Shown: positions 1-64,000 of the stretch, in pieces
Numbering within the stretch: position 1 is the first letter of the stretch
How the letters are laid out: the number at the start of each line of letters is the position of its first letter
Assembly: GCF_011799805.1 (NCBI RefSeq)
Contig: NZ_WXUB01000006.1
Location: 62,001-126,000, forward strand
DNA: 64,000 nucleotides
Reading direction: 5' to 3'
Source: Maribellus sediminis
GTDB lineage: Bacteria; Bacteroidota; Bacteroidia; Bacteroidales; Prolixibacteraceae
Notes under the pieces: generated by a model
Told to the model about the DNA's origin: nothing
Database searches by the model: none
Seen by the model: only the letters and a program-made list of their open reading frames with translations
Position numbers and translations under genes: made by a program

Positions 1-1
1 T

Positions 2-826
2 GTGAACTATGCCAATTCGATGAATATTTTAATGAAACATCGTGCCAAGAAACGGAATCTGAAGAACCAGATTCTGGCTTTTGCTCCTGTATACAATAAC
101 GAAAAGGTTGTGCTTTCGAATGCAAACTACACACTTTTACCATTACCTGGAGTTCAAAGCGAAGTCGATGCCATTTCCAATACGGTTAAAACCGATATTT
201 TCCGTGGAACTGATGCAACAGAAGAAGAATTCAGAGCTTTGTGTCAGAACTACGAAATTCTACATTTGGCTATGCACGCGTATATAAACGATTCGCTACC
301 AGCATTTTCGAGGCTGGCGTTTTCTCCCGTACAGAATGAAAATGATCTGCAAAAAGACGGATGGTTAAACACGGCGGATATCTACAACCTCAATCTTCGA
401 AATGCCCGTCTTACCGTTCTCAGTGCCTGTAATACGGGGGTTGGTAAAATGCAAAAAGGTGAAGGTTTAATGAGTTTGGCACGTGGATTTCTTTATGCAG
501 GCTGTCCTTCAATTATCATGTCGTTATGGGAAGTTGAAGACAACGCCGGCACACAAATTATGACCTCGTTCTACAAGTACCTGAAAAACGGAAAAACAAA
601 GGACGAAGCACTCCGTCTGGCTAAAATCGATTACCTCGATAAATCCAATTCACGTTTGGCACATCCGCATTACTGGATGAGTTTTAAGGCTATCGGCGAT
701 CCTTCGCCTATCTATACCAGCAACGACATTTACTTCTTTGGCCTTTTAATTATTTTGATTGTTGCGTTTGCCATCGACCAGGGATTGAGAATGAAAAAAG
801 CCCGTCGTAAACAACGGGCTTCGTGA
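2..826 (+). CDS. CHAT-domain (caspase-like) protein, 3' end of gene
   Basis: This is the C-terminal part of a CHAT-domain protein; the reading frame is open to the left edge, so the true start is outside the window. CHAT domains are caspase-family cysteine peptidases, usually carried behind TPR repeats. The catalytic pair is visible: His in HLAMHAY (about residue 92 of this fragment) and Cys in LSACNTG (about residue 143). A hydrophobic segment near residues 237-258 followed by a basic tail (KKARRK) suggests the protein ends in a membrane anchor. It converges with an anti-sigma/sigma pair just downstream, a neighbourhood that suggests signalling by proteolysis (inference). The last codons also form the hairpin of the opposing operon's terminator. 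The family is clear; the N-terminal architecture is unknown. Confidence 0.85.
   Translation: MNYANSMNILMKHRAKKRNLKNQILAFAPVYNNEKVVLSNANYTLLPLPGVQSEVDAISNTVKTDIFRGTDATEEEFRALCQNYEILHLAMHAYINDSLPAFSRLAFSPVQNENDLQKDGWLNTADIYNLNLRNARLTVLSACNTGVGKMQKGEGLMSLARGFLYAGCPSIIMSLWEVEDNAGTQIMTSFYKYLKNGKTKDEALRLAKIDYLDKSNSRLAHPHYWMSFKAIGDPSPIYTSNDIYFFGLLIILIVAFAIDQGLRMKKARRKQRAS
794..821 (-). terminator. Intrinsic terminator of the anti-sigma operon, inside the CHAT gene
   Basis: The arms AAGCCCGT and ACGGGCTT (798-805 and 814-821) form an 8-bp stem. Read on the minus strand the stem is followed by a run of T, so it would stop the leftward sigma/anti-sigma transcript. It lies within the last codons of the rightward CHAT gene. 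Confidence 0.75.
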
Positions 827-931
827 ATGTGTATGCAAATCAATCTATTTTTCTTTTGAATGTGTATCTTTTTTAGTTGAATCAGTCTATTGAAAAAGGT
901 GAATGTGTATTTATAAACCGAATCAATCTAT
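825..931. repeat. Three imperfect direct repeats between convergent genes
   Basis: The 10-mer GAATGTGTAT occurs at 825, 858 and 901. Each copy is followed 3-13 bases later by AATCAATCTAT or a one-base variant. The units are 33-43 bp apart and fill the gap between the CHAT gene and the anti-sigma gene. Function unknown. Confidence 0.7.
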
Positions 932-942
932 ATCGAATTTGC

Positions 943-2451
943 TTATTTAATGTTATACCTTAACTTCCGTATGATCGCTTTAGCATCATTTTCGTAGTGT
1001 CCTTTTCTATCTATCACAGCCAGCAGTTCTTGTTTTGCTTCCAGCTTGCGATTCATTTTAAGGTAACACAATGCTTTGTACCATTCAGCTTCTTCCACGA
1101 ACAGGTTATTTCCCTGATCTATCACTTTTGAATATTCCTGAATGGCCTTATCAATTTGATTTAAGTTCTGATAACTCATCCCTTTGTAAAACTGTGCTAC
1201 AAATGCTTCATCCGAACTATCAGGAACTTTATTCAGTACTTCTATTGTCGACTGGTAATTATCGTTCTGATAAGCTAATTTGGCTTGCTGAAAGACATCG
1301 ATATTGCTTTCTGCGGAACGTTCAGACGCCCATGTAGACGTTTCGAAGTAATTATCGTATGTTCGGTCAACCGATTGCATATTGTTGAACAAAACGCCCG
1401 ACAAGCCCAGAAGAACGATGATCATAGCCACGCTGTTTCTCCAAAAACGGGTTGAATTCAGGTTGAATTGTGGCATCACTATCGATTTCACTTCTTTCTT
1501 CTCTGCAGATTTGCGTGCATCGCCTAAACTGGCTCGCAGCGATTGAATGTCTTTTTCGCCGATGGCATTGTTTATTTGCTCGCGAAGCGAAACTTCTGCC
1601 ATCAGGTCGGTATTCTCTTTTAATTCGGCACTGAATTCTTCGAGTAAGTCTTCTTCCAACATGCCGTCTATAAAGTCTTCGATGCTTTGCTCACTAACGT
1701 TCCATGAAGTTTCCGCTTCCATGATATTACGCATTTCATCGCGTAACTTCATAATATCCGATTCTTCTATGGCACTCTCAATATCTTTGTGCATGCTCAC
1801 TTCTTCAAGTAAAGCACCATTTTGCTTCAGTTCGGTTTCAAATTCGGCAAGAATATCGTCGCCCATTTCTCCATTCAGGTAGGCATCAATCTCTTCAACC
1901 GAATACTGAGGTTCAACAGATTTGGCAACCTGCTTCAAGGTATCGCGAAGATTTAGAATATCGGCTTCCATTATGGCTTCTTCCAGACCATCGAGGCCTT
2001 CCATATCGAATCCGTTTAATTCTTCTTCCTCAATACCGTTTGCTTCGGTACCATCAATTTGTTCCTCGTAGAAACGGTGTACATTTTCGTTTGAAGTCTT
2101 TTCATGCTGATATACATGAACTTTGGGTAGAGAATCGAAGCTGTTGATGAGTTCCTCGAAAGTCAACTCTTCTTTTAATGCTTCAATTTCGTCCAGCTCT
2201 TCGAGTAATTCGAATGAGCCATTCTTTGATTGAGGTACTACGTTTTCCTGGTAGATTTCGTCGAGGGCTCCTTTAAGGGTTTGAACATCCATTTCCAGCA
2301 CGGCGGCCTGAATGTCTTTATGAAGCTGTACTTCTTCTCTTAACTCTTCGTTTGTGGTTAACTCTCGTTCAAATTCTTGTTTTTCTTTTGCGTCCAGTAA
2401 ATTGAGACAGTAGTCATCAATGCGTCCAAAAAATTCTGCTTTAGGTGTCAT
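943..2451 (-). CDS. Anti-sigma-like membrane protein with repeated cytoplasmic modules and C-terminal TPR
   Basis: This is a predicted membrane-bound anti-sigma factor of about 502 residues. The N-terminal 310 residues contain three copies of a module with an acidic helix and an H-K-D-I type helix, and a fourth partial copy. The most conserved part is a helix of the form AI-x-E-x-DI-xx-LR, near residues 50-67, 157-177, 226-243 and 294-311. A single transmembrane helix follows at about 333-355 (core VAMIIVLLGLSGVLF), then a periplasmic part with TPR-like helices at about 390-500. It overlaps the upstream ECF sigma gene by 11 bases, the classic sigma/anti-sigma arrangement. The ATG at 2451 is preferred over an in-frame TTG at 2457. 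Anti-sigma function is inferred from context and topology, not from a recognised zinc motif. Confidence 0.7.
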   Translation of the reverse strand: MTPKAEFFGRIDDYCLNLLDAKEKQEFERELTTNEELREEVQLHKDIQAAVLEMDVQTLKGALDEIYQENVVPQSKNGSFELLEELDEIEALKEELTFEELINSFDSLPKVHVYQHEKTSNENVHRFYEEQIDGTEANGIEEEELNGFDMEGLDGLEEAIMEADILNLRDTLKQVAKSVEPQYSVEEIDAYLNGEMGDDILAEFETELKQNGALLEEVSMHKDIESAIEESDIMKLRDEMRNIMEAETSWNVSEQSIEDFIDGMLEEDLLEEFSAELKENTDLMAEVSLREQINNAIGEKDIQSLRASLGDARKSAEKKEVKSIVMPQFNLNSTRFWRNSVAMIIVLLGLSGVLFNNMQSVDRTYDNYFETSTWASERSAESNIDVFQQAKLAYQNDNYQSTIEVLNKVPDSSDEAFVAQFYKGMSYQNLNQIDKAIQEYSKVIDQGNNLFVEEAEWYKALCYLKMNRKLEAKQELLAVIDRKGHYENDAKAIIRKLRYNIK

Positions 2452-3028
2452 CTTCAAGTATCTTTTTAAATTCTGTATCTTGTTTTATACGCTTGATAAG
2501 CAGTTCTTTACACTTATATTTCCGGGTTTTTGCGTATTTTTCTGTTTTGTAGCCCATAATTTTGGCTATATCTTTTAATGGTACCTTCTCGAAAAACAGT
2601 TGCAATAACTTCTGGCAATCAGAACTAAGGGTTTTAAAATGTTTCTGATACAATCCGTATTTTTCGTTTTTATCTACTATCTCTACCAGGTTATCGTCAT
2701 ATAAATCTTCCTGGTAAGGTAACGAATCGTTCAGTCTTTCTCTTTCTATTCGCCGTTTCTCGAGTTGCTTTAACCATAAAAATCTGCAAACCGAAAATAA
2801 ATAACCTTGAAAAGAACTCTTTTCGAAAATTAAATCGTTTTCCTTTAACTTTCTATAAATTACGATAATAGCTTCCTGAAATACATCACTGGCATCATCT
2901 TCACTTCCTTGGTTTTTCTTAATGAAATAATTTACTTTATAGTAGTACTGTTTATATATGTACTGTAAAATTAAATTATCATGTCTTAAGATTCCTTTCA
3001 GGATTTGCGCATCCGTATAACTTATCAT
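2441..3028 (-). CDS. ECF-type RNA polymerase sigma-70 factor
   Basis: A 195-residue extracytoplasmic-function sigma factor that would direct RNA polymerase to a specific promoter set. Region 2 lies near residues 22-95 and includes the typical acidic DASDVFQEA stretch and an aromatic SFQGYLFSVCRFLWL helix that binds the -10 element. Region 4 follows near residues 130-185 with a helix-turn-helix containing LKDIAKIMGY. It starts at an ATG and overlaps the next gene, so the two are translationally coupled and probably form a sigma/anti-sigma switch. A promoter with a terminator-like leader lies about 280 bp upstream, and a weaker -7 box (TATCTTTA, minus strand, 3158-3165) is closer. The regulon is unknown. 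Confidence 0.9.
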   Translation of the reverse strand: MISYTDAQILKGILRHDNLILQYIYKQYYYKVNYFIKKNQGSEDDASDVFQEAIIVIYRKLKENDLIFEKSSFQGYLFSVCRFLWLKQLEKRRIERERLNDSLPYQEDLYDDNLVEIVDKNEKYGLYQKHFKTLSSDCQKLLQLFFEKVPLKDIAKIMGYKTEKYAKTRKYKCKELLIKRIKQDTEFKKILEDDT

Positions 3029-3157
3029 GTTCTACTATATTATTCGATTAATTGGCAAAAGGTAACCCTTTATTTAAAATTATTCTATCCACAACTTTAT
3101 TAACAGGCTGTTAAAAAACAGTAACAACGCTAATTATTAATGCTTTACATTAATTGC

Positions 3158-3165
3158 TAAAGATA
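3158..3165 (-). promoter_or_regulatory. Possible -7 box of the ECF sigma gene
   Basis: Minus-strand TATCTTTA differs from the Bacteroidota consensus TAnnTTTG only in the last base. It is about 130 bp upstream of the sigma factor start. No matching -33 TTG was found at the expected distance, so this is tentative. Confidence 0.3.
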
Positions 3166-3219
3166 GAAATTATATTAAAAAGAAGAAAAAATCTGAAAAA
3201 TATTTGGGGACTGGATGAA

Positions 3220-3339
3220 AAACAAAAAGGACGGATTCAACAATCCATCCTTTTCTCATTAAACTAACTAACCTAACTAAACCTAAACTTATGAAAATAA
3301 ACGTGCTGCAAATATAAGGGCGCGATTGAAATGTGGCAA
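3220..3339 (-). ncRNA. Candidate small RNA or attenuated leader with own promoter and terminator
   Basis: On the minus strand a textbook Bacteroidota promoter is present: -33 TTG (3337-3339), exactly 20 bases, then -7 TATATTTG (3309-3316). Transcription would begin near 3302. About 50-75 bases later an intrinsic terminator follows: arms at 3226-3237 and 3242-3253 pair over 12 bp with one G-U pair, then a T run. The predicted transcript is therefore about 80 nt. Its middle is a repetitive TTAGGTTTAGTTAGG-like stretch. The downstream gene is the ECF sigma factor, so the unit could be either a free sRNA or an attenuated sigma leader. No Rfam family was recognised. Confidence 0.5.
3222..3254 (-). 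terminator. Intrinsic terminator
   Basis: A 12-bp stem with a 4-base loop is followed on the minus strand by a T-rich run. It would end the short transcript started at about 3302 and also any read-through from the TonB-like gene. Confidence 0.7.
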
Positions 3340-3355
3340 GCAAATGTTGTTAAAT

Positions 3356-3384
3356 CATGTTAAAGCGGAAATTAATTTAACATG
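3356..3384. repeat. 9-bp inverted repeat downstream of the TonB-like gene
   Basis: CATGTTAAA (3356-3364) and TTTAACATG (3376-3384) are perfect inverted repeats separated by 11 bases. They lie 4 bp past the stop of the TonB-like gene and upstream of the candidate sRNA promoter. This could be a weak hairpin or an operator. There is no T run, so a terminator is unlikely. Confidence 0.4.
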
Positions 3385-3388
3385 AACT

Positions 3389-4129
3389 TTACTGAGCTAC
3401 GAAAGTATAATGGATGGTTCCTTGTTGAAGAGCAGGTGCGTTACTATCGCTGTTAAACAGTGTGCGTGAAGCTGCTTCCTGGGCATACAAAAAAATCTGT
3501 TTATCACGAATGGATCTGTTATCTCGTGCTTTGGCCGTGACAACCCTGCCACTTCGATCGACTTCAATATCAACAATAACAGTTCCGCCTCCCTGAGCAA
3601 GATACACCGGAATGGGAAGGCGAACATGATACCGGTTATCGAGGTAATATTTAATATTACTCTCCCCTGCATAAATTACATTTTTTATCGAGTCGCGATC
3701 CATACCTTCCGTTGTTTCAACCGGCATTTCAATATCCTTCAGGTCGGTAACCTCTTTTGATAAATTATTGGAAACACTCGAACGTAACTGTTTGGCAGCT
3801 TCAAGCTCTTTCATGTATTCACTATCGAAAAATTCATCGGTTGAAGTGGTCGTATTTTCGGTGGCCCGCTGATTGGAAGCCATATTGCTTTGCGTGTTGG
3901 GTTGCACCGGCACAGATTCTTCCGGCTGGCTTTCCTCCGTGTTTTCCTCTTCCGGCAGCTCAGGCTCGGGTATTAAATCAGGAAATTCAATTACAATCGG
4001 CTCTTCCTTCACATTCCCCTTCATATCAACATCAGCTAAGAGAAATGCCAGAAACAGCAGAATATGAAATACCAGGGTGCCCATCACACCATAAATGTTC
4101 CGCTTGTATATTTTGTACCAGTTTCGCAC
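3389..4129 (-). CDS. TonB-family energy transducer-like protein
   Basis: A 246-residue protein with one N-terminal transmembrane helix (about residues 15-32), a long acidic, proline-rich periplasmic linker (residues 40-100) and a C-terminal domain of TonB type (about 155-246), with the typical GGGTVIVDIEVDRSGRV strand. TonB proteins pass proton-motive energy from ExbBD to outer-membrane receptors. No ExbB or ExbD gene is adjacent, so it either uses a distant motor or serves another envelope role. The start is a GTG at 4129; the next ATG would fall just before the membrane helix and remove the basic cytoplasmic tail. Single-gene unit between two minus-strand terminators. Confidence 0.75.
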   Translation of the reverse strand: MRNWYKIYKRNIYGVMGTLVFHILLFLAFLLADVDMKGNVKEEPIVIEFPDLIPEPELPEEENTEESQPEESVPVQPNTQSNMASNQRATENTTTSTDEFFDSEYMKELEAAKQLRSSVSNNLSKEVTDLKDIEMPVETTEGMDRDSIKNVIYAGESNIKYYLDNRYHVRLPIPVYLAQGGGTVIVDIEVDRSGRVVTAKARDNRSIRDKQIFLYAQEAASRTLFNSDSNAPALQQGTIHYTFVAQ

Positions 4130-4232
4130 CTCACAAAAGTAAAAAATTAACGCTTAAAACCGTTGTTTCAACTACCCGCCCACAGTATTGTATCTAAATA
4201 ATTGACTTTAACTAAACTAAGTATTCGGGCAT

Positions 4233-4265
4233 AAAAAAAGTGCCGGATTAGACTTCCGGCACTTT
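4233..4265 (-). terminator. Intrinsic terminator of the TIM-barrel gene
   Basis: Arms AAAGTGCCGGA and TCCGGCACTTT (about 4237-4247 and 4255-4265) make an 11-bp stem. On the minus strand it is followed by seven T. It lies 23 bp after the stop of the sugar isomerase-like gene. Confidence 0.9.
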
Positions 4266-4288
4266 CATATTTCACTGAAATTTGATTT

Positions 4289-5122
4289 CTATTTTGTTGC
4301 AACAAGCATCGCACGGAAATAACCGATCGATTCGGCAATACCCATAAAAGGATCATCCATATTACGCTCGTGCTCCAGGCTGATAACCCCTGTATAATTT
4401 ACTTTACGCATCATTTTCACCAATGCAGGGAAATCGATAATACCGCGTCCTACTTCCACTGAATATCCGAGTTTGGTCGGACCTGTTACATCCTTTAAAT
4501 GCATGTCGAATACCCGGGTGTGATACTTCTTCAAATCAGCCACCGGGTCTTTTCCGTTTCGGGTATCATGACCAATGTCCAGACACATTCCGATTCTTGG
4601 ATCTAAATCTTTTGTATGTTCCCACACGTCTTCGGCATCCGGATAAATTTTAATGTCCGGTCCATGCAGGTGAATGGCATAATTAAAATCGTATTCTTTT
4701 ACCTTCTGATCAACATATGGCAACAACTCGTAATCAGGAACACCAACAATTAGTTTCACTCCCACTCGTTTGGCATAGTCGAAATATTTATCGACATCTT
4801 CCTTCGATTTCATATATAGCGGACCAACTGCATAGCCTTTTACACCATAGTCGGCGCATTTTTTGTGAAAAGCTGCAATCTCTTCATCGGTGCTCGCTAC
4901 TGGCAAATGAAAATCTTTGATACACAAATAATGCACATCGCAACGCTGTAGTGTTTTAAGTGTAGTTTCCAGATCGAATTTAACGAACGTGTAACCGGCC
5001 ATTCCCAGTCGGAAGGATTCGCTGTTTTCAGGAGCAGGTTGCGGATCGGGCCTTTTTTGTTCCTGTGCCTGGCTGACGGTAAGTGTGAACAGCGCAAGCG
5101 CTATCACTACAAGTTTCTTCAT
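4289..5122 (-). CDS. Secreted sugar phosphate isomerase/epimerase-like TIM-barrel protein
   Basis: A 277-residue protein of the xylose isomerase-like TIM-barrel superfamily. Residues 1-19 form a Sec signal peptide ending at SQAQ, so the protein works outside the cytoplasm, as many Bacteroidota homologues do. The metal site of the family is suggested by the conserved stretches IGMCLDIGHD (Asp, His), VFDMHLKDV (His) and VISLEHERN (Glu). Members act on sugars or inositol-like compounds; the substrate cannot be told here. It has its own terminator and a possible -7 box (TACCTTTA, minus strand, 5148-5155), so it is probably transcribed alone. The neighbouring B12 operon on the same strand ends about 190 bp upstream and is likely unrelated. 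Confidence 0.8.
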   Translation of the reverse strand: MKKLVVIALALFTLTVSQAQEQKRPDPQPAPENSESFRLGMAGYTFVKFDLETTLKTLQRCDVHYLCIKDFHLPVASTDEEIAAFHKKCADYGVKGYAVGPLYMKSKEDVDKYFDYAKRVGVKLIVGVPDYELLPYVDQKVKEYDFNYAIHLHGPDIKIYPDAEDVWEHTKDLDPRIGMCLDIGHDTRNGKDPVADLKKYHTRVFDMHLKDVTGPTKLGYSVEVGRGIIDFPALVKMMRKVNYTGVISLEHERNMDDPFMGIAESIGYFRAMLVATK

Positions 5123-5308
5123 ATTTATTAGATTTTGTTGTTTGCCCTAAAGGTAGCAAATATGGCTATACACGCTACTTTTCACTAAAAAAACAATCAG
5201 TATGTACTTATCGAATAATAAAAAAGAATTCACCGATTTTGCGTTTATACTTTTGTGAATGAATGAAATAATTTATCGCAAAATGATCTTATGAACGAAA
5301 ATCAGTTT

Positions 5309-6124
5309 TTAATGCGAAGCTTCCTTTTTCTGCCGCATCACATCTTCAGAAACCAAAAATACGACCGGCTTTCCCGACACCGGATTTGTTCGTGTGATGA
5401 CAACTGTTTTGTACACCTCTTCAATATCCTGGTAGTTTAACACCTCGGCCGGCTCACCTTTTTTTCGCAATGTACCATTGTCCATCATAATCAGAGAATC
5501 GCAATATTCTCCGGCAAGGTTTAAGTCGTGGATGATCATCAGAACGGTTAGTTTCAGATCGTAACTAAGCCTGCGGATGAGGTTCAGAATTTGTACCTGG
5601 TGCGATATATCGAGATGTGAGGTAGGCTCGTCTAACAAAAGAAGTTGCGGTTCCTGGGTAAGTGCACGGGCAATTCCGGCCAGTTGCTGCTCTCCCCCAC
5701 TCAGCGCATTCATGTATTTGTTTCGTAAGCGATCGACACCGGTGAGTTTCATGTATTTTTCAGCGATCTCCACATCTTCCTCATTCTCGAAAAACTGGAA
5801 CTGGCCACGGTAGGGCATTCGCCCCATCAAAACATAATCTTCCACCGTCATCGCACCGGCTTCGATTACCTGTGTAACAATGGCCAGGTTTTGCGCCCGT
5901 TTTTTGATGCTCATTTTATGAACCGGTTCGCCCTTCAAAATAGTTTTACCGCTTAAAGCAGGCAGTTCAGCAGTAATCCCTTTAAAAAGCGTGGTCTTTC
6001 CTGAGCCGTTTGGCCCGATAATCCCCACAAAATCGCCTTTCGGAATTTCCAGGTCAATATCCTGCACTACAAATTTACCGGGATACCCGCAAGAAAACTT
6101 ATCTATTTTTAAAAACGATTCCAT
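5309..6124 (-). CDS. btuD: Vitamin B12 ABC transporter ATP-binding protein
   Basis: The 271-residue ATPase of an iron-siderophore/cobalamin type importer (FecE/BtuD family), acting at the inner face of the cytoplasmic membrane. Walker A (GPNGSGKTT, about residue 37), Q-loop, signature LSGGEQQ, Walker B LLLLDEPTSHLD and the switch His in MIIHDLN are all present. It is the third gene of a three-gene operon, 22 bp after the permease. The cobalamin riboswitch at the head of the operon points to B12 or a related corrinoid as the cargo. No clear terminator follows; an 8-bp inverted repeat (ATTTTGCG/CGCAAAAT, 5236-5284) with a long loop is the only structure seen downstream. Confidence 0.9.
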   Translation of the reverse strand: MESFLKIDKFSCGYPGKFVVQDIDLEIPKGDFVGIIGPNGSGKTTLFKGITAELPALSGKTILKGEPVHKMSIKKRAQNLAIVTQVIEAGAMTVEDYVLMGRMPYRGQFQFFENEEDVEIAEKYMKLTGVDRLRNKYMNALSGGEQQLAGIARALTQEPQLLLLDEPTSHLDISHQVQILNLIRRLSYDLKLTVLMIIHDLNLAGEYCDSLIMMDNGTLRKKGEPAEVLNYQDIEEVYKTVVITRTNPVSGKPVVFLVSEDVMRQKKEASH

Positions 6125-6146
6125 TCAATTCTCATTTACGCCTGTT

Positions 6147-7157
6147 CTAATTCAACCTGAATTTTGAACGCGACCGACTTAAAATTACAATAAACACTAT
6201 ACCTCCTATCAATCCGGTTATTACTCCGATTGGTAGTTCGTTGGGTGCAATTATCGTGCGGGCGATCGTGTCGCTCAGTACCAGGAAAACTGCTCCTCCC
6301 AGGAACGACCCGCCAAGCAAAACTCTATAATCATTTCCTATAATTAAGCGGATAAGGTGTGGAATTACCAGGCCCACGAAACCAATTACACCTGCAATTG
6401 CAACGGCAATACCAGTTAGCAAGGAAGCCAGAAAAAACAGGATGCGCACCGTCAGTGCGGTGTTTATTCCCAGGTGTTTGGCTTTTGTCTGTCCTAAACG
6501 CAAAGCATTCAGTGGCTGAGCAAAAAAATAGGTCAGAATCAATCCGAAGAGCGAAGAAAACAAAGCAATTTTTATGAGCATTTCGTTCGGTTCATCCAGC
6601 GATCCCATCACCCAAAAAACAATATTCTGAACATTATCGGTAGTAGTGGTCGACATTAAAAACATCATGGCCGACGACGACACAAAACTGATCATCACCC
6701 CAATCAGCAACATGCTGTTAATGTTCAGCCCGTCGCGTTTAATGCTCAGGAAATACACCAGAAACAAGGTGACAATTGCACCGGCAAATCCAAACAGCGG
6801 AAGGACCAGAAACGAGAGTGCATTCAGGCCAAAAACAATGGCAATTGACACGCCAAGCGCAGCACCTCCCGAAATTCCAAGGGTGTAAGGCTCAACCAGC
6901 GGATTGCGGTAAATGCCCTGAAGAATGGCACCCGACAAACTCAGTCCGCCTCCAACGGCAACGGCAAGTAAAATGCGTGGCAGTCGTATTTTTGTGAGCA
7001 CGGCATATTCAACACCCGATTTCTGTTCCAGGATTGTTGGCAGGTCGACAAGTTTTAAATCGATTTCGCCGCTTAACAAAGCCACCGCAACCGACACCAA
7101 CAGCAGGAGCAGTAGTGCCAGCAGGAAGAGCAGCCATTTTATGTTTCTGATTCTCAT
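6147..7157 (-). CDS. btuC: Vitamin B12 ABC transporter permease (FecCD family)
   Basis: A 336-residue polytopic membrane protein of the FecCD/BtuC family with about ten hydrophobic helices. The conserved GGGLSLSGAILQGIYRNPL stretch near residue 70 and the GVIGFVGLVIPHLIR loop near residue 250, which contacts the ATPase, are diagnostic. The sequence has the normal family length and no interruption. It sits 18 bp after the substrate-binding protein gene and 22 bp before the ATPase gene, so the three are one operon. Specificity for cobalamin is inferred from the riboswitch; heme or siderophore permeases share this fold. Confidence 0.9.
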   Translation of the reverse strand: MRIRNIKWLLFLLALLLLLLVSVAVALLSGEIDLKLVDLPTILEQKSGVEYAVLTKIRLPRILLAVAVGGGLSLSGAILQGIYRNPLVEPYTLGISGGAALGVSIAIVFGLNALSFLVLPLFGFAGAIVTLFLVYFLSIKRDGLNINSMLLIGVMISFVSSSAMMFLMSTTTTDNVQNIVFWVMGSLDEPNEMLIKIALFSSLFGLILTYFFAQPLNALRLGQTKAKHLGINTALTVRILFFLASLLTGIAVAIAGVIGFVGLVIPHLIRLIIGNDYRVLLGGSFLGGAVFLVLSDTIARTIIAPNELPIGVITGLIGGIVFIVILSRSRSKFRLN

Positions 7158-7175
7158 AATTCAGGTTCGCAAAAT

Positions 7176-7991
7176 TTACTGGCTTACGAATTTATACACA
7201 TCCTCCAGCGCACTCACAAAACTGGTGGGCGTTGGATTACACGAGGTTTCGGAACTGATCAGAAATACCTTGTTGTTTTTTACAGCTTCAATTTCTGGAT
7301 AAGTCTTCCAAACCTTCATTTCCTCTTCGCCAAAACCACCCATTGTAGCCACGATTATCACATCAGGATTCTTTATCAGAACACTTTCGCGGGTAACGGT
7401 TCCTTTCGTAAGGCCGGCGGCAATATTCTCTCCGTTGCAAATGGTAATGTAATCGTTCATAAAAGTGTTGTCGAGGACCGAGAAAATAGGATTGGCCCCC
7501 AATTGAAAAAAGATCTTCCGGTGCTTCTGATTTTTAGCCAGCCGGCTGATTTCGGCAACACGCTGTCTGGTAGAAGCTACCAACTTTTCAGCTTCAGCCG
7601 CTTTCCCAAGCAAGCCGGCAATATGCAGGGTCTGTTCACAGATTTCCTCAAAATTTCGGGGCGATTTCATCAGCTCCACTTTTATACCCAGTTTTTTCAT
7701 GGCTGAAATATCCTGCTGTTTGGTGAGTTCCATGGCCAGAACCAGGTCGGGCTGCAAGGCAAACAAAGCTTCCATATTTACATCGATGGCATTTCCTACA
7801 ACGGGCACCGAGTCGTTGGCGGCTATGGTGCAGTACGAGGTGCATCCCACCAGCTGGTCCTGTGCACCCACCAGGTAAATGATTTCGGAAACCGAAGGCG
7901 CCAGCGAAACCACACGTTTACTTTCACGGGCTTGTCCGCTCAGCACAAAAAACAAAAGTGCGACAGCAACTACAAAGCTTTTAAAACTCAT
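7176..7991 (-). CDS. btuF: Vitamin B12 substrate-binding protein
   Basis: The periplasmic binding protein of the importer, 271 residues from the ATG at 7991. The first 21 residues are a signal peptide (hydrophobic FVVAVALLFFVLS, then GQA). The mature part begins with RVVSLAPSVSEIIYLVG, the hallmark of the BtuF/FepB class III binding proteins, and continues with two Rossmann-like lobes joined by a helix. An upstream in-frame ATG at 8066 would add 25 residues, but those codons lie between the B12 box of the riboswitch and the signal peptide and would bury the signal, so it is rejected. Expression should be shut off by cobalamin through the riboswitch. The BtuB-like receptor at 52.8 kb could be its outer-membrane partner (inference). 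Confidence 0.9.
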   Translation of the reverse strand: MSFKSFVVAVALLFFVLSGQARESKRVVSLAPSVSEIIYLVGAQDQLVGCTSYCTIAANDSVPVVGNAIDVNMEALFALQPDLVLAMELTKQQDISAMKKLGIKVELMKSPRNFEEICEQTLHIAGLLGKAAEAEKLVASTRQRVAEISRLAKNQKHRKIFFQLGANPIFSVLDNTFMNDYITICNGENIAAGLTKGTVTRESVLIKNPDVIIVATMGGFGEEEMKVWKTYPEIEAVKNNKVFLISSETSCNPTPTSFVSALEDVYKFVSQ

Positions 7992-8074
7992 TTCGTTTAA
8001 AATTAACCCGGAAAGTGCAGAATCAGCAGTGTGATTCCCGAAACTCAAATCCCGGAGTTCGTTCATCTAAAAAT

Positions 8075-8345
8075 TCCGACTGGCAGGTTTTCTGGCTTGT
8101 TCTCTGACTTATACCTTCTCATCCTTTATTTTTCGGATAATGGCGTAAGAAAAGTCAGTTTATTCGGAACAGATCCCGACGAAAAATTTCTTTTAAATCA
8201 ATTTTTGCCGGGATTCTGTATTTCTAAGAATTTGTTCTTAAAATCACAAATTATAAGAAAAACTAGAACGTACAGCTGCGGGTACAGCTCCCGACTTTAA
8301 CGGGATTCCCTCTGAATGCTTGTGCATCACCAATCGCCAACAAAG
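8075..8345 (-). promoter_or_regulatory. Cobalamin riboswitch
   Basis: On the minus strand the conserved core GTCGGGAGCTGTACCCGC (about 8275-8295) is preceded by a GGTGATGC element near 8328 and followed about 180 bases later by the B12 box AGCCAGAAAACCTGCC (about 8083-8098). Order and spacing match the AdoCbl aptamer of Bacteroidota. A long AU-rich insertion separates core and B12 box. The aptamer ends about 85 bases before the btuF ATG. Two small hairpins in this interval (GAACTC/GAGTTTC and GAATCA/TGATTC) may carry the expression platform. Boundaries are approximate. Confidence 0.93.
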
Positions 8346-8552
8346 GTAGAAAAAACTTTGTTTGAACGGCTGTATATATAGATTCGTTAAGATCAATCCT
8401 GTTTTTCTGAAAATCATACTGCCAGGCATCAAAAAATCTATAACTTATTCCCACGCTGGTACGGAGTTGTAATCGCTCTTCGGCCATAGGCTGATACTTT
8501 TATTTTCAATCGTTGTAGATTGTATGCCGATTGCAGCCCGATAAATAGATAA

Positions 8553-8663
8553 GCGCGAGGGGAATTACCCAATAAAACTTATGAGGATGGGGATGTAAAT
8601 CCTGCACCAGAAGGATTTCAGATTCGAACGTTATATAAAGGTGATAAAAAAGCAGATTCATAA
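8553..8663 (+). pseudogene. Possible relic of a 3' gene end
   Basis: A short open stretch of 36 codons without a start codon ends at a TAA (8661-8663), 11 bp before the GH30-like gene. Its predicted residues (for example TYEDGDVNPAPEGFQ) look protein-like. It could be the tail of a gene whose front was deleted, or chance. I recognise no family. Confidence 0.2.
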
Positions 8664-8674
8664 ACTAAATATTC

Positions 8675-10219
8675 ATGAAACAACAACTAACCTTAATTTT
8701 CTTTATTCTGATAGGATTTTCATTTCAGAATAAAAACAGTCTGGCTCAATCCAGAAATTTCACTGCCATCCGGGCAGGTGTTTATTTTGATCAACCGATT
8801 CGTGAATGGGATGGTTTTGGTTTTAATTATGTGGAAAGCGCTCACTTTGTCGATAAAAACATAAGTAAAGAAGCGGAAAGGGCGAAGCGCTGGTGGAATG
8901 AGCAGCATCCCGGGAAGGATTTTTTTATTCAGGAATATGGCGGATTCAGCCTGCTCGACGAGAAAGAGAAAGATGAAGTTATAGAGTTGGTATTTGGCGA
9001 AGACGGACTAAAGCCGGGAGTTGTGAAAATGTTTCTCGATGCACATCATCAAAAAGAACCGGGTGGCCCGTTTGATCATGAAACTTCAACAAGCTACATG
9101 CGCGAGTTTGTAAAAAGAGGACTGAAAGTTACCCGCGACCGGGGTGCCGATTTTCAGATTATAACTACGTTGTACGGCCCTCCGGGGTTTATGACCAAAC
9201 AAAAAGTTGACCGGGGCCGCGATCTGGATCCTGCAATGAAAGAAGACCTGGCATTGTATATGATCGATTGGGTGAGGTTCCTCAAAGAAAAGGATGGGTT
9301 ACCGGTGAGATATTTGTCGTTACATAACGAAGGCGAAGACTGGACACGTTGGAACCAGGAAGGCCACACCGATTGGTTTGGCCATGATTTCAACCTTTAC
9401 TGGCCACCGGCTCAAGTCAATGAATTTGTAAAATACATGCCAAAAATGATGAAGAAATATGGATTGGAAGATGTTGGAATTACAAATGGCGAACCATCAA
9501 ATTGGTATCGCTTTGTAGGCTGGGGGTACGCTGATTTTCTTGCTAATGATAAGGAAGCCGTTAAAAACCTGGGGCTGATTACTACGCACGGATTTTATAA
9601 CGGAATTTACGGAACCTGGTTTGGTGAACACAACAGTTATCCAAATGATATTTTACGTAAACAGCGCCCGGAACTGCACACATGGGTCACTTCAACAAGT
9701 TGGGCCAATATGGATGCAAGTTTTGTAAAGCAAATTCATGGAAACATTTACACTTCGAAGGTGAACGCCATTATTCCCTGGGCAGGAATCCAGCGACCGG
9801 CCCACTGGGTAGGTGGCGATCCAAATCCAGGCAATGCCATTCAGGTAAATGAAGACGGAAATTACCAGGTTAGAAAAGGATACTATTTTTATAAACAGGC
9901 TTCGTGTGCCGGACAACCGGGTATGAAAGTGGTGCGAACTTTTGCCATGAATTCTGAAATTGCTGTAATTGGATTTGCGCAGGATCGGACAAAAAATACT
10001 GATTCCTTTATCGTTGTAAATACATCAGGCGAAAAAGTAAAGAAAGTTACTGTTGAAATACATGGCTCAAAGTACAAGCAGTTTGAAGCTTTTCGTACGG
10101 TTGATGCAGAAGGATATGACGCGGACCGCTACAAGGCTATTGGCACGTTTAATGTAAGCGACGGTGCTGTTGATATTGAAATGCTTCCGGGATCGGTAGT
10201 AACATTTTTCGGAAAATAA
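8675..10219 (+). CDS. Secreted GH30-like glycoside hydrolase
   Basis: A 514-residue clan GH-A type glycosidase with a signal peptide (residues 1-24, ending SLAQ). The TIM barrel spans about residues 35-410 and is followed by a small beta-sandwich (about 420-514), the usual GH30 layout. The acid/base Glu is in YLSLHNEGEDW (E219). At the place where GH30 enzymes have the nucleophile Glu after a W-x-T motif, this protein reads HTWVTSTSW (about 334-342), so the usual Glu appears to be Ser. It may use another residue, belong to a divergent subfamily, or be inactive. Known GH30 enzymes cleave beta-linked glucans, xylans, fucosides or galactans; the substrate here is not clear. Single gene. Confidence 0.7.
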   Translation: MKQQLTLIFFILIGFSFQNKNSLAQSRNFTAIRAGVYFDQPIREWDGFGFNYVESAHFVDKNISKEAERAKRWWNEQHPGKDFFIQEYGGFSLLDEKEKDEVIELVFGEDGLKPGVVKMFLDAHHQKEPGGPFDHETSTSYMREFVKRGLKVTRDRGADFQIITTLYGPPGFMTKQKVDRGRDLDPAMKEDLALYMIDWVRFLKEKDGLPVRYLSLHNEGEDWTRWNQEGHTDWFGHDFNLYWPPAQVNEFVKYMPKMMKKYGLEDVGITNGEPSNWYRFVGWGYADFLANDKEAVKNLGLITTHGFYNGIYGTWFGEHNSYPNDILRKQRPELHTWVTSTSWANMDASFVKQIHGNIYTSKVNAIIPWAGIQRPAHWVGGDPNPGNAIQVNEDGNYQVRKGYYFYKQASCAGQPGMKVVRTFAMNSEIAVIGFAQDRTKNTDSFIVVNTSGEKVKKVTVEIHGSKYKQFEAFRTVDAEGYDADRYKAIGTFNVSDGAVDIEMLPGSVVTFFGK

Positions 10220-10341
10220 TTACAAAATGTCCTTTTGATTTGGAGCAAGCTCGCCGGTGCGTCCTGATAGCAATCGGGAGAACTGCGAAACGAGAATTGA
10301 CCAAAGGGAAATCGACCAGGTCATTCCGCAGTTGGCGTACC

Positions 10342-10403
10342 ACCGAACCCCGCCCTGCAATATGTACTTCCTAAGTTTACATTTTCTTTGTTAGCGGTTC
10401 GGT
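10342..10403. repeat. attC-like imperfect palindrome, left flank of the orphan gene
   Basis: ACCGAACCCCGC near 10342 and GTTAGCGGTTCGGT ending near 10403 can pair as an imperfect stem with about 40 bases between. The stretch also contains TGCAATATGT, resembling TGCAATGTG in the right flank. This looks like a recombination-site hairpin of integron-cassette type, but the exact core sites do not match the attC consensus. Confidence 0.35.
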
Positions 10404-10405
10404 TT

Positions 10406-10900
10406 TTATTCCTTTTTAAACTCGTTTAAATACCAGTTATTAATCTTTTTTATCGATTTTTCGTCTGTCCTTGGATTACTATTTAGTCCCAAATTTATTT
10501 TTTTATTATTGATGAATGAGTTTAAAAAAATAATTGCAAACCCTCCAACCTCTGCATAATCAGAAGAAATGTAAGATGAGTAATAATGTTTATACGAACA
10601 ACATTTTTTTTTCGAATGTATAATGGAAATTAAATATTCTATATCTTCTTTCTTTATCCAATTGAGAGGAAATTCTCCTTTAAATGTCACAAAATTTAAT
10701 TTTGAATTTGCATGATAATTTTCTGTCATTATTTTTATAAATGACCTCACATCCAAGTTTTCTATTTTCTCAACTTTGGCTTGAGTCAATTCATTTAGAG
10801 TATGTTCCTTTTCCACGTCATAATGCAGTAGTTCGGATGCATCTCCCATAGAATAAGAGAAGAATATTAAAATACTAATAAGTAGAATGTTTTTTATCAT
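10406..10900 (-). CDS. Hypothetical secreted protein, AT-rich
   Basis: A 164-residue protein of unknown function. Residues 1-21 form a likely signal peptide (MIKNILLISILIFFSYS core). The mature part is rich in Lys, Asn and Ile, has a Cys-Cys pair (KKKCCSYKHYYSSYISSD) near residue 98, and I recognise no domain. Base composition is clearly lower in GC than the neighbours and the codons are AT-biased, which suggests recent transfer. The gene stands alone, flanked on both sides by imperfect palindromes that share short motifs, so it may be a mobile cassette. No toxin or immunity signature can be read with confidence. Confidence 0.6.
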   Translation of the reverse strand: MIKNILLISILIFFSYSMGDASELLHYDVEKEHTLNELTQAKVEKIENLDVRSFIKIMTENYHANSKLNFVTFKGEFPLNWIKKEDIEYLISIIHSKKKCCSYKHYYSSYISSDYAEVGGFAIIFLNSFINNKKINLGLNSNPRTDEKSIKKINNWYLNEFKKE

Positions 10901-11017
10901 TTCATTTATTCTTTATGCATTGGTTTTTTAGATTGTTTATTGTTTCATATTTCTTTTAAATAAGATGACTAATTTTTGGTCAACCTATTTCAGTAATTTA
11001 TATGCGTCAAACTGGCC

Positions 11018-11098
11018 GCTAACGGTAATTGCATGTCTCGTAGCTTTGGTTTTGGCGTTGGCTTTTTACGGCTATGATGATATGCAATGTGTTATGTT
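11018..11098. repeat. attC-like imperfect palindrome, right flank of the orphan gene
   Basis: TAACGGTAATTGCATGTC (near 11020) and GATATGCAATGTGTTA (ending near 11095) pair as an imperfect stem with unpaired bases on one side and a loop of about 45 bases. Such asymmetry is typical of integron attC sites. The left flank shares parts of these motifs. Confidence 0.4.
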
Positions 11099-11310
11099 TA
11101 CGTTTTTTATTTTTTAAAAGTCAGGAATTAGGCCCGAGGGACTTTTAATATTTGCAAGAGCGGTTTTCAATGTATTGGGTTCCAATTCGATTTTTGTTTT
11201 CTAAAATAAACATAATTTCTAATCCTTGTTTTTATTTCATTAAAAGATTTTACAGGCGGGTAGTCGTTTGGGGCGCAGTACATTGCAAAAAGCCGCGAAA
11301 ATGGTTTTCT

Positions 11311-11455
11311 GCCTTGTTGCCGCAGGAAATTGCCTGTAAAAATACTTTTTCATGTTATTGCCACGGGCAATGGCCTGCCCAAACACTTTTTCGCCCCGTT
11401 GCCGCGGGCAAAAGCACGGAAAAATGATTTTTCGTTTAAATGCCGGGGTCAATGG
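11311..11455. repeat. Degenerate tandem repeat of about 40 bp
   Basis: Three to four units each contain a GC-rich core like TTGCCGCGGGCAA or ATTGCCACGGGCAATGG followed by an A/T-rich arm ending in ACTTTTTC. The units start near 11317, 11360, 11399 and 11440. The cores are short palindromes. No gene is evident in the 950-bp stretch 10901-11853; it holds this array, a hairpin and a REP-like cluster. Confidence 0.55.
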
Positions 11456-11469
11456 CCTCAATTTCCAAT

Positions 11470-11504
11470 AAAGGATGTCATCTTTTCGAAAGATGACATC
11501 CTTT
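11470..11504. repeat. Perfect 16-bp hairpin
   Basis: AAAGGATGTCATCTTT and AAAGATGACATCCTTT flank a 3-base loop. The stem is perfect, and A/T ends on both sides make it terminator-like in both directions. No gene lies close enough upstream on either strand to need it. Confidence 0.7.
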
Positions 11505-11515
11505 ACTACGACTTC

Positions 11516-11700
11516 GGGCTAAAGCCCATTTCTGATCGGCGGATCAGCGCCCCCGGTCTGAAGACCGGGGTTATTCAACACCCAAGATTAGGCTGCAGAC
11601 TTATCTCTTCACAATCCGGTAGGAAGACCGGGGTTATTCAACACCCAAGATCAGGCGAAGGCTTATCTCTTCACAATCCGGCAGGAAGACCGGGGCTAGT
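11516..11700. repeat. REP-like palindrome cluster 1 with 63-bp tandem repeat
   Basis: GGGCTAAAGCCC (11516-11527) and CCCCGGTCTGAAGACCGGGG (11551-11570) are palindromes of the REP type. AAGACCGGGG recurs at 11561, 11624 and 11686, giving 2.4 copies of a 63-bp unit. The same palindrome families recur in clusters at 12.5 and 13.7 kb. Confidence 0.75.
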
Positions 11701-11853
11701 CAATTCAGGAGTCTCGCTGAAGGTTGAAATATCAAAATAAAATGTGATCGGATTAAACCTTTTGTCCTGCAGAACATCCAAGTTTTCTAAACTTGACGGA
11801 GCATCAATTGGTGCTCGTACTATTCAATAAATCAAACTTTAAAAATAATTCAA

Positions 11854-12306
11854 ATGAGCAGAATCGTTTTTTTATTACTGGTGTTTGTAATCACCCTGTC
11901 GACAGGCTGCGACCGAATCAGCAATCGTAACTCATCGCAGCAAAACTTTGGCTCCGGGAACGGAATGGGACCCGGCAATTTTGATCCGGAAGCCATGGTC
12001 GATCGCCAGATTGAACGCATGAACGAAACGCTCGATCTGAGCAGCGACCAGGAGAAGCAGGTGCGTCAAATTCTGATGGATAACTTCGAGAAAATGGGTA
12101 AAATGCGCGAGGAAGGCAGGCAAGGCGGCGAAGGCGACTTTGAAGCTATGCGCGAACAGTGGCAGAAGATGCGTGAAGAACAGAACGAAAAAATGAAAGA
12201 AGTGCTTTCGGAGGAACAGTGGGAAAAATACCAGGTTTACCAGGAAGAAATGAGAGCGAGAAGAGGCCAGGGCGGTCAAGGCGGACCGGGTATGCCTCGT
12301 CAGTAA
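11854..12306 (+). CDS. Spy/CpxP-like periplasmic lipoprotein
   Basis: A 150-residue lipoprotein: the signal ends in the lipobox LSTGC, giving a lipidated Cys at about residue 19. The mature part is helical, highly charged and Met-rich, with QIERMNETLDLSSDQEKQVRQI near residues 52-73, which fits the LTxxQ-type helix of Spy/CpxP-like envelope chaperones or metal-stress proteins. A second helix contains VLSEEQWEKYQVYQEEM. Gly-rich ends are probably disordered. It stands alone between REP-like clusters 1 and 2. The role in protein folding or metal sensing is inference from the family. Confidence 0.65.
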   Translation: MSRIVFLLLVFVITLSTGCDRISNRNSSQQNFGSGNGMGPGNFDPEAMVDRQIERMNETLDLSSDQEKQVRQILMDNFEKMGKMREEGRQGGEGDFEAMREQWQKMREEQNEKMKEVLSEEQWEKYQVYQEEMRARRGQGGQGGPGMPRQ

Positions 12307-12523
12307 TTTGGTTTCGGTTGCTTCTTATTCAAGAAACGGCCTCAAAAGTGGAGCAAATGAATTTTCCTCTTTCAATTTTTAAGTAGCTGCCTCCTATTAG
12401 CCTCCCCGAAGAAGAGAAACCTTCCCCCTGCGGGGGGTTAGGGGGTCAGGAATAAGTTAGTTTACAAATTGTAAGTTCAACTTCAATTTATTTTCAGACA
12501 GATTAGTGAAGTGGGCTTACTAA

Positions 12524-12660
12524 CCCCAGCCTTCAGGCTGGGGCTGCTGCAATCCCCGATCGTACACAGGGGCTTTAGCCCATTCATCATACACCATGGG
12601 CTAAAGCCCGCCATCCATCTATGTTCTCCACGATCCCCGGCATAAATGCCGGGGTTATTC
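12524..12660. repeat. REP-like palindrome cluster 2
   Basis: Four palindromes in 137 bp: CCCCAGCC/GGCTGGGG (12524-12543), GGGCTTTAGCCC (12570-12581) mirrored by GGGCTAAAGCCC (12598-12609), and CCCCGGCATAAATGCCGGGG (12635-12654). The cluster starts after ACTAA and ends in TTATTC, like the other clusters. The rest of the gap 12307-12687 holds only a C/G-run (12423-12450) and nothing gene-like. Confidence 0.8.
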
Positions 12661-12687
12661 ATTAGTTTGCAGATCAATATTTTTCCG

Positions 12688-13689
12688 CTAGAAAAACATA
12701 TTCTTATCGCGGTTGCCAAAGAAAATGCCGGCATCAATCCGAATCCGGTCGAGCAGATCGATCAGATCCTGGCTCAGTTTCCAGGTCATCTTCGGGCTTT
12801 CGATCAATCCCTTGTCAAGACATTCCATCACGTGTTCGGCTTCGTACTGGTAGCCCCAGCCTTCGCGGTGTTGCTTCGGAAGTGTTTTGGGCTCCTCGCC
12901 TTCCTTCATTATGGTTATGTTGGTTGGCGTAAACCAGCGCGGATTCAGTACCAGGTACCCTTTTTCGCACAAATATTCGGTTTGTGTGGGCGAATGTGCC
13001 GCAAAACTCGAAGTAAGGCTGGCCATAGCGCCATCGGTATATTTAAAAATCATGTTGATGCTTTCTTCCGATCCGGTTGGGCTGAAGTCGGCAAAGGTTT
13101 TTACGGTTTTTGGAACACCCAGCGAAGTGAGTGCCGCAAATACCGGGTAAATACCAATATCGAGCAGCGAACCGCCACCGAGCTCAACATTGTACAAACG
13201 TTTGTCTTCGATGAAGGGAGCATTAAAGGCAAAATCGGAACGAACGATTTTTAGTTTTCCCAATTCGCCTGATTGCAGGATCTCCATCGCCTGCTGAAAA
13301 CTGGGTTGAAACATGGTCCAGAAAGCTTCCATCAGAAAAGTATTGGTGGCTTTTGCGGTATCGATCATTTCCTTCACCTCTTTCCCATTCAGCGAGAAAG
13401 CCTTTTCGCACAAAACCGCTTTTTTATGCTTGAGGCAAAGCAGGGTATGTTCGTGGTGGTGCGAATGCGGCGTGGCAATATAAACTACGTCCACCCCGGG
13501 ATCGTTTACCATCTCCTCGTAACTGCCATAAGCTTTTTCGAAACCCCACTCGCTGGCGAAACTTTGTGCCCGGTCGAGATCGCGCGATGCCGCAGCATAT
13601 AAATTGGCATTTGGAAGTAACTTCAGATCGCTGATGAATTTGTGGGCAATTTTCCCACAGCCCAGAACGGCCCAGTTGTATTTTTTCAT
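12688..13689 (-). CDS. Gfo/Idh/MocA family oxidoreductase
   Basis: A 333-residue NAD(P)-dependent sugar dehydrogenase-like protein. The N-terminal Rossmann fold starts with WAVLGCGKIAHKF (glycine motif) at residues 5-17. The family motif VLCEKAFSLN (normally EKP) lies near residue 93 with Ala in place of Pro. The C-terminal alpha/beta domain includes GGGSLLDIGIYP with the conserved Asp and is complete. Members oxidise sugars, inositols or dihydrodiols; no substrate can be set here. The ATG at 13689 is chosen because the upstream in-frame extension to 13755 would begin inside REP-like cluster 3. Single gene between two REP clusters, which may supply its transcript end. Confidence 0.88.
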   Translation of the reverse strand: MKKYNWAVLGCGKIAHKFISDLKLLPNANLYAAASRDLDRAQSFASEWGFEKAYGSYEEMVNDPGVDVVYIATPHSHHHEHTLLCLKHKKAVLCEKAFSLNGKEVKEMIDTAKATNTFLMEAFWTMFQPSFQQAMEILQSGELGKLKIVRSDFAFNAPFIEDKRLYNVELGGGSLLDIGIYPVFAALTSLGVPKTVKTFADFSPTGSEESINMIFKYTDGAMASLTSSFAAHSPTQTEYLCEKGYLVLNPRWFTPTNITIMKEGEEPKTLPKQHREGWGYQYEAEHVMECLDKGLIESPKMTWKLSQDLIDLLDRIRIDAGIFFGNRDKNMFF

Positions 13690-13740
13690 ATGAGATATCC
13701 TATTTAATGTTTTTTTTCTGTGAAGGTAAAAGAATTTATT

Positions 13741-13875
13741 GACTAACCCCGGCATTCATGCCGGGGAAAAACACGACTTAAGCGAATGGGCTTTAGCCCT
13801 AAAATTGAAGAATAAAGGACTAAAGTCCAAAGTAAAGTGGAATCCAGTTCACGGGCATAAATGCCCGTGTTAGTC
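13741..13875. repeat. REP-like palindrome cluster 3 with inverted ends
   Basis: A 135-bp composite begins with GACTAAC (13741-13747) and ends with its inverse GTTAGTC (13869-13875). Inside are CCCCGGCAT/ATGCCGGGG (13747-13766), GGGCTTTAGCCC (13788-13799), GGACTAAAGTCC (13817-13828) and ACGGGCAT/ATGCCCGT (13851-13868). It sits between the oxidoreductase start and the phosphorylase stop. Confidence 0.85.
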
Positions 13876-13958
13876 AGCTTCGCACGTACATGTATTCATC
13901 GGATGACTATTTGATACAACAACGAGTTATCCGATGAGTCTCGACAATGATTGCAGGA

Positions 13959-15146
13959 CTAATACCAGCCCTCGTTTTTATCGATAAGCTGATTGATGGT
14001 TTGTACGCTTGTTGCCGAGCGCAAGCCATCTTCAGGCGTGTTCAGGCAGTAGTCGATCAACTGATCAACCGTAGTGCTTGCCACGTGCATGCGTGTATCC
14101 GACGATCCGTAGTAAATAAACACCTCATCGTTTTCGTTACGAATCCAGCCATTGGCAAACAGTACATTCGATACATCGCCTATCCTCTCCTCACCTTCGG
14201 GCGCCATAAAATAGCCACCGGGCCGGGCAATCACTTTCGATGGATCTTCCAGAGCTGTCATAAACATAAACAGGGTGTAGCGCAAACCGACTGCGCAATT
14301 TCTAACGCCGTGAGCCAGATGTAACCAACCTTTTTCTGTTTTAATGGGTGCCGGCCCCTGACCGTTTTTTAATTCTTTTATGGTGTGGTAGATCTTCTCG
14401 TCGATAATGATTTCTTCGGGCGCTTCAGCTTTTGTAATGTCATCAACCAGTGCCCAGCCGATGCCGCCACCGCCGCCAACTTCAATAAAGCCATCCTGCG
14501 GGCGGGTGTAAAAAGCGTATTTTCCATCCACAAATTCGGGATGCAAAACCAGGTTGCGTTGTTGTCCGTGGTGCGAAATAAAATCGGGCAAACGTTCCCA
14601 GCTTACCAGGTCTTTTGTGCGCGCTATTCCACCGCTTGCTGTTGCCTGCGAAGTATCGCCGGCAGGTGCCGTTTTATCTTTTCGTTCGGAACAAAACACG
14701 CCGTAGATCCAACCGTCTTCGTGTTTCGTGAGGCGCATATCGTACACGTTGGTTTCCGGATCTTCGGTTTCGGGCATCGTTACCGGGCGGTCCCAGAACC
14801 GCCAGTTATCGATCCCGTTCGGACTTTCGGCAACAGCAAAAAACGATTTGCGGTCCCAGCCTTCGGTACGAACCATCAGCAGGTATTTGCCGTCGAGATA
14901 AATTGCACCGCTGTTAAACGTAGCATTCATACCAATGCGCTGCATCAGGTACGGATTACTGTCGAAATTCAGATCGTAGCGCCAGTGCAGTGGCGTATGC
15001 GCCGCCGTTACAATCGGGCGCTTATAGCGGTAGTAAATACCGTTGTAGTTTTTTATATCTTTTTTATTCGCCTTGGTCAATAATTTTTCGTGCTCTTTTT
15101 TAAGCTGAGCCAGGCGATCTTCAAATTGTTCGTATGTCGGTTTCAT
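13959..15146 (-). CDS. GH130 4-O-beta-D-mannosyl-D-glucose phosphorylase
   Basis: A 395-residue cytoplasmic phosphorylase that splits beta-1,4-mannosyl-glucose with phosphate into mannose-1-phosphate and glucose, a step of mannan breakdown. The sequence follows the GH130 subfamily 1 enzyme of Bacteroides fragilis closely from memory: AAHTPLHWRYDLN, RIGMNATFNSGA, FFAVAESPNGIDNWRFW and LVLHPEFVDGKYAFYTRPQDG. The catalytic Asp is in NVYDMRL (D136), and phosphate-binding Arg/His residues of the five-bladed propeller are present. No signal peptide. It follows the symporter gene by 8 bp, so the pair imports and phosphorolyses the disaccharide. The epimerase and mannanase usually found beside it are missing here. 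Confidence 0.9.
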   Translation of the reverse strand: MKPTYEQFEDRLAQLKKEHEKLLTKANKKDIKNYNGIYYRYKRPIVTAAHTPLHWRYDLNFDSNPYLMQRIGMNATFNSGAIYLDGKYLLMVRTEGWDRKSFFAVAESPNGIDNWRFWDRPVTMPETEDPETNVYDMRLTKHEDGWIYGVFCSERKDKTAPAGDTSQATASGGIARTKDLVSWERLPDFISHHGQQRNLVLHPEFVDGKYAFYTRPQDGFIEVGGGGGIGWALVDDITKAEAPEEIIIDEKIYHTIKELKNGQGPAPIKTEKGWLHLAHGVRNCAVGLRYTLFMFMTALEDPSKVIARPGGYFMAPEGEERIGDVSNVLFANGWIRNENDEVFIYYGSSDTRMHVASTTVDQLIDYCLNTPEDGLRSATSVQTINQLIDKNEGWY

Positions 15147-15154
15147 AAATGTTA

Positions 15155-16984
15155 TTAGTTTTCAGGAAGTTTATCCCACCATGTCTTTTTCAGAATAAAT
15201 AAGCACACCACAGTAATCGCTATCGTTATCCAAATCGGGATGGCATCCTGCAATACCACATAAATCGGGAGAGCCACCAATGCCGTTTGTGCGATGGTAC
15301 CAATTACCACGTTAAACATGTCGCGTTTAAATGTTTTATTCGGAACAAAATCAGGATCTTCGGCCATCACTTTTTCGCGGATCGGCCCCCAGAATCCCCA
15401 GGGATTTACTGTTTTATAGAAATCCTTTAATGTAGCCTCATCGGTAGGTTTGGTAAGGAAAGTCCCCAGAATTGCACCTGCGGTTGAAATGAGCAACAAC
15501 CAGGGGAAATAATATAAATCAAGTGTTTCGGAGAAAACATACGGGAAGATTAGTGCAGGAATCAGGCCAAACACCATTCCCCAGAAATAGCCATAGCCGT
15601 TGAAACGCCACCAGTACCATTTCAACACATTCGACACCACGTAGCTTCCGTAAAGCGCCGAAACAATCCACTGCAGCACGCTGTTAACATCCTGCGCAAA
15701 AACTCCAAAAATGATACTTACGATCACTACCAGAATACCGGTGAGGTAGTTCATATTTTTAAGTTGGCGGTTATCGGCATCGGGGCGTACATAGCGCAAG
15801 TAAATATCGTTTACAATGTAAGCCTGGGCAGCGTTCAGTGTTCCGGCAAAGGTTGAGTTAAAAGCTGCAAGCAATCCGGCCAGCAGCAGCCCCATAAAAC
15901 CAACCGGCACGAACTCGGCAATGGCAGAAGGAAGAATTTGTTCGAAGTCGATTTGCCCGGCTACTAAAAGGTTCAACTTGTCGTAATATAAAATGGCCAA
16001 AACAGCAAAACCGGCGATCATAAAGTAACGGATCGGCATCAACACCACCGACACGAAACCACTCATTTTCGCAGCTTCCTTTGGCGATTTGGTCGACAGG
16101 ATCTTCTGCATATCGTAAGTTGGTGCCGGCCCGGCAATTGAAACCAGCACACCTTTAAACACCATCATCATAAAGAAGATAGAGAATAGTGAATAACCGT
16201 CGCTGGCAATTTTTGCATTCACTTCGTCGATAATTCCGGTCCAGTTCAAATCATTAAGCTTCCAGCCAAAAAACGGAGAAGCCCAGCCCTCCGGCACATT
16301 CAACGTTTCAACGGCAAGCGCTTTCATTGCCAGAACACCAATCAGAATAGCCGAAATAGTCATGATGATGTATTGAAGCACATCGGCCCAAACAATACTG
16401 GTCATACCGCCCAAAACGGCATAAAACACAGCAAACATGGTAAACATGATTCCGTAAATGTGCGGAACGTATTCTATTGGAACATTAAAAGGTATATAAG
16501 GCGCAACAATGTCCCAGGGGATAAATATCATTACAAATTTTCCGAGCCCTATAAAACCATAGGCCAGGTAGCCTAAACACATAATGAGTGCAAACACAAC
16601 AACAACACCATGCGAAAGGTTACTGTCGCGCGAGCGACCAAAACGGGTGTTGATCCATTCGGCTCCGGTTGTTACTTTTGAGCGCCGCAACCAGATACTC
16701 AGAAACACCATCAAAAAAACCTGGTTGAAAACCGGCCACAGCCAGGGGATCCAGATACTTTTTAGTCCGTAAACAAAAAGCAACGTTACCAGCCACATGG
16801 TTCCCGAAATATCAAACATCCCGGATGCATTCGACAAGCCAAGCATGTACCAGGGCAATTTGTTCCCTCCCAGCAAATAGTTCGACTTACTTTTCTGCGC
16901 AACTTTTTTAAGAACCAGGCCAATTACAACCGTGGCAATCAGATAGGTAAAAATGATGAGAATATCAATAAAATTCAGTTTCAT
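15155..16984 (-). CDS. Sodium:solute symporter (SSS family), probable mannosyl-sugar importer
   Basis: A 609-residue polytopic inner-membrane protein of the SSS (SGLT-like) family, with about 14 hydrophobic helices. The family stretch SNASGMFDISGTMW near residue 50 and AAFNSTFAGTLNAAQAYIVNDIY near residues 375-397 hold the Na+-site Ser/Thr residues. The start at 16984 (MKLNFIDILII) places the first helix at the N-terminus; an in-frame start 30 bases upstream adds only a polar tail. It is the first gene of an operon with the GH130 phosphorylase, so the cargo is probably mannosyl-glucose or mannobiose (inference). Confidence 0.88.
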   Translation of the reverse strand: MKLNFIDILIIFTYLIATVVIGLVLKKVAQKSKSNYLLGGNKLPWYMLGLSNASGMFDISGTMWLVTLLFVYGLKSIWIPWLWPVFNQVFLMVFLSIWLRRSKVTTGAEWINTRFGRSRDSNLSHGVVVVFALIMCLGYLAYGFIGLGKFVMIFIPWDIVAPYIPFNVPIEYVPHIYGIMFTMFAVFYAVLGGMTSIVWADVLQYIIMTISAILIGVLAMKALAVETLNVPEGWASPFFGWKLNDLNWTGIIDEVNAKIASDGYSLFSIFFMMMVFKGVLVSIAGPAPTYDMQKILSTKSPKEAAKMSGFVSVVLMPIRYFMIAGFAVLAILYYDKLNLLVAGQIDFEQILPSAIAEFVPVGFMGLLLAGLLAAFNSTFAGTLNAAQAYIVNDIYLRYVRPDADNRQLKNMNYLTGILVVIVSIIFGVFAQDVNSVLQWIVSALYGSYVVSNVLKWYWWRFNGYGYFWGMVFGLIPALIFPYVFSETLDLYYFPWLLLISTAGAILGTFLTKPTDEATLKDFYKTVNPWGFWGPIREKVMAEDPDFVPNKTFKRDMFNVVIGTIAQTALVALPIYVVLQDAIPIWITIAITVVCLFILKKTWWDKLPEN

Positions 16985-17230
16985 TGAGTGTTGATTTGTG
17001 TTTTGATTTAGCAATTTTCCCGGACTTGTCTTTTGCCCGTACTTTATGGTCGTAATATTACAGAAAACTACTTACAGAAACAACAAAACATTTCTTTTAT
17101 GTACAAAATACAATATCCTCGATTATTGATTTGTAGATTTATTGAACGAGGACGGTAATCAAGCATTAAAAGCGAAAATAAAACCTTGTTCTATCACGAA
17201 TTTTATAATTTCGCTGGAAATATGTAAGTG

Positions 17231-18232
17231 ATGAAGATTCCTTCTGTACAATTCATTGTTTTAGCGCTGCTTATTGCACTCGGTGCCTGTAATCCAGGCA
17301 GCCCAAAATATGTTGCCAACAACGGTTCGGTTTACGGCACCTATTACAACATTAAATACGAAAGCCCCGACGGCTCCGACTTTCAAAAGCAGATTGACGA
17401 GGAGTTTCATCGATTAACACTTATTTTTTCGCATTACGAAAAGGAGGCTACCATCACAAAAATAAATCGCAACATTGACGTTACGCCTGAACCGGAATTC
17501 ATAAACTGCTTTAATCGTGCTGAAGAAATTTCGGAAATCACCGGTGGTGCTTTTGACATTACTGCCGGACCGCTGATAAACGCCTGGGGCTTTGGGCCGG
17601 ATGACCGTAAACGAATGACACCCGAAATTGTAGATTCGCTAAAAGCTTTTACCGGCTACCACAAGGTTAACTTAATCGATGGAAAGATCGTAAAAGGCAA
17701 CCCGGCCATGCAACTCAATATGAGCGCCATCGCAAAAGGTTATACCTGCGATCTGATAGGTGAATTGCTTGCGGCGAAGGGATGCGAAAATTACATGATT
17801 GATATTGGCGGAGAAGTGGTTGCCAAAGGTAAAAACGAAAAAGGAAAAGTGTGGACAATCGGTATTCGCGAACCGAACGAAGATCCGTTCAACACCAGTT
17901 TAAATGCGGCCATTATGCTGCCCGATCATGCGCTGGCAACTTCAGGGAATTACCTTAATTTTTATGAAGAAAACGGAAAAAAATACGCGCATACAATCGA
18001 CCCTGGTTCAGGTTATCCGGTGCAACACAGCCTGCTTAGCGCCACCGTTCTGGCCAGCGACTGTATGACTGCTGATGCATTTGCCACCTCATTTATGGTG
18101 CTTGGAAAAGACGAAGGAATTAAAATTGCTGAACAAATACCCGATATGGAGATCTACTTTATTTATGCTGATGAAAACGGGGATAACCAGGTTTACATGT
18201 CAGATGGATTTAAAAAGTACCTCAGAAAGTAG
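17231..18232 (+). CDS. apbE: FAD:protein FMN transferase (ApbE), lipoprotein
   Basis: A 333-residue ApbE-family flavin transferase. It links FMN covalently to a Thr or Ser of target proteins such as NqrB/NqrC or RnfG subunits, in the periplasm. The signal ends in a lipobox (LGACN, Cys at about residue 20). Family motifs are present: FDITAGPLINAWGFG, LNMSAIAKGYTCDLI (FAD binding), YMIDIGGEVVAKG, HTIDPGSGYPV and the metal-binding DCMTADAFATSFMVLG. The ATG at 17231 is used; the preceding GTG at 17228 would add one residue. A convergent small membrane protein 510 bp downstream may act in the same maturation process. Target flavoproteins are not in the window. Confidence 0.93.
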   Translation: MKIPSVQFIVLALLIALGACNPGSPKYVANNGSVYGTYYNIKYESPDGSDFQKQIDEEFHRLTLIFSHYEKEATITKINRNIDVTPEPEFINCFNRAEEISEITGGAFDITAGPLINAWGFGPDDRKRMTPEIVDSLKAFTGYHKVNLIDGKIVKGNPAMQLNMSAIAKGYTCDLIGELLAAKGCENYMIDIGGEVVAKGKNEKGKVWTIGIREPNEDPFNTSLNAAIMLPDHALATSGNYLNFYEENGKKYAHTIDPGSGYPVQHSLLSATVLASDCMTADAFATSFMVLGKDEGIKIAEQIPDMEIYFIYADENGDNQVYMSDGFKKYLRK

Positions 18233-18241
18233 GAAAGTGTT

Positions 18242-18680
18242 CAGTTGGCAGTAGCAGTTGGCAGTCTCAGTATTCCGAGGATTGTAGCTTCCTTACATTC
18301 AATCCTTCAGTCCCTCAATCCTTCAATTGGCAATAGGCAAAGTTACAGTTGGCAGTACAGTTGGCAGTCTCAGTATTCCGAGGATTGTAGCTTCCTTACA
18401 TTCAATCCTTCAGTCCCTCAATCCTTCAATTGGCAATAGGCAATAGGCAATAGGCAAAGTTACAGTTGGCAGTACAGTTGACAGTCTCAGTATTCCGAGG
18501 AATGTAACTTCCATGCGTTCAATCCTTCAATCCTTCAGTCCTTCAATTGGCAATAGGCAAAGTTGCAGTTGGCAGTAGTAGTTGGCATTCTCAGTATTCA
18601 GAGGATTGTAGCTTCCATGCGTTCAATCCTTCAGTCCCTCAGTCCTTCAATCCTTCAATTGGCAATAAGCAAAGTCGAAG
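18242..18680. repeat. Four-copy tandem repeat of about 103-117 bp
   Basis: Units start at about 18242, 18346, 18463 and 18566. Each holds CAGTTGGCAGT, then CTCAGTATTCCGAGGATTG, then CATTCAATCCTTCAGTCCCT, then CAATTGGCAATAGGCAAAG. Copies differ by small changes, and copy 2 has a triplicated CAATAGG unit. Frames through it are open but low in complexity and carry no start site of quality, so it is probably non-coding. It fills most of the 18233-18741 gap. Confidence 0.9.
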
Positions 18681-18732
18681 TTAACAGTTTAGCAGTTTTA
18701 CAATTTGACAATTCCTCAATTTTGAGCATAAA

Positions 18733-18757
18733 AAAAGCCGGTTACTTACCGACTTTT
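18733..18757 (-). terminator. Intrinsic terminator overlapping the end of the small membrane protein gene
   Basis: On the minus strand AAAGTCGGT and ACCGGCTTT form a 9-bp stem with one G-U pair and a 5-base loop, followed by T residues. The stop codon at 18742-18744 lies inside the loop region, so the hairpin uses the last codons of the gene. Confidence 0.85.
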
Positions 18758-18990
18758 ATATCTGATGCAATAGTTGCGTTATTAAATTTGACTTTGCGCC
18801 AGGCATCACGCTGCTCCATTTTATCCTGGGTCTGCGCACAATGTATTTTCTGGCGTTTCAAGTATTTGTTACCTCCAACATGGGTATTCACAAATTTTCC
18901 ACCTTTCAGAAATACAATTCGAACTGCTATTCCAAAGATCCCAACTGCTAACACTGCAAAGGCAAACAAAATCACTTTTAAAATTTCCAT
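18742..18990 (-). CDS. Small membrane protein, possible NqrM-like flavoprotein maturation partner
   Basis: An 82-residue protein with one N-terminal transmembrane helix (about residues 4-28) and a basic tail containing GGNKYLKRQKIHCAQTQDK. Similar small proteins in Bacteroidota are, from memory, often found next to ApbE and are annotated only as membrane or secreted protein. Size and topology recall NqrM, but NqrM carries several Cys while this one has a single Cys, so a shared role is speculation. The start is supported by an unusually strong Shine-Dalgarno sequence, AGGAGGAG, about five bases before the ATG, rare in this phylum. It converges with apbE across the tandem repeat. Confidence 0.65.
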   Translation of the reverse strand: MEILKVILFAFAVLAVGIFGIAVRIVFLKGGKFVNTHVGGNKYLKRQKIHCAQTQDKMEQRDAWRKVKFNNATIASDIKVGK

Positions 18991-19154
18991 TTTACTCCTC
19001 CTCTCAAAATTATCGTTGCAAAATTATATTTTTCAATTGATTAATCCCTACCAGAATAACTAATTTAACGACGATTTGTTGTGGTTCATCTAAAACTTTA
19101 CAGAATACGCAGGAGTTTTTGTAAATTCAAAACACAAACAAAAAACAATACGTC

Positions 19155-19523
19155 ATGGAAAAACACATTAACATTGTTGCAGCACTTCAAATCGGGCTAA
19201 GTATCTTAAGATTAATCATTATCGGAATTGTCTTCGCTATTCTCCATTTTGTAGGCGATTTCAGTGGCGATCACGATGCACAAATGGTTCTCTCAATCAT
19301 TGCGAATGTAATGATCGTAGTTTGTACCATCCTCAGTTTACCATCCATCCTGGCCGGAATCGGATTGTTTAAACGTAAAGAATGGGCCCGCATTTTAACA
19401 CTTATAATTTCAGTACTTGAACTGATTAACTTTCCGATCGGAACAGCTGTTGGAGTTTATTCCATTTGGGCGCTGTCGCAAAACGAAACCGTTGAGTTTT
19501 TTAAAAACAAACAAGATGACTAG
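19155..19523 (+). CDS. Small membrane protein with three to four helices
   Basis: A 122-residue integral membrane protein. Hydrophobic segments lie near residues 8-32, 45-72 and 80-108, with a His/Asp-rich loop (VGDFSGDHD) between the first two. The overall pattern resembles small DUF-type membrane proteins that have no known function. It overlaps the next gene by 8 bases (ATGACTAG), so the two are translationally coupled and co-transcribed. No catalytic motif is visible. I do not assign a role. Confidence 0.65.
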   Translation: MEKHINIVAALQIGLSILRLIIIGIVFAILHFVGDFSGDHDAQMVLSIIANVMIVVCTILSLPSILAGIGLFKRKEWARILTLIISVLELINFPIGTAVGVYSIWALSQNETVEFFKNKQDD

Positions 19524-20172
19524 GATACATTTAATCATACCCATAGTGCTGGTACTGTTTACAACTAACCTGTTTGCTCAGCTTGTAAAACCAGAACTTC
19601 CCGGTGCGTCAGATAAACAAGAATGGGTGGTCTACAATAGAGAGATTGCTTGTATTATGGCGGAACTTGGCAAGATCGAGAGTATTTTGTTGAATTCAAA
19701 CGAAGGAGACGGATTGGTGGTTTATCAGAATCTTGAATTTGAAAATGGAACGATCGAAGTGGATTTAAAAGGGAAAGATGTGTTGCAGCGCAGTTTTCTT
19801 GGCATTGCCTTTCATATCCAGGATGAAAACAGTTATAATGCCGTATACTTCCGCCCCTTTAACTTTAAAAAGCCGGAGCGGGCCGGTCACTCGGTTCAAT
19901 ACATCAGTCATCCCGAATTCGCATGGCATAAACTTCGGTCCGATTTTCCTGAACAATTCGAAAATCCGGTCACGCCGATCCCTGATCCGAATGACTGGTT
20001 TCATGCTAAAATAGAAGTTAGCTGGCCAAATGTGAAAGTTTATGTTGATGATGCAGAAGAACCATCTTTAGCGGTTAAAATGAAAAGTGCGTTTCAAACA
20101 GGAAAAGTTGGTTTCTGGGTAGGTAACGGCTCCGATGGCAGTTTCAGGAATCTTACCATTGTAAAAAAGTAA
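19516..20172 (+). CDS. Secreted DUF1080-like / concanavalin-like protein
   Basis: A 218-residue exported protein; the signal peptide ends near residue 20 (TTNLFAQ). The mature part is a beta-sandwich of the laminin-G/DUF1080 type, judged from GDGLVVYQNLEFENGTIEVDLKG near residues 65-90, an edge strand LGIAFHIQDENSYNAVYFRPFNF, and the ending TGKVGFWVGNGSDGSFRNL. Such domains bind or cleave glycans; some DUF1080 proteins are 3-keto-disaccharide hydrolases, but no catalytic residues can be set here. The ATG at 19516 overlaps the previous stop, which supports this start over an upstream in-frame one at 19450. Confidence 0.7.
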   Translation: MTRIHLIIPIVLVLFTTNLFAQLVKPELPGASDKQEWVVYNREIACIMAELGKIESILLNSNEGDGLVVYQNLEFENGTIEVDLKGKDVLQRSFLGIAFHIQDENSYNAVYFRPFNFKKPERAGHSVQYISHPEFAWHKLRSDFPEQFENPVTPIPDPNDWFHAKIEVSWPNVKVYVDDAEEPSLAVKMKSAFQTGKVGFWVGNGSDGSFRNLTIVKK

Positions 20173-20203
20173 TAGAATTGTTTGGCACTTTATACGGTTT
20201 AAA

Positions 20204-20476
20204 ATGCTTCAATACGAAATTAAGATAAGTGGTCGGGTTCAAGGCGTTGGATTCAGATATTTCACGCAGAAACAAGCCACCATTTTCGATTTAACCGGTT
20301 GGGTAAGAAACACACCAAGCGGTGGAGTTGTAGTTATGGTTCAGGGCGAAAAAGCGGTCCTGGATACTTTTGTCGATTACCTTCGTATCGGCCCTCCCCT
20401 TTCCCGCGTAACTACCGTTTCGGTTGTTGAAATGAAAATCACAGAGAACTTTTCGGATTTTCGTGTGAAATACTGA
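20204..20476 (+). CDS. acyP: Acylphosphatase
   Basis: A 90-residue acylphosphatase that hydrolyses carboxyl-phosphate bonds such as those of acetyl phosphate or 1,3-bisphosphoglycerate. The signature GRVQGVGFRYFT (residues 10-21) contains the phosphate-binding loop and catalytic Arg; the catalytic Asn is in GWVRNTPSGGV (near residue 38). Length is exactly that of the family. It follows the DUF1080-like gene by 31 bp on the same strand and may share its transcript, though no functional link is clear. Confidence 0.95.
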   Translation: MLQYEIKISGRVQGVGFRYFTQKQATIFDLTGWVRNTPSGGVVVMVQGEKAVLDTFVDYLRIGPPLSRVTTVSVVEMKITENFSDFRVKY

Positions 20477-20617
20477 AACTTCATTTCTTTCTTAATGAAG
20501 AAATCCTGTTTTCTTTTCTGTACTTATAAGTAGCCAATTTGAGATTCAGCATTCCACATAATTGGTATATTTACGGTTAAATAAAACCGAATAACGTTGG
20601 AAAACCAAAACTACCAC

Positions 20618-22030
20618 ATGAGCCCCGAGCAGTTCAGAACAGAGGGCAAAAAAATTATCGACTGGATTGCCGATTATTACGAGAACATTGAAAAATACCC
20701 TGTACTGTCGCAGGTAAAACCTGGTGAAATCATTTCATCACTGCCCAACCATCCGCCACAAAAAGGTGAATCGATGGAGCAGATGATGCAGGATATCGAT
20801 GAGAAAATCATGCCCGGGATCACCCACTGGCAGTCACCCAACTTTTTTGCTTATTTCCCTTCAAATACTTCATTCCCGTCCATTTTAGGCGATTTGGTTT
20901 CTTCGGGACTGGGAGTTCAGGGAATGATCTGGGCAACCGGCCCGGCAGCTACCGAGGTGGAGACCCGCGTTCTGGATTGGCTGGCCGAAATGATGGGCAT
21001 GCCAGAGAAATTCAAATCCACTTCAAGTGGCGGCGGAGTGATTCAGGATACAGCTTCAACATCGGCACTTACAGCTGTTATTGCAGCACGCGAAAGAGCC
21101 ACTCAATATGAATCGAATAAAACGGGCGTTCGCCAAAAACTGGTCGCTTACATTTCAACTCAAACCCACTCATCGCTCGAAAAAGCCATAAAAATGGCGG
21201 GGATTGGCAAAGACAACCTTCGACTGATTGCTGTGGATGAAACATTTGCGATGCGTCCGGAAGTGCTCGAATCTCAAATTCAGAAAGATAAGGACGCCGG
21301 ATTACAACCTTTCTTTATCTGCGGAGCACTAGGAACAACTTCTTCAAATGCCATGGATCCGCTGCGAGAAATTGGGGAAATTGCCAATAAGGAAAATTGC
21401 TGGTTTCATATCGATGCGGCTATGTCGGGAACCGCAATGCTTTGTCCCGAGTTCCGTCATTTTATGGACGGTGTTGAACTGGCCGACAGCTATTGCTTTA
21501 ATCCACATAAATGGATGTTTACCAATTTCGATTGCGATGTTTTTTGGGTAGCCAACCGCAACGAACTCATTAATACCTTCTCCATTCTTCCTGAATACCT
21601 GAAGAACAAAGCCACCGAATCGGGTGCTGTATTTGATTACCGCGACTGGCACGTACAACTTGGACGGCGCTTCCGTTCGCTCAAACTTTGGTTTGTTATC
21701 CGCCACTACGGAGTTGAAGGACTGCAATTCCACATCAGGAAACACGTTGAACTCACTCGCACATTTACCAACTGGATTAACGAATCAGATGATTTTGAAT
21801 TGGTAGTGGAGCCACCTTTAAACCTGGTGTGTTTCAGGCACAAAAAGGGCGACGATTTCAATATGAAATTAATGAATGCCATTAACGAAACAGGTAAACT
21901 ATTCTTCACTCATACTAAATTAAACGATCAGGTTGTATTGCGAATGAGCATTGGGCAAACTAATACGGAAGAAGAACATGTAAAAGCTGCATGGGAAATG
22001 ATCAGCAATACAGCTTCATTACTATCGTAA
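20618..22030 (+). CDS. PLP-dependent aromatic/group II amino acid decarboxylase
   Basis: A 470-residue PLP enzyme of the group II decarboxylase family (aromatic-L-amino-acid decarboxylase type). It removes CO2 from an amino acid such as tyrosine, tryptophan or DOPA to give the amine. Motifs: FFAYFPSNTSFPSILGDL near residue 68 (substrate site), THSSLEKAIKMAG, FHIDAAMSGTA with the pyridine-binding Asp, and the Schiff-base Lys in NPHKW (K298). The C-terminal small domain is complete. I use the ATG at 20618, which gives the N-terminus usual for the family; a TTG at 20597 would add seven residues. A -7-like TATATTTA lies about 55 bp upstream. The exact substrate is not decided by sequence. Confidence 0.9.
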   Translation: MSPEQFRTEGKKIIDWIADYYENIEKYPVLSQVKPGEIISSLPNHPPQKGESMEQMMQDIDEKIMPGITHWQSPNFFAYFPSNTSFPSILGDLVSSGLGVQGMIWATGPAATEVETRVLDWLAEMMGMPEKFKSTSSGGGVIQDTASTSALTAVIAARERATQYESNKTGVRQKLVAYISTQTHSSLEKAIKMAGIGKDNLRLIAVDETFAMRPEVLESQIQKDKDAGLQPFFICGALGTTSSNAMDPLREIGEIANKENCWFHIDAAMSGTAMLCPEFRHFMDGVELADSYCFNPHKWMFTNFDCDVFWVANRNELINTFSILPEYLKNKATESGAVFDYRDWHVQLGRRFRSLKLWFVIRHYGVEGLQFHIRKHVELTRTFTNWINESDDFELVVEPPLNLVCFRHKKGDDFNMKLMNAINETGKLFFTHTKLNDQVVLRMSIGQTNTEEEHVKAAWEMISNTASLLS

Positions 22031-22155
22031 AATACTTTTGAACGTTTCAGAACGGGCAGTTTTATACTTCCGGAATAATTAACTATTTTTAAAAGTGTAA
22101 TTTTTACGTTTATTGGATTTTTTATTACTTTAGCGACAAAATAAATCAATAACAG

Positions 22156-23661
22156 ATGACAGACATTAAAGATATGAAAGTTTGGTTCGTGACTGGTAGC
22201 CAGCACTTATACGGACCTAAAACCTTACAACAGGTTGACGTAGATTCTTCAAAAATTGTTGACGGATTAAACGCTTCAGGTAAACTTCCGGTTGAAGTTG
22301 TTTTTAAACCGGTTGTAAAAACTCCCGACGAAATTCTGAATATTTGTGTTGAGGCAAGTGCTGATAAAAACTGTATCGGTATTATCACCTGGATGCACAC
22401 TTTCTCTCCCGCTAAAATGTGGATTGGTGGTCTGAAAGCACTGAGCAAACCATACATGCACCTGCATACTCAATTTAACCGCGATCTTCCATGGAGCGAA
22501 ATCGACATGGATTACATGAACCTTCACCAGAGTGCACACGGTGGCCGCGAATACGGTTTCATTAACGCCCGCATGCGTAAAAACCGTAAAGTAGTTGTTG
22601 GTCACTGGCAGGACGAAAATGTTCAGACTCAGGTTGGAAACTGGGTACGAACTGCAATTGGATGGGCCGATTCTCAAGGACTGAAAGTTGCACGTTTTGG
22701 TGACAACATGCGCGAAGTGGCCGTTACGGAAGGAGATAAAGTTGAAGCTCAAATTAAATTTGGCTGGCAGATTAATGCTTATGGTCTTGGCGATTTGGTA
22801 AAATACATTGATAAAGTCACCGATGCCGAAGTTGATGAACTTTACAAAGAATACGAACAAGAATATGCAGTTGCTGAAAACTGCAAACCAGGTGGCGAAT
22901 ATCACGAAAATGTACGTGTTCAGGCACGTTACGAAATCGCTTTGAAACGCTTCATGGTAGATGGTAATTTTAAAGCCTTCACTACAAACTTCGAGAACCT
23001 TACCGGTTTAAGTCAGTTGCCTGGATTGGCTTCGCAACGTTTGATGGCTGCCGGTTATGGTTTTGGTGCCGAAGGTGACTGGAAACAGGCTGCATTGCTT
23101 CGCATTGTTAAAACCATGTCGGAAGGCATGAAAGGTGGTAGCTCGTTTATGGAAGATTACACTTATCACCTTGATCCGGCGAACGAAGCTGTTTTGGGAG
23201 CTCATATGTTGGAAATTTGTCCTTCGATTGCCGCTAAAAAACCACGTCTCGAAGTTCAGCCACTTGGAATCGGTGGAAAAGATGCTCCTGCCCGTTTGAT
23301 TTTCGAAAGCGAAACCGGCGACGCCATGAATGTTACCATGATCGATATGGGTAACCGTTTCCGTATAATTGTGAATACTTTGGATGTGATCGAACCACTT
23401 GATACCATGCCAAAATTACCGGTAGCATCGGCATTCTGGAAAACGCATCCGAACCTTGCCGACGGCGCTGCAGCCTGGATTTACGCTGGTGGAACACACC
23501 ACTCTGTATTTACGCTTGCATTGACGCCTGATTTTATTGAAACATTTGCAGAATATGCCGATATTGAATTTGTGATTATTGGTAAAGACACCAAGGTTCC
23601 TGAATTCAAAAAAGAATTAAAATGGAACGAAGTGTATTACATGCTGGCAAAAGGATTATAG
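22156..23661 (+). CDS. araA: L-arabinose isomerase
   Basis: A 501-residue L-arabinose isomerase, which converts L-arabinose to L-ribulose in the cytoplasm with a Mn2+ cofactor. The start MKVWFVTGSQHLYGPKTLQQ-type region, the HTFSPAKMWIGGL loop, LNLHQSAHGGREYGFI-type active-site segment and the later metal ligands (Glu in GDWKQAALLR, MLEICPSIA, and HHSVF) follow AraA closely, and the length is standard. No araB or araD is adjacent; an FGGY kinase and class II aldolase are 13 kb away but belong to another cluster. The gene is a single unit ended by a strong terminator. Confidence 0.97.
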   Translation: MTDIKDMKVWFVTGSQHLYGPKTLQQVDVDSSKIVDGLNASGKLPVEVVFKPVVKTPDEILNICVEASADKNCIGIITWMHTFSPAKMWIGGLKALSKPYMHLHTQFNRDLPWSEIDMDYMNLHQSAHGGREYGFINARMRKNRKVVVGHWQDENVQTQVGNWVRTAIGWADSQGLKVARFGDNMREVAVTEGDKVEAQIKFGWQINAYGLGDLVKYIDKVTDAEVDELYKEYEQEYAVAENCKPGGEYHENVRVQARYEIALKRFMVDGNFKAFTTNFENLTGLSQLPGLASQRLMAAGYGFGAEGDWKQAALLRIVKTMSEGMKGGSSFMEDYTYHLDPANEAVLGAHMLEICPSIAAKKPRLEVQPLGIGGKDAPARLIFESETGDAMNVTMIDMGNRFRIIVNTLDVIEPLDTMPKLPVASAFWKTHPNLADGAAAWIYAGGTHHSVFTLALTPDFIETFAEYADIEFVIIGKDTKVPEFKKELKWNEVYYMLAKGL

Positions 23662-23682
23662 ATTAGTATTGATAATAGTAGT

Positions 23683-23723
23683 AAAAACACCTGGTGGAAT
23701 ATGTTCTGTCGGGTGTTTTTTTT
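23683..23723 (+). terminator. Intrinsic terminator of araA
   Basis: AAAAACACC (23683-23691) and GGTGTTTTT (23712-23720) form a 9-bp stem that runs into a long T tract, 21 bp after the araA stop. Confidence 0.9.
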
Positions 23724-23847
23724 TTACTACTGTAATCCTTTTCGTATTGAAGAAGAATCACTGGATTCTGGTTAAATAAGAGATTACTTCAATGCATGTT
23801 GGCGGTTTGCATTGACAGTGGTGGTCTGTTCCGGATTGAACTTTAAT

Positions 23848-24495
23848 TCACGTCCTTTTCATCTCTTTCTTGTAGAATTTGCAAACTTGGGTCAAACCAC
23901 ATTTTTCGCATTTTGGTTTGCGGGCCAGGCAAGTGTAGCGGCCATGCAAAATCAGCCAGTGATGCGCTTTGGGCACCAATTCTTCCGGTATGTATTTCAT
24001 CAGTTGCATTTCGGTGGCCAGCGGCGTTTTTGCATTGGTGCTTAACCCAATACGTGCAGCTACCCTAAAAACATGCGTATCAACTGCCAATGCCGGTTTA
24101 TTATACACAACCGAAGCAATAACGTTAGCCGTCTTTCTTCCTACTCCCGGTAATTTCTGCAAATCATCCACATCACTGGGAACCACACCGTCGTACAATT
24201 CGATAAGTTTCTGCGCCATTCCCACCAAATGCCTGGCTTTATTATTCGGATACGAACAACTTCTAATGTAGTCAAACACCTCCATCGGTTCGGCCTCAGC
24301 CATTTTTTCGGGTGTCGGAAAACGTTTTAACAAATCCGGGGTAATTTGATTTACTCGCTTGTCAGTGCATTGAGCAGATAGTATTACCGCAACAATTAAT
24401 TGAAAAGGATCTTCATAATCCAGTTCGGTCTCCGCAATTGGCATCGCCTCCTCGAAATATTGAATGACATATTCGAATAATTCCCGTTTTTGCAT
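23848..24495 (-). CDS. nth: Endonuclease III
   Basis: A 215-residue DNA glycosylase/AP lyase that removes oxidised pyrimidines in base excision repair. The helix-hairpin-helix carries the catalytic Lys (LPGVGRKTANV), followed by the catalytic Asp in AVDTHVFRVAARIG. Four Cys near the C-terminus, spaced C-x6-C-x2-C-x5-C (from CLARKPKC onward), hold the 4Fe-4S cluster. The start ATG is 18 bp downstream of a -7 box, so the leader is very short. Single gene. Confidence 0.97.
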   Translation of the reverse strand: MQKRELFEYVIQYFEEAMPIAETELDYEDPFQLIVAVILSAQCTDKRVNQITPDLLKRFPTPEKMAEAEPMEVFDYIRSCSYPNNKARHLVGMAQKLIELYDGVVPSDVDDLQKLPGVGRKTANVIASVVYNKPALAVDTHVFRVAARIGLSTNAKTPLATEMQLMKYIPEELVPKAHHWLILHGRYTCLARKPKCEKCGLTQVCKFYKKEMKRT

Positions 24496-24512
24496 AATTA
24501 TTCAGTTTTGCT

Positions 24513-24520
24513 CAAAAATA
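24513..24520 (-). promoter_or_regulatory. -7 box of nth
   Basis: Minus-strand TATTTTTG matches the Bacteroidota consensus TAnnTTTG. Its distance to the nth ATG (18 bp) implies a leader of about ten bases. Confidence 0.6.
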
Positions 24521-24583
24521 ATTGATTTTTTTTTACTCCTCTTGTAACAATTTTCCATTATTGGTGTCTATATAAGTGTAACG

Positions 24584-24673
24584 CTTAAGCACCATTTCTC
24601 CCCTTTATAGAAATGGTTTTAAGTTAATAATTAAACAGACGTATAAAAAGCCGGTGTTGACCGGCTTTTTTAT
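24584..24673 (+). ncRNA. Candidate small RNA: long hairpin plus terminator
   Basis: CTTAA-gc-ACCATTTCT (24584-24599) pairs with AGAAATGGT-t-TTAAG (24609-24623), a 14-bp stem with a small bulge. Twenty bases on, a perfect terminator follows (AAAAAGCCGGT/ACCGGCTTTTT). No protein gene on the plus strand lies upstream, so the terminator has no other customer. No good -7 box was found, so the 5' end is unknown. Confidence 0.4.
24644..24673 (+). terminator. Orphan intrinsic terminator
   Basis: An 11-bp perfect stem (24645-24655 and 24660-24670) with a GTTG loop and T tract. It is symmetric enough to work in either direction. It is between divergent genes nth and the serine hydrolase gene, where no terminator is expected. 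Confidence 0.75.
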
Positions 24674-24758
24674 TAGCTGTCTTTGATATTAATACTAAAT
24701 GGTTTATAATTATTTAATCTTCATTACCCGCATCACTTTCATTTAGTCGATAAAGTTT

Positions 24759-24766
24759 TATTTTTG
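24759..24766 (+). promoter_or_regulatory. -7 box of the serine hydrolase gene
   Basis: TATTTTTG matches TAnnTTTG and lies 29 bp before the ATG at 24795, so transcription should begin near 24773. Confidence 0.6.
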
Positions 24767-24794
24767 TGAGAAATGCGGAAGGAATTATAGTTAG

Positions 24795-26048
24795 ATGAGG
24801 AAGAAAAGATACTACTTTGTTGTTATTCTGGCAGTACTACTGCTGATTGCTTTTAAGATGCAATCCTTCAAAAGTCAACCTGTTGAAGTAGCACAGGTTG
24901 AAGAACCTACTCCACCACCCTACAATCCTGTTATAGAAATTCAAAATCCCCTGGCCCGTTTCGACAGCATACTTGATGCTAATGTAAAAGCATCGGGAGT
25001 GGTTGGAGCTGCAGCAGTGGTTACCTATAAAGGCAAAATTGCCCTTATGAAATGTTATGGCGTTCGCAAAGCCGGAAGCAACGAACCAATCGATAAAAAC
25101 ACCATCTTCAGATTAGCTTCCGTCTCAAAATCAATTACCGGTGTTTTGGCCGGCATTCTCGATGATGAGGATATTGTTGATCTCGATGACAGAGTCATTG
25201 ATTACATTCCCGATTTTTCGCTTAAAACTCAAAAAAGCACCAACGAACTGCGGATTCGTCATATACTGAGCCACACTTCAGGATTGATCCCGCATGCTTA
25301 CGACCTGATGGTTGAAGATCATGTTCCGCTTGATAAAATAATAGAAAGGCTTGATGAAGTTGACGTCACTGCAGCACCCGGACAACTTTATGGTTATCAA
25401 AATGTGGTGTACAGCATTTACGATCCAATCACGAAAGCAAAAACCAAAAAAAACTACGATGCCTTGATGCAGGAAAAAGTTTTTGGACCTTTTGGGATGC
25501 ATGACGCATCCGTAGGTTTTGACGCTTTTGAGAACGATGATAATAAAGCCTGGCCACATTTCAACAAGGGGCATAATCGATTTAGTCCGATGCGACTGAA
25601 TGACCGCTATTACAACACTGCACCGGCTGCCGGCGTAAATGCCAGTATTTCTGATCTTGGAAATTTGCTTGCGCAGCTTACCGATCCGGAATCGAAAGCC
25701 TTATCGAAACATGCGCGTGAGACCATTTTTACCCCGCAGGTAAAATCGCCATTAAGCAGAAATTATTTCAGGAGCTGGGGACGTGGCATTCAGTCGAAAC
25801 AATATTCCATAGGCTGGCGCATTGTTGATTACAAAGGCCGACGCGTAGCCTACCATGGTGGTTTTGTATCGGGCTATAAAGCCGAAATTGCCTATTGCGA
25901 AGACGATGAAATCGGTATAGCATTTTTATGCAACTCTCCGGCCAGCGAAACCGCTAAAAATATTCCTGCATTCCTCAATATCTTGTTTGAAGAACAAGAC
26001 AGGCTGGCAGAAAATAAAGCAGCAGAATCGGCTGCCGACAAATCTTAA
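24795..26048 (+). CDS. Beta-lactamase-family (class C type) serine hydrolase
   Basis: A 417-residue membrane-anchored or secreted serine hydrolase of the class C beta-lactamase/DD-peptidase superfamily. After an N-terminal hydrophobic helix (residues 7-21) and a Pro-rich spacer comes the catalytic domain: SxxK in LASVSKSITG (Ser near residue 116), YxN in GYQNVVY (near residue 203) and HxG in YHGGFVSGYK (near residue 354). A true antibiotic resistance role is unlikely from this architecture; such proteins act as peptidases or esterases in the envelope. It starts an apparent operon with the ABC-F gene 8 bp downstream. Confidence 0.9.
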   Translation: MRKKRYYFVVILAVLLLIAFKMQSFKSQPVEVAQVEEPTPPPYNPVIEIQNPLARFDSILDANVKASGVVGAAAVVTYKGKIALMKCYGVRKAGSNEPIDKNTIFRLASVSKSITGVLAGILDDEDIVDLDDRVIDYIPDFSLKTQKSTNELRIRHILSHTSGLIPHAYDLMVEDHVPLDKIIERLDEVDVTAAPGQLYGYQNVVYSIYDPITKAKTKKNYDALMQEKVFGPFGMHDASVGFDAFENDDNKAWPHFNKGHNRFSPMRLNDRYYNTAPAAGVNASISDLGNLLAQLTDPESKALSKHARETIFTPQVKSPLSRNYFRSWGRGIQSKQYSIGWRIVDYKGRRVAYHGGFVSGYKAEIAYCEDDEIGIAFLCNSPASETAKNIPAFLNILFEEQDRLAENKAAESAADKS

Positions 26049-26056
26049 AAATACAT

Positions 26057-27955
26057 ATGAAACCATATCTGCAAGCCGAAAACCTCTCGAAGCGTTGGGG
26101 TGAGCTCATGCTTTTCGAGAATATTTCATTCACAATTTTCGAAGGCCAAAAAGTGGCTCTGATTGCCAAAAACGGAACCGGGAAATCTTCATTATTGAAT
26201 ATTCTGGCGGAAAAAGATACAGCTGATGCCGGCGATGTAACACTCACGAACGATGTAAAAGTGGGGTATTTTGAACAGATCCCCGATTTGAATCCTTCGC
26301 ACACCGTTATTGAAGAAATTTTTACCAGCGACAACGAGAAAATAAAAACGGTTAAAGCATTTGAGCTGGCAGTAACCAAAAACAACCAGGATGAAATTGC
26401 CAGTATTTCGGCTAAAATGGATGAACTAAATGCCTGGGCAATTGAAGTGGAGATCAAACAGATTCTCAGCCAACTCAAAATTAATTTCCTTGATCAGTTG
26501 GTTTCGCAACTTTCAGGCGGGCAACAAAAAAGGCTTGCGCTGGCCAAAGTGTTGATAGACCAACCTGATCTGCTGATCCTCGACGAGCCCACCAACCACC
26601 TCGATCTGGAAATGATTGAATGGCTGGAAGGTTACCTCGAAAAAACTAAGTCGACACTATTGATGGTGACACACGACCGTTATTTTCTCGATCGCGTGTG
26701 TAACGAGATCATCGAAATGGAAGACAACCAGATTTACCGCTACCAGGGAAACTACTCCTATTTTCTTGAAAAGCGCGAAGAAAGGATCCAAATCCAGCAG
26801 GCCACGGTAGCTAAAGCGAAAAACCTGTTGCGCACTGAAATCGAATGGATGCGTCGGATGCCACAGGCCCGCAGCCACAAAGCCAAATACCGTATAAATG
26901 CTTTCTACGATCTGAAGGAAACCGCCTCGCAAAGAATGAGGGATGACAAGGTGGAACTAAACGTAAAATCGTCACGGCTGGGGAAAAAGATCGTGGAACT
27001 GCATCACATTTCGAAATCATACCCCGGTGTCAAACTAATAGAAGATTTTTCGTATAAATTCCAGCGTTTCGAAAAAGTGGGCATCATCGGGAAGAACGGA
27101 ACCGGGAAATCCACATTTCTGAACCTGGTTACACAAACCATAACTCCGGATTCGGGAACACTTGAAATAGGAAGTACCATAAAATTTGGTTACTATCGCC
27201 AGGAAGGAATTTCATTCGATCCAAAAGAAAAGGTAATTGAAGCCGTCCAGAAGATTGCCGAATTCATCCATTTCGAAGATGGTTCGAAAATGAGTGCTAC
27301 TCAAATGCTGACACGCTTTCTGTTTCCGCCCGAAACACAATACAACTATATCGAAAAACTAAGTGGTGGCGAGCAACGGCGTTTGTACCTGTGCACGGTG
27401 TTGATGCAGAATCCGAATTTCCTGATCCTCGATGAGCCCACTAACGACCTCGACATCATGACCCTGAATGTGCTCGAAGATTACCTTCAGGCTTTTGCCG
27501 GTTGCGTTGTTATTGTTTCGCACGATCGCTTTTTTATGGACAAGATCGTCGATCATCTTTTTGTATTCGAAGGAGAAGGCACTGTCATCGATTTCCCCGG
27601 GAACTACACCATCTATCGCAACAAAGTTGAAGAAGATCAGGAGAAAGAAAAGGCAAAGGAACAGGCGAATAACAGGGCGCAGAATCAGGCAAAGGCTCAG
27701 GATCAGGCGAAGGGAAAGTCAGAAGAAAAGGGACAAAGTAAACGCAAACTTTCGTTTAACGAAAAACGTGAGTTCGAGCAGCTTGAGAAAGAAATCCCGG
27801 AGCTGGAACAGCAAAAAACTGAACTTGAAGATCTGATGAATTCAGGCGAACTGCCTCACGATGAACTCTATGAAAAATCGCTGGAACTGGACAAAATAAA
27901 AACTCTTCTCGATGAGAAAGAGTTTCGGTGGTTGGAATTAAGCGAATTGAATTAA
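26057..27955 (+). CDS. ABC-F family ATPase (Uup-like)
   Basis: A 632-residue soluble protein with two ATP-binding cassettes and no membrane domain. Both Walker A sites (AKNGTGKSS and GKNGTGKST), both signatures (LSGGQQKRL and LSGGEQRRL) and both Walker B motifs (LILDEPTNHLD and LILDEPTNDLD) are intact. The ABC-F linker with EIEWMRRMPQARSHK joins them. A Lys/Gln/Glu-rich stretch at about 535-570 leads to a C-terminal coiled coil (about 575-632), as in Uup-type proteins that bind DNA or ribosomes. ABC-F proteins act on stalled ribosomes; whether this one gives antibiotic protection cannot be told. The gene converges with the PUR-like gene 15 bp away. Confidence 0.93.
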   Translation: MKPYLQAENLSKRWGELMLFENISFTIFEGQKVALIAKNGTGKSSLLNILAEKDTADAGDVTLTNDVKVGYFEQIPDLNPSHTVIEEIFTSDNEKIKTVKAFELAVTKNNQDEIASISAKMDELNAWAIEVEIKQILSQLKINFLDQLVSQLSGGQQKRLALAKVLIDQPDLLILDEPTNHLDLEMIEWLEGYLEKTKSTLLMVTHDRYFLDRVCNEIIEMEDNQIYRYQGNYSYFLEKREERIQIQQATVAKAKNLLRTEIEWMRRMPQARSHKAKYRINAFYDLKETASQRMRDDKVELNVKSSRLGKKIVELHHISKSYPGVKLIEDFSYKFQRFEKVGIIGKNGTGKSTFLNLVTQTITPDSGTLEIGSTIKFGYYRQEGISFDPKEKVIEAVQKIAEFIHFEDGSKMSATQMLTRFLFPPETQYNYIEKLSGGEQRRLYLCTVLMQNPNFLILDEPTNDLDIMTLNVLEDYLQAFAGCVVIVSHDRFFMDKIVDHLFVFEGEGTVIDFPGNYTIYRNKVEEDQEKEKAKEQANNRAQNQAKAQDQAKGKSEEKGQSKRKLSFNEKREFEQLEKEIPELEQQKTELEDLMNSGELPHDELYEKSLELDKIKTLLDEKEFRWLELSELN

Positions 27956-27970
27956 GCGACCAAATCGATT

Positions 27971-28357
27971 CTAAATATCGTCGAATTCAACGTTGGTGTA
28001 ATCTTTGGCCGGCTCTTTTTCTTCATATACCACCTCTTCCTTAGTCTCGTCGTTCTGGTCAACAACACCTTCCGGCTGATTATTGTGAATGTAACCAACA
28101 ACCTCATTCAGGCTGTCCATAAACTTTTCGAAATCTTCCTGGTATAAAAAGATTTTGTGCTTTTCGTAAGTAAACTTACCATTGTCGCCAAAACGCTTTT
28201 TACTTTCGGTAATGGTTAAATAATACTCGTCGTTCCTGGTACTTTTTACATCGAAGAAATAAGTACGTTTTCCTGCTCGAATTACTTTTGAATGAATTTC
28301 CTGTTTGAATTTACTATCCGGCTTCTTTGCTCCCTCCTTATTGTCAACACTTTCCAT
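27971..28357 (-). CDS. PUR-like DNA/RNA-binding protein (DUF3276)
   Basis: A 128-residue protein of the DUF3276 family, a Bacteroidota group with a PUR-alpha-like fold that binds single-stranded nucleic acid. The PUR repeat spans about residues 18-95, with HSKVIRAGKRTYFFDVKSTR and DEYYLTITESKKRFGDNG. The C-terminal 30 residues are acidic and disordered. A -7 box 35 bp upstream of the ATG implies its own promoter. The cellular role is not established for this family. Confidence 0.88.
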   Translation of the reverse strand: MESVDNKEGAKKPDSKFKQEIHSKVIRAGKRTYFFDVKSTRNDEYYLTITESKKRFGDNGKFTYEKHKIFLYQEDFEKFMDSLNEVVGYIHNNQPEGVVDQNDETKEEVVYEEKEPAKDYTNVEFDDI

Positions 28358-28391
28358 TCCTAATTCTTTTGATTTTTGATTTAGTTCAACT

Positions 28392-28399
28392 CAAAAATA
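28392..28399 (-). promoter_or_regulatory. -7 box of the PUR-like gene
   Basis: Minus-strand TATTTTTG, consensus TAnnTTTG, 35 bp before the ATG. Confidence 0.55.
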
Positions 28400-28474
28400 G
28401 AAAAATATTTTAGAAATGTAAGCAAATGGCCATAAAGCTGACATTTTGAAAGATTTTAATCAGAAGCTGCAAAC

Positions 28475-28506
28475 ACAAAAAAAGGGAATCATAGAGACTC
28501 CCTTTC
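28475..28506 (-). terminator. Intrinsic terminator of the ffh-folD operon
   Basis: AAAGGGAATC (28481-28490) and GACTCCCTTT (28496-28505) form the stem; on the minus strand it is followed by seven T. It is 26 bp past the folD stop. Confidence 0.85.
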
Positions 28507-28531
28507 TAAATATAAAATTGTGTAATAAAAC

Positions 28532-29407
28532 TTATTTGTAAATCTCTTTTTTAGCCGAAAGCAACGTATTCAGCAAAAGTGAGGTTCGGGTCATTGGCCC
28601 TACTCCACCCGGAACCGGAGTGATGTATGAACATTTCGGTGCTACCTCATCGAAAAGTACATCACCTTTCAATTTCCAGCCCGATTTGGTTTGATCGGAT
28701 TTTACGCGCGTAGTTCCAACATCAATAACCACGGCGCCTTCTTTCACCATGTCGCCTTTTACAAACTCCGGCACTCCCATCGCGACGATCAGAATATCAG
28801 CATTCCTGCAAACCTCTTTCAGGTTAGCGGTACGACTGTGAGCAACTGTTACGGTGGCGTTCATTTCCTTTTGCGACATCAGCACGCTCATCGGGCGGCC
28901 AACAATGTTGCTTCGTCCCAGCACCACGCAGTTTTTACCGCTGGTTTCAATGTTGTATCGTTTCAGTAACTCAACAATTCCGTATGGTGTGGCCGAAACA
29001 AACGATGGCAAACCAATTACCATCCGGCCTACATTGATCGGGTGAAAACCATCAACATCCTTTTTCGGATCGATGGCTTCAATAATTTTTTGTTCCGAAA
29101 TATGCTTTGGCAAAGGCAACTGAACGATAAAACCATCCAGGTCTTCATCCTTGTTTAGCTCATCAACTTTTGCCAGCAATTCTTCTTCTGTAACATCGTC
29201 TTCGTAACGGATTAACGACGACTTAAAACCAACGGCTTCACAGTCTTTAATCTTGTATGCTACGTATGTTTCACTTCCACCATCGTGACCAACCAAAACA
29301 GCAGCCAGGTGCGGTTGTTTACCTCCGCTTTCAACAATCTTTTTTACTTCTTCCGCAATTTCCTGCTTGATTTCGGCAGCTACTTTGTTCCCGTCAATAA
29401 GGTTCAT
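28532..29407 (-). CDS. folD: Bifunctional methylene-THF dehydrogenase/methenyl-THF cyclohydrolase
   Basis: A 291-residue FolD enzyme, which interconverts 5,10-methylene- and 10-formyl-tetrahydrofolate using NADP+. The conserved [14 protein letters not shown] segment holds the catalytic Lys, [12 protein letters not shown] and [13 protein letters not shown] follow, then the Rossmann segment [16 protein letters not shown] and the C-terminal [18 protein letters not shown]. Length and motifs are complete. It lies 38 bp after ffh on the same strand and precedes a terminator, so the two are likely one transcript. Confidence 0.97.
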
Positions 29408-29445
29408 ATTTTTCTTCTTAGAAGTTTATTCTCGTGTATTGTACT

Positions 29446-30783
29446 TTATCTTCTTCCACGCTGTTGCATGCCCGACATCATCCGCTGAACGTTTTTGCCC
29501 TGCGAAACCATGCGCATCATTTTGCGGGTTTCAGCAAATTGTTTCAACAGTCGGTTTACTTCCTGAACATCGGTTCCCGATCCATCTGCAATACGTTTTC
29601 TGCGCGATCCGCTGATAATGGAAGGATCCTCACGCTCCATAGGAGTCATCGAATAAATAATGGCTTCAATGTGTTTAAAGGCATCATCATCGATATCCAT
29701 GTTCTTCATGGCTTTTCCCATTCCCGGGATCATTCCAACCACATCCTTCAGGTTACCCATTTTTTTGATCTGGTTGATCTGCTTCAGGAAGTCGTTAAAA
29801 TCGAAAGTATTTTTTGCCAGTTTTTTCTGAAGTCGCTTGGCTTCTTCCTCATCAAACTGTTCCTGTGCTTTTTCAACCAGCGAAACAATGTCACCCATAC
29901 CGAGAATACGGTCGGCCATACGGTCGGGGTGGAAAATGTCAAGCGCATCCACTTTTTCGCCGGTACCCACAAACTTGATCGGTTTTTCAACTACCGAACG
30001 GATTGAAAGTGCGGCACCACCACGGGTATCACCATCGAGTTTGGTAAGAATAACACCGTCGAAGTCGAGTCGGTCGTTAAATTCCTTGGCTGTGTTCACA
30101 GCATCCTGACCGGTCATCGAGTCCACAACAAAGAGAATTTCATCGGGATTGATGGCGGCTTTGATAGCTGAGATCTCGTTCATCATCTGCTCGTCAACAG
30201 CCAAACGACCTGCGGTATCCACAATTACTACATCGTGTCCTTTTGCTTTGGCTTCCTGGATAGCGGCTTTGGCAATCTTAACCGGATCCATGTTTCCTTC
30301 TTCGGTATAAACCGGAACACCGATCTGTTCACCCAAAACTTTCAGCTGATCGATCGCAGCGGGACGGTAAACGTCGCCTGCAACCAATAAAGGATGACGG
30401 CCTTGTTTCTTTTTCAGGAGGTTGGCCAGTTTGCCCGAGAAAGTGGTTTTACCCGAACCCTGCAGACCTGCCATCAGAATCACTGCTGGTTTGCTTTTTA
30501 GCTCGATTTCGGCGGCTTTTCCGCCCATCAGTTCAGCCAGTTCGTCTTTAACGATCTTTACCATCAACTGCCCGGGTTTAACAGCGGTAAGTACCTGCTG
30601 TCCCAGCGCTTTATCTTTTACATCGTCGGTAAATTTCTTGGCAATTTTATAGTTAACGTCAGCATCAAGCAATGCACGACGGATATCTTTTAAAGTTTCA
30701 GCAACGTTGATCTCAGTAATCGTCCCCTGGCCTTTTAACAGTTTAAAGGACCGTTCCAGCCTGTCACTTAAATTCTCGAACAT
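29446..30783 (-). CDS. ffh: Signal recognition particle protein Ffh (SRP54)
   Basis: A 445-residue GTPase of the signal recognition particle, which binds 4.5S RNA and delivers nascent membrane proteins to FtsY. The N domain (1-90), the GTPase G domain with [15 protein letters not shown] (G1), [15 protein letters not shown] (G3) and [12 protein letters not shown] (G4), and the Met-rich M domain (about 300-445, ending [17 protein letters not shown]) are all present. A -7 box 27 bp upstream of the ATG provides the promoter. First gene of the ffh-folD unit. Confidence 0.98.
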
Positions 30784-30809
30784 GCGTTTAATTCTTTTGA
30801 AATGAGGTG

Positions 30810-30817
30810 CAAAAATA
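30810..30817 (-). promoter_or_regulatory. -7 box of ffh
   Basis: Minus-strand TATTTTTG, 27 bp before the ffh ATG, with TTA 20 bases further upstream as a weak -33. The remaining gap 30818-31073 holds an inverted repeat (TTGCGGGTT 30871-30879 / AACCCGCAA 30916-30924) and no gene. Confidence 0.55.
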
Positions 30818-31073
30818 GAAAAAAAAAGCTAAAGCTCTAAGCTCAGCTCATCCAAATACTTTTTTAAATATTGCGGGTTTAATCTTAATTTTATTCCTCG
30901 CAATAGCCGCAAAATAACCCGCAAAAATCGCTAAGACAAAAACTAAAAGTGACTCCCTCTTAATTAAATAGTGCAGTCCTTTTTAGTTAATGGGATATCA
31001 ATTACACCGGGTTAAAGCCACGGTGAAAAACAGTTAGCTACCCAGCCTATAAATGGCGGTGAAAAATATGACG

Positions 31074-31117
31074 CAAAAAAACCGTTCCGTAAACTTGGAA
31101 ATTCACAGAACGGTTCT
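31074..31117 (-). terminator. Intrinsic terminator of the kduI-kduD operon
   Basis: On the minus strand AACCGTTCTGTGAA pairs with TTTACGGAACGGTT over about 14 bp with two G-U pairs, followed by seven T. It is 23 bp past the kduD stop. Confidence 0.9.
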
Positions 31118-31139
31118 TTGTATTTTGTTGATTTACCGC

Positions 31140-31943
31140 TTATTCCGGCAGATCGTTTTCGCCTTTTACATAACCAAAGTTGGCCAAGATACCTCCGTCA
31201 ACATACAACACGTGTCCGTTTACAAAGTCGCTGGCTTTCGATGCAAGGAAAAGTGCCGCATTACCAACATCTTCAGGTTCTCCCCATCTTCCTGCCGGTG
31301 TACGAGTCATAACCAGGTCGTTGAACGGGTGACCACCTTCGCGGATTGGTGCCGTTTGCGAGGTTGCAATGTAACCCGGTCCAATTCCGTTGATTTGTAC
31401 ATTGTATTTCGCCCATTCGCAAGTCATGTTAGCCGTAAGCAGTTTTAAACCTCCTTTTGCAGCCGCATAAGCAGAAACCGAATTACGTCCGTAAACACTC
31501 ATCATCGAACACATGTTGATGATCTTTCCTGAACGTTTTGCAATCATTTTTGGAGCAACACGTTTTGAAACAATGAGCGGTGCCACCAGGTCAATATCGA
31601 TTACCTGTTTGAAATCGGCTACCGGCATATCGAGAATCGGAATGCGTTTGATGATTCCGGCATTGTTCACCAGAATATCAATATCACCAACTTCTGCCTC
31701 AATTTTCGAGATTCCGGCATCAACATCTGCTTCGTTTGTAACGTCGAATTTCAGCGTATAAACATCAATACCAAATTCAGCATATTCAGCTTTGCAGCTC
31801 TCGAGTTTTTCTTCCGAAATATCGTTCACACATATTTTAGCGCCAGCCTGGCCAAGCACTTTTCCAATGGCCATTCCAATTCCGTGAGTTCCCCCTGTAA
31901 TCAGGGCAACTTTTCCGGTAAGGTTAAATAATTCCTGTATCAT
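31140..31943 (-). CDS. kduD: KduD-like short-chain dehydrogenase
   Basis: A 267-residue short-chain dehydrogenase, probably 2-deoxy-D-gluconate 3-dehydrogenase (the enzyme that reduces 3-deoxy-D-glycero-2,5-hexodiulosonate to KDG after KduI) or the related gluconate 5-dehydrogenase. Motifs: TGGTHGIG (cofactor glycine motif, residue 16), NNAG, catalytic Ser in INMCSMMSVYG, YAAAKGG (Tyr-x3-Lys) and a complete C-terminus. Position 15 bp after kduI decides for KduD over other SDRs. Induced, by inference, through the divergent LacI repressor when pectin or glycosaminoglycan breakdown products arrive. Confidence 0.9.
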   Translation of the reverse strand: MIQELFNLTGKVALITGGTHGIGMAIGKVLGQAGAKICVNDISEEKLESCKAEYAEFGIDVYTLKFDVTNEADVDAGISKIEAEVGDIDILVNNAGIIKRIPILDMPVADFKQVIDIDLVAPLIVSKRVAPKMIAKRSGKIINMCSMMSVYGRNSVSAYAAAKGGLKLLTANMTCEWAKYNVQINGIGPGYIATSQTAPIREGGHPFNDLVMTRTPAGRWGEPEDVGNAALFLASKASDFVNGHVLYVDGGILANFGYVKGENDLPE

Positions 31944-31958
31944 AATTTTGATTTTTTA

Positions 31959-32801
31959 TTAGCGTAAATCAGTTGGAGCGATCACATCCATATCCGTGTA
32001 ATCGAGATTTTCACCTGCCATTCCCCAGATAAAAATATAGTTTGAAGTTCCGGCAGCAGAGTGGATCGACCACTCAGGCGAAATTACAGCCTGTTCGTTG
32101 GCCATCCAGATGTGACGTGTTTCGTTTGGCTGGCCCATAAAATGACAAATAGCTTGCCCTTCGGGTACGTTGAAGTAGAAATATACTTCGTTACGGCGAC
32201 TGTGCTGGTGAGGTGGCATGGTATTCCAAACGCTACCAGTTTTCAACTCCGTCATTCCCATTTGCAGCTGGCAGGTTTCAACCACACCGTTAATCAGCAA
32301 CTGGTTGATGTTACGCTCGTTTGAAGTCTCAAGCGCTCCGAGGTGCAGCACATTGGCATCGCCCATGGTTACGTGTTTTGTTGGATATGCTTTGTGAGCA
32401 GGTGCCGAATTGATGTAGAAATGCGCAGGATTTGATGCATCATCCGATTTGAACAACACTTCTTTACTTCCCTGTCCGATATAAATGGCATCTTTAAAAT
32501 CCATTTTAAATTCGGTTCCGTCAACCACGATTGAACCAGGTCCGGCAACATTGATCACTCCCACCTCGCGACGCTGACAGAAAAATTCAGCTTTTAACGG
32601 ATCGATTGCTTCCAGCGGCAAAGCCTCTTCAACCGGAACAGCACCACCAACAATGTAGCGCTCGATCGATGAATAGACCAAACGGATATTTCCGGGATCC
32701 ATTAATTTTTCTACCAAAAATTCTTTTCTTATTCGCTCAGTTCCGTACGATTTAAAATCCTCGGGATGATAAGCAAATCTTTCCTCATAAATTGTAGCCA
32801 T
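31959..32801 (-). CDS. kduI: 5-dehydro-4-deoxy-D-glucuronate isomerase
   Basis: A 280-residue cupin isomerase that converts 4-deoxy-L-threo-5-hexosulose uronate, made by polysaccharide lyases and unsaturated uronyl hydrolases, into the ketose used by KduD. The Zn2+ site is in [17 protein letters not shown] (two His and a Glu) with a further His in [22 protein letters not shown]. The N-terminal RERFLVEKLM-type stretch and full length fit KduI. First gene of the operon; its promoter shares an operator with the divergent LacI regulator. No lyase or unsaturated uronyl hydrolase gene is nearby, so the upstream enzymes must be elsewhere. Confidence 0.95.
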
Positions 32802-32884
32802 ATTATACTGTCTTTAATTGTTTTTGATTTAACTGACCTATTCAGGATCAGACAACCGCTTTCGGTTTTATAAAAGTGTTCCAA

Positions 32885-32950
32885 CAAAAATAGGAAGAAA
32901 ATCACAAAAATGCAATCGATTGCATAACTTGCGAAATATTCTTAACTTTA
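32885..32950. promoter_or_regulatory. Divergent kduI / lacI-type promoters sharing one operator
   Basis: The 16-bp palindrome ATGCAATCGATTGCAT (32910-32925) is a typical LacI-family operator. Its left half supplies TTG, 20 bases before the minus-strand -7 box TATTTTTG (32885-32892), for kduI. Its right half supplies TTG, 20 bases before the plus-strand -7-like TAACTTTA (32943-32950), for the regulator. A bound repressor would cover both -33 elements. Confidence 0.8.
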
Positions 32951-32968
32951 CCGTCAAATTAAAAGGCG

Positions 32969-33994
32969 ATGACCCAAAAACCTGAGACAACAATTCACGA
33001 TATTGCCAGGGCGCTCAACATTTCTGCATCCACCGTTTCGCGTGCCTTAAAAGATAATCCGCTGATTAGCGAGGCCACGCGAGCCAAGATCAAGAAAGCC
33101 GCGCAGGAAATGGGATATCGCCCCAATACTTTAGCTGCGAATTTCAGAACCAAAAGAACAAATACGATTGGCGTCATCGTTCCGCTGATCAACCGTCACT
33201 TTTTTTCTTCGGTGATCAGTGGAATTGAAGATATAGCCTACCAGCAGGGATTTACGGTGACCATTTCGCAGTCGAACGACGATTTTGAAAAGGAAAGTAA
33301 AATAGCACAGACCCTGTTTACCAACCGTGTTGACGGGTTGATTCTTTCAATCGGGATGAATACCACAACTTACGATCATTTAAAACTTTTTTCTGACCGG
33401 AACATTCCGCTGGTATTTTTCGACCGGGTTGTGGAAGGAATCAAAGCGCATAAAATTGTAGTCGATGATTTTGAAGGTGGTTATATTGCCGCCAAACACC
33501 TCATCGATCAGGGACGGAAAAAGATTGCAATGATTGGCGGACCGCAGAATTTGAGAATCTATCAGAACCGGCAGAAAGGCTATATGAAAGCGCTGAATGA
33601 TGGGCAAATTCCGTTTGATGAATCCATGATCATTCACAACAGTTTATCGCGCGCCGAAGGAAAATTGGCGGTAAAAAAACTACTTCAGAATCCAACACTA
33701 CCCGACGCCATTTTTTGTGCCAACGACACCACCGCACTGAGCGCTGTGCTGTTTTTAAGAGAGCTGAATATAAAAGTTCCGGAGGATATTGCCATTGTTG
33801 GCTTTAGTAACGAGCCCTTTTCGGAAGTGGTTACGCCTTCGATCACTACTTTGCAGCAACCCGGATTTGAAATGGGACAAAAGGCTGCCGAGTTGATTAT
33901 TCAGCAGATCCTGCACAAGGATAAGAATCTAAAATTTGAAACGATAAAAATGCCGATCGAACTGATCGTTCGGGAATCTTCGGTTTGCCGGTAA
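32969..33994 (+). CDS. LacI-family transcriptional regulator
   Basis: A 341-residue LacI/GalR-type repressor. The helix-turn-helix and hinge lie at residues 8-60 (TIHDIARALNISASTVSRAL), followed by the periplasmic-binding-protein-like effector domain (about 62-341), with FCANDTTALSAVLF and VPEDIAIVGFSNEPFSE typical for the family. It is divergent from kduI-kduD and separated from them by a perfect palindromic operator, so it should repress that operon and itself; the inducer is probably a uronate breakdown intermediate (inference). Leader is very short, about 12 bases. Confidence 0.93.
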   Translation: MTQKPETTIHDIARALNISASTVSRALKDNPLISEATRAKIKKAAQEMGYRPNTLAANFRTKRTNTIGVIVPLINRHFFSSVISGIEDIAYQQGFTVTISQSNDDFEKESKIAQTLFTNRVDGLILSIGMNTTTYDHLKLFSDRNIPLVFFDRVVEGIKAHKIVVDDFEGGYIAAKHLIDQGRKKIAMIGGPQNLRIYQNRQKGYMKALNDGQIPFDESMIIHNSLSRAEGKLAVKKLLQNPTLPDAIFCANDTTALSAVLFLRELNIKVPEDIAIVGFSNEPFSEVVTPSITTLQQPGFEMGQKAAELIIQQILHKDKNLKFETIKMPIELIVRESSVCR

Positions 33995-34000
33995 TCAGGA

Positions 34001-34624
34001 CTACGCCGGCATCAGTCCGCGCAAAATTACCCGGTAATGCCCCTTTACAATCCATTCTTCATCAATATTGTAAATATGCAGAATGTCCTTTCGAACCGAA
34101 AGCGTGTTCAGAATACCCAATAACTGCGACCATAAAATAGTTACCAATTCGTAGGTATCGATGTCGTCGCGCAAAGTGCCGTCACTTTTGCCTTTTTTCA
34201 AAATATCTTTTAAAATCTCCAGAACAGGCTCAACAAGCAGACTGCGTTCTCCTGTTTCCTCATCTGTAATTACAGTTTGTTCGTATTTCAACAGCAATTG
34301 CGAATAGAACGGTTTGTCTCTCAGAAATTCGACAAAAATATCGCCACTATCAGATATCTGCTCAATTCCGGTTTTTGCATCATCCAGTGAACGGTTCAAC
34401 CGCTTCCGAAGCAGGCCAACACCTTTTCCGGCAAGGGCCAGCAAAATGCTTTCCTTATTCGGAAAATACAAATACAAAGTTCCCTTCCCCAGTTCGGTAA
34501 GTTCAGCCAAATCGTCCATTGTGGCATCCATACCTTTTTTACCCGAAAATAATTTTCCGGCTGCATCGAGTATGTCTTTTCTCCGATTCTCTTTTTCCCT
34601 AAGTTTTCGTTCTTTAATTCCCAT
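34001..34624 (-). CDS. TetR/AcrR-family transcriptional regulator
   Basis: A 207-residue TetR-type repressor. The N-terminal DNA-binding domain (about residues 12-60) holds ILDAAGKLFSGKKGMDATMDDLAE and the recognition helix GKGTLYLYFPNKESIL. The C-terminal ligand domain is helical. It is divergent from the aminotransferase/kinase/aldolase cassette and is its likely regulator. A palindrome ATGAC-n5-GTCAT starts 4 bp upstream of its own start codon, and a second one (ATTCGT/ACGAAT) lies at the start of the cassette transcript. TetR ligands are usually small hydrophobic or amphipathic molecules, unusual for plain sugar catabolism. It ends 6 bp from the convergent LacI-type gene. Confidence 0.9.
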   Translation of the reverse strand: MGIKERKLREKENRRKDILDAAGKLFSGKKGMDATMDDLAELTELGKGTLYLYFPNKESILLALAGKGVGLLRKRLNRSLDDAKTGIEQISDSGDIFVEFLRDKPFYSQLLLKYEQTVITDEETGERSLLVEPVLEILKDILKKGKSDGTLRDDIDTYELVTILWSQLLGILNTLSVRKDILHIYNIDEEWIVKGHYRVILRGLMPA

Positions 34625-34628
34625 TTTT

Positions 34629-34643
34629 ATGACTTACGGTCAT
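34629..34643. promoter_or_regulatory. Candidate TetR operator
   Basis: ATGAC (34629-34633) and GTCAT (34639-34643) form an inverted repeat with a 5-base spacer, directly upstream of the TetR-type start codon. The location suggests autoregulation. Confidence 0.5.
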
Positions 34644-34735
34644 TTTACAAACTAAATTCACAAATACTTTAAAATCTCTTTTTCAATATGTTACAAAATA
34701 ACATTTTTCTCAAAAAACAAATTTAATTCAATTTA

Positions 34736-34779
34736 TTTGAAAATCAATTTATATGATTTAAATTCGTCGTAAAACGAAT
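34736..34779 (+). promoter_or_regulatory. Promoter and candidate operator of the aminotransferase-kinase-aldolase operon
   Basis: TTTG (34736-34739) is followed after about 20 bases by TAAATTCG (34759-34766), close to the Bacteroidota -33/-7 pair. The inverted repeat ATTCGT-n6-ACGAAT (34762-34779) overlaps the -7 box and the expected start site, a good place for a repressor. The ATG is at 34790. Confidence 0.55.
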
Positions 34780-34789
34780 ACCAACAAAT

Positions 34790-36256
34790 ATGGGAAACAA
34801 TTTTGCCATTTCAGAATACCACGATGTTCAGGAAATTTATACCCGGGTTGAGAAGCTCCTGGCGCTGCCCGTTTACCGGGTAAAACGAGATAAAATGCAG
34901 GAATACCTCGATCGTTTCGACAGCAATTGTGCCAAGTCGAAAGCAATGATCGACGAAGCCAAACAATATATTCCGGGTGGAGTTCAGCACAACCTCGCGT
35001 TCAACTATCCATTCCCGCTGGTATTTACCAAAGCGGAGGATGCCTGGCTCTATGATCTGGATGGCAACCGTTACATCGATTTTTTGCAGGCCGGCGGACC
35101 GACTGTACTTGGTAGCAATCCTCCTGCCATCAAAGAAAAAGTGAAAAACCTGCTGGATACCTGCGGTCCGGTTACCGGCTTGTTTCATGAATATGAAATG
35201 AAAATTGCCGAGTTTATTTGTAAACGTTATCCCGGTGTCGATAAATTCAGGATGCTTGGCAGTGGAACCGAGGGAGTAATGGCGGCCATTCGTGTTGCTC
35301 GTTTATCTACCGGAAAGAAAAAGATCATAAAACTTGGTGGCGCATATCACGGCTGGAGCGATCAAATGGTTTACGGCATGCGTATTCCCGGAACCGGGCG
35401 CTTTGAAGCCCATGGAATTCCGGCGTCTTGCTCGAAACACACCCAGGAAGCTTTTCCAAATAAAATTAAAGCCATTGAAAAACTACTCAAAAGAAATCGC
35501 TTAGTTGGTGGAACGGCTGCTGTAATTGTGGAACCGGTGGGTCCTGAAAGCGGAACACGTCCGATTGATCAAGATTACAACAAAAAAATACGGGAGCTTT
35601 GCGATAAATACGGAGCCTTGCTTATTTTTGATGAAGTGGTAACGGCTTTCAGAATTGGACTGAACGGTGCCCAGGGCTATTTTGGCGTGGTTCCCGATTT
35701 AACGGTTTTTGGTAAAGTAGTTGCCGGAGGTTATCCTTCTGCCGGAGGCTTGGGCGGACTCGATAAACACATGGATTACTTAACCGCCGGTTTGGGTGGC
35801 ACGAAAAAGAAAGCCATGGTTGGCGGAACTTTAGCGGCCAATCCCTTGAGTTCGGCCGCCGGTTATTATACTTTGGTTGAAATTGAAAAACAAAATGCCT
35901 GTGCATTTGCCGGGAAAGCCGGCGATCGGTTGACTAAAGGTCTTCAGGCTTTGATTGAAAAATACGAGCTGCCTTATGTAGCCTACAACCAGGGATCGAT
36001 CTGTCATTTGGAAACGGCGGGGACCATGTTTGTAGATGTAAACATTAAGCGACCGTGGACCATACCAAAGTCGCTGAAACAAATTAAGGTCAGGAAAAAG
36101 AACATGGAAGAAATGGGCGCGGCGTATATGGCAGAAGGGTTGGTAACACTGGCCGGAAGCCGGATGTACACAAGTATGGCCGACACCGATGAGATCATTG
36201 ACGAAGCACTGCAGCGATTTGAAAGGGTGTTTCAACACATTGAAAGATCGGAGTAA
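34790..36256 (+). CDS. Class III aminotransferase of glutamate-1-semialdehyde aminomutase type
   Basis: A 488-residue PLP enzyme of the class III aminotransferase family, closest in look to glutamate-1-semialdehyde 2,1-aminomutase but with about 50 extra N-terminal residues. Motifs: LDGNRYIDFLQAGGP, LGSGTEGVMAAIRVARLSTG (PLP phosphate), KLGGAYHGWSDQ, LLIFDEVVTAFRIG (Asp contacting the pyridine N), and Schiff-base Lys in FGKVVAGGYPSAGG (K309). No heme-pathway genes are near; it heads an operon with an FGGY kinase (30 bp later) and a class II aldolase. It may move an amino group on a sugar-derived aldehyde or release it from an amino sugar or amino alcohol. The substrate is unknown. Confidence 0.85.
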   Translation: MGNNFAISEYHDVQEIYTRVEKLLALPVYRVKRDKMQEYLDRFDSNCAKSKAMIDEAKQYIPGGVQHNLAFNYPFPLVFTKAEDAWLYDLDGNRYIDFLQAGGPTVLGSNPPAIKEKVKNLLDTCGPVTGLFHEYEMKIAEFICKRYPGVDKFRMLGSGTEGVMAAIRVARLSTGKKKIIKLGGAYHGWSDQMVYGMRIPGTGRFEAHGIPASCSKHTQEAFPNKIKAIEKLLKRNRLVGGTAAVIVEPVGPESGTRPIDQDYNKKIRELCDKYGALLIFDEVVTAFRIGLNGAQGYFGVVPDLTVFGKVVAGGYPSAGGLGGLDKHMDYLTAGLGGTKKKAMVGGTLAANPLSSAAGYYTLVEIEKQNACAFAGKAGDRLTKGLQALIEKYELPYVAYNQGSICHLETAGTMFVDVNIKRPWTIPKSLKQIKVRKKNMEEMGAAYMAEGLVTLAGSRMYTSMADTDEIIDEALQRFERVFQHIERSE

Positions 36257-36286
36257 TTTTCAAATCACGATATAGAATAACAACGA

Positions 36287-37822
36287 ATGGCAACAGAAAT
36301 TGTAATCGCACATGATGTAGGAACCAGCGGAGTGAAATCGGCGCTTGTAAACAGCAAGGGCGAGATAATTTGCCACGCAACACATCCCTACCCCATGTTT
36401 ACGCCACAACCCGGTTGGGTGGAGCAGGATCCGCTAGATTACTGGAATGCGATTGTTGCCAATACCAAAATCTTATTAAAAGCTACTAATCCCGATGAAA
36501 TTGCCGGTTTGGTTTTTACCACCCAGTCGATGGGAATTATTCCGGTTGATGAAATTGGCACAGTTCTGCGCCGAAATATTACCTGGGTTGACGGCCGTGC
36601 CGAAGAACAGGCCCGCTGGCTGATGAACCTTTTTGGTGGCCGGACGGCATTCAAATCCTTTTTGGGTATCGAGATTACCGGAAAAGATGTGATTCCAAAG
36701 TTGCGCTGGCTAAAACAAAACGAGCCGGACATTTATAGCAAAACGTACAAAGTCCTCGATGTGAACGGCTACCTCAGATTTAAAGCCACCGGAAATATGG
36801 CTGCTGAATGGTCGGGCGCAAGTTCGTGGGGATTCAATGTAAAAAAGAAAGACTGGGAACACCTGTTTTTTATGGCTGCCGGTTTCGACCGTCAAAAATT
36901 GCCGGAACTGATCCGCTCAACCGACATTGCCGGTGCACTCACAAAAGAAGCAGCAAAAGAAATGGGATTGAACCAAGGAATTCCGGTATTTGGTGGCTGC
37001 GACGATTCGCAAAGTGCCGCTGTTGGAGCCGGTTGTGTTGCTGAAGGATCGGTTTTTGCCTACCTCGGCACTGCGGCTCAACTGGGCGTAACCACAGCAA
37101 AAGCAGTAAAATTCAAAAATGGTGCAGCTTGTATTCAGGGGGCCGATCCGAAAATGAACCTGCTGATAGGCGTAACCGAAACGGCCGGTAATAATGTGGA
37201 ATGGCTCATTCAGAATTTCTACAAAAAGGAACTCGAGGAATTCGGGAAAGAAAAGATGTACGAACTACTCACAGAAGAGGTGAAAGTTGTTCAGGCAGGT
37301 GCAGATGAACTGATCTTTACGCCCTGGTTTCTTGGAGAACGTTGCCCGGTAAGCACCACCACCACCCGCGGAACAATGTTCAACCTTGGAATGGAACACA
37401 CCCGCGGACACATTGCCCGGGCTTTGTTCGAAGGAATCGGCTACAACCTGCGCTGGATAATTGAGAACTATGAAAAAGATTTCAGGCTGAACATTCCCGA
37501 ATTTCGCTTTATTGGCGGCGGTTCGCAGAACAAAACCTGGATGCAGGCAGTTGCCGACATCACAGGAAGAAAGATCATTACCACCAATTATCCCACCATG
37601 GCGGGTGCGCTTGGAGCGGCGATGTGTGCATTTGTTGGTGCCGGAATCTATGCCGATTTCTCGGAAATCGACCGAATCGTCATAACAAAAGAAACCTTTC
37701 TGCCAAATGCTGAAAACAAAGCTACGTACGACAAGCTGTTCGTGAATTACAAAAATGTATACCGAAGTCTGAAAGCTACGTACCACAAAGCAAATTACGA
37801 TCGGTTTAATACTGCAAACTGA
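36287..37822 (+). CDS. FGGY-family carbohydrate kinase (xylulokinase-like)
   Basis: A 511-residue sugar kinase of the FGGY family, which phosphorylates a ketose or polyol with ATP. The N-terminal actin-like domain starts with IAHDVGTSGVKSALVNSKG (phosphate 1 loop) and contains the substrate stretch ITWVDGRAEEQ near residue 100. The C-terminal domain has GCDDSQSAAVGAG with the catalytic Asp (near residue 242), FLGERCPV and FIGGGSQNKTW (ATP site). It resembles xylulokinases most, but substrate specificity in FGGY kinases cannot be read from motifs. Middle gene of the TetR-controlled cassette; its product should feed the aldolase that follows. Confidence 0.9.
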   Translation: MATEIVIAHDVGTSGVKSALVNSKGEIICHATHPYPMFTPQPGWVEQDPLDYWNAIVANTKILLKATNPDEIAGLVFTTQSMGIIPVDEIGTVLRRNITWVDGRAEEQARWLMNLFGGRTAFKSFLGIEITGKDVIPKLRWLKQNEPDIYSKTYKVLDVNGYLRFKATGNMAAEWSGASSWGFNVKKKDWEHLFFMAAGFDRQKLPELIRSTDIAGALTKEAAKEMGLNQGIPVFGGCDDSQSAAVGAGCVAEGSVFAYLGTAAQLGVTTAKAVKFKNGAACIQGADPKMNLLIGVTETAGNNVEWLIQNFYKKELEEFGKEKMYELLTEEVKVVQAGADELIFTPWFLGERCPVSTTTTRGTMFNLGMEHTRGHIARALFEGIGYNLRWIIENYEKDFRLNIPEFRFIGGGSQNKTWMQAVADITGRKIITTNYPTMAGALGAAMCAFVGAGIYADFSEIDRIVITKETFLPNAENKATYDKLFVNYKNVYRSLKATYHKANYDRFNTAN

Positions 37823-37886
37823 ACATTAGCACATCGGTAAACACCCGATTATTTTCGAAATCAATAAAACAAATTCAATACAAAAA

Positions 37887-38555
37887 ATGCAATTACACTA
37901 TCAACAAGAACGGGAAGCACTGGTACAGGCAGGATTGAAACTGGTGGAACAGGGGCTGGTTGCTCGCACCTGGGGCAATATCAGTGTGAAGTTAAATGAG
38001 GAAGAAATGCTGATAACTCCAAGCGGTAAATTTTACGAAGACCTCACTCCCGCTGATATGGTAATTATCAAATTCAAAACGAATGATTACGATAAAACAG
38101 GAATAAAACCGTCGTCGGAGTTTAAACTGCATTCGGGAATTTATAACGACAGGAAAGAATTCAGTGCCATTATTCACACCCACCAAATGAATGCTTCAAC
38201 CTGCGCTGCAGCCCGCGTTGAGGTTCCTGCAGTTTTGGACGACCTTGCTCAAATAGTGGGTCCATCGGTGCGTTGCGCCGACTATGCACTGCCATCAACT
38301 AAAAAAATTGTTCGCGAAACAGTAAAGGCCATGCGTGGTAGAAACGCAGCTTTAATGGCGAATCACGGAGCGGTTTGTGCCGGTCGCGACCTCGACGAAG
38401 CTTTTGCAGTGTGCCAGGTACTCGAAAAAGGGTGCAAAGCATTTATTGAAGCACAGTTTCTGGGCGGTGCAAAACACATCAGTAAATTTGAGGCCTGGGC
38501 TATGCACCAGGTTTACCTGAAGAAGTATTCGAAAATAGCCAAAAAGAAAAAGTGA
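37887..38555 (+). CDS. Class II aldolase/adducin-family protein
   Basis: A 222-residue zinc aldolase or epimerase of the fuculose-1-phosphate aldolase/ribulose-5-phosphate 4-epimerase family. Motifs: ARTWGNISVK, ITPSGKFYEDL (phosphate site), catalytic Glu in KPSSEFKLH, zinc ligands in IIHTHQMNAS and ANHGAVCAG. It ends in a Lys-rich tail. With the preceding kinase it suggests phosphorylation of a ketose and cleavage to dihydroxyacetone phosphate plus an aldehyde. The aminotransferase encoded first in the operon could then act on that aldehyde, or prepare the substrate (inference). Last gene before a bidirectional terminator. Confidence 0.88.
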   Translation: MQLHYQQEREALVQAGLKLVEQGLVARTWGNISVKLNEEEMLITPSGKFYEDLTPADMVIIKFKTNDYDKTGIKPSSEFKLHSGIYNDRKEFSAIIHTHQMNASTCAAARVEVPAVLDDLAQIVGPSVRCADYALPSTKKIVRETVKAMRGRNAALMANHGAVCAGRDLDEAFAVCQVLEKGCKAFIEAQFLGGAKHISKFEAWAMHQVYLKKYSKIAKKKK

Positions 38556-38592
38556 ATTTTTCTCACACATTCTAACCGCATAACGAAAAACG

Positions 38593-38626
38593 AAAAAGCA
38601 GGTCATTTTCATGACCTGCTTTTTTG
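38593..38626. terminator. Bidirectional intrinsic terminator between convergent operons
   Basis: AAAAAGCAGGTCAT and ATGACCTGCTTTTT form a perfect 14-bp stem with a 4-base loop. It is placed between the aldolase gene (plus) and the GH5 gene (minus) and should serve both. Confidence 0.93.
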
Positions 38627-38657
38627 AATTTACTACCTGATAGAACTAAGTAGCCGA

Positions 38658-40280
38658 TCAGCTTTTGTTAATAGTAAATTCTTTCCCCGAGGTTAAATGT
38701 ATTTTAAAGCGCAAAGTGCGTTTCATTGGCTTTCCCAAAGGCGATACCAATAATCTGCCTCCGCCCGAATCTTCGCAATGTTCAAACACGATCTGGTCGG
38801 CTGCAGGGCTGGTTGCAATGTCCTCTTCGGTTAAATTCGACAACACCGGAACATAGATAACACTCGGCTCCTGCTCCTTACCGCTTTCTTCCCAAACAAA
38901 GGTAAACTCCCCTGTTTCGAAGTTATAATCGTAAAAGTCGAGCTTGCCCGAAATGCGTTGCGGATAAGGTCGAACTATCGCCTGCTGAAAAAACGGATAT
39001 TCGTCGATATTACCGTAATACGCCCAGAAAGTATTACTGAACTTGTGAGCTTCAATAATGCCAACCAGGTGTTGGGCGGTTTCCACCATTTTATCCGACT
39101 TGCTGTGAAGTGCTCCCCACTCGCCCAGCAAAACGGGCATATTCATTCTTTTGCCGCTTTCAGCCACCCGGTCGAAAATAAATTCTACACGCTCGCGGCT
39201 TTGGTTCTCATTCTCTTTGGTATCTACCACCAAATCGTAACCATGAGCGCCGTAAGCCACCTGCGGGTCGCGACTTCCATCGGGTAATTTTGTGGCTTCA
39301 AGCGCTGTTGAAACACCGGTATTCACAAAGTAATTGTGATTATAGATCAGGATGTGGTGCATATCCACTTCGCGGATCGCATCAGCTACTTTTTGATAAA
39401 AAGGCTGAAGTTTATTCTTTTCGAAAGCTGCGCTCACTTCGTAAACGGCATCCACTACTTTCGAATACCTGTCGCGGGTTGAAATCATATTCAAAGCCTC
39501 CATCCGGGAAGCTTCACTTCCCCACATGGCAGCCAGTTCTTCTACCGAAGGAGGCGCTTGGCCGGTTACTTCAACGTAAACCTGTGCATAGGCACCGAGC
39601 ATCATAGGCAGTACATTTTGCGCCTCGCTACCCATAAATGGCTCGTTCATTACATCGTAACCAATTACGGTTGCATTTTTGGAATAACGTTCAGCAATCA
39701 GCTTCCACAAATTAGCGTAATGGTCCTGCAAGCCAATTCCATCGGGAGCCGGAGCATTGTTCCAGAAATTATCGAAAGCAGTTTGAACGGCCGGACTGAT
39801 CAGGTAAGAATCACTCCAGACTTCGCCCTTGTAATGCGGCTGATCGTTGGTGATGGTGGCCCAATCGGGTGCACCGTCCGAAAATTGGGCGCCATACAAA
39901 TCCTGGTGCATATCGAGAAAAACATACAGATCGTTTTTCTCGGCCCATTTTATTCGCTTATCAATTTCCTGCAGATAAGCCTCGTTGTATTTGCCGGGTT
40001 CCGGTTCCAATCCGTCCCAGATAATTCCCAGACGAATACAATTGAATCCCCAGGCTTTAAATTGTTTAAAGGTTTCCTCACCTTGTGCCGGCATGTATTT
40101 TTCTGACGGTTCCTTGCTGATAAAATTAATTCCGCTGAGAATCACTTCGCGCCCTTCAGCATCAACAAAATTTTGCCCTTCAACCTTCAGAAACTCATTG
40201 GATGAATCCTTTGGATTTCCGGGATTGCAGGAATAAACGAAAAACAGGATGATCAGAAAAACTGAGTATCGTACTATCAT
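38658..40280 (-). CDS. GH5-family lipoprotein, endoglycoceramidase-like
   Basis: A 540-residue lipoprotein glycosidase. The signal ends in VYSC, so Cys18 is lipidated and the enzyme is membrane-anchored, probably at the cell surface. The GH5 TIM barrel spans about residues 35-430: GFNCIRLGIIWDGLEP, FLDMHQDLYG, acid/base Glu in DVMNEPF (E213) and nucleophile Glu in LLGEWGA (E387). A beta-sandwich follows (about 435-540). The barrel insertions and the DMHQD segment resemble endoglycoceramidases, which release glycans from glycosphingolipids, but related GH5 enzymes cut beta-glucans. It follows the PKD lipoprotein of the SusCD locus, separated by a terminator, so it is associated with that locus but may have its own promoter. 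Confidence 0.85.
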   Translation of the reverse strand: MIVRYSVFLIILFFVYSCNPGNPKDSSNEFLKVEGQNFVDAEGREVILSGINFISKEPSEKYMPAQGEETFKQFKAWGFNCIRLGIIWDGLEPEPGKYNEAYLQEIDKRIKWAEKNDLYVFLDMHQDLYGAQFSDGAPDWATITNDQPHYKGEVWSDSYLISPAVQTAFDNFWNNAPAPDGIGLQDHYANLWKLIAERYSKNATVIGYDVMNEPFMGSEAQNVLPMMLGAYAQVYVEVTGQAPPSVEELAAMWGSEASRMEALNMISTRDRYSKVVDAVYEVSAAFEKNKLQPFYQKVADAIREVDMHHILIYNHNYFVNTGVSTALEATKLPDGSRDPQVAYGAHGYDLVVDTKENENQSRERVEFIFDRVAESGKRMNMPVLLGEWGALHSKSDKMVETAQHLVGIIEAHKFSNTFWAYYGNIDEYPFFQQAIVRPYPQRISGKLDFYDYNFETGEFTFVWEESGKEQEPSVIYVPVLSNLTEEDIATSPAADQIVFEHCEDSGGGRLLVSPLGKPMKRTLRFKIHLTSGKEFTINKS

Positions 40281-40363
40281 TTGATGTTACATTTTATCTG
40301 GTTAGCCATTTTCTTTCTGCGATTCGGAGTAGGCTTTTTAAGCTTTTCCCGAAACAGAATTGA

Positions 40364-40393
40364 AAATTACCGGGAAACAATTCCCGGTAGTTT
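40364..40393 (-). terminator. Intrinsic terminator after the PKD lipoprotein gene
   Basis: TACCGGGAA and TTCCCGGTA (40368-40376 and 40381-40389) form a 9-bp stem, followed on the minus strand by ATTTTC. It separates the sigma-FecR-SusCD-PKD unit from the GH5 gene. Confidence 0.75.
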
Positions 40394-40414
40394 TTGGCTT
40401 ATCATTTTTATATT

Positions 40415-41344
40415 TTATTTGGCGTCGAACGAAACAGTAATCAATGCCGATGGTTTATCAGGAGCACCGTAAACACTATTTAAGAAAATGGCAACCACCA
40501 TTCGATCTGAGCTAATATCACGAATAAGTGCGTTAGCCGAGAAATCCTGAATTCCGATGAAACCACCGTTTCCAAAAGTCAGGTAATCGGCACCTGTGAA
40601 GGTCACGGTTTTGGGTGTGAAAGCTCCCTCAGCACCTTCGTCCACTGCATCAACAACCAGATCAGTGTTTTCGGTCAGGCTCCAGGTTGCATTTGTTGAA
40701 GGTGTGTTTGTAACCGAGAAAATACCAACCGCTGTTGGAATTACAATATTTTCTTCTCCGATTTGCGAGTAACTGTAAATCCAGCCGGCCATGTTATTTC
40801 CGTCTTTATTGTTTATCGAATAACTACCGTCGGCATAGAAGGTAAATTCGTTGTCGTATTCAGCTCCCAAACCAATTGCGTCGAGTAAATTGTCGGTACC
40901 GGGCATAATTCCTGTTGGGAAAGAAGGATCAACTGAGCCTGCACCATCAACACCCGGAGTAGCAGTCCGGCTAAGCACCCATGTTTTACCGCTGGCGGTT
41001 CCGCCACTCAGCAATTCTGCCATACTGGCAACAATTGTAACCGATTTTGAAGAAGTGGCTGTACCGCCGTCGCCGGTTGCTGTAACAGTTATGGTGTATT
41101 CTCCAGAAAGTTCATAGGTATGACTGGCTGAAGCTCCTGTTCCGGTTTCGCCATCGCCAAAATCCCAGGTAAAAGAGGTGGCATTGGTTGAATTGGTGGT
41201 GCAGTTCACCATGTACGAATTGCTTCCGTCAACTTCGGCAAACATTTCTACAACCGGAGGTTCAGGATCGTCTTTACTACATGATGAAAAAAGCAAAGCC
41301 ACAACGGCTAACATTGTCAGTACAGAATAAAATGATCTTTTCAT
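40415..41344 (-). CDS. PKD-domain surface lipoprotein, likely glycan-binding
   Basis: A 309-residue lipoprotein (lipobox LFSSC, Cys near residue 22). A PKD domain lies at about residues 35-107 with the typical FTWDFGDGETGTG and SHTYELSGEYTITVTA strands. The remaining 200 residues form a second beta-rich domain beginning GKTWVLSR, seen in surface glycan-binding proteins of SusCD loci. Position directly after susD, 42 bp away, supports a role as the accessory glycan-binding lipoprotein of this locus. Ligand unknown. Ended by an intrinsic terminator. Confidence 0.8.
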   Translation of the reverse strand: MKRSFYSVLTMLAVVALLFSSCSKDDPEPPVVEMFAEVDGSNSYMVNCTTNSTNATSFTWDFGDGETGTGASASHTYELSGEYTITVTATGDGGTATSSKSVTIVASMAELLSGGTASGKTWVLSRTATPGVDGAGSVDPSFPTGIMPGTDNLLDAIGLGAEYDNEFTFYADGSYSINNKDGNNMAGWIYSYSQIGEENIVIPTAVGIFSVTNTPSTNATWSLTENTDLVVDAVDEGAEGAFTPKTVTFTGADYLTFGNGGFIGIQDFSANALIRDISSDRMVVAIFLNSVYGAPDKPSALITVSFDAK

Positions 41345-41386
41345 AATTCTAACTTTTAGTATTTAATTAATTGATTAATGAAGTCG

Positions 41387-42880
41387 TTAATTTCTCACAT
41401 CCCACCAAAGTGGTGTTGTTATTTCATCCGGTCCTTGTTCGTTAAGGGCATCCAAATAATTTTTATTATTGATGTTTACTTCCGAGGCCGGGTAACGGCA
41501 GCGTGTTGGCAGTTTACCTTCAGTAACACCAAGATCGAAAGCAGGTGCAGTACGTCTTGGCAAGATCGGATAACCAGTCCGGCGAATATTCGTCCAGCCT
41601 TCCATGGTATTCGGCAACACCGAGATCCACAGTTGCGTGCTGATCTGCCTGAATTGCTCTTCGCGGCTTCCACTCAATGTTGCTACCGGGTTACTTGCCA
41701 CGTAATCCTGAGCAACGCTGTCGACTACTCCCCACTGTGTCATCGATTTTTGAATAGCGGTTTGGTACATAGTGTTGGCATCGCCATCGGTTATTCCAAA
41801 CAAGGCAGCTTCGGCGCGTAACAGCCAGACTTCGGCAGCCGACATGTAATAAATTGAAGCAGCTTTCCCAACCAGTTTCTCCCCTGGATCAGAAACTTCA
41901 GACATTTTCCATTTCGAAAGTTCGGTATCGCTCAACCCGTTGGGTAAACCCACATAATTTCCCTGCTCGTTGGGCTTGGCAAATTCGAACAAACGCGGAT
42001 CGCCGTTTGCATCCAGCAAATCAACCAGGAATTCACTCATTTTCCATTTCCAGTATCCGTAGTGTATGAAAATCGGGTTTCTGAATTCGTCGATATCCGA
42101 ATCCTGGTTTTTATTTTCCACGTTCTGATCGTTCTCTTCAATCAGCGGCAAAGCCATACATTCTTTGATAATTCCGTTCGCGGTATTTTCATCGGCAAAA
42201 CGAATGCGCATGGCCAAACGTAAACGCAGCGAATTGGCAAATCGGGCCCATTTATCCAAATCGTTATTGTAAAACGGATCGGCACCGGGATAGCCCATAG
42301 CTGCATCTGCTGAACTTAGAATCGGAACAACGTTTCCTAATTTTTGAAGTGCATCTTTATAAATATCCTCCACTGAATCGAATTTGGGATAGAGATAACC
42401 TTCCTGTCCCACACCTCCATCGGAATAAGGAATACTGCCAAAGGCATCGGCTAGCTGAACAAAATTCATGACTGACACCACCTCGGCCATTGCATGGCGC
42501 ACCTCGTTTTCGTTTTCTCCTCCAGGCTCCGTCATACGCAACACTTCCTGTATGTGACGAATCGGGCCGTAATAGAAGGTTTTAAACAGGTAATCGTATT
42601 CGTGATTGGTAAAATTATCGTAATAGCGATCGATGTAAATCGTTGTGCTTTGACCGCAATAAACATGTGCATACTGCGATGCAAAAGGGAACTGTACCTG
42701 TTTATTGTTATCGCCGCGTAGTGTCAGTAATACTGCGTTGGCAAATAAGTATTCGTCATTAATTTCGGTTACCGCGTTCGGGTTCGTATTTATTTCTTCA
42801 AATTTATCATCACAACCAAAGGTAAATCCTATCAAAAGAATAAGAAGAACCCATGCTTTATTTAATTTCATCGTTTTCAT
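41387..42880 (-). CDS. SusD/RagB-family nutrient-binding lipoprotein
   Basis: A 497-residue SusD-like outer-membrane lipoprotein, the lid of the SusC transporter. The signal ends in GFTFGC (Cys near residue 23), followed by DDKFEEINTNPNAVT, typical of the SusD_2 branch. TPR-like helices with YGPIRHIQEVLRM, VMNFVQLADAFGSIPYSDG and WARFANSLRLRLAMRI are characteristic. The C-terminal part includes STQLWISVLPNTMEGWTNIRRTGYP. It lies 11 bp after susC. An ATG at 42871 is an equally good start and would remove three residues. Confidence 0.93.
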   Translation of the reverse strand: MKTMKLNKAWVLLILLIGFTFGCDDKFEEINTNPNAVTEINDEYLFANAVLLTLRGDNNKQVQFPFASQYAHVYCGQSTTIYIDRYYDNFTNHEYDYLFKTFYYGPIRHIQEVLRMTEPGGENENEVRHAMAEVVSVMNFVQLADAFGSIPYSDGGVGQEGYLYPKFDSVEDIYKDALQKLGNVVPILSSADAAMGYPGADPFYNNDLDKWARFANSLRLRLAMRIRFADENTANGIIKECMALPLIEENDQNVENKNQDSDIDEFRNPIFIHYGYWKWKMSEFLVDLLDANGDPRLFEFAKPNEQGNYVGLPNGLSDTELSKWKMSEVSDPGEKLVGKAASIYYMSAAEVWLLRAEAALFGITDGDANTMYQTAIQKSMTQWGVVDSVAQDYVASNPVATLSGSREEQFRQISTQLWISVLPNTMEGWTNIRRTGYPILPRRTAPAFDLGVTEGKLPTRCRYPASEVNINNKNYLDALNEQGPDEITTPLWWDVRN

Positions 42881-42891
42881 TTTTGTAGCGG

Positions 42892-45800
42892 TTAAAAGTT
42901 GATTTTCAGGTTTGCACCATAGCTCGAAGTCGAAGGCAACGAAAAGTGCTCAATTCCGTTTCCGGTGTTTCCGCTGCTGTACCCCGATTCAGGATCGAAA
43001 TGATCCATCGCACGGTACAGGAAGAACAAGTTCCTTCCAACCAACGAAACATTCACATTTTCGAAAGGCAATTTGGTGAGTAATTTAGAAGGCAGTTTGT
43101 AGCCAAGTACCAATTCGCGCATTCTTACATTAGTAGCGTCCTGTACCCATTCGGCGCCAATTTGCTTGTTGTAAATATTGTACCAGCGTAACGTCGGATC
43201 AACAGCAATGGCATTAGGCTGACCATTTACTTCACTCACGCCTTTTTCAACAAAACCTCCTGTTCCTGCAATCCATTCGGCGCGCCCTTCAAGGGTTTCC
43301 TTACTTGTTCCGAACAAAGCCATATAAGCCTTTCCCCAGGAATAAATATCCCCTCCCATCTGAACGTCGATCAGGAAACTCAGACTAAGATTTTTATACT
43401 TCAACTGGTTGGTAATACCACCAATCCAGTCGGGATTGATATTGCCCATGGCTTTCCAGTCGCCTGCAATTGCAAAGCCGTTTTTATCGATCAGTTTATT
43501 ACCAAAAGCATCGTATTTGTAATCGGTGGTATAAATCTCGCCATAAGGACGGCCGGCATGTGCCTGGATACTCATATGAAATTCCTCAGCCAGTGGCAGG
43601 TATTCCATGTCGCCATACAATTCTTTAACTTCCGACTGGTTTTTCGACCAGGTAAGAATTACATCCCAGCTAAAACCATCCGGCGTTGAAACCGGATTGG
43701 CATTTAACTGTACCTCAAAACCGGTGTTCTGAATTTTTCCGGCATTCATTTTCTTCGTCTCATAACCCGTTGAAGGAGTCAGATCGACGCTCATGATCTG
43801 ATTATCTGACATACTGTTGTAGTAGGTAAGATCAAGCACCAGGCGGTTTTCGAGAAAACCGAGATTGGTTCCCACTTCCCACGATGCTGTTTGTTCGGGT
43901 TGCAGGTCGAAATGTGGCAACTGCCCTCCTATCGATGCCAGCGGATAATCAGTCTGGGTTTGAGAAATGCTGTAATACTGTGCTATTTCGTAGGCTCCGG
44001 TATCGTTACCAACCTTGGCGTACGAAGCACGAAGTTTTCCAATGTTCAGCCAATCCCAATTCAATTTGAAAGCCTCGGTAAACAAAAAGCTAAGGTTTTC
44101 GGAATGATAGAAGTAAGAATTATTTTGCAGTGGAAGTGTCGACGACCAGTCGTTACGCGCAGTTACATCGAGATATAGGAAGTTCTGATACGAGAACGAA
44201 CCGAGTAAATACAGTGAATAAACCGATTTTTCGGAAAACCATTCGCCGGTACTGTAATTCTGGTAATTCGAAATATGGTACAAACCAGGAACCCGCATCA
44301 CACTTCCCGACTGCGAAATAGAGCTGTATTTGTTGTAACGGTAATTTCCGCCAAGACTAAAATTCAGGCTCACCTGATCGAACGATTTGTTGTAATTAGC
44401 CAGGAAATCGGAGTTCCATTCCAAACTGTTACTCATTCCGTTTCCAACATTACCCTGCCCGGTTGCAACTGAAGGCTTTCCGGGATTTTCATGAGATCTT
44501 GAATGTGAATTGGTCAAATCCATTCCCGAACGAACCATAACATTAAAACTCTTACTCATGTTCCATTTCGTTGAAAACATCGCCTGTAAACGGTTCTTTT
44601 CGTCTTCGTTGTATTTGTTGTTCAGAATCCAGTACGGGTTTGGGAAAGTATTGTCAGTGTTCCATTTCAGCATATTCCCAGCGGCATCAGCAGTATTGTC
44701 TTTTAACGACTGAAGCGATATATTTCGGGGTAAAAGACCGATGGATTGAACGACATTTGCACCATCTTCAGCTAAATACGGACGGTTCTCAACTTTCGAA
44801 TGGACGTAAGTCATCTTAGAATCGAATTCAATGTTCTCGCCCAGTTTTGAGAAACCACGCAAATTTACTGTTTGCCGCAACAGGTTGTTATTCGGCATAA
44901 TGCCTTTCGAATCCTGGTTCGTGAGCGATGCATGGAAAGTGGTTGTTTCGTTCCCACCGTCTAACGCAATGGTATTCGAAAACGAACTTCCGGTTCTGAA
45001 AAATTCATCGTAAGGATTTTTCTGCGTACTCATCACTTCTTCCTGACCAATCCAGTTCACCCGTGTTTGTCCTTCAATTTTTTCGCCATAACTCCATATC
45101 CAGGGATAGTCAGGAATCGGTCGTGCCGGGTTTCCGGTTAGTTGCGGATATTGTCCGAAAGCTCCCTGCGTATAATCGTACTGAAAATCGGGAGTCACCA
45201 TTGGATTTTCCATCGTATAACCTGAAGAAATGGAGATTCCGATTCCTTTTTTGTTCTTTCCTCGCTTTGTTGTGATGAGTATTACGCCGTTGGCTCCTCG
45301 CGAACCATAAGCTGCTGCTGCACCTGCACCTTTCAAAACACTCATCGATTCGATGTCTTCGGGATTCAAATCGGCCAAAGCATCGCCACTGTCGCTTCCT
45401 CCCCAGCGACCTCCGCCGCCGTAACCGGCATCCATCGGAATACCATCGATTACAAATAACGGTCGGTTGTTACCCAGCATCGATGCAACGCCCCGCAAAA
45501 CCACCCGCGATGATCCATCAACACCGGTTGGTGCTTTAGTAATCTGTAAGCCTGAAACTTTTCCGGCCAGCGAGTTGATCGGATTGTTTTCCTTGGCCTG
45601 GTTAATGTCGTCGCTGCCAACCTGGGTTATGGAATATCCCAGCGAGTTCTTATTTCGTTCGATACTTAAGGCAGTAACCACAACCTCATCGATCGATTGC
45701 ACATCTTCATTAAGTACAACATCCAGGTTTGTTTTGCCATTCAGCGCTACATCCTGACTTTGAAAACCAATAAATGAAAACGTTAGTATGGCATAATTGT

Positions 45801-46242
45801 CAGGGACTTCAATGGTATAATTCCCATCAAAATCGGTAATCACACCTTGGGTTGTGCCCTTTATAACGACGTTTACGCCGGGTAAACCATCGGGCTCGTT
45901 TACCGAAGTAACTTTACCGCGAATGATCGATTGCTGTTGCGTTTCAGAATCGGGAACCACCACAATCAACTTTTCTTCCATCACCCGGAATTTAAGATTC
46001 GTTTGTTCCTGCAACTTATCGATGATGTCCTGTATATCGGCATCTCGCACGTCAATAGAAATAAGATTATCCAGATCCACCAGGTCGTCGTTATAAAAAA
46101 AGCGGTACCCGCTTTCTTCCTGAATGGTGTTAAAAACACTCTTCAGGGGTTTATTTTCAACCTTAAGTGAAATGTTGTCTTGAGCAAAGACAGATAGCGT
46201 TGCCGAAAAAAATATGGCAATCAGAAAGAGTTTAAAATTCAT
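42892..46242 (-). CDS. SusC/RagA TonB-linked outer-membrane protein with STN domain
   Basis: A 1116-residue TonB-dependent glycan importer. After the signal peptide (ending SVFAQ) comes an STN domain (about residues 25-95: KVENKPLKSVFNTIQEESGY), a carboxypeptidase-like beta domain (about 105-190), the plug with GVASMLGNNRPLFVIDGIPMD and IESMSVLKGAGAAAAYGSRGANG, and the large beta-barrel ending in LKINF. The STN domain is the part that talks to FecR anti-sigma proteins, and FecR is encoded directly upstream (20 bp). The ATG at 46242 is used; the frame extends to a TTG at 46266 that overlaps the fecR stop. Confidence 0.96.
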   Translation of the reverse strand: MNFKLFLIAIFFSATLSVFAQDNISLKVENKPLKSVFNTIQEESGYRFFYNDDLVDLDNLISIDVRDADIQDIIDKLQEQTNLKFRVMEEKLIVVVPDSETQQQSIIRGKVTSVNEPDGLPGVNVVIKGTTQGVITDFDGNYTIEVPDNYAILTFSFIGFQSQDVALNGKTNLDVVLNEDVQSIDEVVVTALSIERNKNSLGYSITQVGSDDINQAKENNPINSLAGKVSGLQITKAPTGVDGSSRVVLRGVASMLGNNRPLFVIDGIPMDAGYGGGGRWGGSDSGDALADLNPEDIESMSVLKGAGAAAAYGSRGANGVILITTKRGKNKKGIGISISSGYTMENPMVTPDFQYDYTQGAFGQYPQLTGNPARPIPDYPWIWSYGEKIEGQTRVNWIGQEEVMSTQKNPYDEFFRTGSSFSNTIALDGGNETTTFHASLTNQDSKGIMPNNNLLRQTVNLRGFSKLGENIEFDSKMTYVHSKVENRPYLAEDGANVVQSIGLLPRNISLQSLKDNTADAAGNMLKWNTDNTFPNPYWILNNKYNEDEKNRLQAMFSTKWNMSKSFNVMVRSGMDLTNSHSRSHENPGKPSVATGQGNVGNGMSNSLEWNSDFLANYNKSFDQVSLNFSLGGNYRYNKYSSISQSGSVMRVPGLYHISNYQNYSTGEWFSEKSVYSLYLLGSFSYQNFLYLDVTARNDWSSTLPLQNNSYFYHSENLSFLFTEAFKLNWDWLNIGKLRASYAKVGNDTGAYEIAQYYSISQTQTDYPLASIGGQLPHFDLQPEQTASWEVGTNLGFLENRLVLDLTYYNSMSDNQIMSVDLTPSTGYETKKMNAGKIQNTGFEVQLNANPVSTPDGFSWDVILTWSKNQSEVKELYGDMEYLPLAEEFHMSIQAHAGRPYGEIYTTDYKYDAFGNKLIDKNGFAIAGDWKAMGNINPDWIGGITNQLKYKNLSLSFLIDVQMGGDIYSWGKAYMALFGTSKETLEGRAEWIAGTGGFVEKGVSEVNGQPNAIAVDPTLRWYNIYNKQIGAEWVQDATNVRMRELVLGYKLPSKLLTKLPFENVNVSLVGRNLFFLYRAMDHFDPESGYSSGNTGNGIEHFSLPSTSSYGANLKINF

Positions 46243-46262
46243 AAATTTTAAAAGTTTAGTAT

Positions 46263-47360
46263 TCAATTGTTAGCTTGTTTTAGCCAGATGTCGCGATCCT
46301 CGATTTCGTAGTCGATTTGTGCGGCGATGCGTATAGCCTCCATAACCTGCTCCACGGTTTCGTTTTCGAGCGATCCGGTAAATTTCAGGTTCTTGAGCGC
46401 TTCATCCCGGAAGTGGATCTTCACGTCGTATTTCCGTTCCAGCTTCACTGCAAGTCGTTCGAGTGTTTCGCTGGAAATGAAAAGCGTTCCGTCTTTCCAT
46501 GAAGTAAAATTGTGAGGATCTATTCCTTTTGAAATCAAATAGGTTAGCTTTTGTTCGGGGCGTTCAATTGCCTCAACCGGATTTTCTGTTTCGTCGTTTT
46601 CGGAAGTAACTTCAGGAATTTCCGGCATTTTACGATAGTAAACTACCCGTTGGTTGGGCTCCATCACCACTTCGTCGCTCTTCCTGTTTTCCAGTTCTTT
46701 TCGGGTTACCCCGATCTTTCCTTCGAGCAAGGTGGTTTCAATGGTATTTTCTTCGGGATACGATTTTACATTAAAAACGGTACCGTATGCCTTTACATCA
46801 ATTTCGGATGTTCGTACAATAAAAACCTTCGACGGATTGGTTTCCACATCAAAAAAAGCTTCACCTTCCAATTCAACAATACGGTTTTTAGCGCCGTATT
46901 CGCTCGAATATTTTATGTGACTTTTTGCATTCAGCCAAACGTTGGTCCCATCGGGTAAGGTGATTTGCGATTTTGCCCCGGCCGGAGTGGTAATTTCCTG
47001 GTAAGTGATTTGCTGATTGGGCCGGATCAGCAAAAGATAGGAAACAAAGAACGACATCACAGCTCCCAAAAGGAATACAGCTGCAATTCTGCTGATCCAG
47101 TAATAAGGACTTCGAATTGTTCGTTGTTTTACAAGCGGTGCCGATTCAATTTTACGGCACAATTCTTTCCACTCCAGTTCCAATTCGCGGTTATCGAGTT
47201 TTCCTGCCATCATCGACATGTTCCACAACCTGCGGAATTCGTTAAAATTGCGTATCGATTCCGGATTCCTTTTTAACCAATCCAGTAGAAATTGCTCATC
47301 TTCCGGCGAGATCCTTCCTTCGAGGTAGGCCAGAAACAAGGTTTCAATTTTTTTACCCAT
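46263..47360 (-). CDS. FecR-family anti-sigma factor
   Basis: A 365-residue inner-membrane anti-sigma factor that receives the signal from the SusC STN domain and releases its sigma factor. The cytoplasmic N-terminal part (about 1-75: FLAYLEGRISPEDEQFLLDWL) is followed by a transmembrane helix (about residues 87-110), then the FecR domain (about 120-230: ITTPAGAKSQITLPDGTNVW and EGEAFFDV) and the C-terminal DUF4974-like domain (about 290-365). I start at the ATG at 47360; the frame is open for 30 more codons but these are not FecR-like. The ECF sigma gene ends 121 bp upstream. Confidence 0.94.
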   Translation of the reverse strand: MGKKIETLFLAYLEGRISPEDEQFLLDWLKRNPESIRNFNEFRRLWNMSMMAGKLDNRELELEWKELCRKIESAPLVKQRTIRSPYYWISRIAAVFLLGAVMSFFVSYLLLIRPNQQITYQEITTPAGAKSQITLPDGTNVWLNAKSHIKYSSEYGAKNRIVELEGEAFFDVETNPSKVFIVRTSEIDVKAYGTVFNVKSYPEENTIETTLLEGKIGVTRKELENRKSDEVVMEPNQRVVYYRKMPEIPEVTSENDETENPVEAIERPEQKLTYLISKGIDPHNFTSWKDGTLFISSETLERLAVKLERKYDVKIHFRDEALKNLKFTGSLENETVEQVMEAIRIAAQIDYEIEDRDIWLKQANN

Positions 47361-47481
47361 TTTCTTCGGTTCTTTATTACAAGGAAAACGGGAAAGAAAA
47401 ATCACGTACAGCAAACTCGGGAATTTTTCATGCTGTACAACACAAAGCAATAAATTCGAATAAAATTGGGAGAAATGGCAG

Positions 47482-48036
47482 TTAGAGGTAATGTTTTAGC
47501 CGCTCGCGTAAAAACTGTAGAGCTCTGAAAATCTGGGTTTCCACTGTTCTGGGAGATATTCCGAGTGCTTCCGCAATATCTTTGTGTTTCATTTGCTCGA
47601 AACGACTCATTCTGAAGATTTTTCGACGTTGTTCGGGTAGTTCATCGATTGCAGCTTCCAGGTCATCCATCAACGAATCCAGCGCCATAAAATTCTCAAC
47701 GCTTTCATCATCTCTGGTTGAAAGCTCCGCATTAAATTCCTCAAAAAAGGTATCGAGTGGCGATTTGCGTGCTTCTCTTTTTTTATAATTAAGTGCCTTA
47801 TGTTTTACTGCCTTAAAAAGGTAAGGTTTTACCAGATCCTTGTTTTTAAGCTTTTCATTTTCAGCCCAGAAAGTAGTAAGCACCTCCTGTACGACGTCTT
47901 TTGACGCTTCTTTATCGTTTAAATAACCTGAAGCATAAACACACAGGGATGGATACATTTCCAAAAAGATCTTTCGGAATTCCTCAACGCTGAGTCCTCC
48001 TTCTTTGCCGGAAACGTATAGACTTAAGAACCACAC
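47482..48036 (-). CDS. FecI-like ECF sigma factor
   Basis: A 184-residue ECF sigma factor of the Bacteroidota FecI-like type, probably driving the SusCD locus downstream. Region 2 (about 20-95) includes ASKDVVQEVLTTFWAEN and PYLFKAVKHKALNYKKR. Region 4 (about 120-180) contains ELPEQRRKIFRMSRFEQMKHKDIAEALGISPRTVETQI, split here by normal family residues. No ATG gives a complete region 2; the start at 48036 is a GTG and could lie slightly later. It is followed by FecR, SusC, SusD and the PKD lipoprotein in one direction. Confidence 0.92.
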   Translation of the reverse strand: MWFLSLYVSGKEGGLSVEEFRKIFLEMYPSLCVYASGYLNDKEASKDVVQEVLTTFWAENEKLKNKDLVKPYLFKAVKHKALNYKKREARKSPLDTFFEEFNAELSTRDDESVENFMALDSLMDDLEAAIDELPEQRRKIFRMSRFEQMKHKDIAEALGISPRTVETQIFRALQFLRERLKHYL

Positions 48037-48156
48037 TCTAGTTTATGCTATCAGATTTTGTGACGGTAAAGTAATATTTATTCGGGAAATATTGCAATGA
48101 CCAATTACAGTCCAGCAACTTAGAACCAAACGAAAATAAATTAGCATTATCGGGAT

Positions 48157-48277
48157 TACCTTTGCTCGAAAAACCGAATATTATTATGAAGGAAGGACGT
48201 CGCAAACCCCTTCGACCATTAAATCATAAACAGCATCAAGAAAGAAATTACAGGGAGGTATTACCTCCCTTTCTTGT
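48157..48277 (+). promoter_or_regulatory. Orphan -7 box and hairpin next to argS
   Basis: TACCTTTG (48157-48164) matches TAnnTTTG on the plus strand. About 90 bases on, GGGAGGTA-T-TACCTCCC (48253-48269) makes a hairpin with T-rich flank. Together they could give a transcript of about 105 nt. No -33 TTG lies at the right distance. The hairpin may simply be the argS terminator. Confidence 0.3.
48253..48270 (-). terminator. Probable argS terminator hairpin
   Basis: An 8-bp stem GGGAGGTA/TACCTCCC, 9 bp after the argS stop. T-runs on both sides are short, so strength and direction are uncertain. Confidence 0.5.
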
Positions 48278-50068
48278 TTACATCCGTTCGGGCATTTCGA
48301 TTCCGAGTAAATTCATTCCGCTTTTTACTACCTTACCAACTGCAGTAGCAATTACCAGGCGGAAATTCATAACAGCAGCGTCGTCGACTCCTAAAATAGA
48401 ATGATCGTGGTAAAACTGGTTAAACTCTTTTACCAGTTCATAACAGTAGTTGGCAATAATTGCCGGACTGTAATTATCGCCTGCTTCCTGCACCACCGAT
48501 GGAAACAACGACAAACGTTTTAACAGCTCTTTTTCTTTTTCTGAAATGCTGTCGATTTTCAAATTACTGCTGATAGCTATTTGTTTATCGGCCGCTTTGC
48601 GCAGCACCGACTGAATACGAGCATAAGTATATTGAATGAATGGTCCCGTATTTCCGTTAAAATCAATAGAGTCTTCAGGATTGAACATCATGTTTTTACG
48701 TGGATCCACCTTCAATATAAAGTACTTCAGTGCACCCAAAGCAATCATTCTGAATGTCTTTTCGGCTTCATCGCCCGACAGTGTTTCCAGTTTCCCAAGT
48801 TCTTCCGACATTTTGCGGGCCACTTCAGTCATCTGGTCCATCAAATCGTCGGCATCAACAACGGTACCTTCCCTCGATTTCATTTTTCCCGATGGCAGTT
48901 CAACCATTCCATACGAGAAATGATAGAGGTCTTTTCCCCAGCTAAATCCGAGTTTATCCAGTAACTGAGCCAGCACCTGGAAGTGGTAATTTTGCTCATT
49001 ACCCACCACGTAAACCATTTTATCGATGGTATAATCGTTAAAACGCATTTTGGCGGTACCGATATCCTGAGTCATGTAAACCGAAGTACCGTCGCTGCGT
49101 AACAGGATCTTCTGATCCAGTCCGTCGGCACTCAAATCGGCCCAAACCGAATTATCGTCTTTTTGATAAAAAATGCCTTCTCGTAATCCGCGAAGTACCT
49201 CTTCTTTTCCTACCAGATAAGTATCCGACTCGTAGTAGATCTTATCGAAATCAACACCCAGGCTTTTATAGGTAACGTCGAAACCTTCATAAACCCAATT
49301 ATTCATGGTTTTCCAAAGCTCCACGGTTTCGTGGTCTTTTGCTTCCCATTTCCGAAGTAATTCGCGGGCGGCTAAAATCGATGGCGCCTGGTTTTCCGCT
49401 TCTTCCTTCGACAAACCTTTTTCAACCAGTTCGGCTATTTCTGCTTTGTAATGTTTGTCGAATTCCACGTAAAACTCACCGACCAGGTGGTCGCCTTTCA
49501 TGCCGGAATTTTCGGGTGTTTTACCATTTCCCCATTGTTGCCAGGCATACATCGATTTACAAATGTGGATACCACGGTCGTTTACAATGTTGGTTTTTAC
49601 CACTTGTTTGCCATTGGCTTTTGCAATTTCGGCAATGGAAAAACCAAGCAGGTTATTTCTTATATGGCCAAGATGCAATGGTTTATTTGTGTTTGGAGAA
49701 GAGTATTCCACCATAAGCAGTTCTGAATTTTCATCAGCAGCCTTCAAACCAAAGTTTTCATCAGAATAAACTTCACTCAGAATATTCAGCCAGTAATTTT
49801 TATCGATAACCAGGTTTAGAAATCCTTTTATAACATTAAACGATTCAACCAGGTCGACATTTTCCTGCAAAAACGTCCCGATTTCTTCGGCTGTGATTTC
49901 AGGCGATTTCTTCGAAAGACGTAAAAATGGAAATACAACGAGTGTAATATCACCTTCAAAGTCCTTGCGGGTATTTTGCAGCTGTACCTGCGCCGCGTTC
50001 ACCTCTGATTCGTACAACGATTTAATGGCCTGCAATACTGCATCCTGTATATTATTTTCAATTCTCAT
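48278..50068 (-). CDS. argS: Arginyl-tRNA synthetase
   Basis: A 596-residue class I synthetase that charges tRNA-Arg. The N-terminal ArgRS-specific domain (1-115) is followed by the catalytic core with YSSPNTNKPLHLGHIRNN (HIGH motif near residue 133) and the KMSKS-like loop SGKMKSREGTVVDADDL. The C-terminal anticodon-binding domain, rich in Leu and Tyr, ends in SGMNLLGIEMPERM, typical for ArgRS. A -7 box is 22 bp upstream of the ATG. Single gene. Confidence 0.98.
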   Translation of the reverse strand: MRIENNIQDAVLQAIKSLYESEVNAAQVQLQNTRKDFEGDITLVVFPFLRLSKKSPEITAEEIGTFLQENVDLVESFNVIKGFLNLVIDKNYWLNILSEVYSDENFGLKAADENSELLMVEYSSPNTNKPLHLGHIRNNLLGFSIAEIAKANGKQVVKTNIVNDRGIHICKSMYAWQQWGNGKTPENSGMKGDHLVGEFYVEFDKHYKAEIAELVEKGLSKEEAENQAPSILAARELLRKWEAKDHETVELWKTMNNWVYEGFDVTYKSLGVDFDKIYYESDTYLVGKEEVLRGLREGIFYQKDDNSVWADLSADGLDQKILLRSDGTSVYMTQDIGTAKMRFNDYTIDKMVYVVGNEQNYHFQVLAQLLDKLGFSWGKDLYHFSYGMVELPSGKMKSREGTVVDADDLMDQMTEVARKMSEELGKLETLSGDEAEKTFRMIALGALKYFILKVDPRKNMMFNPEDSIDFNGNTGPFIQYTYARIQSVLRKAADKQIAISSNLKIDSISEKEKELLKRLSLFPSVVQEAGDNYSPAIIANYCYELVKEFNQFYHDHSILGVDDAAVMNFRLVIATAVGKVVKSGMNLLGIEMPERM

Positions 50069-50089
50069 CTCTAATCGATTTTAGGAGCG

Positions 50090-50097
50090 CAAAGATA
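50090..50097 (-). promoter_or_regulatory. -7 box of argS
   Basis: Minus-strand TATCTTTG, a perfect TAnnTTTG match, 22 bp before the ATG. A TTG lies 16 bases further upstream, shorter than the usual spacing. Confidence 0.65.
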
Positions 50098-50132
50098 ATA
50101 CTTTACGCCTAAACAAGCCGATACATTAAGAC

Positions 50133-50168
50133 ACAAAAAAAGCCCTGCCAAACGACAGAGCTTTTTCT
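50133..50168 (-). terminator. Intrinsic terminator of the ompA-like gene
   Basis: On the minus strand AAGCTCTG pairs with CAGGGCTT (one G-U pair), followed by seven T, 17 bp past the stop. Confidence 0.85.
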
Positions 50169-50184
50169 TATTTAATGCGATCTT

Positions 50185-51474
50185 TTATTTTCTGATCTTA
50201 GCTACTTCAAATTCTGCTCTCCTGTTTTCTTTTCTATGTGTCATAGAATCGTTAGGAACTGCAGGTTTTGTTTCACCGTAGTTATTAGAACCTACATATG
50301 CATTGTTAACACCTTTTTGCAACAGGTATTTAACAACTGCCTGGGCACGTCTTTCAGAAAGACCCATGTTGTAAGATTCTGTACCGATATTACAAGTGTG
50401 ACCACCGATAACGATATCGAATTCTTTAGCTGCAGTAAGTTGTTCTGCCAGTTTATCCAGTTCAGCTTTAGCTTCAGGTTTCAATGTTGCTTTATCGAAA
50501 TCGAAGTAAATAGTTGGGAGACTAAGCTCTACCCAGTCAGGACAACCATTGTTTGAAGCAGGACCAACTTCCTGTGGACAATTATCCTGGCAGTCGATTA
50601 CGCCGTCGCCATCTGAATCAAGCGGACAACCATCGGCATCAACAGGACATCCTTTTGGAGTGTCAGGACATTTGTCTTTTGGATCCGGCACGCCATCTTC
50701 GTCAGAATCAGGACAACCGTTGAATTTAGCCAAACCTGCTACATCAGGACAAGCATCATCTTTATCGGCAATTCCGTCACCGTCTCTGTCAGGACATCCT
50801 GCAAGTGAAGCAGGACCTGCTTCATCAGGACATTCGTCTTTGTAATCAGGAACTCCGTCACCGTCACGATCAAGCGGACAACCTTTTTCATCTACCTGAA
50901 CTCCTGGAGGTGTATCAGGACACTCGTCTTTTTTATCTTTTACACCGTCACCATCTGAATCTTTAGCTGCTCCCAAAGCAAACTCAAGAATACTGGTAAC
51001 CATAATATGGTCATCGGTAACTTTTGGTTCACCTGCTCTCTCTCCTTCAATTCCCGTCACGTATGATCCTGAAACGAATAAAGAAGTGCTCGGGCTAACC
51101 GGGAATTTAAGACCTACACCTCCATCGAAGTTTACTCCGGTTGACTGATTGTCCCACATGTATCCAACACCACCAAACAGGTAAGGCTGAATTGCCATGT
51201 CCTCATTGAACAATTTCAAACGAAGGTTCAGTAATGTATTGAAAACGTCAATTCCAGGCTCATCGAATGACATTCTGTTGTCTAACATCAAATCGAATCT
51301 GGGGCTTAAATAGCGGCTAATATAGAAATCACCGAGAATACCGGTATTTTCACTTTCCAGATTGTAGTCAATACCAGGTCCGAGACCTATTGCCCACTTT
51401 TTATCTGAATTTTGCGCCATTGCAGTTCCTACTGCTAACACCAAGGCGAAAAAGAAAAGAGTAAATTTTCTCAT
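50185..51474 (-). CDS. OmpA-family outer-membrane protein with thrombospondin type 3 repeats
   Basis: A 429-residue major outer-membrane protein. The signal peptide ends at TAMAQ (residue 21). A beta-barrel (about 25-170) is followed by five calcium-binding TSP3 repeats (about 175-310; pattern DxDGDGVxDxxDxCP), then the OmpA peptidoglycan-binding domain (about 315-429: PTIYFDFDKATLKPEAKAEL). In the peptidoglycan site the usual Asp of GHTD is Cys (GGHTCNIG), while the Arg in LSERRAQ is kept. It links outer membrane and cell wall. Single gene with its own terminator; no obvious -7 box seen. Confidence 0.93.
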   Translation of the reverse strand: MRKFTLFFFALVLAVGTAMAQNSDKKWAIGLGPGIDYNLESENTGILGDFYISRYLSPRFDLMLDNRMSFDEPGIDVFNTLLNLRLKLFNEDMAIQPYLFGGVGYMWDNQSTGVNFDGGVGLKFPVSPSTSLFVSGSYVTGIEGERAGEPKVTDDHIMVTSILEFALGAAKDSDGDGVKDKKDECPDTPPGVQVDEKGCPLDRDGDGVPDYKDECPDEAGPASLAGCPDRDGDGIADKDDACPDVAGLAKFNGCPDSDEDGVPDPKDKCPDTPKGCPVDADGCPLDSDGDGVIDCQDNCPQEVGPASNNGCPDWVELSLPTIYFDFDKATLKPEAKAELDKLAEQLTAAKEFDIVIGGHTCNIGTESYNMGLSERRAQAVVKYLLQKGVNNAYVGSNNYGETKPAVPNDSMTHRKENRRAEFEVAKIRK

Positions 51475-51633
51475 AATGTAAAGTTTATTATTGTTTTTTT
51501 AGATTCTTCAGGCAATTTAAAAATTAATTTCCATCTTTCAAAACTGCTTTATCAGCGGAAAACGTAATTTTATTAAATCTTTTTTTAACAAAATTAAACA
51601 ATTATAATATATAAAATCAATTTACTAAAATAT

Positions 51634-52173
51634 TTGTTTTCAATAATTGACATAGAAACGACGGGTAATCGTTACAAATTCGGAAAAATCACTGAAATAG
51701 CGATATACCAGCACAATGGGCAACGAATTACCGGTTCCTATTCCACGCTAATCAACCCTGAGATGGATATCCCATATTTCATTACCGAGCTTACCGGGAT
51801 TAACAATGAAATGGTAAAAGACGCCCCAAAGTTTTATGAAGTTGCGAAAACAATTGTAGAAATGACCATGGGCCGTACTTTTGTAGCGCATAATGTGCAG
51901 TTCGACTATAAATTCATTCGTGAAGAATTTGAGCGTTTGGGTTACGATTTTAACCGGAAAACCGTGTGTACCGTTCAACTTTCCAGAAAACTGTTGCCCG
52001 GTCACCGATCGTATTCGCTGGGCCGGCTTTGCACCGACCTTGGAATTACAATAAATGGCAGGCACCGCGCTGCCGGCGATGCACTGGCCACTGTAAAACT
52101 CTTTGAAATTCTTTTGAAAAAAAATGAAATAATCGGTCATCCACAGAACAGGGATAACCTCAAATTATTTTAG
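51634..52173 (+). CDS. DnaQ-like 3'-5' exonuclease
   Basis: A 179-residue DEDDh exonuclease of the DNA polymerase III epsilon type. Exo I is IIDIETTG (Asp, Glu), Exo II is AHNVQFDYKFI (Asp), and Exo III is GRHRAAGDALAT (His, Asp), so all four acidic residues and the His are present. Bacteroidota homologues often carry a C-terminal GIY-YIG nuclease (UvrC-like), absent here; the protein stops right after the exonuclease fold. No ATG precedes the DIETTG motif; the start is a TTG at 51634. It converges with the DUF5606 gene, one base apart. Confidence 0.88.
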   Translation: MFSIIDIETTGNRYKFGKITEIAIYQHNGQRITGSYSTLINPEMDIPYFITELTGINNEMVKDAPKFYEVAKTIVEMTMGRTFVAHNVQFDYKFIREEFERLGYDFNRKTVCTVQLSRKLLPGHRSYSLGRLCTDLGITINGRHRAAGDALATVKLFEILLKKNEIIGHPQNRDNLKLF

Positions 52174-52174
52174 T

Positions 52175-52603
52175 CTATTTTTCAGTCTCTTCTGTTGATT
52201 CTTCCGATGCCTCTTCCTCTTCCGAGAAATCAAGCATAGCGTTTTCCTGAAGCGTATTGTACCACAACAACACTTTTTTGATATCAGAAACATACACCCT
52301 TTCCTGATCGAAATCAGGCACCACTTTTTCGAAGTAGGTTTTTAATTCACTACCCGATGCTTTAGGCGAAAGAGCCGGACCACCGTTTTCTACTTCTGAA
52401 ATGGCTTTAAAAATGTCTTTCAGCGGCGTATCGCCTTCATAAGTATAAATGGCAATGTCTTCCAGAGCTGAAACTTTTGCTGTAGAATATACCGGTATTC
52501 TTTTCTTTGTTTCAATTGATTCTACAATGATGTTGTTTTTGCTTTCTGCAACTAATTTAAAAAGGCCCGACTGACCTGAAATTGATAATATTCCTTTTAA
52601 CAT
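52175..52603 (-). CDS. DUF5606 domain protein
   Basis: A 142-residue cytoplasmic protein of the DUF5606 family, conserved in Bacteroidota and without a known function. The core (about 1-125) starts MLKGILSISGQSGLFKLVAE and includes SALEDIAIYTYEGDTPLKDIF and LKTYFEKVVPDFDQERVYVSD. The C-terminus is very acidic. It has no signal peptide. It overlaps nothing and converges with the exonuclease gene. No operon partner is evident. Confidence 0.85.
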   Translation of the reverse strand: MLKGILSISGQSGLFKLVAESKNNIIVESIETKKRIPVYSTAKVSALEDIAIYTYEGDTPLKDIFKAISEVENGGPALSPKASGSELKTYFEKVVPDFDQERVYVSDIKKVLLWYNTLQENAMLDFSEEEEASEESTEETEK

Positions 52604-52710
52604 GACTTAATTCGAATGTGTGATAAATCTTAAAATATCTGTACTCACTTTATACTCGAAATCCCATCAAGGTGGGTTTCTAAACGCGAAGATACAACTT
52701 TTGCAGATAC

Positions 52711-52770
52711 TAAAAAGCCGGAGGTAAAAACACTATCCTCTCGCTTTGGTTTAAGTCTTTCCCTCCGGCT
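52711..52770 (-). terminator. Long-loop terminator of the TonB receptor gene
   Basis: AGCCGGAGG (52716-52724) and CCTCCGGCT (52762-52770) form a perfect 9-bp stem with a loop of 37 bases, followed on the minus strand by five T. It is 38 bp past the stop. Confidence 0.7.
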
Positions 52771-52808
52771 GCTTATGCTGTTAATAAAATTATTCTGAAA
52801 ATATCAAG

Positions 52809-54860
52809 CTAATTATCAAATGCCAGTTCCCACGAGATTCCGGCTTTTAGCCATCTGCCGGGTTGAATAACATTCCCGATATCGTTGTAACGAACATTAA
52901 AAATATTATTTACCGATGCAAAAAGGCTCATTCCCTTACTTTTATAAGAAAGCTTTCCATCGACCAGCCAAAACGGATCATAAGGAACTTCTCCAACCGG
53001 AGCCGTATCTTCAAATTCCGTATAGCTTCCTTCGCGATCCTGAAATACAAATTTCAAATCGAAAAACAGGCGACGAATAATTTGTTGATTGGCCGAAATT
53101 ACGAGTTTATGCTTTAAATTATCGAGCACATAATTCGAAATAAAATCGGATGCACCTTTCTCCACATTATTATAAAGATAACTCGCTTGCAGGTTTGGAT
53201 AATACTTCCCATAATTACTACGAAGCAGAAGCTGCGCCTGTCCTTCGAAACCAACGCTGTTTATTTCTGTAAGGTTTTGAGGTTGCCACACTTCATCATT
53301 CTCATCTGTTTTTACCCAGTCGATAATATCCGTTCCGTGACGGTAAAAAGTTACCAGATGACCTCGAAACACAGAACCGTTGAATTTCACGCCACCTTCC
53401 AGTGTTGCTGATTTCTCAGGTTTGAGGTCAGGATTTCCGATATTGGTTGGCCCCTGGTAATACAGGTCGGTAAAACTGGGCATGCGAAGCGAAGTGTTGT
53501 AGCTGGTAAATAGTTTTGCATGGTCAAGCAGCTGGTAACTCACTTCAACTCCCGGAAAGACATTAAGTCCTAAATTGCTGTTTGAAATGGAGTTCGCCAT
53601 CAGCCCTGCAGTTACCGTCCAGTCGTTTAAGTAGACAGCATGTTCAAGAAAACCCGAAAAAATATTCCTGTTGTCGGATTTTGTGAACTGGGCATCCTCT
53701 CCCGGAACATCCTTGGGCTCAGCCATTGGCACACCAAGTACGTTGCTTAGAATATTTTCCGAGCGGTATTCAACACCAAAAGCTGTTCTCCCCCAGCCCC
53801 ATTTAAACCATGAATTTACACTGGCACCGTACACATTGGTTAAATGATAATTATGTCCGGAATACCACGAAGCAGGATCACTCCGAAATAACTCAAAACG
53901 GTCCTGATGACGGCGGTAATACACCACCGGAGTGATGTGCATCGTTCCGTTCTCTTCCCATTTAACAGAGGTAAACAGTGTTTTTGTTGCCTCGTACTGG
54001 TTCGGATACTTAGGCGTGTAAAAACTATTGGCGCCAAATCCTTTTTCCGAAGCTCCCAACTGAAACTTTAATTTCCCACTTTCTGTTTCAAGTTCGTTGG
54101 AATAATAGCCATTAATTTCCTTGAAGTCGGTGTTGGTAGTGTACCCATCCGAGCGTTTTCCGTTAAAGGCCAGTAAATGATTCACTTTACCGGTTTTCAT
54201 TGTACCTGCCAGGTTTCCGTCGAAATAGCCAAAACTACCATCTGAAGCAGCAACACTCAGCGAATTTTTCTGAACCTGCCTGGTTACAATGTTGATGGCC
54301 CCCGAAAATGCATTCGGACCATAAACGCGCGCTGCAGGTCCTTCAAGCACCTCGATTCGTTCGATCTGGGCTAAACTAACAGGAAGATTTAAATTGTGAT
54401 GACCGGTTTGAGGATCGGTGATGTTGATTCCGTTTAACAGGATCAGGGTTTGATCGAAGGTTCCGCCGCGAATACTAACATCGGCCTGAACACCTTCGTC
54501 GCCTCTTTGTCGTACATCAACTCCGGCGATGTATTCCAAAAGGTCTTGTACACTCTGAGCCGCAACCGCCTCAATTTCTTTTCTCTCGATCACGGATAAA
54601 ATCCGTGCCACCTGCGAATAAATTACAGGTGATCGTTGTGCACTAACCTCGATCTCATCAAGGTCGTACTCCATTTTAACTTCAGAAGTATCCTGTTCAA
54701 TTGCGAGTGAAATTACGGGTGTTGAAAGAAAATACACCACGCTCAGCACGCCAATTATTACAGTTTTTCGTAAGGCAAGAAACAAGGAATAATTTTTCCT
54801 GCCCCACTTTCTGAAAGTTAAAACAGATTGTGCATCGTGTTTAAACTTTACTGATTTCAT
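52809..54860 (-). CDS. BtuB-like TonB-dependent receptor
   Basis: A 683-residue outer-membrane receptor. A long basic N-region precedes the signal helix (about residues 32-52). The TonB box region and plug follow (about 60-190), with DLLEYIAGVDVRQRGDEGVQADVSIRGGTFDQ-type residues and VLEGPAARVYGPNAFSGAINIVT. The barrel closes with WLKAGISWELAF. The sequence resembles cobalamin receptors of Bacteroidota, and a BtuFCD importer exists at 5-8 kb, but no cobalamin riboswitch precedes this gene, so iron or another ligand is possible. The ATG at 54860 is chosen because the -7 box lies at 54879-54886, downstream of the alternative start at 54890. Confidence 0.85.
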   Translation of the reverse strand: MKSVKFKHDAQSVLTFRKWGRKNYSLFLALRKTVIIGVLSVVYFLSTPVISLAIEQDTSEVKMEYDLDEIEVSAQRSPVIYSQVARILSVIERKEIEAVAAQSVQDLLEYIAGVDVRQRGDEGVQADVSIRGGTFDQTLILLNGINITDPQTGHHNLNLPVSLAQIERIEVLEGPAARVYGPNAFSGAINIVTRQVQKNSLSVAASDGSFGYFDGNLAGTMKTGKVNHLLAFNGKRSDGYTTNTDFKEINGYYSNELETESGKLKFQLGASEKGFGANSFYTPKYPNQYEATKTLFTSVKWEENGTMHITPVVYYRRHQDRFELFRSDPASWYSGHNYHLTNVYGASVNSWFKWGWGRTAFGVEYRSENILSNVLGVPMAEPKDVPGEDAQFTKSDNRNIFSGFLEHAVYLNDWTVTAGLMANSISNSNLGLNVFPGVEVSYQLLDHAKLFTSYNTSLRMPSFTDLYYQGPTNIGNPDLKPEKSATLEGGVKFNGSVFRGHLVTFYRHGTDIIDWVKTDENDEVWQPQNLTEINSVGFEGQAQLLLRSNYGKYYPNLQASYLYNNVEKGASDFISNYVLDNLKHKLVISANQQIIRRLFFDLKFVFQDREGSYTEFEDTAPVGEVPYDPFWLVDGKLSYKSKGMSLFASVNNIFNVRYNDIGNVIQPGRWLKAGISWELAFDN

Positions 54861-54878
54861 AATAAAAATAACTGGAGA

Positions 54879-54886
54879 CAAAGATA
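54879..54886 (-). promoter_or_regulatory. -7 box of the TonB receptor gene
   Basis: Minus-strand TATCTTTG is a perfect match. Start of transcription near 54872 leaves a leader of about 12 bases. A hairpin further upstream (GAGCCC 54904-54909 / GGGCTC 54937-54942) is then outside the transcript. Confidence 0.65.
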
Positions 54887-55021
54887 ACATTACTACTCAA
54901 TTTGAGCCCCTGTCTCATACAAACGAGTGGTAGCAAGGGCTCCAAAAAAAATGGCCTAACAAGTGTAAAATCAACGCCATACGCCTATAAAGAATTTTTA
55001 TAGTGCATAGATAAAATCAAC

Positions 55022-55033
55022 TGACAATTGTCA
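55022..55033. promoter_or_regulatory. Candidate operator, perfect 12-bp palindrome
   Basis: TGACAATTGTCA lies 8 bp before the -33 element of the ECF sigma gene. Placement suits a regulator binding site; which regulator is unknown. Confidence 0.4.
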
Positions 55034-55040
55034 TGATTTA

Positions 55041-55073
55041 TTTGCTTTTGGGGCAAGGTTTAGCTTACATTTG
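55041..55073 (+). promoter_or_regulatory. Promoter of the ECF sigma gene
   Basis: TTTG (55041-55044), 21 bases, then TACATTTG (55066-55073): a full Bacteroidota promoter. Transcription should begin near 55080, which supports the ATG at 55099 rather than one at 55033. Confidence 0.7.
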
Positions 55074-55098
55074 TTTAGACAAATTAAAAATAAGCGCC

Positions 55099-55608
55099 AT
55101 GACTCAAGTCCAATTTACCAACGCCTTACTCGGTCTGAGTGACAAATTGCATTATTATGCACTGAGTTTGACATCCGATTCTGAACGTGCAGATGACCTA
55201 CTTCAGGAGACTTTTCTGAAAGCGTTAACTTATCGTGAAAAATTTACGCAGAATACCAATTTCAAAGCGTGGATCTACACCATCATGAAAAACACGTTCA
55301 TTAACGATTATCGCAGGAAGGTTAAAACAAAAAATACATTCGAAGGTTCAAACAACGATTTTCACCTGATGTTCACCAAGGACAAAGTTTATCCGGCACC
55401 CGATTCATTTTACAGTTCAAAAGAGATCAACAAAAGCATCGATGCACTGGAAGACGAATACAAAGTTCCCTTCACCATGTTTTTGGAAGGATACAAATAC
55501 AAGGAGATTGCCGAAGAGCTTGATCTTCCTTTAGGAACAGTGAAAAGCAGAATCTTCTTCACACGTAAAAAACTCGAAAAAGCGTTACATGAGTACGCCG
55601 AGAATTAA
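55099..55608 (+). CDS. ECF-type RNA polymerase sigma factor
   Basis: A 169-residue ECF sigma factor of the common Bacteroidota type without an adjacent anti-sigma gene. Region 2 spans about residues 10-78 (ALSLTSDSERADDLLQETFLKAL, FKAWIYTIMKNTFINDYRRK) and region 4 about 110-165 (FTMFLEGYKYKEIAEELDLPLGTVKSRI). The start at 55099 follows a well-placed promoter; the longer frame from 55033 begins before the transcription start. A terminator follows after 24 bp, so it is a single-gene unit and may be controlled at transcription, perhaps through the palindrome at 55022-55033. Confidence 0.93.
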   Translation: MTQVQFTNALLGLSDKLHYYALSLTSDSERADDLLQETFLKALTYREKFTQNTNFKAWIYTIMKNTFINDYRRKVKTKNTFEGSNNDFHLMFTKDKVYPAPDSFYSSKEINKSIDALEDEYKVPFTMFLEGYKYKEIAEELDLPLGTVKSRIFFTRKKLEKALHEYAEN

Positions 55609-55632
55609 TGATAAAAAAAGATTAGGTATTAA

Positions 55633-55666
55633 AAAGGTTTTCATTTTTTGAAGACCTTTTTTTATT
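55633..55666 (+). terminator. Intrinsic terminator of the ECF sigma gene
   Basis: AAAGGTTTTC (55633-55642) and GAAGACCTTT (55650-55659) form a 10-bp stem with one G-U pair, followed by T residues. Confidence 0.88.
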
Positions 55667-55695
55667 TTTAGTCAAAAGTAAATCATGAAATGAGA

Positions 55696-55711
55696 CCCGA
55701 CTATTGTCGGG
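55696..55711. repeat. Small perfect hairpin in the leader of the DJ-1 gene
   Basis: CCCGAC and GTCGGG with a 4-base loop, about 45 bp before the ATG. Possibly a leader structure; no T run follows. Confidence 0.35.
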
Positions 55712-55755
55712 ACGAATTCCATGTGATACCGCTGAAAACAAATAATCTTAATCAT

Positions 55756-56304
55756 ATGAAAAACATAGCTGTACACCTTGCGGAAGGATTTGAAGAAATA
55801 GAAGCAATCAGCATTATCGATGTATTGCGTCGTGCAGGTTTTGAGGTACTTGTTGTCTCTGTTAGTGATGAATTGGTTGTTACCGGTTCGCATCAAATTA
55901 AAACAACGGCCGACTACCTTTTCGATGAAGTGGATTATGCAACGGTGGATATGATCGTGTTGCCCGGCGGAATGCCAGGGGCAGAAAACCTGAAAGCACA
56001 CAGTGGTTTGCGTGAACAGATCTTAAACTTCAACGACAGTAATAAACCACTGGGAGCAATTTGTGCGGCGCCAATGGTACTTGGAAATCTTGGCCTGTTA
56101 AAAGATAAAAATGCAACCTGCTACCCGGGATTCGAAGATGAATTGCACGGCGCAATCATAACCGGGAATAATGTGGAAGCAGTGGATAACATTATTACCG
56201 GAAAAGGAGCAGGTGTAGCTATTGAATTTGCTTTAAAAATTGTTGAAACATATAAAGGCAAGGTCCAAGCAAAACTCCTCGCAGAAAAAATGATCGCAAA
56301 CTAA
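55756..56304 (+). CDS. DJ-1/PfpI family protein
   Basis: A 182-residue protein of the DJ-1/PfpI superfamily (DJ-1/YajL branch), linked to stress protection, protein deglycation or peptidase activity. The conserved Glu is in AEGFEEIEAISIID (near residue 15), VLPGGMPGAENL holds the nucleophile-elbow neighbourhood, and the reactive Cys is in GAICAAPMVLGNLG (near residue 101). The ATG at 55756 gives the normal N-terminus MKNIAVHLAEGFEE; the frame extends 22 codons further but that part includes a hairpin in the leader. Converges with purL and shares its terminator. Confidence 0.93.
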   Translation: MKNIAVHLAEGFEEIEAISIIDVLRRAGFEVLVVSVSDELVVTGSHQIKTTADYLFDEVDYATVDMIVLPGGMPGAENLKAHSGLREQILNFNDSNKPLGAICAAPMVLGNLGLLKDKNATCYPGFEDELHGAIITGNNVEAVDNIITGKGAGVAIEFALKIVETYKGKVQAKLLAEKMIAN

Positions 56305-56325
56305 GTAGCAAATTGAACGCAATAA

Positions 56326-56359
56326 AAAGCCGCCTTTCAATATTGAAAGGCGGCTTTCT
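56326..56359. terminator. Bidirectional intrinsic terminator
   Basis: A perfect 15-bp stem (AAAGCCGCCTTTCAA and its inverse) around TA, with A and T ends on both sides. It separates the convergent DJ-1-type gene and purL. Confidence 0.93.
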
Positions 56360-56377
56360 GCTTTATAAATAGTATCT

Positions 56378-59300
56378 CTATTTCGTTTTCTCAGCAATCC
56401 AGTTCCGTGCATTCACAAAGGCCTGTATCCACGGTGCCAGTTCATCGGCTTTCCGCTCGGCCGGATAAACACCCCAATGCCATGGTTTAAACGCACGTTC
56501 GAGGTGAGGCATCATCACCAGGTGACGGCCATCATCAGAACAAAGCGAAGCTGCCCCAAAGTGCGAACCATTCGGATTCCCCGGATATCCTTCGTAGGAA
56601 TATTTCATAGGGATATTATACTGGTTTTCGTTAAATGGCAAATAGAATTTACCTTCACCGTGTGCCACCCAGATGCCCAGACGCATACCTCCCATATTTC
56701 CAAGCATCACTGAATCGTTCTCAAGAATATCTACATTCAGGAACGAAGACTCGAATTTATGCGATTCGTTGTGCAACATTTTGGGCTGAATACTATGTTC
56801 GGGATAAACTACCCCAAGTTCAACCATTACCTGGCAACCGTTACAAACCCCCAGACTCAGTGTATCTTCCCGGCGATAGAACTTTTCGAGTGCAATGCGG
56901 GCTTTGTCGTTGAATTTAAACGCACCGGCCCATCCTTTTGCCGAACCAAGCACATCGGAATTGGAGAAACCTCCAACAAATACGATCATATTCACATCTT
57001 CCAGCGTTTCACGTCCGGCGATCAGGTCGGTCATATGAACGTCCTTAACATCCATTCCGGCAAGGTACATGGCATAAGCCATTTCGCGGTCGCCATTTAC
57101 TCCTTTTTCGCGGATAATGGCAGCTTTGATTCCAGATGAAGTACGACGTTTCAGGTCGATTCCCAAATCTTCTGCTTTACCGGAGAAGTCTTTGAAATCA
57201 AACTTCAGATCGTAGTTTTTATAATTCTGATAACGTTCCAGCGCTTTCTTTTCGCCACTCTGTTTCCTGTCGAGCAAGTACGACGTTTTGAACCACATAT
57301 CGCGCAACGAGTTGATGTCGAAATCGGCTTCAACTGTGTTGTTCACGACTCTCACTTTTCGGTACGGAACAGGGAATCCAAGTGCGATATAATCAACACC
57401 GGCTGCCTCCAATTGCTTTTTAACTTCGGCACTGTCGGCACACTGGATTACAATACCCGGATTCTCTGCCAACAGGATTTTTGCGAGGTCTTCCTCACCG
57501 AAAGCAGTAACATCGACTTTCATTCCACCTTTGGTATTGCTGAAACACATTTCCAGCAGGCTGGTAATCAAACCTCCTGAACCTATATCGTGTCCGGCCA
57601 GAATCAGATCCTGTTCAATCAGCTTCTGAACGGTATTAAATGCAGTAATGAATTTCTCAGGATCGGCAACTGTTGGCGATGTTCTGCCAATTTTGTTGAT
57701 GGATTGTGCAAAAGCACTACCACCAAGAGCACGCTCCATAAACGACATGTCGATAAAAAGAATCTCTTTGCTTTCGTCGTTTACCAGAACCGGCTCAACT
57801 ACCTTTTTCACATCCGAAACTTCGCCTGAAGCGGAAATGATTACGGTACCCGGAGCAAACACCACATCATCCTTGTATTTCTGTGTCATCGACATGGAAT
57901 CTTTTCCGGTAGGAATGTTGATTCCCAATGCGCAGGCAAAATCGCTTGCAGCTTTCACCGCGTTGTAAATGCGGGCGTTCTCTCCGGCATTTTTGGCCGG
58001 CCACATCCAGTTGGCACTTAACGAAACACTTCGGATATGATCGGCTAAAGGAGCCCAGATAATATTGGTCAGCGATTCGGCAATTGAAAGTACAGAACCT
58101 CTTTCAGCATCGATAAGCGACGCAATTGGTGCATGACCAATCGATGTTGCTATACCGGCTTTTCCCTGGTAATCGAGGGTGATCACCCCAACATTATTTA
58201 ATGGTAACTGCAAAGGTCCTGCAGTTTGTTGTTTGGCAATACGTCCGGTTACTGAACGGTCAACCTTGTTGGTTAACCAGTCTTTACTGGCTACCGACTC
58301 CAATTGTATGGTTTGTTCAACCAGGTCGTAAATTTCTTCCCAGTTGTATTCCAGTTCGTCAAAATCAGGCTCAACAGTTTCATCTTCCAAAACTGTTTTT
58401 GGTGGATTTCCGAACATGTAGCCTAACTGCCAGTCGATCGTTTTTTCCCCGGTTTCCGAGTTTTGGAAAGTAAACTGCATATCGCCGGTGGTTTCACCGA
58501 TCTCGTATATTGGTGCACGTTCGCGTTCGGCAATTTTCCGAAGCAGCTCAACATGTTCCTGTTTCATTACGAGTCCCATTCTTTCCTGCGACTCGTTACC
58601 AATTATTTCTTTTTGCGAAAGTGTTGGATCGCCAACGGGTAATTTCGAGGTATCTATTTTTCCACCGGTTGTCTCAACCAGCTCCGACAGACAATTCAGG
58701 TGACCGCCTGCACCATGGTCGTGAATAGATATAATCGGATTATCATCCACCTCGCTCAAGGCACGAATGGCATTGTATACCCTTTTTTGCATTTCAGGAT
58801 TGGCACGTTGTACAGCGTTTAATTCAATGGCATTTTCGAATTCGCCGGTTGCCACCGATGAAACAGCTCCACCACCCATTCCGATGCGGTAATTATCTCC
58901 ACCCAGCAACACAACTTTGTCTCCTATTCCCGGGTCGTCTTTCAGACTGTGTTTTTTGTTACCAAAACCGATACCTCCGGCCAACATGATTACTTTGTCG
59001 TAACCGTATTTCATGAAATTCTCGAAGTGCTCGAAAGTCAGCACCGAACCGGTAATCAACGGTTGTCCGAATTTGTTACCAAAGTCGCTGGCCCCGTTAG
59101 AAGCTTTTATCAGAATTTCTTCGGGAGTCTGGTACAACCAGTCACGTTCTTCGGTGGCTTGTTCCCACGAACGTTGCGCTTCGGTACGCGGATAAGAAGT
59201 CATGTAAACTGCTGTTCCGGCAATTGGCAACGCACCTTTTCCTCCGGCAATCCTGTCGCGAATTTCGCCACCGGTACCAGTTGATGCACCGTTAAAAGGC

Positions 59301-60067
59301 TCAACGGTTGTAGGGAAGTTGTGCGTTTCGGCTTTAAGCGAAAGCACAGTTTCAATATCTTTTACTTCGAAATAATCGGGTTTATCCTGTGTTTTTGGCG
59401 CGAACTGTTCAACAACCGGCCCCTGAACAAACGAGCAGTTATCTTTATAAGCCGATACAATTTTGTTAGGATTTTGCTGCGATGTTTTTTTGATCATCTG
59501 GAAAAGTGACGATTCCATTTCTTTTCCGTCGATTACAAAGCTACCGTTGAAAATCTTATGACGGCAGTGTTCCGAATTCACCTGGGCAAAACCATACACT
59601 TCACTGTCGGTCAACGGTCGACCCATTTCTTTGGCCACCCAGTTCAGGTATCCGATTTCATCTTCACTCAAAGCCAGTCCTTCCTGCTCGTTATAGGCTG
59701 CAACATCTTCAATATTCTTTATCGGTTCCGGCTCTTTATCGATAGCAAAAACCTGTTGATTCAAACCTTCGTAAATGGCCTGAAGCATCGGATCGTATTT
59801 TGCATTTTCGTCGTCTACCTCAAAAAACTCTTCCATCCGGCGTATGCCTTCAATACCCATATTCTGGGTTATTTCAACGGCATTTGTACTCCAGGGAGTA
59901 AGCATTTCCTTGCGGGGGCCTACAAACCAACCGTCGAGAGTTTGAGCTTTCAGATATTCGGCTTCGGAAAACAACCATACCAATTTCTCGATGTTTTCGT
60001 CACCAAGCGGTTTTGCAGAATAAACTGCGATAATACTTTTACTTTGAGTTTTAAAGAATTGAATCAT
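56378..60067 (-). CDS. purL: Phosphoribosylformylglycinamidine synthase (long form)
   Basis: A 1229-residue FGAM synthase, the fourth step of purine synthesis (FGAR + glutamine + ATP to FGAM). This is the long single-chain form. The N-terminal PurS-like part (1-150), two AIR synthase-like halves with [15 protein letters not shown] and [14 protein letters not shown], and the C-terminal glutamine amidotransferase are present; the amidotransferase Cys is in [10 protein letters not shown] (C1075) with the later His/Glu in VAHGEGKF. A perfect -7 box lies 45 bp upstream of the ATG. No other purine gene is adjacent. Confidence 0.98.
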
Positions 60068-60111
60068 TTTGCAGTGAAATTATTTTAACGAGCATGTTTT
60101 AAAACACGCCA

Positions 60112-60119
60112 CAAAGATA
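60112..60119 (-). promoter_or_regulatory. -7 box of purL
   Basis: Minus-strand TATCTTTG, perfect consensus, 45 bp before the ATG. No purine riboswitch was seen in the short leader. Confidence 0.65.
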
Positions 60120-60250
60120 AAAAATAATATGTGGAGCTAGGTATTAGTTTTCACCATAGATACGGAGTTTTCAACATGAAAAAAGTTAAAGAGACCAAAT
60201 TCATGAACGATTTCAAATATTCTGATTTACTTTGGCAAAAAATACCATAG

Positions 60251-60574
60251 ATGCATCGTTTAATTTTACTCCTGCTTTTAATACTTGTTTTCGGATGCAG
60301 TTCGCAAAAGAAACTTCAGCGAACTTTTGTTGGCAAACCGTTGTCGGCCTTTGAAAAAGCATATGGCAAGCCAGTTGCCTTGTTGGATCGGTCGGAAGGG
60401 AAAGTGTATGTTTTTGAAAAGACCGAAGTGTTGAAAAGCACCGAAATTGGTCAGGCAAAACTTACGCTCGACCCCATGATGACACCAACAGTAACCAAAA
60501 CAGATAAGTATTACGTTACTGTTAAAAATGACGTGGTGACAAAGGTGAAGCAGGAAACCGAATACGAACGCTAA
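60251..60574 (+). CDS. Small lipoprotein of unknown function
   Basis: A 107-residue lipoprotein: hydrophobic signal LILLLLLILVF then the lipobox VFGCSS (Cys at residue 16). The mature part, about 90 residues, begins QKKLQRTFVGKPLSAFEKAYGKP, a pattern seen in small envelope proteins of the SmpA/OmlA-like size class, but I recognise no family. It ends just before the tRNA-Leu gene on the same strand. Confidence 0.7.
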   Translation: MHRLILLLLLILVFGCSSQKKLQRTFVGKPLSAFEKAYGKPVALLDRSEGKVYVFEKTEVLKSTEIGQAKLTLDPMMTPTVTKTDKYYVTVKNDVVTKVKQETEYER

Positions 60575-60614
60575 TGATATTTTAATGAAAAGTATGCAGG
60601 TTAAAAAAAATTTA

Positions 60615-60622
60615 TAGTTTTG
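60615..60622 (+). promoter_or_regulatory. -7 box of tRNA-Leu
   Basis: TAGTTTTG matches TAnnTTTG, 46 bp upstream of the mature tRNA 5' end. Confidence 0.55.
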
Positions 60623-60667
60623 CACTCACAAATTTTCGGGGTCACCTGAAAACGTTCTAAAAAATAA

Positions 60668-60756
60668 GCCCAGGTGGTGGAATTGGTAGACACGCAAGGT
60701 TGAGGGCCTTGTGGGAGAATTTTCCCGTGCAAGTTCGAGTCTTGTTCTGGGCACCA
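60668..60756 (+). tRNA. tRNA-Leu (anticodon GAG)
   Basis: A complete tRNA with a 7-bp acceptor stem (GCCCAGG with TCTGGGC, one G-U), a D-arm with GGTGGAATTGGTAGACAC, an anticodon stem CAAGG/CCTTG around loop TTGAGGG (anticodon GAG), a long variable arm typical of Leu, a T-arm with GTTCGAGTC and an encoded 3' CCA. It reads CUC and CUU codons. Confidence 0.97.
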
Positions 60757-60759
60757 ATC

Positions 60760-60800
60760 AAAAAAGCAACGATCTTATTTTCAGATCGTTGCTTTTTTAT
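60760..60800 (+). terminator. Intrinsic terminator of tRNA-Leu
   Basis: AAAAAAGCAACGATCT (60760-60775) and AGATCGTTGCTTTTTT (60783-60798) form a perfect stem of 16 bp, with T run, right behind the tRNA. The following stretch 60801-61098 contains no gene or structure that I can support. Confidence 0.93.
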
Positions 60801-61098
60801 TTTCCCTTTAAATATAAATAATCCCTCCATTTCAATCTGGATACTCAGATTTCATTATCATGATGTCGGCGGTTCAAGCAAGCCTCTTGCAACCAATAAA
60901 CAAAGGAGTTCGCAACCGAATTACGAAATGCCACTATTATTGATGCGTTAAACAAGCGACTTTTCCTTGTAATTTGTGTCGGCATTATACTTTTAAGATT
61001 ATCTCCTGAAAATCCCCGGGATTTTAAAAATTAAACTGTCTTTTAATGATATATTTATTGAAATTTACGGGAACTTACAACCGAATCAAATCAAATTC

Positions 61099-63558
61099 AT
61101 GAACAAACCTTTATTCTTTGTTTTTTTTATTGGTTGGGGAATAACCTTTTTTACATCTGCTCAGAATAAGGACTTCTCAGTAAACATTGATAACAAGGAA
61201 TTTGATCCGGCAACCCTGTTATGGTATAACTCACCTGCAATAGCATGGGAAGAAGCTCTTCCTGTAGGAAATGGAAGGTTGGGTGCAATGGTTTTTGGAA
61301 AATATAATGAAGAACGCATACAGCTAAATGAAGATACCTACTGGACCGGCGGGCCTTATTCAACAGTGGTAGAGGGAGGTGCAGAGTTTTTACCTCAAAT
61401 TCAGAAATATGTTTTTGATGGTGAGCCGATAAAAGCACATAAATTATTTGGAAGGCATTTAATGGGTTATCCGGTCGAACAACAGAAATATCAATCGCTG
61501 GCTAACCTCATCCTTTTTTTTGAAGACCTGACAGAAGTAAGCGGATACAAACGATGGCTGGACCTCAACACAGGAATTACCGGCGTAGAATATACTACAG
61601 ATGGAGTTACTTATCGCAGAGAGGTTCTTTCTTCAGTTCCCGACCAGGTAATACTTGTGCGCTTAACAACCAGCAAGCCAGGCAGCCTTTCATTTAAGGC
61701 TCAGTTGCGCGGAGTTCGCAACGCCGCCCACTCCAATTATGCTACAGATTATTTTACCATGGACGAGGTTGACGAAGATGGTTTGATGTTGAACGGGAAA
61801 TCGGCAGATTACCTGGGAATTGAAGGCAAGTTAAAGTACAAAGTTCAGCTCAAAGCCTTTTCTGAAGGTGGTACCATAAGAACTGAAGACGACTATTTAA
61901 TTATAAAAAATGCCAATGCTGTTACTTTGTGCATTGCGGCGGCAACCAATTTTGTAAATTATAAAGATGTAAGTGCCGATCAGAATAAACGGGTTGCTAA
62001 TTTTCTGGAAGGGATGAAAGGCAAAACTTATAATGAAATAGCAATTGCTTCGGTGGCTGATTATCAGAAATATTTCAACCGGGTTTCTCTGGAACTTCCG
62101 GTGTCGAGTAACTCCTACCTGCCAACAGATAAAAGAATGGCTGCATTAAATTCGGATGTTGATGCCAGTCTTGCGTCTCTTTGTTACAATTTTGCCCGTT
62201 ATGTGCTGATCAGTTCATCACGACCTGGCACACAACCTGCCAATCTGCAGGGAATCTGGAATGAATACATGAATCCGCCATGGGATTCGAAATATACCAC
62301 CAACATTAACACTGAAATGAATTACTGGCCGGCAGAATCGGGCAATCTTTCTGAGTTTGTGGAACCACTAACCAAAATGGTGAAGGAGTTAACCGACCAG
62401 GGTTCACAGGTGGCAAAAGAGCATTATGGCGCCGGCGGTTGGGTATTTCATCAAAATACCGATTTGTGGCGGGTCGCCGCCCCGATGGATGGACCTTGCT
62501 GGGGTACATTTACTGTTGGAGGCGCCTGGCTGACTAACCAATTGTACGATCACTACCTTTATACTCAGGATAAAGACTACCTTCAAGAACTTTATCCGGT
62601 GATGAAAGGTGCTGTTCAATTTTTTATGGATTTTCTGATTGAAGATCCGCAAGGAAAATACCTGGTAACCAACCCTTCCACTTCGCCTGAAAATCCGCCC
62701 AAAGGACCTGGTTATGAATATTTTTACGACGAGGTAACCGGAATGTACTATTTTACCACCATTTGTTATGGTTCTTCTATTGATATTCAAATCCTGACCG
62801 ACCTGTTCGGATATTATATTGAATCATCAAAAATATTAGGTCTGGATGCCGAGTTTGCTGAAAAAGTAGCCAAAGCTCGCCAAAAACTGTCGCCACCAAA
62901 AGTCGGGAAAGATGGTACTTTGCAGGAGTGGGCTGAAGATTATGAACAACTGGAGGATAAGCACAGGCATTTCTCTCACATGTATGGGTTATATCCGGGG
63001 AATGTAATTTCAGCAAAACGAACCCCTCAGTACATCGAGGCATGCAAGGCGTTACTGGAGCAACGGGGAGATGGCGGAACAGGATTTTCGAGAGGATGGA
63101 AAATGGCACTTTGGGCGCGACTTTTTGACGGAAACAGGGCAAATACCATTTTTAAGGGCTATATACAGGAACAGTGCTATCCTCAATTGTTTGCCAAATG
63201 TGGGAAACCGCTTCAAATTGACGGAACAATGGGAGTTGCCGCTGGCATTACAGAAATGCTGGTTCAATCGCATGAAGGTGCTATTGATCTGCTACCAGCA
63301 TTGCCGGATGAATGGACCGAAGGACATTTTGATGGTGTTTGTGTCCGGGGAGGATTCGAACTGGATATGAGTTGGGAAGATAAAATTATTACCAAAGTTG
63401 AAATCAAATCAAAAGCAGGAAAAATTTGCCGTATTGATGACGGTGCCAATTTTCGTATCACCAAAGACAGGAAAAAAGTTGCTGTAACAACCCATAAGGA
63501 CGGTTCTGTTGAATTTCAAACAATAAGGGGAGAAGTTTACCAATTGACCCAAAAATAA
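61099..63558 (+). CDS. GH95 alpha-L-fucosidase
   Basis: An 819-residue secreted enzyme of glycoside hydrolase family 95, inverting alpha-1,2-L-fucosidase type. Signal peptide ends near residue 21 (FFTSAQ). The N-terminal beta-domain (about 38-290) includes LPVGNGRLGAMVFG and LNEDTYWTGGP, the helical (alpha/alpha)6 barrel (about 330-720) includes NLQGIWNEYMNPPWDSKYTT, then NINTEMNYWPAESG (the Asn pair of the site), LQEWAEDYEQ with the general acid Glu, and QIDGTMG with the Asp. A C-terminal beta-domain closes it. GH95 also contains L-galactosidases, so fucose is likely but not certain. The next gene follows after 4 bp. Confidence 0.93.
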   Translation: MNKPLFFVFFIGWGITFFTSAQNKDFSVNIDNKEFDPATLLWYNSPAIAWEEALPVGNGRLGAMVFGKYNEERIQLNEDTYWTGGPYSTVVEGGAEFLPQIQKYVFDGEPIKAHKLFGRHLMGYPVEQQKYQSLANLILFFEDLTEVSGYKRWLDLNTGITGVEYTTDGVTYRREVLSSVPDQVILVRLTTSKPGSLSFKAQLRGVRNAAHSNYATDYFTMDEVDEDGLMLNGKSADYLGIEGKLKYKVQLKAFSEGGTIRTEDDYLIIKNANAVTLCIAAATNFVNYKDVSADQNKRVANFLEGMKGKTYNEIAIASVADYQKYFNRVSLELPVSSNSYLPTDKRMAALNSDVDASLASLCYNFARYVLISSSRPGTQPANLQGIWNEYMNPPWDSKYTTNINTEMNYWPAESGNLSEFVEPLTKMVKELTDQGSQVAKEHYGAGGWVFHQNTDLWRVAAPMDGPCWGTFTVGGAWLTNQLYDHYLYTQDKDYLQELYPVMKGAVQFFMDFLIEDPQGKYLVTNPSTSPENPPKGPGYEYFYDEVTGMYYFTTICYGSSIDIQILTDLFGYYIESSKILGLDAEFAEKVAKARQKLSPPKVGKDGTLQEWAEDYEQLEDKHRHFSHMYGLYPGNVISAKRTPQYIEACKALLEQRGDGGTGFSRGWKMALWARLFDGNRANTIFKGYIQEQCYPQLFAKCGKPLQIDGTMGVAAGITEMLVQSHEGAIDLLPALPDEWTEGHFDGVCVRGGFELDMSWEDKIITKVEIKSKAGKICRIDDGANFRITKDRKKVAVTTHKDGSVEFQTIRGEVYQLTQK

Positions 63559-63562
63559 GATC

Positions 63563-64000
63563 ATGAGAAAACCTGTTCGGATAATTAAGGCTGCTGAAAT
63601 AAAACAAAATTATTCCATGAAGAAAGCAATTGATGCTATGGAACAGGCATTTTCTTCTTTATCTTCCGGCGAAAGTTTTGTTCCTGCACGCTATGTATCA
63701 AGTCTTCCCTCAAAACAACTTTTAATGTTGTTTAAACCTGCTCACGTTGAAAAAGATAATCGTGTATCCGTTAAAATCATTACCCAGCGCGAAAAAAGTT
63801 GCATACAGGGAATTCCAACCATTCAGGGAATTATTCTGGTGATTGATTCGGTGACCGGTGAAATCCTTTCGATAATGGATGGTGAGTACATCACCGCACT
63901 GCGAACCGGTGCTGCCAGCGGACTGGCAACCCGCTATTTTTCGCGAAAGGACGCCCAAACTTTGGCTCTTTTCGGCTGCGGTTCACAGGGTCGAACCCAA
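63563..64000 (+). CDS. Ornithine cyclodeaminase/mu-crystallin family protein, 5' part
   Basis: The first 146 codons of a gene that runs off the right edge. The protein belongs to the ornithine cyclodeaminase/mu-crystallin family, NAD(P)-binding enzymes that include ornithine cyclodeaminases, alanine dehydrogenases and ketimine reductases. Visible are AIDAMEQAFSSLSSGE near residue 24, VSVKIITQ, IQGIILVIDSVTGEILSIMDGEYITALRTGAASGLAT-type residues (quoted here only as a region, 90-130) and the Rossmann motif LFGCGSQGRTQ at the very end. The ATG at 63563 is 4 bp after the fucosidase stop, so the genes are co-transcribed. The exact reaction is open. Confidence 0.88.
   Translation, partial: MRKPVRIIKAAEIKQNYSMKKAIDAMEQAFSSLSSGESFVPARYVSSLPSKQLLMLFKPAHVEKDNRVSVKIITQREKSCIQGIPTIQGIILVIDSVTGEILSIMDGEYITALRTGAASGLATRYFSRKDAQTLALFGCGSQGRTQ

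What the first reader, a model, noticed from the sequence alone, without database searches (positions are those of the whole stretch)
34001..38626. TetR-controlled aminotransferase-kinase-aldolase cassette: candidate undescribed catabolic pathway
A GSAM-type class III aminotransferase with an extra N-terminal region, an FGGY kinase and a class II aldolase form one operon with a terminator, divergent from a TetR repressor with candidate operators at both ends. A kinase plus class II aldolase normally handles a deoxy-ketose (fuculose- or rhamnulose-like) and yields DHAP plus an aldehyde. Adding an aminotransferase suggests an amino sugar, or an amino alcohol made from or split to that aldehyde. 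A TetR regulator suggests an amphipathic inducer, and an endoglycoceramidase-like GH5 lies next door. I know no named pathway with this set.
Basis: partly seen in the sequence, partly recalled or inferred. Interest (0 to 1): 0.72.

Follow-up and report, generated by a model that had tools for sequence, protein, structure and literature searches.

The report
Bacterial sugar-style breakdown of sphingolipid bases
A small set of genes found in several bacterial phyla probably breaks down the nitrogen-containing backbone of sphingolipids by turning it into a sugar-like molecule and then cutting it as bacteria cut fucose, which would be a new way for microbes to eat these common plant and animal lipids.

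Summary
In detail: TetR divergent from aminotransferase (AT), FGGY kinase, class II aldolase and terminator at 34001-38624. The AT is not HemL: HemL-diagnostic residues are missing in 40 of 40 relatives, and the genome has a true HemL. The AT subfamily is one clade over several phyla; 36 of 40 loci keep kinase or aldolase beside it.

The substrate is probably a sphingoid base, best phytosphingosine. Endoglycoceramidase-like GH5 occurs in 8 of 8 AT-positive against 9 of 132 AT-negative genomes of the family. Among 14 Pseudomonadaceae loci, two hold a neutral ceramidase beside the module, four a SphBCD-like and five a SphR-like set. Aldehyde dehydrogenases adjoin, or are fused to, the aldolase in three phyla. 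Deaminated phytosphingosine has L-fuculose's C3/C4 configuration.

Proposed route: phytosphingosine, 2-ketone, 1-phosphate, DHAP plus long-chain aldehyde. No enzyme was assayed. Against: no ceramidase association in the window's family; FGGY not found in 11 of 40 loci. Many relatives split the aldolase into a catalytic and a degenerate complementary half.

The parts
34001..34624 (-). TetR-family repressor, divergent from the operon
   Evidence: relatives of 44-72% identity beside the module in L016, L017, L019
34629..34643 (.). ATGAC-N5-GTCAT palindrome, probable TetR operator
   Evidence: kept in 4 of 4 loci with this TetR; one site in the whole genome
34790..36256 (+). Class III PLP aminotransferase of a clade apart from HemL; proposed sphingoid-base 2-aminotransferase
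36287..37822 (+). FGGY carbohydrate kinase; proposed kinase of the long-chain ketose (O1)
37887..38555 (+). Class II (L-fuculose-phosphate-type) aldolase with all catalytic motifs and the LDD.AQ motif in one chain
38593..38624 (.). 14-pair hairpin with T-run, terminator between the convergent operons
38658..40280 (-). GH5 endoglycoceramidase-like lipoprotein, functional neighbour that would release ceramide
41387..42880 (-). SusD-like protein of the same glycan-utilisation locus
   Evidence: identified from sequence; relatives in L019 and L020 loci
42892..46266 (-). SusC-like TonB-dependent transporter of the same locus
   Evidence: identified from sequence; relative in L019

Best explanation
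The operon degrades a sphingoid base, most likely phytosphingosine (2-amino-1,3,4-triol), by treating it as an amino-alditol. Step 1 (inferred): the AT moves the C2 amine to a keto acid, giving 1,3,4-trihydroxyalkan-2-one, a long-chain ketose. Step 2 (inferred): the FGGY kinase phosphorylates O1. Step 3 (inferred from family and kept residues): the Zn-dependent fuculose-phosphate-type aldolase cleaves C3-C4 to DHAP and a long-chain aldehyde (C15 from a C18 base). Step 4 (inferred; a gene neighbour in some relatives, not next to the module in the window): an ALDH3-type fatty aldehyde dehydrogenase makes the fatty acid. The TetR protein represses the operon from ATGAC-N5-GTCAT until an amphipathic ligand appears. 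The endoglycoceramidase-like GH5 and SusCD next door strip the glycan from glycosphingolipids; which enzyme frees the base from ceramide in the window's organism is unknown. Shown here: gene content, co-conservation, statistical and physical linkage to sphingolipid-degrading genes, loss of HemL residues, and kept aldolase residues. Not shown: any activity.
For: (1) EGCase-like GH5 in 8 of 8 AT-positive and 9 of 132 AT-negative genomes of the family (Fisher p 8e-9); on the AT's own contig within about 12 kb in 4 of the 8. Both are rare in the phylum sample (AT 1 of 395, EGCase 2 of 395). (2) EGCase in 6 of 20 AT-positive genomes with clostridial titles plus 0 of 3 from the sample, against 1 of 241 AT-negative genomes of one clostridial class (p 1.5e-6). 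(3) L038 (Pseudomonas alcaligenes): in one locus TetR, FGGY, aldolase, AT, aldolase partner, neutral ceramidase (both Pfam domains, 603 bits; best solved relative 2zws, 586 bits), AraC regulator, and an Ala_racemase_N / FAD-ALO oxidase / cytochrome c trio, the make-up published for the sphingosine-induced SphR regulon (passages of PMC3900636 and PMC11893366). Of 14 Pseudomonadaceae loci: core module 14, AraC 5, trio 4, ceramidase 2. (4) Full-length neutral ceramidase also in AT-positive G158 and G171. (5) Aldehyde dehydrogenase beside the module in L019, L021, L022 and in 6 of 13 further Pseudomonadaceae loci, and fused to the aldolase in L040; the L022 enzyme's second-best solved relative is fatty aldehyde dehydrogenase 4qgk, 421 bits. 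(6) (2S,3S,4R)-phytosphingosine without its amine is (3R,4R) at C3/C4, as L-fuculose (SMILES recalled), and FucA is reported to give (3R,4R) products (PMC11274987 passages). (7) Aldolase catalytic motifs kept. (8) TetR-type regulators and a GtrA-type membrane protein (fused to the kinase in L046) fit an amphipathic substrate.
Against: PF04734 ceramidase shows no association in the family (4 of 8 against 63 of 132; p 1.0), and the window's genome has none, so the amide-cleaving step is missing there. EGCase was not found in 23 of 32 distant AT-positive genomes, and the distant EGCase stretches do not overlap the AT loci. FGGY was not found in 11 of 40 loci, of which at least 3 end at the AT. 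Ceramidase is next to the module in only 2 of 14 Pseudomonadaceae loci. The retro-aldol step needs a 4-hydroxyl, so sphinganine and sphingosine would not be cleaved this way, whereas the published SphBC genes act on all three bases. SphR/SphBCD identity rests on domain make-up and published description; no P. aeruginosa sequence was compared. NCBIfam ranks the dehydrogenase nearest benzaldehyde dehydrogenase MdlD, below cut-off. Related genomes are not independent, so the Fisher values are too small. The AT model was unusable (pLDDT 48), so no substrate pocket was examined.
Confidence: 0.62

Rival explanations
1. The module acts on sphingoid bases but by another chemistry or preference: the AT deaminates sphinganine or sphingosine as well, and the aldolase-family proteins do something other than simple retro-aldol cleavage (for example dehydration or isomerisation), mainly to detoxify these antimicrobial bases.
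For: Same context evidence. The class II aldolase family also holds epimerases and dehydratases (one search lists AraD and MtnB models). Sphingoid bases inhibit bacteria (PMC11893366 passages). Some loci lack FGGY within the stretch held.
Against: FGGY plus fuculose-type aldolase with all catalytic motifs, the stereochemical match to the 4-hydroxylated base and an aldolase-aldehyde dehydrogenase fusion fit aldol cleavage best.
Confidence: 0.2
2. One reading: catabolism of an amino sugar or amino-alditol of short chain, with the endoglycoceramidase as chance neighbour.
For: FGGY kinases and fuculose aldolases act on sugars; sugar transporters (MFS_2) and a GH1 lie near in some loci (L045, L028).
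Against: Linkage to endoglycoceramidase in two unrelated groups, neutral ceramidase and SphBCD/SphR-like genes in Pseudomonadaceae, ALDH3-type dehydrogenases and a GtrA-type membrane protein.
Confidence: 0.08
3. Catabolism of another long-chain vicinal amino alcohol or amino-polyol lipid.
For: Most genomic hints speak for an amphipathic amine in general; the solved relatives of the AT include an aminopentol aminotransferase that acts on a sphingoid-like toxin backbone (6hbs, E 1.8e-21; its substrate is recalled).
Against: Endoglycoceramidase and neutral ceramidase are sphingolipid enzymes; no other lipid-specific gene recurs.
Confidence: 0.06
4. The operon runs in reverse: DHAP plus a fatty aldehyde give a ketose phosphate, then a ketose, then a sphingoid-like base, a synthesis without serine palmitoyltransferase.
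For: All enzyme families are formally reversible except the kinase; the GtrA-type membrane protein could serve lipid export.
Against: The kinase step is uphill in reverse; the neighbours are degradative hydrolases and an aldehyde dehydrogenase; TetR control suits induction by substrate.
Confidence: 0.04

Closest known systems
L-fucose / L-rhamnose catabolism (isomerase, FGGY kinase, class II aldolase)
   Same: FGGY kinase and fuculose-phosphate-type aldolase; DHAP plus aldehyde; (3R,4R) stereochemistry for the fucose enzyme
   Different: An aminotransferase stands in place of the isomerase; the aldolase scores far below FucA cut-offs and has Asp-Asp where FucA has Tyr113 (alignment by position, FucA numbering recalled); the context is sphingolipid, not fucose
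5-Deoxyribose disposal DrdK-DrdI-DrdA (PMC6079011, passages seen)
   Same: Three-gene cluster ending in a FucA-type aldolase that gives DHAP plus an aldehyde; spread over several phyla; 6btd/6btg are among the best solved relatives of the aldolase
   Different: Kinase of another family, an isomerase, no aminotransferase; sugar substrate
Sphingosine-1-phosphate lyase route (sphingosine kinase plus PLP lyase; recalled)
   Same: Splits a sphingoid base into a phosphorylated head and a long-chain aldehyde that an ALDH3-type enzyme oxidises
   Different: Lyase gives phosphoethanolamine with the amine kept; here the amine would be removed first and the head leaves as DHAP
Pseudomonas SphR regulon (SphA, SphBCD, CerN; PMC3900636 and PMC11893366)
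   Same: Ceramidase, AraC regulator and the SphBCD-like trio stand beside the module in some Pseudomonadaceae
   Different: The papers' passages I saw name no aminotransferase, FGGY kinase or class II aldolase; the product of SphBC is unknown there
HemL, glutamate-1-semialdehyde aminomutase
   Same: Nearest characterised AT family, 33-40% identity
   Different: Separate clade; HemL-diagnostic residues absent

Membership tests
HemL (GSAM) | Score over TIGR00713 cut-off | tested here: not met
   270.5 bits against 527.3; true HemL is elsewhere in the genome
HemL (GSAM) | Arg of the SPVR motif (binds the substrate carboxylate; role recalled) and Glu of the C-terminal FE motif | tested here: not met
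   Arg in 47 of 47 HemL-type rows, deleted in 40 of 40 family rows; Glu 46 of 47, deleted in 40 of 40 (partial L054 left out)
Class III PLP aminotransferase | Aminotran_3 domain, catalytic Lys and Asp of the PLP site | tested here: met
   183.7 bits; K309 and D281 in all 40 full-length family rows and 47 of 47 others
Class II aldolase, fuculose-phosphate type | GN, PSG, SSE, HTH and NHG motifs | tested here: met
   All present in the window protein
L-fuculose-phosphate aldolase proper (FucA) | Score over TIGR01086 cut-off | tested here: not met
   88.3 bits against 400.25
FGGY carbohydrate kinase | FGGY_N and FGGY_C domains | tested here: met
   the named xylulokinase model is missed (333.4 against 380.25)
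Endoglycoceramidase (GH5 neighbour) | GH5 catalytic domain and GH5 C-terminal domain; nearest solved structure an endoglycoceramidase | tested here: met
   NCBIfam equivalog cut-off not met
Sphingoid-base catabolic pathway | Activity on a sphingoid base | not testable with these tools
   No assay; linkage only
Sphingoid-base catabolic pathway | Association with sphingolipid-releasing enzymes | tested here: met
   EGCase. Ceramidase: met by neighbourhood in 2 of 14 Pseudomonadaceae loci, not met in the window's family
Sphingosine-1-phosphate lyase route | S1P lyase gene | not tested
   No search for it was made

The most novel reading that the evidence does not exclude
Bacteria of several phyla share an undescribed pathway that eats phytosphingosine as if it were an amino-sugar alcohol: deamination to a long-chain ketose, 1-phosphorylation, and fuculose-type aldol cleavage to DHAP and an odd-chain fatty aldehyde. 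In most lineages sampled outside the window's group, the aldolase has become an obligate pair, one half carrying metal, phosphate and catalytic residues, the other a degenerate aldolase that keeps only the elements that reach over from the neighbouring subunit.
Probability: 0.55. Interest if true: 0.88.

Novelty: new variant of a known kind. Interest (0 to 1): 0.78.

Why it matters
How bacteria degrade sphingoid bases is open: for the best studied case, the Pseudomonas SphBC genes, the product is unknown (PMC11893366, Discussion read). Phytosphingosine is reported in digestive-tract and skin ceramides (PMC10140171, passages) and is common in plants and fungi (recalled). A marker gene set for its breakdown would make sphingolipid turnover in gut, rumen, skin and sea readable from genomes, would give a bacterial source of odd-chain fatty acids, and offers three separately expressible enzymes for a direct test. 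The split aldolase would be a clear case of complementary loss between duplicated active-site halves.

Tried and rejected
HemL as the AT's role: rejected. Ordinary fucose or rhamnose use: rejected as main role, since models score far below cut-off and the AT has no place in it; I did not search for an isomerase. Ceramidase as the link in the window's family: tested and not found (p 1.0). A TetR regulon reaching the endoglycoceramidase: the operator has no second exact site in the genome. Second palindrome near 34762 as an operator: not conserved. AT structure: alignment of 10 rows gave pLDDT 48, set aside, no fold search made. Twin-aldolase structure (L033, pLDDT 91.5, pTM 0.90) matched FucA best, but no coordinates were available to measure whether the Asp-Asp motif reaches the active site. 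Phylum-wide sample gave only the window's own AT, so no further test of association there; its first look scored at most 4 candidates a genome and may miss some. Paper searches (ten) listed no paper describing this gene set or a bacterial phytosphingosine route by transamination; the library is open-access only, without bioRxiv.

Rows dropped before counts: L054 (partial) from the tree and from the 40-row residue counts; L055 and L057-L102 (33-39% identity) were taken as HemL-type. In one search, L035 was scored 'partner' through a false match in another gene, though one search shows Asp-Asp in its partner domain; L047 and L053 were scored 'none' though (L047 partner) and the printed sequence (L053, same chain, TDEQV) show the motif.
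Full report
What is there. The window carries TetR (34001-34624, -), then on the + strand a 488-aa class III aminotransferase (AT, 34790-36256), an FGGY kinase (36287-37822) and a class II aldolase (37887-38555), closed by a 14-pair hairpin with T-run (38593-38624). Gaps between the genes are 30 and 64 bases (from the coordinates). Convergent to it lies a SusC, SusD, lipoprotein and GH5 locus; the GH5 protein's best solved relative is endoglycoceramidase II.

The AT is not HemL. It scores 270.5 bits on the hemL model, cut-off 527.3, while another protein of the same genome scores 608.1 (L003). With 7 from the window's own family (74-84%) that makes 40 loci. In a tree of 87 rows the family is one side of a single branch with support 100. 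Against 47 HemL-type rows, 40 full-length family rows lack the SPVR arginine (47 of 47 in HemL-type rows), have Gly for a Trp (46 of 47), and lack the C-terminal FE glutamate (46 of 47). An arginine at 458 is invariant in the 40. Roles of these HemL residues are recalled. Origins named by the records include Fidelibacterota, Hydrogenedentes, Chloroflexota, Bacillota, Spirochaetota, Actinomycetota, Pseudomonadota and a Thorarchaeote; the window's own genome is by its SusC/SusD genes a Bacteroidota (inference).

Co-conservation. By profile search of the 40 loci, the aldolase is found in 35, FGGY in 29, at least one in 36. In three of the four with neither (L017, L027, L054) the contig ends at the AT; L031 (Thorarchaeote) has AT and a TetR gene but neither partner. 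L029's only aldolase lies about 8 kb away and may not belong. Of 228 Pseudomonadaceae, 14 have the AT, and in all 14 the order is FGGY-ALD1-AT-ALD2. TetR-type genes recur: relatives of the window's in L016, L017, L019; another TetR cluster in 10 loci, of which L028 and L039 were confirmed by Pfam; and in L031, L038, L040, L161, L163, L167. The probable operator ATGAC-N5-GTCAT is kept in 4 of 4 loci with the window-type TetR; in L019 it lies between tetR and the aldehyde dehydrogenase that heads that operon.

Link to sphingolipids, first group. In 140 genomes of the window's family, endoglycoceramidase (E 1e-20 or better) is in 17, among them all 8 AT-positive genomes; 9 of 132 AT-negative ones have it (Fisher p 8e-9). 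In 4 of the 8 it lies on the AT's contig, next to it in the window and 10-12 kb off in three others (coordinates); in the other four it is on another contig of assemblies of 190-810 contigs. In 395 genomes sampled over the phylum the AT was found once (the window) and endoglycoceramidase twice.

Second group. Among 32 distant AT-positive genomes endoglycoceramidase (1e-10) is in 9. Of 20 whose titles name a clostridial, Tissierellia or unplaced Firmicutes organism, 6 have it; three further AT-positive genomes of a class sample do not; of 241 AT-negative genomes of that sample one has it (p 1.5e-6). The two samples were not drawn alike and relatives are not independent, so I take the contrast, not the p-value.

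Third group. In Pseudomonas alcaligenes (L038) one stretch holds neutral ceramidase (PF04734 603 bits and PF17048; best solved relative 2zws at 586 bits), DUF1329, DUF1302, TetR, FGGY, ALD1, AT, ALD2, an AraC regulator with Arabinose_bd domain, an Ala_racemase_N protein, a FAD/ALO oxidase and a cytochrome c. The SphR regulon of P. aeruginosa is described as AraC regulator, porin SphA, cytochrome c SphB, TAT-exported oxidase SphC, PLP threonine-aldolase-like SphD and neutral ceramidase CerN, induced by sphingosine (passages of PMC3900636 and PMC11893366). I did not compare PAO1 sequences. In the 14 Pseudomonadaceae loci: AraC 5, the trio 4, ceramidase within the stretch 2, DUF1302/DUF1329 7. 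Full-length ceramidase also occurs in AT-positive Arcanobacterium ihumii (G158) and in G171.

Against: PF04734 is not associated with the AT in the window's family (4 of 8 against 63 of 132), the hits there are mostly partial, and the window's genome has none. Which enzyme frees the base from ceramide there is unknown.

Fate of the aldehyde. Aldehyde dehydrogenases of one broad group stand beside the module in L019, L021 and L022, a fragment at the contig end in L020, fused to the aldolase in Emergencia timonensis (L040: Aldolase_II plus Aldedh), and downstream in 6 of 13 further Pseudomonadaceae loci. The L022 protein's best solved relatives are 6k0z (446 bits, aldehyde dehydrogenase) and 4qgk (421 bits, fatty aldehyde dehydrogenase); the nearest NCBIfam model is benzaldehyde dehydrogenase, below cut-off. 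The window has none next to the operon. A GtrA-type membrane protein accompanies some modules (L041 over cut-off, L046 fused to FGGY and just under cut-off; others by clustering only).

Chemistry. A 2-amino-1,3,4-triol whose amine is replaced by a ketone is a ketose, which an FGGY kinase and a fuculose-phosphate-type aldolase can process. The stereochemistry fits: (2S,3S,4R)-phytosphingosine gives a (3R,4R) ketone with the C3/C4 geometry of L-fuculose (SMILES recalled), and fuculose-phosphate aldolase is reported to form (3R,4R) products (PMC11274987 passages). The same logic gives no cleavage for sphinganine or sphingosine, which lack the 4-hydroxyl.

The aldolase. The window protein has the GN, PSG, SSE, HTH and NHG motifs plus a motif LDD.AQ where FucA has Tyr113 (position by alignment; numbering recalled), and a C-terminal VYLKKYSK. 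In 51 loci examined the D[DE] motif sits in the catalytic chain in 9 (10 with L053) and in a partner domain or gene in 37 (38 with L047; L035); L027 and L031 have no aldolase, and L029 was not matched. The partner domains lack most or all of the catalytic residues but keep the D[DE] and, in the 14 aligned two-domain proteins, invariant DD.AQ and two C-terminal tyrosines. In L046 the partner has shrunk to a tail of some 60 residues with just these motifs. FucA active sites are built from two adjacent subunits (PMC11274987 passage), so I read this as complementary loss: one half kept the metal and phosphate site, the other what reaches over. A model of the L033 two-domain protein is confident (pLDDT 91.5, pTM 0.90) and matches E. 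coli FucA best, but distances could not be measured.

Judgement. That the module degrades a sphingoid base I hold at about 0.8 (best explanation plus first rival); that it does so by the phytosphingosine-ketose-aldol route at 0.62. Every enzymatic step is inference. The enzyme families are known, the kinase-aldolase logic is known from fucose and 5-deoxyribose (PMC6079011 passages); the substrate, the aminotransferase entry and the split aldolase are what is new, so I file it as a new variant of a known kind, and note that as a sphingoid-base pathway I found nothing like it in ten paper searches of an open-access library.

Noticed in passing
window 31140-33994: KduI (over cut-off), a KduD/gluconate-5-dehydrogenase-like SDR and a LacI regulator next to the finding: an ordinary uronate-use locus, apparently separate.
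   Followed up: partly
L030 10001-20933: The AT and two-domain aldolase occur twice about 8.2 kb apart with the same identity to the window (tandem copy or assembly effect).
   Followed up: no
L056 7673-9169: A second, different class III aminotransferase (281 bits) lies just upstream of the aldolase and AT, with no FGGY found in the stretch; the same genome has a full-length neutral ceramidase.
   Followed up: partly
L020, L021, L022 (e.g. L022 12619-14973): A family of secreted proteins of about 785 aa without any Pfam match recurs near the module, beside GH30_2 and GH92-like genes.
   Followed up: partly
L045 6163-9948 and L051 6139-9927: A 1262-aa secreted protein with hardly any Pfam match stands directly before the AT in two Clostridia.
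   Followed up: partly
L031 5981-8003: A Thorarchaeote contig carries the AT next to a TetR gene but with neither kinase nor aldolase within the stretch.
   Followed up: no
L046 2015-2794: Minimal aldolase partner: only the YLDDYAQ and VYKKKYAK stretches of the degenerate half are left, fused to the catalytic half.
   Followed up: yes
window 61099-63558: A large glycosidase-like ORF that looks like GH95 (judged by eye, not tested).
   Followed up: no
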